Under the pieces are notes generated by a model, which did not search any database, was not told the DNA's origin, and saw nothing but the letters and a program-made list of their open reading frames with translations. 64,000 nucleotides of DNA from Annona cherimola (lineage: Eukaryota; Streptophyta; Magnoliopsida; Magnoliales; Annonaceae): the NCBI GenBank assembly GCA_030490835.1, contig CM059971.1, positions 20,577,817-20,641,816 of the forward strand, written 5' to 3'. The translations under genes were made by a program, and so were the position numbers. Below, piece after piece: positions 1 to 64,000 of this stretch; the first letter of the stretch is position 1, and every line of letters begins with the position of its first letter.

Positions 1-171
1 AAGTATATAGATGTAAGACATCACTTTATTAGAGAACATGTTGAGAATCATGATATTTGTCTAGAATATGTGAAAACAGAAGATCAAATTGTTGATATAT
101 TTACCAAACCACTAGCGAAGGAGTCATTTTATAAAATTAGAAATGATATGGGGATGATAGAATTAAGCTAA
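1..171 (+). CDS. Ty1/copia polyprotein, C-terminal end (RNase H tail)
   Basis: The frame is open from base 1 to a TAA at 169-171 and encodes 56 residues. It contains the copia RNase H tail signatures KYIDVRHHFIRE and VDIFTKPLAKE, which end the Pol polyprotein of plant copia elements. The protein would degrade the RNA strand during reverse transcription in the virus-like particle. Everything upstream (Gag, protease, integrase, reverse transcriptase) lies outside the window. The envelope-like ORF and LTR that follow place it in the Sirevirus lineage. The tail itself shows no break. Confidence 0.93.
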   Translation, partial: KYIDVRHHFIREHVENHDICLEYVKTEDQIVDIFTKPLAKESFYKIRNDMGMIELS

Positions 172-818
172 GGAAGATTAAACAGGAAAAACAAATCTGA
201 AAATCACAAGTCAAGTCGACTCCATGCTAGCCAAGTCGACGAAGTCGACTTGGGAAAGTGAGGTCGACTCCGCTTCTGAAGCAAAGTCGACTCCACAGGG
301 TCGAAGTCGACTCCGCCCTAAGGCAAAGTCGACTCCGAGGGACCGAAGTCGACTTCGCCTAGGGCAAAGTCGACTCCGCGCGCGACGGCTCGCCTTCCCC
401 CTTCTATTTTTCTTTCTTCTTCTTCCTTATTTCCTCTTCATTTTCCCGCCTACAGCCTTCTCCTCCTATCCAACGATTCTATTCTCCATCTTCTCCGGCA
501 AGACCCTCTCTTCTCCCTCTCCGGCAACCACCAATTCTACTCTTTTTTTTCCGGCAGCGGCCACTCTAAAATCCGGCAATCTCCTTTTTTTTTCTCTCCT
601 CCTTGTTTTCCAGCAAATCTCCGACCTGTTTCCAGTTAGATTCCGGCCAATCTCATTTTTCCGGCAGTCTTATTCCCTTTTCAAAACATCTCAGACTCTC
701 TCTTTTCTCTCAAAATTCTGGCAGATTTCTTCTCCACTAGTCCTCCCTTCTCTCTCCATTTCTTTCAATCCTCTCTCTTTTCCCTGTTTTCAGTCATCTT
801 TATACATCTCTCAAAATT
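172..818 (+). repeat. Spacer between pol and env-like ORF, with GTCGAC-rich tandem repeats
   Basis: Between the Pol stop and the next ORF there is no convincing gene. Bases 210-385 hold about ten imperfect copies of an AAGTCGACTCC-type motif, some inverted. Bases 400-815 are pyrimidine-rich (runs of C and T), like a leader or a 3' splice-site region for the downstream ORF. An open frame at 224-847 crosses both parts but is translated repeat followed by pyrimidine tract, so it is not called as a gene. Confidence 0.7.
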
Positions 819-2456
819 TTGCTATCTCAAATGGCTCCAAAACCTAGAATCCCCAAACTAGCTATCTCCAAGCCCTCACTTAAACCTGTGCTTAGACCTT
901 CAAGGTCAAATACGGAGGAAGAAATTCCTAGGAGACAGAGGACTTCTGCGAAACAAGCCAGAGAGGAACCTTCAACCTCAACGGGTCGAAGGGTTAGATT
1001 TCAAACTACTACCCAATCCTCAGATTGAGCTCAGAAGTCAGAGAGTCAACCTCAAAGCTCAAACACTGGAAGGATCCCAATCAAAAAGGGGCAAGTTCTG
1101 AAAATGCCCACAACCTACTTCATAACGGAGCTTCAGCATAGTAGATTCTACAAACATTTCTACGAAAGAAAGGTATTCATCCCAAAGATCATTGATTTTA
1201 AATTTCTCAATGATTATGAGTTCGACATAGAAGAGCTACTGGATTATCAGGGATGGATAAGATTGCTGAAGACAGATGAAAGAGTATATCCTGATCTGAC
1301 AATGATGTTTTACTATTTGTGGGATGACAACAAATTTTCAACCTTTGTCAAAGGTACGGAAATGTTTTTTGGGACCATGGCTAACCCAGCTCAGGACGAA
1401 GCAATAAAAAGGATAGAAACAATTCTCGAAGTGCCATTCGAAGAAAAGCGACTTCCCCGGGATCTTACAATGGAGAAAATCTACAATGAGCTAATAAGGA
1501 GTAACAAGTATCATCCAGGAACTAAGTTCCTGCATTATATGGATCTTTCTCCACGCCTGAGAGTCCTCAGACTACTCATCGCCCATTGCATCTACCCAAA
1601 AGGTGGTGAGAGTAATCAGCTCAACCCACAAGAAGCCATGATTCTGTGGAAGTTGGTGAATAAAGTCAAGATCAGCCTACCAAGACTATTCCTAGAAGCC
1701 TTGGCATGTCGAAAGGAAAATCCGAGAGGTGTTCTACCCTACGGGACATGGATCACGAGGATCCTGGAGTATTATGAGGTGGACATTGAAGGTGAACCCT
1801 TCGAAGTCCCTAAAACAACAAATGCCATCAATAAGGCATTGCTCCAACGAATGAAAATCAATTTGGAGCAGTTTAGGGATGAGCGAATTTGAGAAAAGTT
1901 GGGCGAACCAGCTCCTGAGGAAGCAAGACACGCACAAGCTGAGGGGGAGCAGCCTCCAAAGGCACCACCTGCCCCACCCCAGGACATTCCGGAGGGGCCA
2001 ACATCTCCTACATCCCATGGATCCTTCTCTCCATAGGGATCTGCCATCCCAGATCGGACGCCTCAACCTCACTCTCAGGAGGTCACCCTACAGAGCATTA
2101 GAGATGAGATATCTACTCTTCGAGAAGAAATGGGTCACGAAGAGGTTCGAATGACCAGCCTTGTCTCCAAAGTTCTCACAGCTATCCATGATATGCATTC
2201 CCGACAAGATCGAATCGATCGGAAAATGCGTACCATTAGATATCATCTTGCATCAGGGCGACACAAAAATCGGCCCATACCTGAACTTGATCCATTCGAT
2301 TCAGGATCAGTTCATCGAGATCCGACCCCCGCTCCAGTTTCTTCATTCTATTCATCCGTTCATAGCCGTCCTATCAAACCTATTCAATCTTCATATCCCA
2401 TTTCTCCATTTCAATTCACCAAATCCTTAAAAATTGGCAAATTTTTGAAGGATTAA
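819..2456 (+). pseudogene. Envelope-like third ORF of the copia element, interrupted by three stops
   Basis: A single reading frame runs from 819 (more likely ATG 831) to a TAA at 2454-2456, about 540 codons. It is broken by TGA at 1026-1028, TGA at 1890-1892 and TAG at 2034-2036. All three could be C-to-T changes. The long middle block (1104-1889) has the plant 'putative transposon protein / envelope-like' signature, including FVKGTEMFFG and a conserved HYMDLSPRLRVL region. A proline-rich stretch follows, then a probable coiled coil from about 2090 to 2260. ORFs of this kind sit between pol and the 3' LTR in Sireviruses; their function is unproven. No clear transmembrane segment is visible. 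The copy cannot make a full protein. Confidence 0.82.
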
Positions 2457-2733
2457 CAAAAATGGGGAGATAGAATAGTGTTTTTGAGTACATAGCATAG
2501 GCTTTGGAGCATTTTGGGTCGGGTAGTTTGTATTTAGGTTTCAGTTTTTGCTTTATATTGTAATCTGTACAAATGATTGATTTACGAAACTTGTTTATGC
2601 TCAAATATGTGTTTCATGCTTGCTATACTCTATTTGAAAGCTATTATAATGATCTGTTTTGGAAACTATATGATTGTGATATGATTGTGATTATCTTGAA
2701 AGGTACAAACTCAATTTTAGTTTTGTCAATCAT
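2457..2733 (+). other. Untranslated stretch between env-like ORF and polypurine tract
   Basis: AT-rich sequence without a gene. It is the usual 3' untranslated part of a Sirevirus between the third ORF and the 3' LTR. Confidence 0.6.
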
Positions 2734-2748
2734 AAAAAAGGGGGAGAT
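2734..2748 (+). promoter_or_regulatory. Polypurine tract for plus-strand priming
   Basis: A run of six A, five G and then AGAT lies directly before TGTTGG. This is the typical Sirevirus polypurine tract, and it fixes the start of the 3' LTR at 2749. Confidence 0.9.
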
Positions 2749-2884
2749 TGTTGGAAATAATGTTTAAAACAATGTTTAAAACAAAACAAAATTGACCAAA
2801 GCATGAAGTTTTGATGATTAACAAAGTTAAATTTGAGTATAAAGTGGATACTAATGATTTGGTTGAATGTTTTAAGGAAAGAAA

Positions 2885-3625
2885 ATAGCCAAGTCGATAT
2901 CCAAGTCGACTTGGACTTCGACTTAGGGTGAAGTCGATCCAAAAGTCGACTCCATATTCGACTTCAAAACAAACCACAGCCAAATTCAAAATGGAAGAAA
3001 AAGCAGGTGAAGTCGTAGGCCAAGTGGACTCCACTTGCGACTTGGGAAGCCAAGTCGCAAACGAAGTCGACTCCAGCATCGACTTCAGACGGCAAAAACA
3101 CTCAAGAGCTGATTTTGGGGCACAAAAGTACCGAAGTCGCAGACGAAGTCGACTCCAGTTGCGACTCAGGTGAAGTCGCAGACGAAGTCGACCCCAAGTT
3201 CGACTTGAGTTCCTCAAAGTTCAAGAATGCAGATTCAAGCTCATTTTCAAGATCAACTTAAGATTCTCAAGTCCAAGGCAAAGCTCCAAGCATATTTTCA
3301 AGATATGAAGATTAATGAATCAAAGGCAAAATCAACCAATACAAAGTTTTCGAGCTTCACAAAGGTCTACAAAATATTGCTGAAGGAAAGAAGTCAAGCA
3401 AGCTAAAGGAAAAAGACCAAACTGTTTTCGGCACAAGAACGAGTCAAGTCGCAACCGAAGTCGACTCCAAGATCGACTTGAGGTCAAGTCTGAAACCAAG
3501 TCGACCCAGACTCAGACTTGGAAAAATGCAAAACTGAAGTCGCAAACGAAGTCGACTCCAGTTGCGACTTGGGAAGCCAAGTCGCAGACGAAGTCGACTC
3601 CACCTGCGACTTGGGGAAGCAACGT
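2885..3625 (+). repeat. GTCGAC-rich direct and inverted repeats in LTR U3
   Basis: About a dozen imperfect copies of a unit made of AAGTCGCAGACGAAGTCGAC followed by a TCCA/TTGCGACTT half. The two halves are partly inverted copies of each other, so RNA could form stacked hairpins. The same GTCGAC motif fills the leader at 210-385. Confidence 0.8.
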
Positions 3626-3694
3626 TCGAATTTTTGAACGTTGGAACATTTATTGCGCGCCAACCACTTCTATAACGTTCAAATCTTCCCCATT

Positions 3695-3704
3695 CTATAA
3701 ATAG
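3695..3704 (+). promoter_or_regulatory. TATA box of the copia LTR
   Basis: CTATAAATAG lies in the LTR about 950 bp from its start, after an inverted ACGTTCGAA/TTGAACGTT motif. It marks the U3 promoter; transcription would start around 3725-3735. Confidence 0.7.
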
Positions 3705-4404
3705 ACACTCAAGCAAACGAGAATACATATACTACATTGTCTAAAGAGAGAAAAGAAGTGCAAACAAGAGCTCCCATTTGCTTTTCTCTAAATTTGAGTG
3801 ATCTATACACTTCCAAAGGAAGAACGAGCCTCAAGTTGCAAATTGCTTCAACGACATACAACCGGTTGCTTCTACAAATTATTCCTCAAGCTCAATCTTG
3901 CCTACACAACTCTGTAAAGTGTAGATCTTCCTTATTTTCATTACTCTTTATTATTGGTCTTGGTTTGAGTTTGTTGTAACAAACCAAGACGTTGCAAGTA
4001 GAGTTGTGATTGGAGTTGAACTCATCACCTACTTGTATCAAGTGTATAAGCCCCCTAGAGCTAGAATCTAGAAGAGAGCATAGACTCTGATTGTGAATGC
4101 CCCCTATAGTTAGAATCTAGAAGAGAGCGGAGATTCTAAGTGTATTCGCGGAATACATAGTGAAACCCAAGTCACAACAATGTGTGAGTTTGGAAGAGTG
4201 GAGTAGGGAGAGGTTGCCCGAACCACTATAAATCTTGCCTACCGTCTACTTCATTGCTTTCATTATTTCATTGCTCTCTAGTTGCTTAAATTAAAAGGGA
4301 TTAAGCTTTCAAGGGGTTAAGTTTTAATTTACCGAAGAATTTTTTAAGAACCCAATTCACCCCTCCCCTCTTGGATTTTGCCATTAACTCGGGACCGATA
4401 GACA

Positions 4405-6869
4405 CCACTCTAGGAATTGGAGAAGCAATTAGGATGAGCATTAGGAAGATGAAAGGAGAAATTGGAATGCTTCTTGATGCTTGGATCTTAAAATGCATGC
4501 ATGTGCGATACTGATGCAACTGGTTGGGTAGATCCCATTCATGCTCCGACTTATTTTTATCTTAGATAGAGTGAACTCTAAATTTACTTTATTCTATTTT
4601 TTAAGATGGTTCAATTTTGAATTCAGTTTTAAATGGGTTCTTTGCATTGGTTTTTATATTATATTTAAAAATCATCATTCTAATATATTTTACTTAGAAT
4701 TTTATGACCAATAGGATAATAATATAGTTTCAAAATGCATTAATTAGAAGTACTAAATAATAAACAAATTAAACAAGTTTTCATATTTTCAAAAATATAT
4801 TTTATAAAGAGATACTCAATATATATTAGGATATTTTTTATTTGAAACTCAACTTACCTTATGAGTTAAAAAAAAAATCTACCCAACTTATGTTAGAATA
4901 TCTAATTGGTATATGGGGATGATAAAGAATAAAACTAAGGAGATGTTTGAAAATGAGAGATAGGGTAAAATTGTGAGATAAGGTGAAAGCAGAAAAAAAA
5001 ATATTTTAAAATTATATGATTGATATGAAATATCTGAAGTAAAGTTAAAATAAATAAAATAATTTAATAATAAATTTTGAAAAATGTGGTTATCATGCCA
5101 TATCATCTTATCGCACGCTTGTTGATTGAAAAATATCCTTGAGAGACTGACCCGAGGGAGGGCGGAAACTAGTTACTGGCCGCCGTATATGATAAATCCG
5201 CTAGAACGGAAAATCACATGCAGGAGTCGGGAAAGGACGTCGTACAACGTCGAAGACATTGCAATTTCCACGAGCGTCTCTTGCGCGAAGTACGTGGTTT
5301 CTACTTTCTACTTCTCGTTCGACAGACCTGTAGCCGTCAACGAAACACAGTCAACGTCAGCATGGACTTTTGAGCAGGCTTAGTTGTTAGTGGAAACTGG
5401 AAACTCTTGTTGGTCGCTTTTACAGCCGTTGACGAGGCGAAAGCGATACTCCACCTTCCAAGCACCATTCTTTTATAGTCCACAATTCTCCGCGTAATGA
5501 CTTTGATCGGATAATGACGCTTAATTACTCTTCAAAATTTGCAGCTATGATGGAATTTCCCATTTGGCAGACCATATACCTCGGTTGCATTTAATCCATT
5601 TCTTCATCACATTATTTATTTGGATAATATATTTAACCAGTCCCAATTCAATGGGCAAATAACACTGAATTAAATTAGTGGAACATTTTAGTTTGGATTA
5701 TTAATAATTAAAATTCAATCGATTTAATTATAATACCAAAAATTACTTAATTGAACTTTAAAGTATATATAATGACCTTCAAAAAAAGATAAGAAAATCA
5801 TTTGAAAATATGAAATCATAGAATGAACTTCTGGCAACGATATCAGCAACTATTTTTTGCAAAATTGGAACATGAACCACAGGGTTTTGGCGATGATATG
5901 ACAAATACCGGTCGCCAATATCATTTTGATTAATAAAATTTCTTACAATATTATCACTGCCATCAATTTTTTGCAGCCAAATTAAAATTTGGTTGCATTT
6001 GACGTTAACTGCAGCCAAGTTCTATATTAACCGTAGATAAAGTTTAATTGCGGTTTGTAGCAAAAATTTAATAGTCGAATAAAACATTTTTTATTAAATT
6101 CGAGATAAAAATGACTACATTTTAATTAAATGTTAATATCGCTATTCGAATATTTATAGCTAAATATTCAATTGTAGTCAAAATAAATTTAATTTAACCG
6201 AATACATGTTATGTGCAACTAAAAAATTAATTACATAAGTTGAGATATATTTATTAATTAATATAAAATTCTAGGTTTACTAATCTTCTTGAGTATCTTA
6301 AAGATAGATATATCTACTATTTCAACTAATTTATTCTTCTAGCCCAAAGGTGACAGCTGTCTCAAATATACCAAATCATGTCACTCAACACATGAAGCAC
6401 ATAACTAATAATTAAACTAAAGCGAGGCCAGCAAGGAGAGGGATCGATCGAGCCTGTAATAATTAAACGATCCACGATCAATAATTCATGCGTGCAATCT
6501 CGTACTCCAGTGTGACTTTTGCAGGTGAGTTTCTTTCTTTGGATTCCAGAATATTTGAGACCGATTGAGATCATCCAAACACGTCCGCGCCTTAGTGTGA
6601 GATTAGGCCCAATGAATGCTCTGCTCCACATTTGGCTGCACATAGAAAACACCCAACGGATCGAATCGATGTGAGCATTCATCTTTGAATAGTATGAAAT
6701 TAATTTTTTTATCAAAAAAATTTGAAAAGAAAGGCAGAGCTAGCTAATTCCACCCTGCTTGGTTTTAGAGTTTCATGGGTTGTAAGTACACTACAAACGC
6801 AGCTTGTGGGTCCGAAAAGCTATGTTAGTTCTTAGTTCATGGAACAGGCTTATAATTTAAAAAAGCAAC
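4405..6869. other. Intergenic, no gene recognised
   Basis: AT-rich flank of the LTR. Short open frames at 5126-5383 (plus) and 6362-6715 (minus) match nothing I recognise. Bases 5150-5480 are less AT-rich and carry several TTGAC (W-box core) motifs, but I see no gene that they would serve. Confidence 0.5.
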
Positions 6870-9800
6870 TTAATGAGGCCGATTCAGATAAAATTTGAAG
6901 GCAGCAATTAGGCGAACCTTGACATGAATATGACGCGCATCCTGTAGTTGAGTGAATGAAATGGTTTCGAAGGGTTGATGTGGAAGAGAGAGAGAGCTGA
7001 GAGCAGATAGTTCCTCATACACATGATTCATCGTGGGCCGACAATGAGGATCGTGGGCTGTACATGCCACTGCTAACACGGCCGCAGACAACACTTCCTT
7101 CATCTCTACTTCGGCTGTGGGAAGTGAAAGGCGGTAGTCTAACACGTCAACCAGCAACAAATCGTGGCCGCCCGGTGTTCCCAAGTGCGAGATGAGGTCC
7201 CTTGGATGTCTTACCATCATCACTTCAAGTGATACAACTCCAAAGCTATAAACATCGCATTTCTCAGTCACCCTCATCGTATAAGCTAGCTCTGCCGATA
7301 ACATGAATTAAACGAAATTAATTAATTACAGGGGAGTGATTCTCTCCCAGTATTCGCACGTAACGTAAATGACAGGAATTTTTGTAGCGTGCGTGTTATG
7401 GAAGAGTAAAACTTGAATGGGTCTGATGTGTTTGCAACATAAGTGCATACCTGGAGCCAAATATCCGTAAGTTCCAGCAACAGCAGACAAATTAGATGAA
7501 TTAGGCTTTATTAGTCTTGCCGTCCCGAAGTCGGAGATATGTGCCTCAAAATCCAAATCCAACAAGATGTTATTGCTGGACAAGTCCCGATGAACTATGG
7601 GAGGACTATGATCATGGTGCATATACGCCAAAGCCCGGGCCACGCCTTTGATAACCTGCATCCTCTTTGCCTAGTCCAATTCCGTCGCTTCTCGGTCGTC
7701 GGAGAGAATGCTAGACAAACTCCCTCTTTCCATGTATTCATACACTAGAAATGAGCACCGGGAATGCCAACAGAAGCCATAGAGCTTCACGACGTTGCGA
7801 TGCTTGATCTTTGTCAACGCTTTAATCTCGTTCTTGAAGCTCCTCGACTCATCCGCTTCCTCGCTGCCTTCCCACTGGCGAAGCCTTTTTACAGCCACTA
7901 CCGGACCAGGAGATAGATCCGCTCTGTAGACGACTCCAGATCCACCCTCCCCGATGCGATGCTTGTCATCAAAATCCTCTGTTGCTCTGATGATGTCCTC
8001 ATACGCAACCTTTCCGTCAAAATTCAAGACAGACAACAGAAACCCACTGCTTTTTTCTGGATACCCGTCCTTCCCCACCATTTTTTAAGTTCGGTAATTG
8101 TAAATAAACCCGATTATCGCAAACACACATGCAAGAAACACAGCCGAGGAGATGGGAGCAGCAACGCCGACCAGAACCCTGCGTTTCTTCTTCTTTTCGC
8201 TGGGAGAAACCCTGGCAGATGAAATATTACAAGGTTGCATGCCTTTAACATTCCCACACAAACGTTCGTTTCCCACGAATGCCTCAGGCGGAGCAAGCTG
8301 AAAGGCTCTGCTGTTGGGAAGAGGGCCCTCCAAATCATTATAAGAGAAATCGATATCGAAAGGCGTCAAGCTGATCATATCTGTGAACGAAGATGGTATG
8401 GAACCATTGAGTGAATTGTGTGAGAGGTTCAGCTTGCTCAGCACACGCAGCTTCCTGAGCCGGTCGGGTATTTTCCCGGAAAGCAAGTTGTGGCTGAGAT
8501 CCAATAGGTCCCTTAAGCCTACCAGATTACCAACCTGAAACGGAATGCTGCCATTCAAATGGTTCTCGCTGATGCTCAAATATGCCAGTTTGGAGCACCC
8601 ATCAAGTTGCTGAGGTATTGCCCCACTCAACTTGTTCTTGGACAAGTTTAGTATTTCCAAATCAGACAGTAATCCGATTTCCTCTGGAACAGAGCCAGAG
8701 AGTTGGTTATTGTCCACATTCAACTTCCTTAGCCTGGGTAAGTTCCCCAGGCTTGCAGGAATGCTTCCTTGAAGGGAGTTTGAAGAGAGATGGAGCTCCT
8801 CAAGACGACCCAACTTCCCCAGTTCGGGTGGCATCGAACCAGAGATATTATTATAGGAGATGTCAATCTTCGTAAGGTTCAAGCATTCTCCCCAATTAGA
8901 CGAAAGCTCACCGTTTAATCTATTGTGGCTCAGATCAATGTACTCTAAATCAGGATATACACCGAAAGCGTTCGATAGATTCCCAGTGAGCAGATTACAT
9001 TGGAGCCTAACTCTTCGCAAGCTGCTGCAATTTTGAAAGCCTTCAGGGATGGATCCCGTGAAATAGTTATTGTTAACATTAAATACTTCAAGCTTCCCAG
9101 CACCGCATATTGCAGGCAAGTGGCCAGATAAGCTATTGTTGCCCAAGTAGAGACGGTTCAAGTGAGCCGCGTAAACTGTTATCAAACAGAGTTAATGTTC
9201 TGAGGCTGCTGATGTTTCCCAAAGTGGCGGGAATGGTACCTGTTAAATAGTTACTGCATATCTGAAAGTCCAGCATACGCCTGTAACTCCCCATTTCAGC
9301 AGGAATGCGGCCGGAAATCTCATTGGAGCAGAGGTATAAGAACCGAATGTTTGTCAAATTTGCTAGAGCAGGAGGCAAAGAACCATTTAGTTGGTTACCA
9401 GAAAGGTCCACCTGATCCAGCTTCTTGAGGTTTGCTATTTCCGGAGGTATTGGACCAGATAAATGGTTTTCCAACAGATATATGTTGCCCATCTCTGTGA
9501 AATTTCCCACCGAGGAAGGAATCGACCCTATCAAACGATTGGCTCGAAGGTCAAGATCAACAAGTTGCTTGAGATTTGCGAGGGTGGAAGGAATCGGACC
9601 TTCAAGAAGATTGGGGCCGAGAGTCAGGTTAGCAAGCTTTGTCAAATTTCCCATTGAGGAAGGAATTAGACCTTCTAAACGGTTGGAGCCAAAGTGGAGA
9701 TGAGTGAGTCGCTTGAGATTCCCCAGTTGGGAAGGTATCGTGCCAGAGAGCTGTGTGTAACAGATATGCAAGCGGGTAAGGTTGGTCAGGTTAATAACAG

Positions 9801-10665
9801 TGGGAGGGATGCCACCGCTTAACCACGGGTTGAGGCACAACCGCAAGTCTTCCAGACTGCTAATGTTTCCTATTTCCTGAGGGATGGGGCCTGAGATGTT
9901 GGTTCGCTCTATGTACAATCCTGTCAGCTGGGTCAAATTACCCAGAGATGGAGGGATGGGACCTGACACATTGCTTTCATCCAGAATTAGAAAGCGCAGG
10001 TCCTTGAGTAATCCTATCTCGGGAGGTATCAACCCAATGACTGAAGGATTTTTGGATATGTCCAAATGACGGAGCTTGCTCAGCTTGCTAATTTCCGACA
10101 GAAGTTCCCCTGCGAATCCATTGGATTGAAGTTTTAGGGAAATGAGTCTGCTGGAGTTGGCAAAGGTATCCGGGGTTATTCCATCGGTTAAGTCATTGTT
10201 GGAAAGGTCAAGCTCCAGAAGAGAAGTGAGATTAGCTAGTGAAAGAGGCAAGGGCCCAGTGAATTGGTTGGACGAGAGATCAAGGAAGAAGAGTTTCGAA
10301 AGCATACCAATTTGGGCAGGAATGTTTCCTTGGAATGAGTTGGAGCTGAGGTTGAAGCGAGCTAGGTTGGGAAAGGAAGAGAAGTTGAATGTGGTTAGTG
10401 TACCTTGCACGCTCAGATTCCAAAGGTCTATTTCCAGCACACTGCGTGCCGTGTTGCAAATGATGCCGGTCCAGTTGCATGGAGAGCTATCTTGGGCCTT
10501 AGACGAAGAGTTTGCAGCAGCACTGGGGAGTATCGACCATGACGAAAGAGCCTCGCTATGTGAAAAACTGGCTTTCCATGCCACAAGTGCTTTTGCTTCT
10601 TGATAAGACGAGGCTGGAGTTTGTACCAACGCAAACAATAGTAGGATGAATAGGTTCAGTGCCAT
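6870..10665 (-). pseudogene. MIK2-like LRR receptor kinase (LRR-XII/XI type), disrupted
   Basis: In the family this is a plasma-membrane receptor with Ser/Thr kinase activity. Start: ATG at 10665, directly before a signal peptide (MALNLFILLLFALVQTPASS). Next come an LRR N-cap with the CNWTGIIC cysteine pair (about 10470), a long run of 24-residue LRRs down to about 8300, a transmembrane helix near 8110-8165, and a kinase domain. The glycine loop GEGGSGVVYRA, VAVKRL, HRDLSSNN and DFG are present. An intron at 7292-7450 (GT-AG) splits the APE glutamate; the last exon is 6870-7291. Breaks: a frameshift or deletion inside one LRR near 9150-9185; TAA at 8085-8087 just after the membrane segment; and TAG at 7671-7673 where LDWAKR is expected. 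All other parts are in one frame, so inactivation looks recent. Confidence 0.88.
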
Positions 10666-11125
10666 ATGTTTAGAGATAGATTCAAGAGTTTGTAAGTTGC
10701 GAATTCTCGATCTCATCCACATCTGCATTTACTTCTTATAGTGGAAGTAGCCGCTATAGGTTATATGCGCTTGGCAAACTGCATCAGAATTTTCCATTCC
10801 ACCTTACCTTTGTCATATCCATTCTACCATTACCCATGCGTCCTTCCCATTCTGGCATTAGCAAGGACCCTAAAAACATGTATAGTTTGGGTTGATGCAG
10901 ATTATAGCGGAAGCATACACAATAAATCATGACCAAATAAACAACAATAAATTTAAACATACAAGACACAAAAATTTACGTGAAAAATGTTTCAATCCTA
11001 GAAAGAAAAAACCAACATAGAGATATGAATCTATTATAATAAATAGGTTATAGATGTATATACATAATTATTCACATTCATTCTCTAAATGCCTCATGCA
11101 CACTTCAAACCAAAACACTATGATA
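10666..11125. repeat. Upstream region of the LRR kinase and a dispersed repeat
   Basis: From about 10890 to 11160 the sequence resembles 22985-23260: both share the order 'agcatacacaataaa', 'aaatttacgt', 'gaaaaaacca', 'tgataacc'. It is a dispersed repeat of unknown class close to the receptor promoter. No TATA box could be fixed with confidence. Confidence 0.5.
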
Positions 11126-11390
11126 ACCCATCTCTCATACCCCCTTATGACACATCATGTTCATCTCAAATGTCCATTAAAATAAAGCTTTTGAGACATT
11201 CCTACAAATTAAAAGAGATAATATGCTCCTATCAAGAAATCTGGAGACATACTCTGCTAAACTCATCTCCCATACCCCTTTATGACACAGCGTGTTCATC
11301 TCAAATGTTCATTACAATAAAGCTTTTGAGATTCCTACAAATTAAAGGAGATAATTTGCTCCTATCAATAAATTTGGAGACATGCTCTGA
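11126..11390. repeat. Tandem duplication, period about 134 bp
   Basis: Bases 11126-11259 and 11260-11390 are two direct copies that share 'catctc-cataccc-cttatgaca' and 'ataaagcttttgaga' blocks with scattered changes. No coding content. Confidence 0.75.
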
Positions 11391-11521
11391 TAAAGAAACC
11401 TGGAGACAGCTCCATTAAAGAACCGAGAATTAGAGGGTCATTGTCATAATATACTATCGTGTAGTGGGGAGCTTGGGTGATTGTATTTGTAAAGGAGAAC
11501 GATCAGGTTATGATTGCCTAT

Positions 11522-11845
11522 TTAGGACAGGCAGCATGGTCTGCTAGATGCACAAGGGGCACTGTAGTTGGGGAAGATGACGGTAACAAGCCCCGCCACT
11601 TTCACTGCGCCCTCGGCGCACAGTAGCTCCTCCCTGTGCGCCTCCGCCAAGGTGATAGCTGGGCTAGTGAAGTGCACGACAGTGGGAATGGAGGATGAAG
11701 CAGAGATGGGCTGGGGTGTGTGAGCCGCAAGGACGAGGAAAGTGTGTCCGCTGGTGCTGTTATGTTTCACTCGGTAGTAGGGAAGCCACGCTAACTTTGG
11801 TCTAGGGATGATGGAGCACCATACGTTGGTGGTCCAATGGTGCAA
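11522..11845 (-). other. Isolated GC-richer open frame, unknown
   Basis: A 107-codon frame with GC content well above its surroundings, including a stretch reading TLAEAHREELLCAEGAVKVA. The family is not recognised. The composition suggests a fragment of a host gene, or a captured exon, rather than random AT-rich sequence. No promoter or neighbouring exon was found. Confidence 0.3.
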
Positions 11846-14589
11846 CTATCTTCATCCACTAGGAGTATTTTAGATATTTAAAAAATTTTAACCTGAAATT
11901 TGCCACAGTTGGACTTTTGGTAAGTTGACTAATGAACATTGATGTAGCGGGGGGCGTAGTTGGAATATTATAGGTAAACATAGTGGGTATATTTGAGATT
12001 TTAAAAACGTAGTAAGTGTATTTAGGATTAGGTCAAACTAAAAGGGTGTATTTGGGATAACCCTAAGTTTATAAAATTTTTGTTAAGCAGCTAGTGGTTT
12101 AATTAATTCTAACATTAATTAATGAGGTTCATCTCCGTGATCAAAACTTTGATGTTTGACGAAAAATTCACTACATCTATATTTAGCATAATTTATATTA
12201 TGATAAAAATTATTTTATATGTCTAATATCACTGAGCATAGCCCCATCTATAAACAGTAAAATCAATGCAATAATATAATTTAATGTTAAATATCAATTT
12301 TAAATTTGTATTTTTAATATCTAAACAATATAGAATATCATTGTTATGTGAATAAATAACTTTTACAAAGTATTTATTATCTAATACTACACATATAAAA
12401 GCTTGAGTTTGATTTAATAATATTTAGGCACACTTATAGTCGAATCACTCATGAGTGTACAAACAAAAGTGAAGTTTTGGGTTCTATTGTTGTCCCTCTT
12501 GATCATGAGCCACACAAAATAATAGAAGTGTGAGCAATACAATACTTTATATTTTAGATAAGACATTAGCAGAATGGTTAGGGGCTGTTGGGGGGAGGAT
12601 TTCCTGGGCCTACTGAATAGCCCGATGGCTCATGCAGTGGGCTGTGAAAAGGCTGGCGAGGTCGGCTAGTTGCACTATGAGATGTTTCCATAAGACCCCT
12701 GCTTGAGTTGTGACAAACATTTGCTTTTCGACTTGCTGGTTCCCTCAGAACTAAAAGAATAGAACAATAGCGCAAATGATGAAATAAATAGGTATGTATC
12801 TATATTGATGGATGTGGGTCTACAAGAACATTTCTTATATGCAACCTTATAATGTTAAACATAACAAACCTAAATTGCCGCACATAACATTATGTAAAGC
12901 TCCAAATATGCTGCCAATTTGTTTGCCACAGATACTTATTTGCAGCCAAATGTAGCCATATTTATGTTATAGGGCATAAAATTTACTAGATTTTTTAAAA
13001 AAATTGTCGTAGTCACATTTTACGTGGATAAATGGTTTTATAAAGTGTTATTAAATTGTAATACATTTAAGCATGACTTTACCGGATTCACATAAAAATA
13101 AACAAATTAGATAAAACCGTGTAGATGTATTGAGATATCATTACAGATTCTTACATTTTAAACCTCTAACTTTGCATATTTGCATTTGAAACTTTGAAGT
13201 TTAGTTGCTTGTATTTTAAACTCTGAAAACCTTGGTTCCTTTGCATTTTAAACTATGACCCAGAATAATATTAACATTAATAAATTGCACAAATACTCTC
13301 TAATATTGAAAAAAAAAATCTTTTTAGATTTTAAACATGACTAATAAGCTTTCTTCATTTCGTCCTTGGAGTCTCCAATGATATCTTCACCTCTAATGTG
13401 AACTAGGATTTTTCAAAAAAATATCAGAAGGTATTTATATCATTTTGCATAAATTAATGATAATTTTTAACATTGTTATGAGTCAAGGTTTAAAATGCAA
13501 AGGAATCAAAAAAATTTCTGATTTAAAATGCAAACGCATAAAGTTAGAAAATGCAAAAAATTAATCTTAAGTGAATCTTAATTTTAAAATAATGCACATA
13601 TTGGATCGGGATATTTTTGTTCCATTGACAAATTATATGATGATAAGACTAACGACTGGATTAGATTTCATAAAATCAATAACATGGAAAGTATGAAGGC
13701 TAGCCAGATACATGTGCGTGTATATATCCGGGGAACAATCCTTTGGAACCTTCCTTACGGAAGCTTTGATAAGTTTGACTCATGTTAATTTTGAAATCTA
13801 CACCTTGTTTAAAGTGGAAAGCCTAGGCAAATGGTGCAAATCAAGTCGGTTGGATCGGGTATTGATCTATCCCATATATTTATGAAAATCGATCTCCTAT
13901 ATACAAACCTACTGGTTGGTTTGGTTCCTAAGCCACGCTCATCTGGATGTCGGGTGGATTCCATACCTTTTCCAAGTTAATTCTTCTAACACTAGACATC
14001 AAACGTTAAAAATGATTAAGTGATTTATCCATGGAAATGAAAAATTACATGTCGAGAAAAAAGATCACGAGAGAGAGAAGAAAATCTTCTTGGGTGGGTG
14101 ATAAATTTAAACAATTAAAAATGGATTTGAGCCAAATGGTTAGAATTGTTGTACATATTTTTTTCGGGATAAGAAGAAATAAAACATGTGAAATCTATAG
14201 TTTCATAACAGATAGGGTACCTACCCTGGTAACTTCTAGGTATTCATTGCAAAGAATCTACAATATCCTAATTTTAAATGTGGATGATTTTATGTATATA
14301 TAAACATGTTTAAATATGAAAAAATACCGATTTCAAAATTATAATCAAGAATGTGTAAATTAAGAAAAAAATTCCACTTAAAATATATAATCATATGTAA
14401 ATTAGGAAAAAACCCACTTAAAATATATAATTATTTGTAAATTATGAAAAATATTTAGATTAAGTCATAAATATATTAGAATGTCATGATACTTTAGAAA
14501 ATCATTTATGTATATAAAAATGATATTTTGGATGGTCTAAAATTTTTAATTAATATTTTATATACTAAGACATTTGACATTACAAGTCA
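11846..14589. other. Intergenic, AT-rich; possible inverted-repeat element at 13140-13580
   Basis: No gene. The ends of 13140-13580 carry complementary 'cattttaaa / tttaaaatg' and 'taactttgca / gcataaagtta' type blocks, so a small MITE-like inverted repeat is possible. The open frame at 14031-14303 has no recognisable content. Confidence 0.4.
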
Positions 14590-14752
14590 TCCCTTTCACA
14601 ACCCTTACAAGAAATTTTTGTAAATAACCCACCATAAAGGGAATCTATATAACAACTCCTGTCATCAAGAGTGTGTTTTGTGTCTACAAGAGATCAAACA
14701 TACGACTTCACCAACCCATGCCACTGGTTATGACCCCAGTTGGCTAGATAGT
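14590..14752 (-). repeat. tRNA-derived SINE, minus strand
   Basis: Read on the minus strand from 14752, a box-A-like TAGCCAACTGGGG is followed about 40 bases later by a box-B-like GTTTGATCTC, then a unique tail. The spacing and motifs fit a plant SINE head. No poly(A) or target duplication was resolved. Confidence 0.5.
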
Positions 14753-15259
14753 TTAGATATTAAATTAAAAACTTTAAACTCAAATGTAGATCAAATAATT
14801 TTATTGCAATGATTTGATACTTTATTAAATGGGGACCATCCACAACTTTGATTAGATGAAACTTCAATTCTTATTCAAACAAATAATTATAATATACTGA
14901 ACGGAGTAGATTTTAATTTAATCATGAAATCGGCTAAAAATGAGGTAACACCATTCAAACATTACAATGCGTGGACATCATTAAGCAATATCTGAACATA
15001 TATAAAATCTAAACATAACTTGATCCATTCTCATTAAAAGGTTATAGTAATTTAAATCATTCATCTGCACAGGTTATAGTAATTTTACCCTTTCAACAGT
15101 AACAACCTATATAAGTCTTTTGATGAAGATTTAGATGAAACTTATATTCTTTACCAAATAAATAGTGTAAAATGAATGACCTGATTGGATGTTGATTCAA
15201 TCATCTGCGTGGCAAAACCATTCCTCCAATTTACTTTTGTGGAATCATTACACTGAATA

Positions 15260-15480
15260 TTGTTTACATGGCCGCACCGGCGTTGGCCCGATTTCGGTAG
15301 GTACGCTGGTTATGTCTTTGGAGGATACGGGTTCACATCCTGTCCCCATAAGTGGAAGCATTTATTTTTCGTGTGAATAATAGGGAGTATACAGTCTCTC
15401 ATATGATGAGAGTAGGAGCTTATTACCTTACATGTGAATTAGTGGGAGTTTGTCTCCAATATAAAATTTAAACTTTATGA
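15260..15480 (+). repeat. tRNA-derived SINE, plus strand
   Basis: A GC-richer head has a box-A-like region near 15292 (TTTCGGTAGG) and a box-B-like GGGTTCACATCC near 15329, followed by a tail ending around 'gggagtttgtctcc'. It matches a SINE layout. Confidence 0.5.
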
Positions 15481-15551
15481 TAATATCAAATAAGATGTAA
15501 TATTGTAAAATGACGATAAAAGAGTCATTAGATCCAGTTTGTATTTTGGCT

Positions 15552-16195
15552 AGATATTCATTGCTTTGGTCACATGTGCTTATTTGGCTGCAAATAACTA
15601 TAAAATTTGATTCAAGTAATATTTAATTTGGCTGGAAATAAATGACATAAAAGAATTTCTTTTTTTTTGTAATAAATGAATTCTATTAAGGAGAATTGTT
15701 TGGTAAAATTAGAATGAATCTAATCCATGAGGAAAAAAAAGTTAAAGCTAATGAATTTAATCGATGAGGATAGAAAAGTTAAAGTAATTGATTACTAAAC
15801 TATCATACTTTTCCTATTTTATCTATCTATATATTTCAATTATGTTCTTGTATTTTTCTATATAAACGCCTTGTCTATTCTTGTCGATCATATCCATTCC
15901 ATTTCCACCATTTTCGAACCGCCAAACACTCGATATTCATTATTTTAGTTATACATGCCTATTTAGTTATAAGTAATAATAAAATTTGACTCAATTAATA
16001 TTTAATTTGGCTGAAAAATGACATAATATGGAATAGATTCTTTTGAGGAGAATTGTTCTATAACATGAATTAATCTAATCCATGAGGACTGAAAGGTTAA
16101 AAGTGATTAATTATTCAAACTTTACTCAACTATCATACTTTTTTTTATTGTAAAAAAATTGTCAAACTTTTTATTTCAATTATTTTCTCATATTG
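15552..16195. repeat. Direct duplication, period about 385 bp
   Basis: Two copies (about 15552-15830 and 15935-16150) share 'atttaatttggctg', 'gaggagaattgtt', 'aatctaatccatgagga' and 'ctatcatactttt' in the same order. They are diverged and non-coding. Confidence 0.65.
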
Positions 16196-16799
16196 TTTTT
16201 TATATAACTGCCCTTTCTATAATATCCATTATTTTCTATTCCCTTCTCACCATTTTCCAACCGCAAAATGCTCCCAGCAAATGTTGCTTTGAGGAATCAA
16301 AAAAGCTAAAAAGGGTTTGTGGCCTTTCTTTTGAACATTGAACAAACAACAGTGCTGGCGTGCTTTTCAGAACCAGCCATAATAAATTATAGTAAGTTTA
16401 AAAAATAACTTCCGTATAAATTCCGGATCCTAAATTTTCTTAAGCAAAAGCTGCCCTTTCATAACCCAGCACCAAAGGAAATTATTTGGGCTCCTCATTT
16501 GACATACAACGACTATCGTTGATCCAGATTATTAATTAGGATGATGATTTTGCTATGATGGGTAACAGATAGACTTTAAAAAAAAAAAAAAAAATTTTGA
16601 TCGGTATATAATTACATATATCTCAACATATATTATACTGAAGATCGGAGACATTTTTACAAATCTGAGAACACATACATCCCAAAGAAATCTGAAGACA
16701 GCTCCACGAAAGAATTTGGAAGACGCAGCTTCGAATAGCCAACTGAGAAACTACCTGCTCCCACACCCCCTCCACCCAGGAGACTACCTGCTCCCACAC

Positions 16800-16912
16800 C
16801 TATTTTTTTTGAGCTGAAATCCCAAATGGGATTCGATCCCGCACCGACTGCGGAAAGCCGTTTTTGCGCCGCTGTCGATGGCCAACCGAGCTAGCCTCGG
16901 TCTGCTTAAAAA
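16800..16912 (-). repeat. tRNA-derived SINE head, minus strand
   Basis: On the minus strand, TAGCTCGGTTGG (box A) at about 16898-16887 and GGATCGAATCC (box B) near 16840 are excellent matches to Pol III internal promoters, followed by an A run at the 3' end. This is the clearest SINE of the window. Confidence 0.65.
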
Positions 16913-18784
16913 ATTTTAGTATATGAGTAAAAGATGTGCAAGATTATGTAATTGCCTCTTTTTTGTTGATTCTGATGATGACAAAAAAGTATGCTTTTAT
17001 GAGATGAAATCGAGCTCTTTTGTGGATTTTAGAAAAGTGTAGTGTATTTATGAAATTATTGTTTGTGATTATTGCAACATGCATGATTTGTGGTAAGATG
17101 AGTTTAAAATTCATAGTTATCTTGATGAATAAAATACGCTTGTAGGAGTGTTTGGAATAGCTTCTAGGATATTTTTTCATGATAGCCTCACTTATAATGT
17201 TGTTAGATTATGTAATTAGTGATTTTGATAATGACAAAAGATATGTTTGACCTTAATTTATATTGATCATATCTTATTTGGTAGGTTCAGCGGATAGATA
17301 AGAACAATCTTGTGATTGATTGTAATCTTATAATTTGATATGATTTTTATTTATTGTTATTGGTTGTATTCTTTATAAGGTTGAGTTGTTTTAGAACACT
17401 TGGCATTTATTGTTGTTTGGGACTTTAACATTGAGTTTAATTTATTATGGGAAGTAACGATGTGAATAAACTTTGGATTTTTTGGAGAATTTGTTTATAT
17501 GAAATAAAGGAAAGGTTCGACGTTTTTTGACAAAAAGGTTGATGATAGGATACCACTGACCTCTCTAACATTAAGAGGGTCAATATTTTTAGGCAAAACA
17601 CTAGACGTTTTTCAAATCATTAAATCACTTCTACCAAAGCCCACACAAAACATGTGAAGATATTTGCTATTTTTTCATCTTTTCATGAGATGAGAATGTT
17701 GAAAAATGGCCATGCAAAAATGCTTACATTTTTCTATACAATCGTATCCCATATGGTCATCGTAAATTGGCAATTTACAGGCTACTAAAAATATTTTTAT
17801 TTTTTTGAATTAATTTAGTATTTATTTTGATTTTAAAATAAAAAATAAAAGAAGGCATGATAACTGCTTTTAACTAAGGCATTGTTAAAGAGAGGGCGCT
17901 TACCTCAACTGCGGATGGGCTTGCTTCTTTTGGGTTGGTAGCGGCAATCACAATCGAAGAGATTAACAGATGCACGAGGACTATCATGAGCCAATAACAT
18001 TTTCAAGAAAACATTTTTTAATCTGCTGCACCGTTTTCAACCAAGTTTTTGTACCTAGAGACGTGAAACATGATATGAATTATTAAGAAGCATTAATAGC
18101 TTAATTGGTTGCTGAGTTGTAGATATGGAGAGACTAAGAGGTGGAATTTTTGTAGGTGAAGAATACCGTTTAGTGATAATTAAAAAATGTTTTCCACAAA
18201 TATAGAACGCATTACACATTTAGTGATAATTAAAAAAATATTTTTCACAAATGTAGAACACATATAAAACGATAGAACGGAATAAAGAAATAAAACAAAA
18301 AAAAAATTATTAAATACGTATCTTTAGTCACTACAGGAAATTCTATTTTCAGAGCGAGAATTGAAACTAATTTTGTTACGGTTGTTGCCTTGCATATACT
18401 TTTGTGGGCCAGTGAAAAAGAAAACTTTGATTCTCCAAGGCGAAATGCCTTGCGGCAACTGTGACAAAAATAGCAGAAAAAGACTGAATTAAAAGACAGT
18501 GTGAAATGGTTGAGACACAAGAGAGATCTAGAGAAGCTCGGGTGATTGACCTTGTGAGTAGCTCTGATATGGTTGAGTTAAAAGGAGAATGATATGGCGG
18601 AAAGTGGAGAACAAGGGATGCACAGATGAGATGTAAAACGGCAACAAGAGAGACGAATTTATATTACGGATTGGGATGCTAATGTCGTTGCTCCTGCGCC
18701 GTGCCTTCTCGGCTCCTTCCATGTTACCAAATATGAAAGAAGAAAAGGATTTCGAGTGGAATATAATAGGATTGCGGGATCTTA
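16913..18784. other. Intergenic, no gene recognised
   Basis: AT-rich. Short open frames (for example 18245-18520 minus) have no recognisable content. Confidence 0.5.
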
Positions 18785-19414
18785 GGATGTATTTGGTTGG
18801 AGGTAAAACTTTTGGGGTGTATTTGGTATTTACCAAAAGACGTCTAATCTGGTTAAAACTTTTCATTCACAGGTACCGCCCTCAAAAAACCGTCGTTTCA
18901 CCGTCGTTTCACCCCACATACGTATCATCCGGTTTCAGCACATCGGCAGTAGCAGTGTGTATTTCTCTTCAGTTCAAAACGACATCGGCAGTGAACTCAT
19001 CGTGGAATGGTCGCATTTTCATGCTTGGAGTATCGAGATCGCCGCACTTATCATGTGGCGCGGTTTTTAAAACCCGCACTTAACGTGATGCGACGGGTTT
19101 TACCCTGTTAAAACCCGTCGCGGTTTTTATCTTGAATACCAAACACGCCCTTGATGAAAAGTTTTTGGAGTAGAGGTTGTTAAATCAATAAAAAGTGATG
19201 TGATATAATAGGAGTAATGATGAGGAATAAAGAGAACAAAGTTAAAATAGATAGGTTAGTTGTATGGATAATTGTGTAGAAATGATTGAAAAGTAGGATA
19301 GTTTGTAACAAAAAATGTGAAAAAATAATTAAAAAATAAAATAATTATGAAGAGTAAAAAATTTTAAATTAAAAAATTTTAGTTAAAAACTTTTTATCCT
19401 AAACAAACACACCC
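18785..19414. mobile_element. Harbinger-like MITE interrupted by a second MITE
   Basis: The ends are GGATGTATTTGG and CAAACACACCC, flanked by TTA on both sides (18782-18784, 19415-19417). The body matches the MITE at 19795-20085, except that bases 18815-19150 are inserted within its 'taaaactttt / gatgaaaag' block. The three-base TTA/TAA duplication is that of PIF/Harbinger-type elements. Confidence 0.75.
18815..19150. mobile_element. Inner MITE nested in the outer MITE
   Basis: Terminal inverted repeats GGGTGTATTTGGTATT (18815) and AATACCAAACACGCCC (ending 19150), flanked by TTG on both sides. The interior is unusually GC-rich for the region and contains CG-rich inverted blocks near 19060-19130 (ACCCGC...GCGGGTTTT type) able to form a hairpin. 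Confidence 0.7.
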
Positions 19415-19794
19415 TTAATTGGCCGCTGATGGTGTCAAATCGAGATTTCTAGTGCCAGTTTTCGAAAGTGTCAAATCGAGTTTTTATGTTGGTGACACTT
19501 TTTCAAAGTCGTCTGGCACAAGTCATCTCATCAGTAAAGTTCTACGTCCGTGCCTCCCAAGCTTCTTCCATTTATCAAGTACATAAGAAAAAAGCTCAAT
19601 TCATCGGAAGTTCAACAGTAAAGTTGTACGTCCGTGCCTCCACTTGAAGTTTCTTTAGGAAAAAAGATAGATTATATTTATTTTATATTATAAGTATATT
19701 TATTTGAAATGTAAATATGTTTATAACTTTGATAAAATTTGTGTTAGATATATAAATTAATATATTTGATTTAGTTGGTGGATCATTCACTTAA

Positions 19795-20085
19795 GGGTGT
19801 GTTTGGTTGGAGATAAAACTTTTTATGAAAAGTTTTTGGAGTAGAAATTGTCAAATCAATAAAAAGTGATGTGATATAACAGGAGTAATGATGAGTAGTA
19901 AAGAAAATAAAGTTAAAATAGATAGGTTGTTTGTATGGATAGTTGTGTATAAATGATTGAAAAGTAAGGGAGTTTGTATAGAAAAATGTGAAAAAATAAT
20001 TAAAAAATAAAATAATTATGAAGAGTGAAAAATTTTAGATTAAAAAGTTTTAGTTGACACTTTTGTGCCCTAAACAAACGCACCC
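19795..20085. mobile_element. Harbinger/Tourist-like MITE, intact ends
   Basis: The element begins GGGTGTGTTTGG and ends CAAACGCACCC, with TAA on both sides (19792-19794, 20086-20088). It is 291 bp and non-coding. Confidence 0.8.
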
Positions 20086-20292
20086 TAAGTATGTACATAT
20101 ATAATTTTCAATATTAATTTTTTTGGGAAATATTTACAAAGAAAATATTTCGTTGTAGTTGACAACATTGGGAAAATACTTTGTATATCAAATATATATT
20201 GTGTTAATCAAAATGCTATTAAGAAAGTACTCTCAAGTATAACCATTACTAAAGTAATTTTTTAATTTTAAAATTTTATTTCTATAGTATAA

Positions 20293-20602
20293 GGGTGTGT
20301 TTGGCAATTAATAAAAAATGTCAAGTTAAAACTTTTCACTCTCCACACCTATCATATTTTTTAATATTTTTTTTACATTTTCCTACACAACTACTCTACT
20401 TTTCAATCATAACTACTCTACTTTTCAATCATAACTACTCTACTTTTCAATCATTTCTACACAACTATCCACACAACTAACCTATCTATTTTAACTTTAT
20501 TATCTTTACTATTTATCATTATCCATATTATATCACATCATTTAACAACTTCTACTCTCCATAACTTTTCATCAAAAGTTTTATTCATTACCATACACAC
20601 CC
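20293..20602. mobile_element. Harbinger/Tourist-like MITE, opposite orientation
   Basis: Ends GGGTGTGTTTGG and CACACCC with TAA on both sides. The interior is the reverse complement of 19795-20085. A 22-bp block ('actactctacttttcaatcat' type) is repeated three times near 20388-20455. Confidence 0.8.
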
Positions 20603-20609
20603 TAAGTAA

Positions 20610-21720
20610 GTCTAATACTATCTAGCAGAATTTAACAAAATTTAATAAACTCTAACGGCATCAATCTAAATCTAACCGGATCTAATAAAATCTTTTTATA
20701 TTACTAATTGTGATTTAACGCTCATAACATTCTTTTTGGCTATTATAAAGTCATTTCCCTTAGATATATAGTTTAGAATTTAGTTAATAAGATTTTAATA
20801 ATTGGTCAATCCAAGTTTCACGAAATCTTATAGAGTTTAACCTAAGACTAATAGAATCTCACACTAGTTAATTAAATCTAACCGAACCTAACATAATCGA
20901 TGGTAATATTGATTTAACATGTTAAACATATTTTTTGACTCTTTATAAGGTCATTTATATCTTAGATATATGACTTAGAGCTTAATTAATATAATTTAAT
21001 AAATTCTATCTAAGTCTAGTAGAACTTAACATTGTCTAATGAAATCTAACAGAATTTAACTAATTCTAATAGTATTTAAAGGAATTTAACCTTTATTATT
21101 AATATATCAACTGTGATTTAATACCATAATATCATTTTTGGCTTATTGTAAGGTCATTTATGCTTTGAATACATAGTTCAAAGCTTAGTTAATAGAATTT
21201 AACGAAATCTATCCAAGTCTAATAAAGTCAAATATAGTCTAACAAAGTCTAACATAATCTAATGCTAGATAACTAAATTTAACAGAATCTAACTAAATCT
21301 AACGGGATCTTATGAAATTTAACTTTTACTATTAATATGCTAATCATAGTTTAGCACCATAATATGTTGTTTTAGCACCCATACATCATTTAGAGCTTAG
21401 TTAATAAAATATAATGGAATCTAAGTCTAACCAAATATTACGAAGTATAATCAAGTCCAACATAGTCTAACTAAATATAATAGAATTTTAATTAATTTAA
21501 CTTTCATTTTAAACACCTTTATCATGATTTAGCACACAAAAGATTTCTTAGTTCCTTATACATTTAAGCCATAGATGCACAACTTAGAGCATAGTTAATA
21601 GGATTTAATAGAATTTGTCTGAGTCGAACATATTCTAAAAAAGTCTAACAAAGTTTAACTGTGTCTATCTAGTCTAACTTAGTCTTGTAGAGTCTAATTA
21701 AAGCTAACTAAAGCTAAATA
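20610..21720 (+). repeat. Decayed relative of satellite array B
   Basis: Five imperfect units of about 190-215 bp. Each has a TCTAAC/TCTAAT-rich part, then 'tgatttaac-c-ataac', a 'ttataaggtcattt' block and 'agcttagttaat'. The same order is seen in array B' at 41.9-43.4 kb and 53.8-55.0 kb, but here the 10-bp monomers have largely lost periodicity. Confidence 0.65.
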
Positions 21721-24700
21721 AATATAATAAATAAAAATTAATTTAAATAAAATTAAAATCAAATAAATATAAAACAATCAATTTAATAAACATTTGTATT
21801 AAATACACATTTTATAAGAAAATTCCTAAAAAAATATTTTAAAAATATTTCTCAATCAAAAAATCAATTTCATGTCCACCATATTTTAAAAATATCTACA
21901 TTAAATAGTTTTGAAAACTAATTTTGTAATATTAATTTAGAAAATGTTTTAAAATGTCAAATAAGTTTCCATTTAAAAATATTTTTCCTTAAATAGATTA
22001 ATTTTATAATTTCAAAAACTCTCATTATAAATTCCAACTCTAATAGCATTTGTTAGCGTTGAGACCAAGATGCAAATACGCACAGAGTACAGAGAATTTA
22101 TGTGATTTGCCTAGACGCATGCTTACTTCATGAGAGAAATGAGTGATTCACTAATTAGTAAACAATTATAACTTGCATCTCTCATGAGTAACAGACTCTC
22201 TTTCAGAATCTTTCCCTAGGATTTTCTCTATTCTGAGTAATACTAAATTAAATAAACCACATGCCTATTTATAGCTCTCACATATATACACAATCTCATA
22301 TGTTATCTCGGTATTGCACCCTATACTAATCTATATGCGCAACCAAATACACAAAGCGCAACAAACACACCGAACCAATTCTATTATATTACCCATATTT
22401 ATGGTGATGTTTTTATTGTTGTCAGGATCGATGGGGGAGGTTCTTTTCCTTTTTAATTTCTAAGCGAGGAATTTGTATGAAGTGCATGGGTTCCAGACAT
22501 TATCAACTCAGAGTCAATGCTAATGCTAACGACGTGTTGAGTTGATTCCATGATGGAGTCGACTCATTCTTAGATTTGGGATTTTAGTCAGCCACTATTC
22601 TGTTTATGTAAAGTTGATCATTACCAATGACTTAGATTTGTTTCATTGTTAAAAAATTCAACTGATGTTTGGTTATTAAAATAGGAACTTTTGGAATATA
22701 TTTCGCTTTGTCATAAATTAATCTGTTTGGTGTTCCTGTGTAGTTAACACAAGAGTACAGAGTTAAAGTGGAAGCAGGTGCAGCAAAGCCATCAGGATCC
22801 AGTTCTCCAAGTTTTTTAGTGGTTGCGATCTTCATCTTGTCGTGGATGGGATGACTAGATGAGACGACGCTAGCGCACACTGTCTATATGCCTTGCTAAT
22901 GTTCATTTTGAGGGAAAATTATTAAGATTTTGAGACAATGTAATATAGGGTTTCCTGATTCTTCTTTGTTAGAAAACATGATTCAGGTTGATACAAATCA
23001 CAGTAGTAGCATACACAATAAAATATGATCAAATAAACAATAGCAAGATCACACACAAAAGACATCAAAATTTACGTAGAAACTCTTCAAATCGAGAAGG
23101 AAAAAACCACGAAAGAGATATAACAATTTATTATGATAAATAGATTACAAATATACAAATGAAAATGTCTCACGTACATTTTCTGGATGTTTCACACACT
23201 CCCAAAAATGAGCACTCTGATAACCCCTTCTTTCATCCCATTGGGACACACAACTTTTCATTGAATCCTTAATTGAAATACTTATATATAAGACTCCATA
23301 AATGGGTACTTGTGTAAAACCCAAACTCACACAACTAAAATGCACAAAATATGAAACACATCTAACATGCTTCTACTCTATAGGTAAAGAGCTCAAAAAA
23401 TTAATTGAGATCAACTTGCAAGAATGGTTGTGGATTTTTGCATCCTTTGGTCCCTTATAAATGGTATTTTCAATGAGTTTTAGTATTTCCTGTGACTTCA
23501 TCAATAAATATAAAACTTTCTTATTTATCCAAAATTAAATGAAACTGAGAGCACAAATCACAGACAAAATTGACTGCAATTATGCAACATTCATGCATAT
23601 ATCGTTAGCCCTGGATATCCGTAACTGCTGTGACACATGAACCTGTGGTATTGAAAACAATCATAAATCCACATCGTTTCAATTATCATCATAATCAATA
23701 CATGGAAACAAACATAGAGCACACCACAAGCAAATTTGTACATGTACAAACCGAAATAACAATAAGAAAGCTTCTCCACATGTTATACATCAATGAATCA
23801 TAATTTCATTTTCAGACGTATCCACCACGCAACCTATACTACATGGACGTCTCTCTCTCAAATAATACAATCCAGCACACAGCTTGGTAACGACAATCAT
23901 CCATTGCTAAAATCATCAACGATAAATTACATTAGTTCCACAAAATAAAACTCAAAACCACGGTCAAGACCATCAAACAAAATATAATCAGAAATAAGGC
24001 ATTCCAGTCGGTTAATGTTGCTTGAAATCTCGAAGTGAAGAAAATTTTCCGTGGTCTAGCTGACTGTCAACTTGCATAACCCTCAGCCACAAGGACTGCA
24101 TGGATCAGTCGCGGTGGAAACTAAGCATAATAGTGTGGTCAAAAAAGCCGTGGAGAGTTCGGCCTTCCACTTCTGGAGTCGTTCACCAACCGACATACAT
24201 CATTTATTTAAGATCAATGAAGGGAAGACTAATAAACGTTTTAGGGCTCCGTTTACGTAGAAGCAATTCTATACAACGTTTCTCTTTTTAATATACTAAC
24301 AATTGATAATAAAAAAATTCACTTCGTTTATCATATTTAGTGTTGTTTATTTATCTGCATACCAAATTTCATCAAAATCAAATATGTGCATAGGCTACAT
24401 TTGCTTAAAAATGTATATACATTCATGTGTAAATTATGAAAAATATTTAAATGCTTTCACATAAAATATTTATCTATATAAGAATTATTTTCTAAATTAT
24501 CTATGTTTTAAAAATACAACTTTGAAATTGACATTTACTATCAAACCATTTATTACTTTGATTTTACAAATTTATAGATAGGACTTATACACAATGATAA
24601 ATTCCAATCTGATGCATTCAAGTCTACTTAACTTTAGTTTAGGCTAATAGATTTTTTATTTTACGTCCAAAAAAATCATTGTAACGTAGAAAAGTTAAAG

Positions 24701-25490
24701 AAATGCAAAATCTTGTGGTTAACAACCCAAGTTTTAGTATATCTAAAAAAAGATGGACTTTCTTCTCATGTTAAAATGAGTGTCTACGGTTTGGTTGAAT
24801 CACAGTACACAGATTCTATATGTGGTTCATTTGGGCTCATGTGAATTTGGTAGCTTGATTTGTGACAGTTGGAATTGAGTTGAGTTCGTTTGGGCTCATG
24901 TAAATGCAATACCACTCGCGGTTTCCATTTTCGTAGTAGACAGGAAGAATCGAACTGATAGATATACTTCTTGCACCAATCTAGAATATTGGCATCTGGT
25001 ATGAGTTTTCCGCACATTGTGATTGATTTTCTTACCTGCCACGAGCGCCAGAATTATTTGAACATAGGTTGCAAATCTGGTTTGGTAAATAAATGTAATA
25101 GTTCTATGATGTTGTTGAAAATTTTTCGTAACAGCTTTTTTATGAACAGCACATCCATAGCCTCTAGGGTATTTGGCCAAAGACACATTCTATGGAATAA
25201 TCTGAGTAGCATTCTAGCATAAATAAGAGCTAGCATTTAGTTGGATGCCTCTTTTCTAAAGGCTTGCTTTTGTGAGTGGCACATTTTTGAATAGTTTATA
25301 GCCAAAAATCTTTATTTGTGGACACAATTCAATTTTCCGCACTAGTTCTGCACTTTCTATTTGGAAGAGTTTGAGCTAGTAATGCTCATCTAATTCTGCT
25401 TGGTAGTATTACGCATTAATCTATATGTAGATTTAATACTGAATAATTCATTTATCCCTACTTCTAATAGATATTATTAACTACCTCACA
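21721..25490. other. Intergenic; dispersed repeat at 22985-23260
   Basis: No gene recognised. Bases 22985-23260 are a second copy of the dispersed repeat at 10890-11160. Bases 24820-24905 contain two copies of 'gttcatttgggctcatgt'. Short open frames at 22632-22880 and 24072-24291 have no recognisable content. Confidence 0.5.
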
Positions 25491-28400
25491 AATTAGATTG
25501 AGAATCCACTTTACAATATCCCACTCCTACTTCCCCACAACAACTTTTACATTCTCAATATCTCATTCCCTGGTTTCCCATCTAATGAATTTTCCCACCT
25601 TCACATTCTCAATCTGCTGCTCCCCGTTATTCCTTGCCCTAGCACCGCAGTGTCTTGCCTCTTGTTGTTTCGTCTCGCGCCTCTGCCTTCTCTTCCTAGC
25701 TATTACCCTTTAGCTGCCTTTGGCCCTTGTCCTTTTCCACCGATGCCTTCTCCCCCTTGCTCTTGCCCTCTACCTCCTCTTGCACATGTTATTTGATTTT
25801 CTTTGATTTTTTCTTAGTTGTTTACTAGGCTTCTTTTATTTATTCTCTTTTTGCTTCATTCAAAAGGTTATAAAGCCAAGTTATTTAAAATTTAGTCATT
25901 GGTCAATACTTTTTTTTTGTAATCATGATTTTATTTTAGGCGCATTATTTTCTTAGATCTAGCATGAAGATGACTTGGTATTTTGGGTCTTTGAGCATGT
26001 ACATCACATGGATCTTTGTCACAACTCTATATCATTTGCCTAATTTTCAATCAGTTGGAGTGGACTTGAGGATGAATCACTCGTTAATCTTGATAATATA
26101 TTTCTCTTCAGTTGATTTTTTTAAAATGGTCTTGAATCTCCTTATATTTGTAACTCTATTTATTAGCCAATTTGATATGATAATGATGCAAGTAATATTT
26201 CCAAATGGTATAAAATGTTATATATATGGGATGTTGACTGTGCCTGCGTAACAGAGCCATCAATCGAGTGTATACAACCCATCTTCCATTCCCATTCCCA
26301 ACTAGTAATGTAGAGTCCAAAAATCTATGTTACTCTTCAAGGGGTTTCTCTAGATCAGCCGATCATAGCTGTTGTTGCATGCACATTGTCAATGTATGTC
26401 CTGGGCTTTTACTTTTACAAAGTTGACCCGATTCAATAGCTTTTTTATCTTATGCTTTTGGGCTGTTGCTGTTGAAATTAAAAGCAAACTAAAGATCTCG
26501 TGGTCAGGACATTATCGATCATTTAGGTTCCTTGTTCAGGACATTTTTTATTGTCCAGGACATTGATTAGAGGGTTGGATTGACTAGTTTTATAGAAATC
26601 CACAAAATAATTTATGACTAGGTTATGATTTAATGCTAATAAGACATGTTGTGTTGAATTTTCGTATTCTTGTGTGTGTGTGTAAATTTCATTTGACGGT
26701 GCACTTCCCTAGGTATTTTCTCCCACGGCCTCTGATCTACTTTCACATCTCCTTTGCACTTTTGCTTGTTTTGTGAATGCATTGCCAATTGTGAGTGAGT
26801 GATCGGTGAGGAAGAAGTTGACCACCGCCAAGGCTGCCATTGTTGCCAAATATTATAGTGAAGTAGAAGTTATTGGTGACTGAAATCGGCAGCCGGATTG
26901 GTGCAACTTATTTCAAGACTTATGGTGAAATGGCCAAAATATTCTACACATTAAATACAGTTATAAGAAACTAGGTTCTGGGTTTGTTTGTATCATTCGT
27001 ATTGGCTTTGCAATTCTGTTTTGGGGTCACCATTGATGTGTTTCCAAAATTTCCAATTTATATTTTTCCCGGAACCCTTTGGTGGGCAGAAATATATTCC
27101 ACATTACTTCCTATTGTTGAATTCAACGATTCAATTCGATTTTCTATGGTATCCAATTATATTTAGCCTCATAGGTTTTGAATAAATTGCAGATGGTCGA
27201 AATTCTTCGTTCCATTATATATATATATGATTTGGTCTATTCTGTGGTTTGGCTGTTCGGATTTGTTTTGTTTGATTAATATTGTTGTTTCAAATATGTT
27301 TGATTGAGCATCCATAAAAGTGGTCCCAAATGTTATGTTACACTAACGTAAAAGAGATTGAAAATGTAATTTTATATATGTTTCTTTGTACTAATTTTGG
27401 TATGCTTGTTTGTCTGACTTTTTCAACTTTAGTTGCTTTAAAAATTGTATTGTTTCTTATAATCCTTATGTAAGTCTTTATACTTACCAAGTTTAACCAA
27501 TTTTGGAGTTCATATAGGCAGTAGCCTGCTGTGAATGTTCTGCTGCAATCTCATATGGAATTTGTACAAACGAAAAAGAGTTTGTGTTCAGTTCAATACA
27601 GAAGAATATAATATCTGAATGAATTATCGCTTCTACAATTCAAAGTCTGGACGTTGGGAATTTAGGGTGGAAAGAGCTATGATCTGATATCTCCTAAAAT
27701 TGCTCAAACTAGAATTGCATTCACATAATCCTGTTTGTCTAGAATCATGTTGTGTTATTGTCTGACTTGTTTAGTTAGTTTTGTTGCAATATAGAGGTAT
27801 TGTGCACATTGCGTATTTTGTTTAGCTTATGGGTTTGATCCTTGTGAAAGGGGTTCATTGTCTGAATCGAATACAACTTATTGCTTTCCAATTTGCATAT
27901 TTGAGTCAGCATGGGATGGACCCATTGTTGGAGAAAATGATTTACTGTCCTTGTTTACACAGTTTATTGTATGGAAAATCTGTTATGTTTTGTCAATGAC
28001 CTGACAAGGTGAGTTAGGCCTACGCTATTTGTCTTCAGCACATAAACCATTGTGTTTGCCTTTGGAGTATTTGTTTGTTGGACAATCTATTGCTTGCCAG
28101 GGATGGGCTGCCTGTAAATCACGTTAATATGTTCACAAAACAAAAATGCTGAATTTGGGTCGTCCATGGTTAAAATAGGAAATCTTTGAAGAATAATCAT
28201 TGACAGTTACTATCCTATTATGTAATAATAATTCCATGTGCCAAATTTGTATTGCTTAAGATAGGTATTAACAACTTCGTTGAGATATTCAATGTCATGA
28301 CTAATTTTTCTTGTTGTCTGCTCATTAAAATTTTTAATAGAACAGTAGAACCATATGTATATTTGATTTGTCTTTGCAATCATGATGCCGAATTTCTATT

Positions 28401-31400
28401 GATCATGTAATGATGACATATCTCAGACATACATTCCCTCCCTACATGAAATGAACATTTTATTTGATTTTCATTTTTTTTGTTTTTGTTTTTCTCCTTC
28501 TTGTTTACGACTGTGTATTTCTCTGGCTTTGTAATTTTTGCAGCATAGGTCTGTCAGCTTAAAGATCAATTAAGAGACTTGGAGGGTTAATTGTTTATAT
28601 CTGTGGCAGGTATGACTGCACTAGATTTGTCAAGATGTGTACAAAATATTTTTCATAATTTTCAAGATTTCTTGTTGTGCACTAGCAGATTTGGTTGGAG
28701 TTGGTCATGACTCAATAATTTATAATGCATTTTAGGGAAGGGGCGGGTAAAGGTAGTTTTCTACTTCATGACCTGGCTGCTGCCATTGTTCATTTCTTAT
28801 GTCAAGGATGATAATCGCATTAAATATTTGATTTTTAATAAATCATATACAATGGTTTTAAGAATGAAATAAAAAAATGGCATAACTGTGAATCTGATTT
28901 GAATAAACTAACAACTTTTAGCACTATGAAGAAGGATTCTCTCAAGGGGAAGAAGAGAAGATGGACGAGAATGACAAAAGGAATTGAAAGAATATAAGTA
29001 TTAGAAGAAAAATCCAAAAGTGGAGATTAGAGAGAAAGAGAATACAAAATGTGCATTGAATAATGAATCAGCACAGGTGCTTTAACTCCTCTGGTTATCA
29101 AAATCCTAAATAAAATACTCCTAAAAATATGAATAAATAAACTTTTAACAAAAATGCATCCGTTTTTGCGTTCTTCATTAAGTTGTTAGTGAATATGTAT
29201 ATATTCAACTTAGTCATCATTGTGCCTAAAGCCGTCGAGTATTAGATGGAAACCCAGATGTAGACATTCATCTGCATATACTCCTTTAACATGACTTCAT
29301 GATTATTTCTCTGTTATATCGTGAATAATATAGGCAGAATTAACATTTCATGTTGCTCTAACATCATCATGTCATTTTGTCTAAAAGCGCTACTAGGATG
29401 AGAATCCTAATGAGCAATATGTGTTGGCAAGTGTATATGCTTGTTATATATATTAGAAGAATGAATGACATTTAAGCTTCATAAGTTATTTCTCTGGTGA
29501 GTTTTGAGTATTCCTTACAAGATGCTGATCTACTTTTGCAGTGTGAAGAGGCAATCTTTTAGCTTTGCAGTACTGAATTTTTTTATGATAATTAGTATTA
29601 TATTTGCAAGGAAATGTGATTATCGCCAGTATTTCAAATTATATGGTGGACATGGACATGGATTGGTTTTAGTTTAAAATTTTGTGCCATCTATAAGGAT
29701 TTAATTTTTTAATTATTGTTACATATTCTTCTGTATAAATTATCGTACTTCTCAATCATTCTACGTAATTATCCATACAATTAACGTTTCTCTTTTAACT
29801 TTATTTTCCTTTTTTTATAATAACTTCTATCATATCGTATCATTCTCTTTCATTCGAATAATTTTCATCCAACAAATTTTTCTTTTAAAAATTTTATTAT
29901 TTTCCAAACACACCTAAAATATAAAAATAAAATAAAATGAAATCTGCAATCATTTGCTTACTTGCTGCATATGTTTTTCGGGAACATTTTCATGGGTAGT
30001 TTAGCAGCTGATTTATGTTGGCAGTTGGTTAGGATTACCAAGTATTTGATGGGCTTATGCTTAAACATTCTTGGGTCAAATGGTAAAAGAGTGTTGGCAT
30101 TTGAAAGTCTGTTTAAGTTTAACAATATTTCTTGCTTGACATATGTTAAACAGGTTGTTAGGATATCAAATTCTCTTTGGATATTTGATGCAAGTTGCTT
30201 GAGATATAAAATTTTGGTTGCTTGAAATATTTTGAATAGATTGTAAGGGTTGTACATGCCAAATAGGTTGTGTGGAGTATTGATTTGTTTGGGCATTAAA
30301 TGGTTTGTGTTGGTTGTTTGATTGTGAAATTTTTATATGCCAAACAGGCTGTGTTATGTTTATATGCCAATAGTTTTTAATTAATCAGCCTCCAAATGTT
30401 TCCAAGTAAGTTTACAAGTGTAGTCATTTTTCCTCTATATTGTCTCCTTAGTATGTTTGCCTTTCATACTGCTAACACATGGATAAACACTGATAACATC
30501 TCCTGCTTTCTTCTTATGAAACCTTCTGCACCATGTTAGAGCAGGTCCACGTTAAACTAGTACTACTTCTTTTGATTCAAAATTTTTTTCTACTAGTATA
30601 TGGAAGTGAATAAATTTATAAAGTACTTTTACATGAACTCCACTTTATCGTGCCTCATCCTTAACTTCCTTCCATCAATCTCGGAATATTTAATGATGAT
30701 TTCTTCATCTTCTCTTCTAGCGTGCTATCAATAATGCCTTGTTTCTCTTTCATTTATATTCTGCCATCGCATTTGAAGCTGCCATGTTCTTGCTTTTATG
30801 CAGCTTAGCCTGACACTATTGAATTTACTCATGTCTTGTGTTTGACTGAATTCTCCGGATAAGATAATAGACGATTTCCGTTTATTTTACTACTTCCTCT
30901 GAATAACTATGTTTAATTTTTTCATTGATTCACCAATCATAATCTGTTGTTTTATATTTCATTACTTAAGATTATTCTTCTCGAAGGTGTCCTCTGTAGT
31001 TTGAATCAAATTCTATGCATCTGTCAAAAGTTCTTGTTTGTATAACTATTTGAGATAATAGTACTTGTATGTTAAATGTGATTGGGTGGCAACTTGATTA
31101 GATTTCTATTTTGATAAGACTTAATGACTACTTCATGTTGTTTAAAGTTATGCTCTAATGGTTTATAACCATCTGCATGTGTTGGCCCAATTTTATCATG
31201 TTTCCTTTACTTGGCTGTTAAGGCTTCTAAGCAGTTGATAACAGCCCAAATTTGTTAGTTGATGGTATGATGTTGTTTACAATTATGCCTTAATCGTTTA
31301 AATCATTTATCAGTTGTTGACCGTATAGGGTAATGCTTCCCTTACTTGGCTGCTAAGGCTTCTAAGCAACAAGTGCACCTGTGGCTCTGTCGAGGAACCT

Positions 31401-31854
31401 GCTAGGTGAAGGTAATCCACATGTGACCTAAAGGAACTTGGTCTTTCCCACAGTACATTTTGTTGAGTTCACCCCCCTATGGTGTCAATGAATACGACTT
31501 GCATTAAAAATGACCCAAATGAGTTAGTTGACTTTAGGATGTAAACAATAATCGGAAGAATGGTCTAAATCATTTAGCATCTGTTGTCCTTATAGGGAAA
31601 TGCTTCCCTTACTTGGCTGCTAAGGCTTCTGAGCAACAAGTGCACCTGTGGCCCTGTTGAAGAACCGTTTCCATTTTTTTGAGCTCACCCCCTATTGTTT
31701 TACTGAATACAACTCGCCATAGGGAAATATCTAGATCGCGTTACATTATATCTTTTTGTATACAATTATGCGTTAATGGTGAATATACCTTTAAATGTCT
31801 CGGCCCACTTTTATGATGTTTCCCTAACACGTTGATGCTTCAGCTTCCGATACA
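25491..31854 (+). other. Probable 5' untranslated exons and introns upstream of the FRS-like exon
   Basis: Bases 25550-25760 are C/T-rich like a plant 5' leader. The following 6 kb is T-rich on the plus strand, as in plant introns. A candidate non-coding exon is 28547-28609, bounded by TTTTTGCAG and GTATGACT. Near 31840 a pyrimidine-rich stretch precedes ATG 31855. This layout fits FAR1/FRS genes, which often have long 5' introns. Inside are a decayed MITE copy (about 29690-29930), a TG microsatellite (near 26690) and a duplication at 31310-31720. The exon structure is inference. Confidence 0.4.
31310..31720 (+). repeat. Direct duplication, period about 280 bp
   Basis: The block 'tgcttcccttacttggctgc' followed by 'taaggcttct-agcaacaagtgcacctgtgg' occurs near 31336 and again near 31607. 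A weaker third copy lies near 31200. Confidence 0.75.
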
Positions 31855-32643
31855 ATGAACATTGATCAGTTGAAAATGGAAACGGAGGTAGCTCACGACA
31901 CATGTGTGGAAGAAGTTGCAAGTACTCAGCCTATATGCGACCTGTCTAGTAACGTCGAGCAACCATTTGTTGGACAAGAATTTAATGATGAACTTGAAGC
32001 ATGTGAATTCTACAAAGGCTATGCAAAGTCCGTTGGGTTTAGTGTCAAACTCAAACAGGTTCGCAGACTAAGCTCTACGTCGGCGATTACATGGAGGCGT
32101 ATGACATGCTCTTGTGAAGGCATGCATACGCCAACTACAAATGATGAAGGCAGTGCTGGTTTCGCCAAAAAGATTAGAAGAAAAAGAGTGTCCATACGGT
32201 GCAACTACATGGCTCGGTTAGAGATTTCAAGGAAGCAAGAAGGGCGATGGGTAGTTACTCACTTTTGGGACGACCACAATTATCAACTGGTAGATAAAGG
32301 ACAGGCACAACGCTTGAAAATGCATCGCAAAATTGATGATGAATCTGCCTCTATTTTGAAAGCATGCAACGAGGTCGGCATTGGTCCTTCTGCAGCCTAT
32401 AATCTCGTCCGAGAGTTATGCAGTCCGTCTGAAATTTTCTTCACTCGCCAAGATGTTCGTAATTTCAAATCAAGATTTCGTGGTCATTTGCTAGCACGAG
32501 ATGCAGACCTTGCCATCAATCACCTCTAAAGGCAGCATGATGCCGGTCAAGACATGTACTTCGCAGTTCGCAAAAATAATAAGGGTGAATTGAGTTCATT
32601 ATTTTGGTCCGATGCTGGTTCCTCATTGACACGATCTATTTAA
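31855..32643 (+). pseudogene. FAR1-related sequence (FRS) / MULE-derived DNA-binding exon, truncated
   Basis: The ATG at 31855 opens a 224-codon frame with a FAR1 DNA-binding domain at roughly residues 45-145. It has the EACEFYKGYAKSVGFSVK start, a CSC motif, CNYMARL, and the HFWDDHN histidines of the WRKY-GCM1-like zinc fold. The FRS-type linker follows. A TAA at 32527-32529 interrupts the same frame, which resumes with GQDMYFAVRKNNKGELSS and ends at 32641-32643. The transposase-derived MULE domain and SWIM finger expected after SDAGS are missing. FRS proteins are nuclear regulators derived from Mutator-like transposases. This copy is either a decayed host gene or part of an element. Confidence 0.75.
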
Positions 32644-32861
32644 TAGGATTGCACTTGTCATCTTTTGAATGTGCATGCAGATTGTTGACACACTGACAAT
32701 GTATACAACATGCAACAACTTCAAACAACAACTAGCGTGGTTATATTTTACTTTGACTCTATATTCTCAGTAAGTTTGTTATGATAATTTCATTGTTATT
32801 AAATGAATTCTAATTGGTTGCCTGTATAACTAATTCCATTGTTCTTATTTGTGATATGCAG

Positions 32862-33707
32862 CTATATCTCATGCGTGATCCAGTTGCTCCCAATTATATA
32901 TATGATCCCGAGAGGATAAAATGTCATGTGGGAGATGCAGGATAGGTAAAGTTTGTGTTTTACCATTGGTCTAATCCGCGTCTATGTTTCTTTACGCTTG
33001 AAATGTTTCCTAATGACATGTTATCCACATTAATGCATATTTTTGTACCAATATGCAGAGGAGATCATTGGTTCGCTTGTGCCATTGACACGGTTTGCGA
33101 AGAGATTTTTTTGTTAGACTCAATGTCAACGGGTGGAGATTATGGGACAAAGGTTATTAAGAATGAAGTGGTAGGTATAATGCAATCACCATAACCTTAT
33201 TTTGTGACAATTGCATACTAGATTCACAGAGTATAGTCTATGTAAACACATTCAGGCACTCACGATAGAGGATTATTATCACTATATCGGTGAGACGAAG
33301 GCAGTTAAATCGTGGAATGTTAGGCATGCAAACGGATTGCCACACCAAACTAACGGGTATGGTGATTGTTAAACTATAGTCCATATGGTAGTGTTAAATG
33401 TTTCTATCTGCAGCCTGCTTGGATTACATGACAGGGTTGACTGTGGTGTGCATATGTTGTGCAATATGTTCTCATTTATACCTGAAAAGACTCCAAAATA
33501 TAAATTTGTACGACTCTAGATCTTTTGATGTGTAATATTAGTAGTAATTTATAGTTCTAATTACTGTAATGACCATATTGATCACAGGGATAGATTACTG
33601 AATGGCGACTCCAATTTGCATCGTTTATGCTTAACCATCATTTGAATGATAATTTGAAGTCCATACAACGGAAAGCCTTCTTGGACACATGCATTCAACA
33701 AATCTGA
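32862..33707 (+). pseudogene. ULP1-type (C48) cysteine peptidase domain, four exons, one stop
   Basis: Predicted exons 32862-33170, 33256-33356, 33435-33507 and 33594-33707 have GT-AG borders and compatible phases. The catalytic set is present: His in GDHWFACAID, Asp in LLDSMS, Gln in HQTNG and Cys in VDCGVHM across the intron at 33357-33434. In-frame TAG at 32943-32945 breaks the first exon. Such domains remove SUMO-like modifiers; in plants many copies travel in MULE and CACTA elements. It follows the FRS exon on the same strand, so the two may once have formed one transcription unit. Confidence 0.65.
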
Positions 33708-34137
33708 TTTGTTAGCATTGTACATGACTAAATGAATCATTGTACCAGAAATTTCAGTTATTATCATCTCTTTTGGGTTAGTTTCCATGTGCTATTTATC
33801 TGTAGTTGATTCGGTCATGGTCGTCTAGTATTTTTTGTAGATAACCACAAAGATGTAAATGCCATGAATATTATGTATTTGTTCAAGTGAAATGGAGTTC
33901 GAAATTAAGATATCATAGTGTGATCTATTCATGTATGTCATATAATCCTGATATAATAATGGATATGTGTAATCATTCAGCATAGCACGTCCTTCCTCAA
34001 GCTCGAAGGTGAAGAATGGAAACAGAAAACTTGTATGTGTGGTTTTCATCAAAGAAAGTAACACACACATACTCACACAAGCTTTCCCAAAAAAATAACA
34101 TGTTACTTAATCCAGGTACAATAAGGGTGTAAGTAAC

Positions 34138-37100
34138 TCATTTCTTCAGCTGTAGGTCTGTGTTAAACCAATGGGTCGCATGATTGTAATTGTCTTCTGC
34201 CAGCATATTAAACCTATCGGTGAGAAGTGTGCATGCAATAAGCTTCTTATAGCTTCCAGTGATAATCTGTGTTACAAAAAGGCACAAAAGATATTTATAG
34301 CTCGTCTTACATTGTTTATAAGACTGAATTTTCCACTATTCTAATTTTTTAGTTAAATAAAATTGTAGAAATACCTTATTGAACTTTACCGATCGTGGCC
34401 CGGTGTAATGCTCTATAATGGTGACAATATCGACTCCGGAGTCTTCTCTACAATGCACAAAGACATTTACATCATTAGGTGACGAAACATGATTATGGAA
34501 ATTACTATGTCATTTGTGTCTTACCTTGTACTCATGAGTTCAACTGTATCGCGTATGACATGGAATGTATAAGCATCTCGGATTTCATTGTCCACGTCAA
34601 ACATTTTTTTCAACATACTAATCTGTACAGTGGAGATCAATTAGAAAATGAGTTCGAAAATATGTAATTGCTAAACATGGCAACCCTTCAAGAAGACTTA
34701 CCACTCGCTAGTAAGTAGTAGTAAATCTGATTTGCCTATCCTCTTCAACGACATCAATATAGTGTATTTCACAAAGTAACATATCTATTGCATATACAAT
34801 CCAAGTACCATCATGATATTGAATTGGCAAAAACAACTGTTTCAAAGGACATTAGCACAATCAATGCACAAAGCGGTATAAAAAACTGTCAACTAATTTG
34901 GAAAATAGTGAGTATTCAAGTACCCATTCTGCATCATGGACACAATATTGAAGCATATCCATCGACCATTCGACATCAATATCGTCTAACTTTCCTGTTA
35001 ACAGTCTCCTCTGGATAGGAAGGAAATGGAAAAGTGACGTTATTTAATAGTCTCAACTATTAAATATGGTACATGAACATTCCAGGTTGAATTACTTACC
35101 CCCACAAATGATGAGAAATAATGACGTCGTACGCCAGATATTCCCTCTCGTTGATGGAAATTTAGTATCATAGTATATGCATCAACAATCTGACACCATA
35201 CAAATGATAACAGATACACAGGAAAAAATATTTTTTATTAAATAACACGTAATTAACAAACTGAAAAATTGAAACAGCTATCTGTGGCAGTAAAATGAGT
35301 TACTTACACTGGGATTGATATTACCACTACTAGCAAAACATGTCATATCTTTCTGAGTAACATGAGTCATTTGTAGCTTGAAAACCCTCGTTCTGTATTT
35401 TAAAAATGACACAAGACAAGTTGAAGCCTGCAATTGTAGCGAAATGAAAGTGGGGGAAATTGGAACCAACACTGCATGCGCAATTGAAGATGAATACGTA
35501 CTCAGCATGCAATCCGGGGTCTCCCAATACCCACTCAAGTAGTAGCATCTTCTCTACCGGCACATGGGCTAGGTTCATTGCAAACTGAGAGCGATGTCTA
35601 AAATTGTTTGGGTCCTGCAAAATGTTAGTAATAGCGACTTTGTGGTTAGCTAAATTTTTTACTCGAGTTTTACATGTGATATAATTTCACAATACATGCC
35701 TTTCCTTTGTACATCAAAGTTGAAAGCGATGATGTCCTCCGACTAAGCCAAGCATATATGATTAGAGGCTTCTGCCGACAATCGTTCAAGTCCCACGCAT
35801 AGACCATTTCAAATGTATCGTCCAAATGCATGACAACCGAAGGCATTCCTGTTTCACCATTGACGGGGGGGATGTTTTTGGTAGAGGATAATCGCCGTAC
35901 ATTTGAATGTTGCAGGTTTCTCACCTGATCCTTGAGATCCTATCATATGACTCAAAGATTAGATAAATCAAACCTTATCAAGCAAGAAATATTCAAGAAC
36001 TCTTTCTCTCACCGCAACTCGGCGGATATTCAGTTGGACATGCTCAACATGTGCTTGCACCATTTTCTCAGTGTCCTATAATAGAATATGCAAGATGGTG
36101 AGATAATATCACAAGGATTTCCTGTTCGAGTAAAAATTCATTAAAAATAAAATAAATAGAGTAACGGTGCTGAAAAAAGGCAGTCCTTGAAATGTTAAGA
36201 TCATTTACACAACCACTATTCCCATTACGGTTATAATAAAAACGTTCTCGAGAAGGATATATAATATCAAATTTTAATTATCGTTTTCGTTTCATCATTT
36301 CTTTACATTTGTAATGGTCGTTAGTGTAATCTTAATGGAAGGGATGTAATGATATTTTTATTCATACAAACCCATTCAGAATAATATATAATTATGTGAA
36401 AATTAAAATAAATTCGTGTAATGATTAAACCTCATACGTATGTTTTGCAATCATTCCTTATATCTTGTTTAAATTACTCATCACCTTTAATGCATCATAT
36501 TTAATTTTGTAATATTCAGATGTTCATGTTCAAATAATCACATTTACATGTAATTATAATAGAAAACCTGTTAAGTGTTATCATTCCGTGAAGTAGAATG
36601 ACATGGTAGCGCAAGAATATATTTTGTTCTATTTTCATAAAACTCTTATTCTTAATATTTTTAATCCATCTAATAAATTTACTATTTTTGATATTTGTAT
36701 ATATTATAAATGACTAAAATGCTCCTCCATTTGAAAATCAAAAATACGTATACACAATTTTCCAAAAATGCCAACACTTACAGTAGCAATTAAATATGCT
36801 CAGAATACAACTATATAATTGCAAAATATACATTATAATTTCATATTTCTAGAACAAACAATGTAAGTTTGCAAACATTTATGAATAACTCCTATTATTT
36901 AAAAAATTTTAATATTCTAATGACATGTGTGAAAAAACATAGCTATACAAAATTACAGTCTGTTACGGAAAAACCACGAGTTATATAAAATAGAATATAT
37001 TTTTCAATTTTATATAAAGTATTAATTTTACATATACATATATAATATTAATGCACCTAATTACTATATTCATTTATAGGTAATCTTTTCTGAAATAAAT

Positions 37101-37903
37101 TCAAATAATAATAATGTTAACCCAAATTGATTATGATATATACTATATTATTATAATATGTTAAATAATTTTCATATTAAAACATAAATAATAGTTTCAA
37201 TTTGAGTTTCTTTATTGTGTCATCTAGCAACTAGTCGACTGCTTGGACATTTTACCTACCCTACCTCACTCATGTGGATAACTCAATTATTGAATTTTTT
37301 AATCAGCCATGTACGTAGTTATTATCATTTTTATTTTTCATAAAATTGTAATCTTAAAATATCTTTAATTCATATGTTAAAGATTTAATATTTTTAGAGA
37401 TACTATAATTTTTTTAATTTCAAATATCAACGATAAATACATACACATCTCTAAAAATATAATAACTTGGTATACATATGCAAATATACGTAAAATAATC
37501 ATTTTATGATAAAAATAAAGATAAAATTCATTATCAATATTACTTATCCCATTAAAAATCATTCACCTTAATTACTTTCACAGTATTTTAAATATGTATA
37601 TATATTTAAATCAATCGGTGTTTTATAAGCATAAATAAACTGGTGGTTTTAGACTGCGTGGTAATATAACTCTGTTCCATCTAACAGCACTTGTTTAATG
37701 AGCATGCCATACACAATTAATAAAATCCAACAAAATGTTGCATTTTAGGAGCTAATCTAAGATAAACTAACTGTTGTCAAATACTTACAACTGTCAGCTG
37801 CAACCGAACATATTTTTTACATGCGTAAATAATATCGACGAAATGACTATTCTACACTGTGTCCGAAAAAAATTGAAATTCATACCTCGTCTGGAAAATC
37901 CAT
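34138..37903 (-). CDS. ULP1-like peptidase gene, 11 short exons, probably non-catalytic
   Basis: Predicted exons: 37886-37903 (MDFPDE), 36013-36075, 35700-35939, 35502-35614, 35308-35392, 35100-35189, 34924-35010, 34702-34836, 34525-34622, 34375-34447, 34138-34266. Phases agree throughout and the total is 376 codons. Exon 3 needs a GC-AG donor (AAG|GCATGT). Intron 1 is 1.8 kb. The N-terminal part is charged and perhaps coiled coil. The C-terminal half has ULP1 landmarks: GNINPSIVDAYTMILNF, LFLPIQYHDGTWIVYAID and REDSGVDIV. The catalytic His position is Thr (GTW instead of HW) and the catalytic Cys is Ser (DSG instead of DCG); the Asp is kept. One in-frame TAG (34708-34710) lies at the end of exon 8. 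It converges on the plus-strand FRS/ULP1 unit, the layout of KI-type MULEs. Confidence 0.6.
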
Positions 37904-38284
37904 CGGAGATGTTGCTGATGAACTTGTTAACGCCCGGGACGTGACATTGTTGCTACCGCTGGGAAGAAAGTGCACCACAAATCAGCCCGAGGAAAGCAGA
38001 AGAAACTGCCGTGTGATGGTTCTTCTTGGAGATTCCGCAACAAAGAAGAAGAAGACGGAACAGAGTTAGCATATATCGGAATTTTCAGTCGCTCATACCA
38101 ATGCACTACAAGCCATCAATCTCGACCACAACAGCAGTTGATCTGCTCTGCTGTAAATGGGACGGACGATTTAATATCGGCAGCAAGGTTGGTAAACACC
38201 CGACGACATCACGTCACACCGGGACATGACATTTACTATATATTTTTAAATTTCATACCAGTTTATATAATGCACCATTCTAAA

Positions 38285-39060
38285 ATCTTTTGAAAAAATT
38301 ATGATATACATACATTTCCCAGATCTGTTCTGGTAAATGCCTCAGTGGGTTTGCCAATTAAGTTATTTTAATTTTTTGGGCTATTATATTAAATATTCGA
38401 TTAGATTTGTAAACTTATATAATTCGTACACTTTTTCCTGAAACTCTGTAATTTGAAAGATCCAAATTTAAATAAAATTGAGCAAATCTATATTAAATAA
38501 CGATCCCAAAAGTATGTCCACAAGTAAATTTGAAGTTCATATACGCAGTTGGAGGCTTGGAGCAAGTGACAAACCCTTAAAGTTAAACGAATGAACGGAC
38601 AGAAAAAAACCAAAAATACCATTTGCAAATAAAACACCGTTTATGTATCCGGCGGTATGCGAAATAAAATATCTTCAGTGCAAAATTTTTGTACACGTAT
38701 ATTTCTCAAATCTGTTTCGATAAATCCCTCCGTAGGCATGCCAGTTAAGTTTTTGGAATTATTCATATTTTTTTAATTAACCATTTAATAAAAAATTTTG
38801 GTCTTTTTTAATTTGTGTATTTTTGGCATTAATTACCTAATTTGGATAGATATACAGAAAGAAAAAGTATTGGCCTAATATACAATAAATAAGAAACACA
38901 AATGTGTGCGCAAAAGTGAGTTTAGGATTAATTAAGTCATTTGCCGCATTAGATTAGAGCATACACACATACATGACAGAAGTTGTTTCCGTGGTTAAAA
39001 TAAAGCACCAATTTTGACCAAAAATGCAAAAGTTCACTAATTTTGACCTGACATCTCGGA
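38285..39060. repeat. Direct repeat inside the TE-1 arm
   Basis: Two copies of about 390 bp share 'tctgtt-cg-taaat-cct', 'gccagttaagtt' and 'aaaagt-' blocks. A reverse complement is found at about 58300-58650 in TE-2, including 'aaaagattttagaa' against 'ttctaaaatctttt'. Confidence 0.6.
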
Positions 39061-39427
39061 ATCGTCCAAATGTAAGTTCGGATGCCTAGCTTTTAAAAAA
39101 GGACTTATGAATGTAATATTTTGCACAAACTTATCTATTTCTAATAAATTATGAAATAAACAAATTTCTATAGAAAATTTACAGGAGATATAACACAATG
39201 GTACATTTTTAGAGGTGTTATATAACATAAAATTTTGTATAAATTTTATATTCAACGTAAATTTTAATTAAATTATTTGTCCACATTGAGTTCATTTGGA
39301 GTAAATAAATTTGTATTACAAGTTTAATTTAATAGATAATGGTAACAAAAAATTATAATTATTATATTTTTTGTAATATAAACTGTAATAACATTATTAT
39401 ATAATTTTTACAAATTTATTATTATAT

Positions 39428-40400
39428 GTGTCCCGCGGGCCTCCAAAAATGAATATTTTATTTTATAAAATATGTATATGCGTCCCGCGGGCCTCCAAAA
39501 ATGTCAATTTTATTTTCTAAAAATATATATGTGTCCCGCGGGGTCCAAACAATGAATATTTTATTTTCTGAAATATATATGTCCCGCGGGCCTCCAAAAA
39601 TGAACATTTTGTTTACTAAAATTATATATGTGTCCCGCGAGCCTCCAAAAATGAATATTTTATTTTCTAAAAATATATATCTATCCCACGGGCGTCTAAA
39701 CAATGAATATTTTATTTTCTGAAAATGTCCTGTGGGCGTTCAAAAATGAATATTTTATTTTCTAAAAATATATATCTGTCCCACGAGCATCCAAACAATG
39801 AATATTTTGTTTTCTGAAAATATATATGTCCTACGGGCGTTCAAAAATGAATATTTTATTTTCTAAAACATATATATGTGTCTCACGGGCATTCAAAAAT
39901 GAATATTGTTTTTCTAAAATATATATATGTGTCTCGCGGGCGTTCAAAAATGAATATTGTTTTTCTAAAATATATATATGTGTCTCGCGGGCGTTCAAAA
40001 ATGAATATTTTATTTTCTAAAATATATATATGTGTCCCGCGGGTGTCCAAAAATGAATATTTTATTTTCTAAAAATTTATATATGCCCAACGAGTGTCCA
40101 AACAATGAATATTTTGTTTTCTAAAAATATATATGTCCCACGGGCGTTCAAAAATGAATATTTTTTTCTAAAATATATATGTGTCCCGCGGGCCACCAAA
40201 ATGAATATTTTGTTTACTAAAATATATATATGTGTCCCGCGAGCCTCCAAAAATGAATATTTTATTTTCTAAAAATATATATCTATCCCACGGGCGTCCT
40301 AAAAATAAATATTTTATTTTCTGAAAATATATATGTCTCACGGGCGTTCATAAATGATTTATTTTATTTTCTAAAATAAATCCGCGGGCATTGAAAAATG
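39428..40400 (+). repeat. Satellite array A in TE-1, about 20 units
   Basis: Units of about 50 bp: a GC core TGTCCCGCGGGC followed by 'tccaaaaatgaatattttat' and a TATATA tail. The period is close to 51 bp, so long open frames (SRGPPKMNILFSKNIYV) arise in all copies; these are not genes. Confidence 0.9.
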
Positions 40401-41054
40401 AATATTTTATTTCTAAAATAAATCCGGAGACTGAAAAAAATATGCTATTTACTAAAAATATTTTATTTTTTATAAAAAAGTTACAGGAGATATAACACAA
40501 GGGTACATTTTTAGAGGTGTTATATAACAAAAAATTTTGTATAAATTTTATATTCAACTTAAATTTTAATTAAATTATTAGTCCACATTAAGTTCATTTG
40601 GAGTAAATAAATTTGTATTTCTTGTTTAATTTAATTAATAATGGTAACAAAAAATTACAATTATTATATTTTTGTAATATAAACTGTAATAATATTATTA
40701 TATAATTTTAATAATTTTTATTATAAAATTTCTATTAAATGTAGTTATTTACTAAATTGATTATTTAACCAATCCCAAAAAGAAACATATATTTATATAT
40801 TAAATATAAATTACAGTTATATATAATTTATTACAATTTTTGTTTTATAGCGTCATATATAATAATTTTTACAATTTTATATATTTACGTAAATTTTGAT
40901 TTTATTTAATTTAAATTTGTTAATATTTTTAATTATTATTTATTTAGTTTTAAAATTATTTAAAGGTTTCCATAGTTATGAAATGAATTATTAATTATAT
41001 ATCTTGTGCAAAATACAAAAATTAGGTAAAATATTTATAAAATTTCAATAATTT

Positions 41055-41434
41055 GATACGGTTAGATGCAGTTAGATGTTGTTAGATGTCGTTAGATGCT
41101 GTTAGATGCCGTTAGATGTCGTTAGATGCGATTAGACGCTATTAGATTAAGTTAGATTTCATTAAAACATATTATATGGGTTTCAAATTCCGTAGTTAAG
41201 GTCTAAATAACGTTATAAGGGGCCTAAGATCATATTACACGTGTTAAATTATGATTAACTTATTAATTTCAAAAATTAGATGTGGTTAGATGTTGTTAGA
41301 TGTCGTTAGATGCTGTTAGATGCCGTTAGATGCGATTTGACGCTGTTAGATTAAGTTGGATTTCATTAAATCATATTATATAGGTTTCAAATTCCGTAAT
41401 TAAGGTCTAAATGACATTATAAGGTGCCTAAGAT
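41055..41434 (+). repeat. Array B in TE-1, left piece
   Basis: Short runs of GTTAGATGCN 10-mers inside a longer unit containing 'gattaagtt-gatttcatta', 'ataaggggcctaggatcat' and 'aacttattaatttc'. It stops at 41434, where TE-3 begins, and resumes at 51583. Confidence 0.88.
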
Positions 41435-41854
41435 GAGTCCCAACCCATAGGAAGCACTTCCCTTGGGTAAAAAAAAGGAAGCTGGGCATTTTGGTAATTT
41501 TACAGCGAGAGTATAATAACTTAAAAACGTGAGTATGTTTGGTTTTTTGATAAAATTTGTATTATATATATACAAAATCTCAATCTATTCCATTCATTTG
41601 CTAGATGAAATATTAAAATGTATGTGGACATAATTTCTCATCATTTGAAAATTTCTAAAAAAAATTTTGTACAAAAAATTATTTTTTAAAAAGATTTCAT
41701 TATAATTAGTAAAGTTAGAAAATATAAATTTTATTAGAAGTTATTTCATATTATTTAAAGTTAATGTAATCATGGTACTCTCAAAAATAACAAGTTCTTT
41801 TATTTTTCTCGAATTTTTGAAAATTTATTAATATTTTATTATTTTCTGAATAAA

Positions 41855-43385
41855 ATCGGATCTAACGGCATCTAACAGCATCTAAGAGCATCTAACAGCA
41901 TCTAACAGCATCTAACAGCATCTAATTTTTAAAATTAATAAGTTAATCCTAATTTAACACCTGTAATATAATCCTAGGTCCCTTATAATGTCATTTAGAC
42001 CATAAATTCTCATATTATATGATTTAATAAAATCATCATAATCTAACAGCGTCTAACAGCGTCTAACAGCGTCTAACAACGTCTAACAGCATCTAACAGC
42101 GTCTAACAGCATCTAACAGCATCTAACAGCATCTAATTTTTGAAATTAATAAGTTAATCATAATTTAACACCTGTAATATGATCCTAGGCCCCTTATAAG
42201 GTCATTTAGACCTTAATTTCTGAATTTGAAACCCAGTTAATATGATTTAAAGAAATCCAACTTAATCTAACAGCGTCTAATGGCATCTAATGGCATCTAA
42301 CAGCATCTAACAGCATCTAACGGAATCTAACAGCATCTAACAGCATCTAACGGCATCTAACAGCATCTAACAGCATCTAACAGCATCTAACAGCATCTAA
42401 TTTTTGAAATTAATAAGTTAATCCTAATTTAACACCTGTAATATGATCCTAGGCCCCTTATAAGGTCATTTAGATCTTAATTACGGAATTTGAAACCCAG
42501 TTAATATGATTTAAAGAAATCCAACTTAATCTAACAGCGTCTAACGGCATCTAACGGCATCTAACAGCATCTAACGGAATCTAACGGAATCTAACAGCAT
42601 CTAACAGCATCTAATTTTTGAAATTAATAAGTTAATCCTAATTTAACACCTGTAATATGATTCTAGGCCCCTTATAAGGTCATTTAGACCTTAATTACGG
42701 AATTTTAAACCCATATAATATGATTTAAAGAAATCCAACTTAATCTAACAGCGTCTAACGACATCTAATGACATCTAACAGCATCTAACAGCATCTAACG
42801 GCGTCTAACAGCATCTAACAGCATCTAACGGCATCTAACAGCATCTAACAGCATCTAACAACATCTAATTTTTGAAATTAATAAGTTAATACTAATTTAA
42901 CACTTGTAATATGATCGTAGGCCCCTTATAAGGTCATTTAGACCTTAATTTCTGAATTTGAAACGCAGTTAATATGATTTAAAGAAATCCAACTTAATCT
43001 AACAGCGTCTAACGGCATCTAAGGGCATCTAACAGCATCTAACGGCATCTAACGACATCTAACAGCATCTAACGGCATCTAACGGCATCTAACAGCATCT
43101 AACAGCATCTAACAGCATCTAATTTTTGAAATTAATAAGTTAATCCTAATTTAACACCTGTAATATGATCGTAGGCCCCTTATAAGGTCATTTAGACCTT
43201 AATTTCTGAATTTGAAACCCAGTTAATATGATTTAAAGAAATCCAACTTAATCTAACAGCGTCTAACGACATCTAACGGCATCTAACAGCATCTAACGGA
43301 ATCTAACCGCATCCAACCGCATCTAACAGCATCTAACCGCATCTAACATCATCTAACAGCATCTAACAGCATCTAATTTTTGAAA
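41855..43385 (-). repeat. Array B' in TE-3, about seven higher-order units
   Basis: Runs of ATCTAACAGC-type 10-mers (3-14 per unit) alternate with a conserved block of about 170 bp ('taattttt-aaattaataag' to 'atccaacttaatctaac'). Unit length is about 220-280 bp depending on monomer number. Confidence 0.92.
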
Positions 43386-43579
43386 TTAATAAGTTAATCG
43401 TAATTTAACACCTCTAATATAATCTTAAGGCCCTTATAAGATCTTATATGTCTTCAAAACCAAATTTGGAACCCAAATAAATATATTAAATTATAATTAA
43501 AAATATTAACTCCACTTGATTTAATGAAATAAAAATTTATATAAAGAAATAAAATAGAAATAAATATTATATATATTTT

Positions 43580-44275
43580 GGATGCCCGCGGGACACATGA
43601 TTATTTTTGTAAAAAAAATATTCATTTGTTAAGGCCCGTAGGACATTTATACATTTAAAAAAAATAATATATTCATTTTTGGACGCCCGCGGGACACGTA
43701 GATATTTTTATAAAATATTATATTCATTTTTGGACGCCCACGGGACACGTATATATTTTTATAAAAACAAAATACTCATTTTTTGAGGCCCGTGGGACAT
43801 TTATACATTTAAAAAAAATAATATATTCATTTTTGGACGCCCGCGGGACACGTAGATATTTTTATAAAACATTATATTCATTTTTTGACGCCCACGGGAC
43901 ACGTATATATTTTTATAAAAACAAAATACTCATTTTTTGAGGCCCGTGGGACATTTATACATTTTAAAAAAATAATATATTCATTTTTGGACGCCCGCGG
44001 GACACGTAGATATTTTTATAAAACATTATATTCATTTTTGGACGCCCATGGGACACGTATATATTTTTATAAAAAAAATACTCATTTTTTGAGGCCCGTG
44101 GGACATTTATATATTTTTAAAAAGTAATATATTCATTTTTGGACACCAGCGGGACACAAAGATATTTTTATAAAACATTATATTCATTTTTTGACGCCCA
44201 CGGGACACGTATATATTTTTATAAAAACAAAATATTCATTTTTTGAGGCCCGTGGGACATTTATACATTTTTATA
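43580..44275 (-). repeat. Satellite array A in TE-3, first block
   Basis: About fifteen units of 45-50 bp with GC cores GCCCGCGGGACA or GCCCACGGGACA. A higher-order pattern of three alternating unit types is visible. Confidence 0.88.
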
Positions 44276-45189
44276 AACCGTCTATTGTTATAAATATTTT
44301 GCAAATCAAAGTAGAGTAAGGTAAGCAACTTTCTAAAAAGATCAAAATTTGTATTAAACTCACACACCCGTAACACTCCATTAAAAAACATAAAAATTAA
44401 CTAACTTCCCACCCACGCGCCCTTTCACACACATTATTATATTAATATAATATATTTTAAAAAATAAATTAGATCTTCAGTTACAATATATCTTTAAATT
44501 TTTATAATCCATGGACTTTTATTCGATTTTAATGATTCTAAATAATATAAACATGTACAAAAGAAATATAAATGTATAATTAAAAATAATAGTAGATAAT
44601 ATCTTTTTTTTATGGAAAGGAAAATCTTATTCGCTCTCCCCTCCAGTATGGAAAGGAGAATGGATAAGAAAATCCGAGCAATTCATTGCCAAAAAAATGT
44701 CTGTACAGATTTTTCCTTCTATTACATGAGGGGGATTATCCTACAATTATAATATATCTACAATTTTTAATGTTCACGTAAGCTCCTTTTATTTTCGTGA
44801 TTCTAAGTAATTCATGGGATTAGTTCAATAATCAGTTTAGTAAATAACTATATTTAATACAAATTTTATAATAAAATTTATTAAAATTATAAAATAATAT
44901 TATTACACTTTATATTACAAGTTTAACGTACTAATATACTAATTGTGATTTATTATTACTAGAATTAATTTATTTAAAATAAAAATAAAAATTTATTTTT
45001 TCAAGTGAAATCAATGTAAAACTATCAATTTAATCAATTTAATAAATTTATTATGTTGATTTATTTTGCGAACTTAGTAAGCTAAATTTCTAAAGCTCTA
45101 GAGTTCACTTATCTGTCTCATTGCTTGTTATAATTTAAAATAAATATTTATTTAAGTCAAATTAAAATAAAAAGATCAAATTAAAACAT
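44276..45189. other. AT-rich spacer in TE-3
   Basis: No gene. The stretch around 44800-45180 shares 'attagt-caataatca' and 'agtaaataacta' blocks with the AT-rich parts of TE-1 and TE-2. Confidence 0.5.
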
Positions 45190-45775
45190 TCATTTTTGGA
45201 GGCCCGCGGGACACATATATATTTTTAGAAAACAAAATGTTCATTTTTAGAGGCCCGCGTGACACATATATATATTTTAGAAAATAAAATATTCATTTTT
45301 GGACGCCCACGGGACATGTATATATTTTAGAAAAATAAAACATTCATTTTTAGAGGCCCGCGAGACATATATTTTTAGAAAATAAAATATTCATTTTTGG
45401 AGGCTCGCGGGACACATATATATTTTAGAAAACAAAATATTCATTTTTGGAGGCCCGCATGACACATATATATTTTAAAAAATAAAATATTCATTTTTGG
45501 ACGCCCGCGGGACATGTACATATTTTAGAAAAATAAATATTCATTTTTGGAGGCCCGCAGGACACATATATATATTTTAGAAAATAAAATATTTATTTTT
45601 GGAAGCTCGCGTGACACACATATATTTTAGAAAATAGAATATTCATTTTTGGACGCCCGCGGGACATGTATATATTTTAGAAAAACAAAACATTCATTTT
45701 TTGAGGCTCGCAGGACACATATATTTTAGAAAATAAAATATTTATTTTTGAATGCCCGCGGGACATATATTCTTA
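45190..45775 (-). repeat. Satellite array A in TE-3, second block
   Basis: About twelve units of 48-51 bp with cores GGCCCGCGGGACA, in the same orientation as the first block. Confidence 0.9.
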
Positions 45776-46683
45776 TAGTTTATATAAAAATTTTAAAAAT
45801 ATCAACTCCTAAATTTAAATAAAACAAAGATTAATTTAAATTAATTTATGTGAATATAAAATTATGAATTTAACAAACATTTTGTTAAATAGAAAGTTTG
45901 TAACAAAATTCTTGGATGTTTCTTCAATTATTATAATAAGTATTAATTTGAAATTAGAATTTTTTTGAAATTAATTTGAAAATAATACAAGTTTATAACC
46001 CACCATACAACACAAAATTCGTGAATTTTACCGTTAACGACTGAAAATAAATTGTTACATTTTACCTGATTCTTTGCCTTGGATTTTATAACAAAAATAG
46101 TTTCTTATAGTTGATTCTCTGCCTTCAATCACGGAAATGAATTCAACATTTAATGTCAATTAATTCTTACAAATGTTGCATTTCAATTGATTTTTGCCTC
46201 TGGCTTTGCCGAAAACAGATTCTTTCACTGATTTTCTGCCTTTGTTCGTGAATTGCCAGAAATCTGGTGGTACATGCATTGAAATTATCATGCTGAATTT
46301 GACAAGGTGAACATGAACATACTAAGCATGCACTATACGTGTAATCTGTCGAAAGTCTACAAGTATTACATAGAATTATAAATAAGTTGTACATAGAACG
46401 TGAAGAAAACATCCCGTGAGTGTAAAATTTTATGAAAAAGAGAGAATAAAAGAGAGGAATTCAACAACAAATTGTGCGCTAATTTTCGCACAAAATATTA
46501 TTAGGGACAAGAAAGAAGAAATGTTATTGGAACATTAATAAATGAAAGCTAGCCAAATGAAATAAAAAGATCTACGCTTGTAAGAAAATAGGAGAACCAT
46601 CGCCATCAAATACAGAGCTTAACCACCTCCCGATCTTCAATGGAAAGAGAGCCTCCTTGGCAGATAACATGGAAAGAGAGATG
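45776..46683. other. Spacer between array A and the CIPK pseudogene
   Basis: AT-rich, no gene recognised. It probably includes the 3' flank captured with the CIPK sequence. Confidence 0.45.
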
Positions 46684-50801
<4,118 letters not shown>

Positions 50802-51281
50802 TGGGCATAACAGTCTGGTGTACTGCTCCAGCACGCACGAACCGCACGCAGCGCCTTCTTTCTCCAGTTTCATTTTCAACGCTGCTAGCCGCTCTCCAAA
50901 CGTCGCCAGAGCTTCCGCACTCGATGAATCAACTGCGAAAGAAAGCCACAAGCTTGTCAGAGGGGCGGGAATATGCTGGTCTGGATACAAGGCAAACGAA
51001 GCAGAGAACATATTAGAATAGTCAACGAGGAACGAACCCGTTTGTGAAAGCACTGGAGGTCCTACGGAGTTAAACCGCGATTTTTTCATGGCGCACAACT
51101 GGAATTTGGAGAAATGTCTTCGGTGAGTGGTGGGAAGGAAGTGAAGGTAGGTACGGATAAGGAGGACGTGGGGAAAGAGGAAGGGAGGCGTGGTGGGGAA
51201 GCATTTCAGCAGGTTTTTGGAGCTCATGAGAAAGCGGTTGCTGGAGAGAAGGGTGTGGAGAGGACGGTGAGGAAGAGGCAT
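50802..51281 (-). pseudogene. First exon of a TWINKLE-like organellar primase-helicase, captured
   Basis: ATG 51281 opens 160 codons: an arginine/leucine/serine-rich start with MSSKNLLKCF, typical of an organelle transit peptide, then an acidic-charged part RLAALKMKLEKEG and CGSCVLEQYTRLLCP. In plant TWINKLE the corresponding segment begins the primase zinc-binding module (C..PGQ..L.CP.C). The frame leaves similarity at the last proline, near a GT. No helicase exon follows; the next sequence is the duplication and CIPK. Upstream, at 51360-51480, is a leader containing 'aaaccctag'. The identification rests on remembered family motifs only. Confidence 0.5.
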
Positions 51282-51479
51282 GCTCCCGCTCCTTCTAAGC
51301 CTGCCTCTCCCAACGCACACGCCTTGGCGTGTTTGCAGAAGCAAAAGAGGAGGGAGGAGAGGGAGACGGGCTAGAGAAACCCTAGAGGGAGACACGACTG
51401 TCGAACGAGAAAAAGGGAAATGAGATGCGAGTCGCGAGTGCCGAGTGCCGGTCGATGTCTGTCTCACATTTTCACTTAC

Positions 51480-51582
51480 CGAAAATGCCCCGTTCAATCT
51501 CAGCCATCAACGCAAAATGAACGGCAGATATGGCACTTCCCCTGGGAAAAGCATGGAAAGCGCTTCCCATGGGTTGGGGTGG
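51480..51582 (-). mobile_element. Right terminus (gene end) of TE-3
   Basis: Read inward (minus strand): CCCAACCCATGGGAAGCGCT, a second GGGGAAG box, 'tgagattgaacggggcattt' and 'tcggtaag'. The same order occurs at the gene ends at 60629 and 61419. Confidence 0.7.
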
Positions 51583-52835
51583 AAACAGGTGTTAAATTAG
51601 GATTACCTTAATAATTTCAAAAATTAGATGCGGTTATATACTGTTAGACGCCGTTATATGCTGTTAAATGTTGTTAGATGTTGTTAGATGTCGTTAGATG
51701 CGATTAGACGCTGTTAGATTAAGTTAGATTTCATTAAATCATATTATATGGGTTTCAAATTCTGTAGTTAAGGTCTAAATGACGTTATAAGGAGCCTAGG
51801 ATCATATTACGGGCGTTAAATTTTGATTAACTTATTAATTTCAAAAATTAGATGCGGCTAGATGCTGTTAGATGTGGTTAGATGCTGTTAGATGTCGTTA
51901 AATGCTATTAGATACTGTTAGATACGATTAAACGCAGTTAGATTAAGTTGGATTTCATTAAATCATATTATATGGGTTTCAAATTCCGTAATTAAGGTCT
52001 AAATGACATTATAAGGGGCCTAGGATCATATTACAGATGTTAAATTAAGATTAACTTATTAATTTCAAAAATTAGATGCGGTTAGATGCTGTTAGATGTG
52101 GTTAGATGCCATTAGATGCTATTAGATGCCGTTAGATGCTATTAGATGCCGTTAGATGCTATTAGATGTCGTTAGATGCTATTAGATGTTGTTAGATGCG
52201 ATTAGACGCTGTTAGATTAAGTTGGATTTCATTAAATCATATTATATGAGTTTCAAATTCCGTAATTAAGGTCTAAATGATATCATATTACAGATGTTAA
52301 ATTAAGATTAACTTATTAATTTCAAAAATTAGATGCGGTTAGATGCTGTTAGATGTGGTTAGATGCTGTTAGATGCCGTTAGATGCGATTAGACGCTGTT
52401 AGATTAAGTTAGATTGCATTAAATCATATTATATGGTTTTCAAATTCTGTAATTAAGGTCTAAATGACATTATAAGGGGCATAGGATCATATTACAGGTG
52501 TTAAATTAGGATTAACTTATTAATTTTAAAAATTAGATGCGGTTAGATGTGGTTAAATGTTGTTAGATTCCGTTAGATGTTGTTAGATGCCGTTAGATGC
52601 AATTAGACGCTGTTAGATTATGGTGATTTTATTAAATCATATAATATGGGTTTCAAATTCTATAAATAAGGTCTAAATGACGTTATAAGGGCCTAGGATC
52701 ATATTACAAGTGTTAAATTAGGATTAACTTATTAATTTCAAAAATTAGATGCGGTTAGATGCGGTTAGATGCTGTTAGATGCGGTTAGATGCTGTTAAAT
52801 GCGGTTAGATGCTGTTAGATGCCGTTAGATCCGAT
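51583..52835 (+). repeat. Array B in TE-1, right piece, about five units
   Basis: GTTAGATGCN monomers in units of about 220-250 bp, inverted relative to the B' arrays at 41.9 and 53.8 kb. The first unit is cut at its 'acaggtgttaaatt' block by TE-3. Confidence 0.9.
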
Positions 52836-53249
52836 GATATTCAGAAAACAAAAAATATTAATAAATTTTCAAAAATTCGAGAAAAATAAAAGTAGTTATT
52901 TTTTAGAGTACCTTAATTACATTAACTTTAAATAATATAAAATAACTCCTAATAAAAATTATATTTTCCAACTTTACCAATTATAATGAAATCTTTTTAA
53001 AAAATAATTTTTTGTACACAAATATTTTTAGAAATTGTCAAATAATGAAAAATTATGTCTACATAAATTTTAATACTTGATCTAGCAAATGAATGGAATA
53101 GATTGAGATTTTGTATATATATAATACAAATTTTATCAAAAAACCAAACATACTCACGTTTTTAAACAAATATACTCTCGCTGTAAAATTACCACAATGT
53201 CCAACTTCCTTTTTTTCCCAAGGGAAGTGCTTCCCCTGGGTTGGGACTC

Positions 53250-53421
53250 ATCTCCACTTTGGCTCCAACCGTTTAGAAGGTCTAATTCCTTCCTCCTTAG
53301 GAAATTTGATGGAGCTTGCTTCCCTGACACTGGGCCCCAATCTTCTTGAAGGTCCGATTCCTTCCACCCTCGCAAATCTCAAGCAACTTGTTGATCTTGA
53401 CCTTCGAGCCAATCGTTTGAT
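53250..53421 (+). pseudogene. LRR receptor kinase fragment B, 172 bp
   Basis: Corresponds base for base in length to 9530-9701 of the LRR kinase (reverse complement), encoding about two and a half LRRs from the HFGSNRLEG to the LRANRL blocks. Differences are few. It is bounded exactly by TE-1's GGGTTGGGACTC and TE-2's GAGGCCCAACCC. It cannot be a functional gene. Confidence 0.92.
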
Positions 53422-53844
53422 GAGGCCCAACCCAGGGGAAGCACTTCCCTTGAGAAAAAAAGAAAGCTGGGCATTGTGGTAACTTTACAGCGAGAGTATA
53501 TTTATTTAAAAACGTGAGTATGTTTAGTTTTTTTTATAAAATTTGTATTATATATATACAAAATCTCAATCTATTCCATTCATTTGCTAGATCAAGTATT
53601 AAAATGTATGTAGACATAATTTTTCATTATTTGACAATTTCTAAAAATATTTGTGTACAAGAAATTATTTTTTAATAAGATTTCATTATAATTGTTAAAG
53701 TTGGAAAACATAATTTTTATTTGGAGTTATTTTATATTATTTAAAGTTAATGTAATTAAGGTACTCTAAAAAATAACAACTTCTTTTATTTTTTTTGAAT
53801 TTTTGAAAATTTATTAATATTTTTTTTTATTTTCTGAATATAAT

Positions 53845-55045
53845 CAGATCTAACCGCATCTAACCACATCTAACCAGATCTAACCGCATCTAATCGCATC
53901 TAATCGGATCTAACCGCATCTAATTTTTTAAATTAATAAGTTAATCCTAATTTAACACCTGTAATATGATCCTAGGCCCCTTATAATGTCATTTAGACCT
54001 TAATTACGGAATTTGAAACCCATATAATATAATTTAATGAAATCACCATAATCTAACAGCGTCTAATCGCATTTAACGGCATCTAACAGCATCTAACTGC
54101 ATCTAACCGCATCTAACGGCATCTAACCGCATCTAACAGCATCTAACCGCATCTAATCGCATCTAATTTTTGAAATTAATAAGGTAATCCTAATTTAACA
54201 CCTGTAATATGATCCTAGGCCCCTTATAAGGTCATTTATACCTTAATTACGGAATTTGAAACTCAGATAATACGATTTAACAAAATCCACTTTAATCTAA
54301 CAGCGTCTAACCGGATCTAACCGCATCTAACAGCATCTAAACGCATCTGACCGGATCTAACAGCATCTAACTGCATCTAACCGCATCTAACTGCATCTAA
54401 CCGCATCTAATCGCATCTAATTTTTGAAATTAATAAGTTAATCATAATTTAACACCTGTAATATGATCCTAGGCCCCTTATAAGGTCATTTACACCTTAA
54501 TTACGGAATTTGAAATCCAGATAATATGATTTAACAAAATCCACCTTAATCTAACGGCGTCTAACCGCATCTAACTGTATCTAACCGCATCTAACAACAT
54601 CTAATCGCATCTAATTTTTGAAATTAATAAGTTAATCCTAATTTAACACCTGTAATATGATCCTAGGCCCCTTATAAGGTTATTTACACCTTAATTACGG
54701 AATTTGAAACCTAAATAATATGATTTAATGAAATCCACCTTAATCTAACTGCGTCTAACCGCATCTAACTGCATCTAACCGTATCTAACCGGATCTAACT
54801 GCATCTAACCGTATCTAATAGCATCTAACCGCATCTAATCACATCTAATTTTTGAAATTAATAAGTTAATCCTAATTTAACAGCTGTAATATGATCCTAG
54901 GCCACTTATAAGATCATTTACATCTTAATTATGGAGTTTGAAACCAGATAATATGATTTAATGAAATCTAACTTAATCTAACGGCATCTAACAGCGTCTA
55001 ACAGCATTTAACCACATATAACTGCATCTAATAACATCTAATTTA
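53845..55045 (-). repeat. Array B' in TE-2, about five units
   Basis: ATCTAACCGC/ATCTAACAGC monomers and the same conserved block as in TE-3. Monomer variants differ from TE-3 (more ACCGC and ACTGC), so the two arrays have diverged or been homogenised separately. Confidence 0.92.
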
Positions 55046-56284
55046 TGATATTTTATAAATATTTTACCTAATTTGTGTATTTTGCAAAAGATATATAATT
55101 AATAATTCATTTCATAACTATGCAAACCTTTAAATAAATTTTAAAGTAAATGAATATATGAATTTATAATTAAAAATATTAACTAATTTAAATTAAATAA
55201 AATCAAAATTTACGTAAATATATAAAATTGTAAAAATTATTATATATGACGCTATAAAACTAAAATTATAACAAATTATATATAACTGTAATTTATATTT
55301 AATATATAAATATATGTTACTTTTTGGGATTGGTTAAATAATCAATTTAGTAAATAACTACATTTAATAGAAATTTATAATAAAATTTGTTAAAATTATA
55401 TAATAATATTATTACAGTTTATATTACAAAAATATAATAATTGTAATTTTTTCTTAGCATTATTAATTAAATTAAACTAGAAATACAAATTTATTTACTC
55501 CAAATGAACTCAATGTGGACAAATAATTTAATTAAAATTTATAGAAAATTTTATGTTATATAACACCTCTAAAAATGTACCCTTGTGTTATATCTCCTGT
55601 AAATTTTCTATGCATATTTGTTTATTCTATAATTTATTAGAAAAAAGTACCTTTCTGCGGAATGTTACATTTATAAGTCCTTTTTGAAAAAGTAGGCATC
55701 ACTGAAAGCATGTTTCCGTTTTCGAGATGTCATCAATTGGTAAAAATTGGGCATTTTCGGTCAAAATCGCTTCATTATTTTGACCACGGAAATAATTTAT
55801 GATTTTGACCGAAAATGATTTTTCTATAATTTATAATTTTTTACCTAATCTATATATTTTGCAAAAAATATATATATTTAAATATTTATTCCAGGTCTAA
55901 ATAATTTTAGAACTAAATAAATGTATAAAGTTATAATTAAAAATTCAACTCCACTTGATTAAATGAAATAAAAATTTACGTAAATATATAAAATAGTAAA
56001 AAATATTATATATATGACGTTGTAGATCCAAAATTTAGATAAATTATATATAACTGTGACTTAGATTTAATATGTAAATATATTTTACTTTTTAGGATTG
56101 GTTAAATGATCAATTTTGCATATAAATATATTTAATAGAAATTTTATAACAAAATTTTTTAAAATTATAAAATAATATTATTACAGCGATTATTAGATTG
56201 TTTATTTAATAAATCAATTTTAAAGTTATATTAAAGATTCTTTTAAACATCATTTTTATGTGGATAAATAATCCTATATATTTA
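55046..56284. other. AT-rich modules of TE-2
   Basis: No gene. Reverse-complement matches to 40.4-41.05 kb and 39.0-39.3 kb of TE-1 are visible, for example 'ataacacctctaaaaatgta' and the 'gacatctcg' / 'cgagatgtc' motif. Confidence 0.6.
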
Positions 56285-57425
56285 GAAAATAAAATATTCA
56301 TTTTTAGAGATGCGTTGGACACATATATATTTTTAGAAAATAAAATATTAACTTTTGGAGGCCCGCGGGACACATATATATTTTTAGAAAATAAAATATT
56401 CATTTTTAGAGGCCCGCGAGACACATATATTTTTAGAAAATAAAATATTCATTTTTGGAGGCCCGCGGGACATTTATATATTTAAGAAAACAAAACATTC
56501 ATTTTTGGAGGCCCATGAGATACATATATATTTTTAGAAAATAAAATATTCATTTCTGGAGGCCCGCGGGACACATATATATTTTTAGAAAATAAAATAT
56601 TCATTTTTGGACGCCCGTGGGACACATATACATATTTTAGAAAACAAAATATTCATTTTTGGATGTCCGCGGGACACATATACATATTTTAGAAAACAAA
56701 ATATTAATTTCTGGACGCTCGCGGGACATATATATTTTTGAAAAATAAAATATTCATTTTTTGGATGCCCGCGGGACATGTATATATTTTAGAAAAATAA
56801 AACATTCATTTTTGGAGACCCACGGGACACATATATATTTTTAGAAAAAAAAATATTCATTTTTGGAGGCCCACGAGACACATATATATTTTTAGAAGAC
56901 AGAATATTCGTTTTTGGATGCCCGCGTGACACATATATATTTTAGAAAATAAAATATTCATTTTTGGAGGCCCGTGGGACACACATATATATTTTAGAAA
57001 GCAAAATATTTATTTTTGGAGGCCCACAGGACACATATATATTTTAGAAAATAAAATATTCATTTTTGGACGCCCGCGAGACACATATACATATTTTAGA
57101 AAAGAAAATATTCATTTTGGGACGCCTGCGGGACATGTATATATTTTAGAAAATAAAATATTCATTTTTAGAAGCCCGCGGGACACATCTATATTTTTAA
57201 AAAATAAAATATTCATTTTTAGAAGCCCGCGGGAGACATATATACTTTTAGAAAATAAAATATTTATTTTCGGAGGGCCGCGGGACACATATATATATTT
57301 AGAAAATAAAATATTCATTTTTAAAGGTCCGCATGACACACATATATTTTAGAAAATAAAATATTCATTTTTGGAGGCCCGCGGGACGCGTATATATTTT
57401 AGAAAAATAAAATATTCATTTTTAA
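56285..57425 (-). repeat. Satellite array A in TE-2, about 23 units
   Basis: Units of about 49-51 bp: GGCCCGCGGGACACATATAT, then 'ttttagaaaataaaatattc' and 'atttttgga'. This is the longest A block in the window. Confidence 0.92.
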
Positions 57426-59770
57426 AGTTATATTCAAGAGTATTTCAAACATCATTTTTATGCGGATAAATAATCCTATAATATTATTAAATTCTAATAC
57501 ATTTGAATCTCAGAACTTTTTATATTTGACATGAGAATAGTTTTTTTTGCTAAAAGAAAATGTAACTCACTTACATCTGATTTTGTTCTATAATAAAATT
57601 AAGGATTTTGAACAATATTGTGAACCGTAAGTTTTTTTATTCTATTATAAAAAGGGTTTCATCGAAGAGGTTGTAACTTAGGTTTTCACCAAATCAAAAG
57701 CGTTGATATTTTTTTATAGAATCTCATCCTTCAAAATTGAACTTAAATAAAATGAAGATGTTGGGAATAAATAAGAATTCAAAACAAATTTAATCAATAA
57801 ATTATAGGTTTCAATATAGTTTTAACATCCATAAAGAACAAGATAAAATTTTCAGCATTAGGACGTTGACTCTTTAGATAAGCGTTCTAATTTAAATGTG
57901 CGATAGCAATCGTTTAAAAAGATGGTAATGCGGGTGTTACTGTTAACTTTTTATTTGAAACTTCTGATATCAATAACATGGTAAATTTTAGATAAAATTT
58001 TTGAAATTTTAGTGTAAAAATAATTTTTTTACATACTATACATGATACTTAATCGCTATAATGGTGTTTAAAATTAATATAATAATTGTAATTTATTGTT
58101 ACTGTAATTAATTAATTAAAACTAAAAATATAAATTTATTGACTTCAAGTGAAATCAATGTAAACAAAGAATTTAATAAATATATATATTGAACAAAAAA
58201 TATATAAAAAATTTCATTTTATAGAATACCTCTAAATATATACCTTCGTGTTATATCTCCTGTAAATTTTCTATTTCACATACCGCCAAATATATAACTG
58301 ATGTTCAATTTGCAACAAGTTTTTTTTTTATTTTTCCGTCCGTTCATTCATTTAACTTTAAGGGTTCGTCACTTACGGCAACTGCCCAAATGAACTCCAA
58401 ATTCACTTCTTGTCACACTTTTGGGATCCTTATTTAATATAGATTTGCCCTTTTTTTTGAATCTTTTGAATCTATGAAGTTTGAGCGAAAAGTGTACAAA
58501 TTATAAAAGTTTAAAAATCTTATTGAATCTTTAATAAAATAGCCTCAAAATTTTAAATAACTTAATTAGCGTACCCATGGAGACATTTACTGGAATAGAT
58601 CCGCGAAATGTAGGTATACCATAATTTTTTTTACAAAAGATTTTAGAATTCATTCTATATGAAAACTTTTTAATAATCATATTTTATATAAAATCTTTCA
58701 ATTGACTATGCTAGTGAATTGAATAATTGGACATTTATACAAATCTAAAAAATTCCAACTACATAAAAGATTTATTTTTACAAGTTTATTTAAAATATAT
58801 AAATAGAAACTTTATAAAAAAATTACATGATTTTGTAGTTATTTTATATCATTTTCACAAAATGTTAAGAGAAATTATATTGAAATTGAGGTTTTGATGC
58901 ACTAACTAGTGATATTTATATTTTCTACACAAATTTATACTTATATTTATAAACTTAATAATTCATTTTAGAAATATGCCAATATGTAATTTATAACATT
59001 AATTTAATATATTATAGATATTATGAAATTTTTGAAATAAAATGTTGTAACTTATTCTTTAAAATTAAGTTGGTATATAAATATTTACCTTCAAAAAAGT
59101 TATTATATAAGATATTTAAAAATATTAATATTGTGCCTTTGAAAATACATTTCTATACAAGAAAATACCTCTAAAAATGTCTTCCAAATGATGCCTACAA
59201 AAATAATAAAAAAAAATTAAAAACATATATATACATAGACACGCTCAATTTATTATATTAAGTTATTTTCTAAACATAGTTGCTTAAATTTGCAGTAACT
59301 TATATGATTCATTTGTCTTCCATCTAGTCATCTCAATGTAAAATAAGTATTAAATTAAATTAAATTAAATATCAAATCGGTTAATTATACATATGATCAA
59401 TTTTTAATGTTTAGCTATTTTGCAAATTTTCAAACACTCTCAGTGTTTACTCATTTCTCTAGTTGCTCATTTGAATTTAAAATTAATAAAAATAAATATT
59501 AATTTAAATTAAATTAATCAATATAAAATTATCAATATATATTTGTATTAAATAGAAATTTTATAATTTTTTTTATCACAACATAGTTAGATATACCATT
59601 ATTTTTACAGTATATTATCAATATACGGTGAAACTGTAATATATATAGGTTTCTCACCCTTTTTGTTAAAACAAGAAACCATCGTACAATTTTTTTTACA
59701 TCATCCCATGAAAATAAATCATTTATTCGGGATTTCATCAAAAAAATAATTTATTCGGGATGAGAGAATG
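57426..59770. other. AT-rich interior of TE-2
   Basis: No gene recognised. Up to about 58650 it is related in reverse complement to 38.25-39.06 kb; beyond that it is unique to TE-2. Confidence 0.5.
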
Positions 59771-59771
59771 G

Positions 59772-60493
59772 CTAGGAATGTTCCAACACACATTGCATGA
59801 ACACCAAATTTTGTGTACCGCCAGAGCATAGAGTCTTAATACTCCACCATCTTCTCCAGCCTCTCCTTCGTCTTGTCATGGCTGCCACCTTCAATAAAGC
59901 TCTATTAACGACCGCCACCACTAGATCAATTATCCTTTTCCCCAAATCGAGCAACCTCTTCATCGCCTCCATTGCGAAGGCCCAAATTTTATGTTCCCAA
60001 AAGTGGGAACCGGTGATGGTAGGTTGGTGATGCTGGCATGAAACCCACCAAATTTGGTGTTCCCGATACCAGTGGCTACACGTCCTCTGCCATTTGCATG
60101 GATTGTTAAGTGGAGCTACCATAAAAAACTCGTCAAATTACAGTAGCCAGATACCTCAAAAAAATTTCTATCCCAAGCAATGAATCTGCCTCGACAAAAA
60201 ATTCACTCAGCACCATCTTGCATTCGACTGAAATTCAGCAACTCGTTCACTTCATCATCAAGGAATTTTTGGGCATGAGAACCAATTAAAGAATCTGCCC
60301 GATCTCCCTCACTTTTGCATTCTTCTCGCCCAACACCCACTGCCGACCATGGATTCCTCCGTGACGCTACCATGGAACCCACCAAAATTTCCCCGATTTT
60401 TACTGCAATTTCCCCCATACTAGTAATGATCTTTTGCTTGAGAGGGAGGGAGGAAGACGGAATGGGAGAGGAGGTGAGGGTGAGATCCAACAA
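59772..60493 (-). other. Gene-like region at the gene end of TE-2, unknown product
   Basis: Less AT-rich than its surroundings. Two minus-strand frames: 60203-60493 (internal ATG at 60418, reading MGEIAVKIGEILVGSM, ending in an acidic stretch) and 59772-60122 (containing MEAMKRLLDLGKRIIDLVVA). They may be exons of one captured host gene. The start lies about 200 bp inside the terminus, as in TE-3 and TE-4. The family is not recognised. Confidence 0.35.
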
Positions 60494-60629
60494 CGTCGTG
60501 CCTCCCTTTCGAATTTTTTGAGTTTCCTAGAATACCCCATCTCATCCTAGCCGTCCATTCAAAATTAATGGTAAAGATGCAGCTTCCCACGAGAAAAGCA
60601 TGGGAAGCGCTTCCCATGGGTTGGCGCTC

Positions 60630-61417
60630 CGCTTGAGATTCCCCAGTTGGGAAGGTATCATGCCAGAGAGTTGCGTGTAACAGATATGCAAGCGGGTAAG
60701 GTTGGTCAGGTTAAGAATAGTGGAACGGATGCCACCGCTTAACCATGGGTTGAGGCACAACCGCAAGTCTTCCAGACTGCTAATGTTTCCTATTTCCTGA
60801 GGGATGGGGCCTGAGATGTTGGTTCGCTCTATGTATAATCCTGTCTGCTGGGTCAAATTACCTAGAGATGGAGGGACGGGGCATGACACATTGTTTTCAT
60901 CCAGAATTAGAAAGCGCAGGTCCTTGAGTAATCTTATCTTCGGAGGTATCAACCCAATGACCGAAGGATTTTTGGATATGTCCAAATGATGGAGCTTGCT
61001 TAGCTTGCTAATTTTCGACGGAAGTTCCCTTGTGAATCCATTGGATTGAAGTTTGAGGGAAATGAGTCTACTGGAGTTGGCAAAGGTATCTGGGGTTATT
61101 CCATCGGTTAAGTCATTGTTGGAAAGATCGAGCTCCAGAATAGGAGTGAGATTTGCTAGTGAAAGAGGCAAGGGCCTAGTGAATTGGTTGGAGGAGAGAT
61201 CAAGGAAAGAGAGTTTCGAAAGCATACCAATTTGGGCAGGAATGTTTCCTTGGAATGAGTTGGAGCTGAGGTTGAAGCGAGCCAGGTTCGGAAAAGAAGA
61301 GAAGTTGAATGTTGCTAGTGTGCCTTGCAAACTCAGATTCCAAAGGTCTATTTCCAGCACACTGCGTGCTGTGTTGCAGAGGATGCCGGTCCAGTTGCAT
61401 GGACAACTATCTTGGGC
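60630..61417 (-). pseudogene. LRR receptor kinase fragment A, 788 bp
   Basis: Same length as, and collinear with, 9710-10497 of the LRR kinase. It encodes the N-cap (CNWTGILC) and about nine LRRs to QLGNLKR. Similarity is high, with substitutions such as RELPSKISK for GELLSEISK. It is open throughout, but lacks signal peptide, start codon and everything after LKR. It is bounded by TE-2's right end and TE-4's left end. Confidence 0.93.
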
Positions 61418-61781
61418 TGAGGCCCAACCCATAGGAAGCGCTTCCTACGTTTTTCTTGTAGGAAGCTTCATTTGAACCATTGATTTTCAATCCACGGTTG
61501 AGATTGATCAGGGCATTTTGGGAAAAAAATTTCTAAGAAGGGTCTTGATTGCCGCTTCCCACACGCAGCAGTCTCCTGCGTCCTTCTTCTCATCCGATAG
61601 CCTCCCTACGAATCAGCCGCACGTCTCTGCCCGTCTCCCATTCTCCCATCCCAGCCGCCGCACCTCTCTGCCCCTGCCTCCCATTCTTCTGTCTCCCATC
61701 CTGACAGCCGCACATCCCGACGGCCGCACGTCCCTACTCCTGCCTCCCATCCTGTTTCCTCATCCGAACCCTAAAGTTCAA

Positions 61782-62265
61782 ATGGCGTCAAGAGCGAATG
61801 TGATTAAGCCTTATGGAGAGGGAAGTGGAGTTAGAAGAACAGAGTCAAAGATCGAGCGAGGAGAGGAAAAGGGAGTTGAAAGAACAGAGGCAAAAGGAGC
61901 TGCAGGCAAACATCATGGCTGAGTTGACGCTGAATATAGGACAATCGGATTTTGCTACTGCAACCAATCGTCTTTCTCCCTGGGTAGCCCGACAGAAGTT
62001 CTTGATCATGTTGACAGATGTTTGGGAGTACATCGACTTGACGGAAATAGGTGTGCCTCTTACCAATCCAGGAAATGGAAAGAAGATTATTATCATTCCC
62101 AAATCTAAGTTCATCCATGAGCATGTCAAAGCTGATTTATTATTGGGACAAACTTCAGAATTTTACCTGAAGACCAAGCATGGCAATTATTACGTGCAGA
62201 GGCTAGGGATGCAGCTGCAACTCTCTCGTTTTATCCCAACATCTTGTCCTTTTACCATTGAGTGA
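61782..62265 (+). pseudogene. 5' part of a captured gene in TE-4, unknown, frame-shifted
   Basis: ATG 61782 follows a GC-rich leader but its frame closes at 61922. A second frame, 61813-62265, carries a charged, helix-forming stretch (RSSEERKRELKEQRQKELQA) and then a less charged part ending FIPTSCPFTIE. The two overlap in different frames, so the copy is either frame-shifted or spliced. I do not recognise the family. Confidence 0.35.
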
Positions 62266-63885
62266 CTGCTCATTAGTTGGTCATGAATGCTGTTGCTGAA
62301 ATTTTGAGTGCGCCTGAAATTCTTATTTTTGTTTGGAGTCAGTTTCAGTATTTGCTCGGTTTGATTGAATAATAGTTGGATTGTTTGTTAAGGGCCTGTT
62401 TTGAATTCAATGTCTATTGATTTGAGTGTTCCTAAATTTATCAGTATTTGTTAAAAGAATCGAGCCTGGGACAGCTGGACTGGAATGTAAAATTGAATTT
62501 GTGTCTATTGCAACAAGGGATTTAAAGGATGAGCTGATTGTGTAGGTGAGTATTTCAACTATACTGCTCCAAACTCTGTCCGGGAATTCAATCAGGTAGG
62601 CTTACTAAAAGCATCTCCATTTTATTTGCATTTTTGGTGAAAATTCTCTCTGTCTAACTAATATTTGCATTTCCATACAAAACTAATATTTACATTTTAG
62701 TTAGTTACTATTTTGCTTTGGATCATCTCAAATTTCTTATATTGTGCATAAGATTGTTATCTTCTGGATCTCTGAATCCTCAAATGAATTGAAACTACTT
62801 AAGCTTTCTTCTAGAATTTGTTTCTATAGGTTGATTTTGCAAGTCATAGACAAGCCAACAATCATACATCCACATAGTGAGTGGAGATAAAAAGGAGTAA
62901 GTGGTAATACTTCAATCATATGAATTGTTATAGATATTGTAGTTTTTGTTACTTGTTTCAATTTTACAAGTTCAATTACCTTCTTCTCTACTTGTCGTGC
63001 ATTATTGTTCTTTCATTTTCAGTGACGAATTATTGAACAAGTTTTCTTTTTTGGTGTTTGATTGGGTTGGTCCTCCTGTTTGAAGTTTTACTTATTTTAT
63101 TTGTTTTGTTTGCCCCCTTCAAAAGAGGTTTTAGCCACAGCTAGATTTGCTTAGCAAGGCTTCAACTTGATACATCATATAAGTTTTATTAAGTGTGTAT
63201 ATCGTGTTCTAGCACTTGGTCATGTCTCAAAATCAGGATTTCATCAAATTAGGATTTTCATGTTATATACTATACCATTTTCATTCTGCAAGTTGGCGTT
63301 AAAATAACTTATAGGCCCTTTAGTCCTATAACTCCAACTACTAAGCTTAATACCCAAATTGGAATACATCAAGTAAAATTTCGTAGAAGTCATCTTAAAC
63401 GTCAACATATGCGTATAACCTCATTTTGTATGACTCTTCTTGAAGTATGTGGGGTCCAGTATTTTGTAGTCTCACCCCACCAATCTTCTACAGATTTGAA
63501 TGCCTTAAATTCTTATCAGTCGTTGGCTTGGTGTTGGCCTTGATTGGAACTCTCCCCATTGCTCTAGTTCTTTAAGGTTGGATTATCTTTTTGGATTTTT
63601 GAATCACGTTGAACTTTCGACATCTGAATATTAATAGCAAAAACTTATCATGTGGCACCAGATTCGATGCCTTCTGACAGCATCTCTTGTAAGTCTCCAT
63701 CTTAACAGTTCCATAACCAATGCGGGATTAGCTAAATAGCTTGTGTTGCATCATTCTTTATAATCATGAACTTTGTTTTGAGTTGAGAAAAGATGCATCG
63801 TATTGTTGTTGTTCTTTGTCCGACCGTTTATCTTTGCATTCATTCTTTACACTTTTAGTTGTAGTCTTAACATTTTTAGTTGATT
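62266..63885 (+). other. T-rich, probably intronic sequence in TE-4
   Basis: No exon could be fixed. T-richness and scattered TTGCAG/TTTCAG sites suggest introns of a captured gene. Confidence 0.35.
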
Positions 63886-63960
63886 TGCAAGGTGAGAAAT
63901 GCAAATTTTCACATGATACGTTAACAAAATCCCCAGTACTATCATTCAACTCGTTTCATT
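63886..63960 (+). pseudogene. CCCH zinc-finger exon fragment
   Basis: After a TTGATTTGCAAG acceptor-like site the frame reads GEKCKFSHDTLTKSP, the end of a C3H zinc finger (C-x3-H) as in plant CCCH proteins that bind RNA. The exon's upstream cysteines would lie in a previous exon that I could not locate. It may belong to the gene captured in TE-4. Confidence 0.4.
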
Positions 63961-64000
63961 CTGTTTTATTTAATATCACTTACAAGGTGGGATGACACAT

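Follow-up and report, generated by a model that had tools for sequence, protein, structure and literature searches.

The window, the whole 64-kb stretch of Annona cherimola DNA that was analysed, contains six termini of a transposon family, at 41435 (T1, + strand), 51578/51582 (T2, −), 53249 (T3, −), 53422 (T4, +), 60629 (T5, −) and 61419 (T6, +), all of them present where a sequence-only reading had placed them. The terminal sequence CCCAACCC is exact at five of the six and is replaced by GCCAACCC at T5. A GGAAGC-CTTCC palindrome is found at all six, the T2 copy having one substitution (CTTTCC), and the GGGCATT motif is exact at T1, T2, T4 and T6 and varied at T3 (GGACATT) and T5 (GGGTATT). 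The division of the termini into two types was also upheld. T1, T3 and T4 are array ends, in which a spacer is followed by an array of the decamer ATCTAACNGC (array B) and by 51-bp arrays (array A), and T2, T5 and T6 are gene ends, which open into GC-richer sequence (GC content of the first 1 kb 0.436–0.498, vs 0.274–0.300 at the array ends). The features of this part of the window are as follows.

38250–41434, − strand: left part of element 1, with spacer-like DNA, array A (51-bp units; 39423–40418) and the start of array B (41061–41430)
41435–51578, no strand assigned: element 2, inserted within array B of element 1 and running from T1 (array end) to T2 (gene end)
41435–41500, + strand: T1, array-type terminus GAGTCCCAACCCATAGGAAGCACTTCCC
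41860–43440, + strand: array B of element 2, the decamer ATCTAACNGC in longer units of ~214–264 bp
43562–45770, + strand: array A of element 2, 51-bp units in blocks 43562–44271 and 45178–45770
46560–50479, − strand: captured, decayed CIPK-type kinase gene of element 2, with introns and its 5′ end toward T2
50479–51578, − strand: gene-end leader of element 2 and terminus T2
51585–53249, − strand: right part of element 1, with array B (51624–52830), spacer and array-type terminus T3
53250–53421, + strand: LRR coding fragment of 172 bp, inverted relative to a paralogue at 9530–9705
53422–60629, no strand assigned: element 3 in its present form, with T4, array B (53840–55045), array A (56275–57423) and T5
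60630–61418, − strand: LRR coding fragment, collinear with the paralogue at 9710–10497 (93.7 %)
61419–64000, + strand: gene end T6 and the beginning of another element, with an NB-ARC fragment at 61804–62262

The two end types are diverged inverted repeats of one another. Both contain GAGKCCCAACCCA, the palindrome and GGGCATT, and the link is shorter and A-rich at the array end, so that GAGK/CCCAACCC, the palindrome and GGGCATT form a terminal inverted repeat (TIR) that has diverged and includes an indel. The possibility that the shared sequence is internal, with the true ends elsewhere, was not borne out, as the element starts just 4 bases outside CCCAACCC; most of the fetched copies begin with GAGG or GAGT. 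These four bases are missing at T2 (51582) and are kept in a sister copy of element 2 (C2:88116911–88128372).

Element 2 is nested because array B of element 1 continues on both sides of it (41061–41430 and 51624–52830); by eye, 6 bp of an array-B unit are missing at the insertion. ATCTAA occurs at 41–43 per kb in the four B-array blocks of the window. No far end of element 1 was found within the 64-kb window, and the left part of this element resembles locus L106, described below. The other end of the T6 element falls beyond the window. T4 and T5 were considered as an original pair and dropped after comparison with the LRR paralogue (9530–10497), which is not itself one open frame. Relative to that paralogue, the 172 bp that separate T3 from T4 are in inverted orientation; T3 and T5 therefore most likely bordered a single insertion at one time, and element 3 as it stands is probably a recombined product. 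The T3–T5 site shows no duplication against the paralogue and 8 bp of the target (GAGTGAGT) are missing; slippage between GAGT repeats could explain one side of this, not both.

The host genome (791.8 Mb) was scanned with a 23-base terminus pattern, allowing at most one mismatch. There were 834 matches and none to the reversed pattern, and the termini are therefore not chance occurrences. An end type could be assigned to 339 of the 834, 94 by core letters alone (92 array-like and 2 gene-like). Among convergent neighbours within 30 kb drawn from these 339 typed ends, 38 of 42 pair an array end with a gene end. When labels were shuffled the mean was 20.7, and 38 was never reached in 20 000 shuffles. 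The sequence-only reading had proposed that each element has an array side and a gene side, and this observation of two-ended elements is confirmed; pairing of array end with array end, which would have spoken against it, was found in just two of the 42. The other two exceptions are gene+gene pairs and represent one locus (C4:19250700) and its duplicate on contig C58 (L106). This pair was considered as a transposase-bearing element and rejected, as the duplicate lacks an ORF of 100 aa. In L106 the arrays run in both orientations and no target duplication is visible by eye, a layout that suggests two elements joined by way of their arrays.

Target duplications of 8–10 bp, the other result by which the two-ended elements were to be judged, are present at 11 of the 15 array+gene pairs for which flanks were read, compared with 0 of 210 mismatched-flank controls. 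Three of the elements with duplications bear a transposase gene (C2:23412821, AGCTCTCCC; C3:7529565, CAAACTAACC; and C3:60627945, 8 of 9 positions), and the sister copy of element 2 has a 10-bp duplication. None was seen on inspection of the flanks of the window pairs T1–T2 and T4–T5, or of the array+gene pairs at C1:123244658 and C2:49773730.

The family transposase is a protein of 722 aa with FAR1 (60–155), MULE (275–368; PF10551, 109.5 bits) and SWIM (563–591) domains. Its best database match is an unnamed protein (52 % over 65 % of the query), followed by FAR1-RELATED SEQUENCE-like proteins at about 35 %. Seven open 722-aa frames, 97–100 % identical, were found, and five elements of 18.6–25.4 kb have both typed ends flanking a transposase; in four near-identical copies the distance from the gene end to the ORF is 6.95–6.98 kb. 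In the element at C2:23412821–23438197, ~16 kb separate the transposase from the array end. At a threshold of at least 65 % identity there are 49 transposase copies. For 23 of these a typed end lies within 25.5 kb, with the copy on its inward side; for the other 26, none of the listed ends does. The transposase runs from gene end to array end in 27 of the 28 end–transposase links, pointing away from a gene end in 18 and toward an array end in 9. The one contrary case is among the 19 gene-end links, and there the transposase sits beyond that end's own element. Seven listed ends face away from a transposase copy. None of 12 relatives at 40–47 % identity has a typed end within 25.5 kb in this sense.

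Three host cargos were recognised, namely the CIPK-type kinase at T2, the NB-ARC fragment at T6 and a DUF674 fragment at L064, and all three read inward from the nearest end. Pfam domains were matched by six of ten window ORFs, by none of three more, and by one (DUF674) of ten ORFs selected from the 71 listed in gene-end loci. The kinase assignment rests on Pfam matches to kinase pieces and to the NAF domain. This cargo recurs near full length at ten further places in the genome at 99 % identity, and ~970 bp of the gene-end leader recurs at ten other places at 90–94 %. The open frames at 97–100 % identity and the cargo copies at 99 % together point to recent activity. A host gene fragment without a transposase lies between T1 and T2, the configuration of a Pack-MULE, and among the matches listed no transposase was found between the CIPK-carrying ends. 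The gene side had been described as a captured promoter or gene; host cargo is indeed present in places, but captured promoter does not describe the basic nature of this side, since in members with a transposase gene it lies upstream of that gene. The ~7 kb between the gene end and the ORF weakens the case for the terminal leader as promoter of the transposase.

The pairing of ends, the target duplications, the identity and fixed orientation of the transposase and the arrays found at the array ends of transposase-bearing elements are direct observations, and the duplications and the transposase mark the family as Mutator-like, of the FAR1/Jittery type. We therefore consider it highly probable (about 0.9) that the family consists of MULEs with a transposase of FAR1/Jittery layout, in which inheritance from the transposase-bearing element is the simplest account of the polarity. 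The earlier view that polarity sets these elements apart from Mutator-like elements does not hold against a MULE transposase, duplications of MULE length and a shared inverted terminal sequence. In this arrangement, the gene end lies upstream of the transposase gene, and the downstream side ends in tandem repeats that stop ~0.42 kb before the array end. Members move and leave 8–10 bp target duplications, and gene-carrying members keep both ends and the array; the pieces of host genes that they contain lie toward the gene end and are read inward from it. We infer that such copies may be mobilised by cut-and-paste by the family transposase, that their cargo may have taken the place of the transposase and that the gene end may act as a promoter; the mechanism of gene uptake would be a matter of inference in the same way.

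Two other origins were weighed. Rolling-circle transposons of the Helitron or Helentron type have unlike ends, terminal hairpins and gene capture, and one-sided minisatellites in some families, and the palindrome beside each terminus, the unlike ends, the gene cargo and the one-sided arrays all fit this description. However, Helitrons and Helentrons leave no target duplication, and the 8–10 bp duplications at 11 of 15 pairs rule out this origin for the pairs that have them. The same inverted sequence also opens both ends, and with a FAR1+MULE transposase inside the elements a rolling-circle origin is very improbable for the family and was dropped on the duplications and the transposase. It is just as improbable that the array and gene sides are two families joined by nesting, with the pairing due to local jumping. 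Nesting and back-to-back insertion are common, as in 11 fetched cases (one weak) where divergent ends lie 10–1352 bp from each other. However, the target duplications each bracket an array end together with a gene end, which rules out two families for such pairs, and the transposase lies between array+gene pairs in a fixed orientation.

The arrays allow more than one reading. The decamer array starts ~0.42 kb from the array terminus (381–435 bp from CCAACCC) in 33 of 35 distinct copies. In the inner 1.4–1.5 kb, array ends have a median of 31.4 decamer matches per kb (>15 in 54 of 56 records) and gene ends 1.3 (<5 in 30 of 30), and medians in the outside flanks are 1.8 and 1.3. Array ends of transposase-bearing elements have 34.3 (L017), 27.9 (L024) and 22.1 (L049). 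In the middle units of runs (n=964), the positions of ATCTAA are 89–99.7 % uniform and position 8 is free. At two array-type ends, L029 and L053, there is hardly any array in the vicinity. Slippage enlarges tandem repeats even in the absence of selection, and the chances are about even that the array is a neutral satellite with no role, grown by slippage away from the transposase gene; the polarity would then reflect only an intolerance of repeats on the gene side. L029 and L053 favour this, and since the element of L053 has a target duplication (C4:75151958) the array is not needed for every insertion. Its fixed start and uniform motif argue against neutrality, though both could also be explained by homogenisation within arrays and shared descent.

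A possible but less probable reading is that the array binds a helper protein, either the transposase or an anti-silencing factor that would resemble VANC. The 10-bp motif is consistent with this, being dense and uniform, placed on a single side of the MULE and shared by members with and without a transposase. Ulp1 peptidase is an accessory of some MULEs, and against a helper none of its 11 genome matches lies near the seven open transposase copies. A parallel exists in VANDAL elements, where VANC proteins are described as binding tandem motifs (PMC5735166, in part), but the decamer differs from the VANC21 motif YAGTATTAY. More tentative still is the suggestion that the one-sided array (~30–40 sites per kb) might be a platform dedicated to protein docking in a FAR1-type MULE. 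Nearly all of the fetched array ends retain the array, and the opposite end would be free to acquire host genes that read inward from it. Such a platform might be a second, independent tandem-motif strategy of the VANC kind, or a transposase-loading array.

Among known systems, the closest include the Jittery/FAR1-type MULEs (group 36 in the relevant parts of PMC6446971), with which the family shares an N-terminal FAR1 domain, a MULE core and a C-terminal SWIM domain in a single-ORF transposase, and inverted terminal similarity. The table there gives a target duplication of 8 bp or no length for this type, compared with 8–10 bp here, and the length of 18.6–25.4 kb and the one-sided 10-bp and 51-bp arrays set the present elements apart from that description. 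VANDALs have no TIRs or short degenerate ones according to the same parts of PMC6446971, whereas here an inverted terminal sequence is present at both ends. In tandem-TIR MULEs, as far as outlined in PMC3310237, terminal structure is likewise added to MULEs and some carry gene fragments, but the duplication involves entire TIRs and in most cases (48 of 61 tomato elements) affects both ends, where the present family has 10-bp and 51-bp satellites at one end. At the level of titles and the openings of abstracts in the open-licence literature, we found no description of FAR1-type MULEs with satellite arrays on one side. Pack-MULEs are, as a rule, described as having two ends that look alike. They share with this family MULE ends around host gene pieces and a GC-richer cargo side; here, all of the cargo observed lay on the gene side, with arrays at the other end. 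A direct donor was not found here, the best CIPK relatives (best 40 of 173 candidates scored) matching at 73–84 % in exons, with 75–84 % at C7:68022383 and its duplicate C145 and 73–76 % at two more places.

One fixed polarity is thus common to a lineage with open, near-identical transposase ORFs, hundreds of ends and several cargos, and it lets one ask what role each end has, in the side of cargo entry, in cargo expression and in protein recruitment. In this genome, 10-bp and 51-bp satellite arrays close to genes can belong to transposons, and inverted array copies can apparently flip host gene segments.

The assembly holding the window comprises 791.8 Mb in 1370 contigs (C1, C2 and so on; the window is C1:20577817–20641816), and the window genes are plant-like. 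All six termini of the sequence-only reading are present in the window, namely the array ends T1 (41435), T3 (53249) and T4 (53422), and the gene ends T2 (51578/51582), T5 (60629) and T6 (61419). CCCAACCC, which had been taken as the terminus, does lie at the ends, but in fetched copies the conserved terminus starts 4 bases outside it, mostly with GAGG or GAGT. At array ends, the terminus is followed by a short A-rich link with GGGCATT, a spacer and an array of decamers (ATCTAA core), which starts 381–435 bp inside the end in 33 of 35 distinct copies. At gene ends, the interval from GGAAGC to GGGCATT is longer and the sequence beyond is GC-richer. The two kinds of end are thus diverged terminal inverted repeats that are homologous to each other.

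Decamer density was determined for the inner 1.4 kb of 56 of the 60 array-end records (terminus fitting the pattern; twice-fetched copies counted). The median was 31.4 matches per kb, with 54 of the 56 above 15. For gene-end inner stretches it was 1.3 (all 30 below 5), and the medians for outside flanks were 1.8 and 1.3. The array ends of three transposase-bearing elements contained 34.3, 27.9 and 22.1 decamers per kb, and those of two loci, L029 and L053, were nearly devoid of them. The ATCTAA positions are each 89–99.7 % uniform and position 8 is free (middle units of runs, n=964). Over the outermost 400 bp, array ends have a median identity of 95.5 % (35 copies). A degenerate array related to the decamer one occupies window positions 20600–21750, with ATCTAA occurring 10 times between 20600 and 21700; it is probably the remnant of an old element. 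Several AT-rich repeats at 19140–20615, with ends resembling GGGTGTGTTTGG or its complement, are possibly small terminal-repeat elements, and a perfect 3×22 bp repeat lies at 20389–20454.

Sequence patterns typed 339 of 834 genome ends, with later chromosomes thinly covered; 94 of the 339 were typed from core letters alone (92 array-like, 2 gene-like). As had been proposed, array ends mostly pair with gene ends: the 42 convergent adjacent pairs within 30 kb included 38 array+gene, 2 array+array and 2 gene+gene pairs, compared with a mean of 20.7 array+gene pairs when labels were shuffled (38 never reached in 20,000 shuffles). The array end was confirmed by an A-rich link in 19 of the 38. Both gene+gene pairs represent a single C4 locus (C4:19250700–19260386) and its copy L106 (C58:180300–190050) on what appears to be a duplicate contig. 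This locus is symmetric, with arrays in opposite orientations, and no target duplication was found when the L106 flanks were inspected by eye; it looks like two elements fused via their arrays.

Comparing both flanks of 15 array+gene pairs, out of the 38, revealed a target duplication of 8–10 bp in 11 (mismatched-flank control, 0 of 210). Ten are without mismatch, including C4:75151958 with a one-base offset, and that of C3:60627945 matches at 8 of 9 positions. None was found for C1:123244658, C2:49773730, window T1–T2 or window T4–T5, and a second comparison of the window flanks agreed. At C2:88116911–88128372, a close sister of the T1–T2 element (element 2) is flanked by a 10-bp duplication without mismatch, ATACTGCGCC.

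The genome was scanned for the MULE domain, counting typed ends within 25.5 kb of the best 150 of 1099 candidate places. At 14 of these, a typed end had the domain on its inward side, and the domain pointed away from the gene end in 13 of 13 links and toward the array end in 5 of 5. The outward-side control gave 5 end-domain links. The copy at C2:23429080–23431218 encodes a 722-aa product with FAR1, MULE and SWIM domains. A search at the protein level scored 63 of 1622 candidates and, once split rows were merged, recovered at least 49 family transposase copies with at least 65 % identity, 7 of them open 722-aa frames (97–100 % identity). Typed ends had 23 of the 49 on their inward side, with 18 gene/away links, 9 array/toward and 1 contrary; in the last, the gene end belongs to an element of 5.5 kb, and the transposase lies ~16 kb beyond the opposite end of that element. 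Seven ends point away from a family copy. None of 12 relatives with 40–47 % identity had a typed end inward within 25.5 kb. Five elements have the transposase between two typed ends; flanks were read in four, and three have a target duplication.

Transposase-bearing elements with both typed ends
C2:23412821, 25.4 kb
C3:60627945, 22.7 kb
C1:83062224, 21.3 kb
C3:7529565, 19.7 kb
C2:49773730, 18.6 kb

An Ulp1 peptidase match (C5:36471419) lies ~4 kb downstream of a decayed family transposase (C5:36465657–36467375); the whole genome has only 11 such matches.

The cargo of element 2 is an intron-containing, decayed gene for a CIPK-type kinase, oriented with its 5′ end facing T2. The NAF domain and one kinase piece score above the Pfam cut-off, and three kinase pieces below. 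The cargo region (window 46560–51450) recurs over 4.7–4.9 kb at 99 % identity at ten or more further places, though some small contigs may be duplicates, and has therefore spread recently; other CIPK matches in the genome are exons at 73–84 %. One cargo copy, C1:20674468, is ~33 kb right of the window. The 970 bp next to T2 recur at ten other places (90–94 %), five just within listed gene ends, and thus a single leader is joined to varied contents. T6 carries an NB-ARC fragment and locus L064 a DUF674 fragment, and all three recognised cargos are directed inward from the gene end. A Pfam scan of selected ORFs gave no identity for the T5 content.

Element 2 lies within array B, the decamer array, of the outer element 1 (right end T3). 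The elements inserted into a leucine-rich-repeat (LRR) gene, and a paralogue free of elements over 9530–10497 matches it. The paralogue has a 531-aa LRR frame but goes on in another frame and may not be intact. The piece at 60630–61417 is collinear with this paralogue and that at 53246–53421 is inverted, with 172 bp (53250–53421, versus 9530–9705) between the inverted array ends T3 and T4. The simplest account of these arrangements is that the 172-bp piece was likely flipped by recombination between the two array ends. With the inversion undone, T3 and T5 bound one insertion, in a target lacking 8 bp and with no duplication.

Close back-to-back ends are in excess. Among the 339 typed ends, 7 of 10 divergent neighbour pairs within 30 kb are separated by <1 kb, where simple arithmetic (339 ends, 792 Mb) predicts ~0.04 at random; new copies therefore often settle beside old ones or in shared hot spots. 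Gaps in fetched loci are 10, 18, 22, 23, 172, 245, 272, 323, 448, 789 and 1352 bp, the 10-bp gap (L101) relying on a weak match and those of 18–23 bp belonging to L100, L080 and L011.

Back-to-back ends
C1:27347891/27348010, genome
C2:49792282/49792349, genome
C2:122382789/122382886, genome
53249/53422, window
60629/61419, window

For this family, the data directly show how the elements are built, how their ends pair, the target duplications, and which transposase they encode and with what polarity. One transposase would mobilise transposase-bearing and gene-carrying members alike. Host cargo would enter between the gene end and the array, perhaps through gap repair or template switching, both discussed for Pack-TIR elements of animals (PMC8277862), and the gene-end leader would drive it. 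The decamer array may be neutral, or it may recruit a protein in the manner of the VANC-bound tandem motifs of VANDAL MULEs (PMC5735166). The family belongs to the FAR1/Jittery-type Mutator-like elements and has a fixed array side and gene side.
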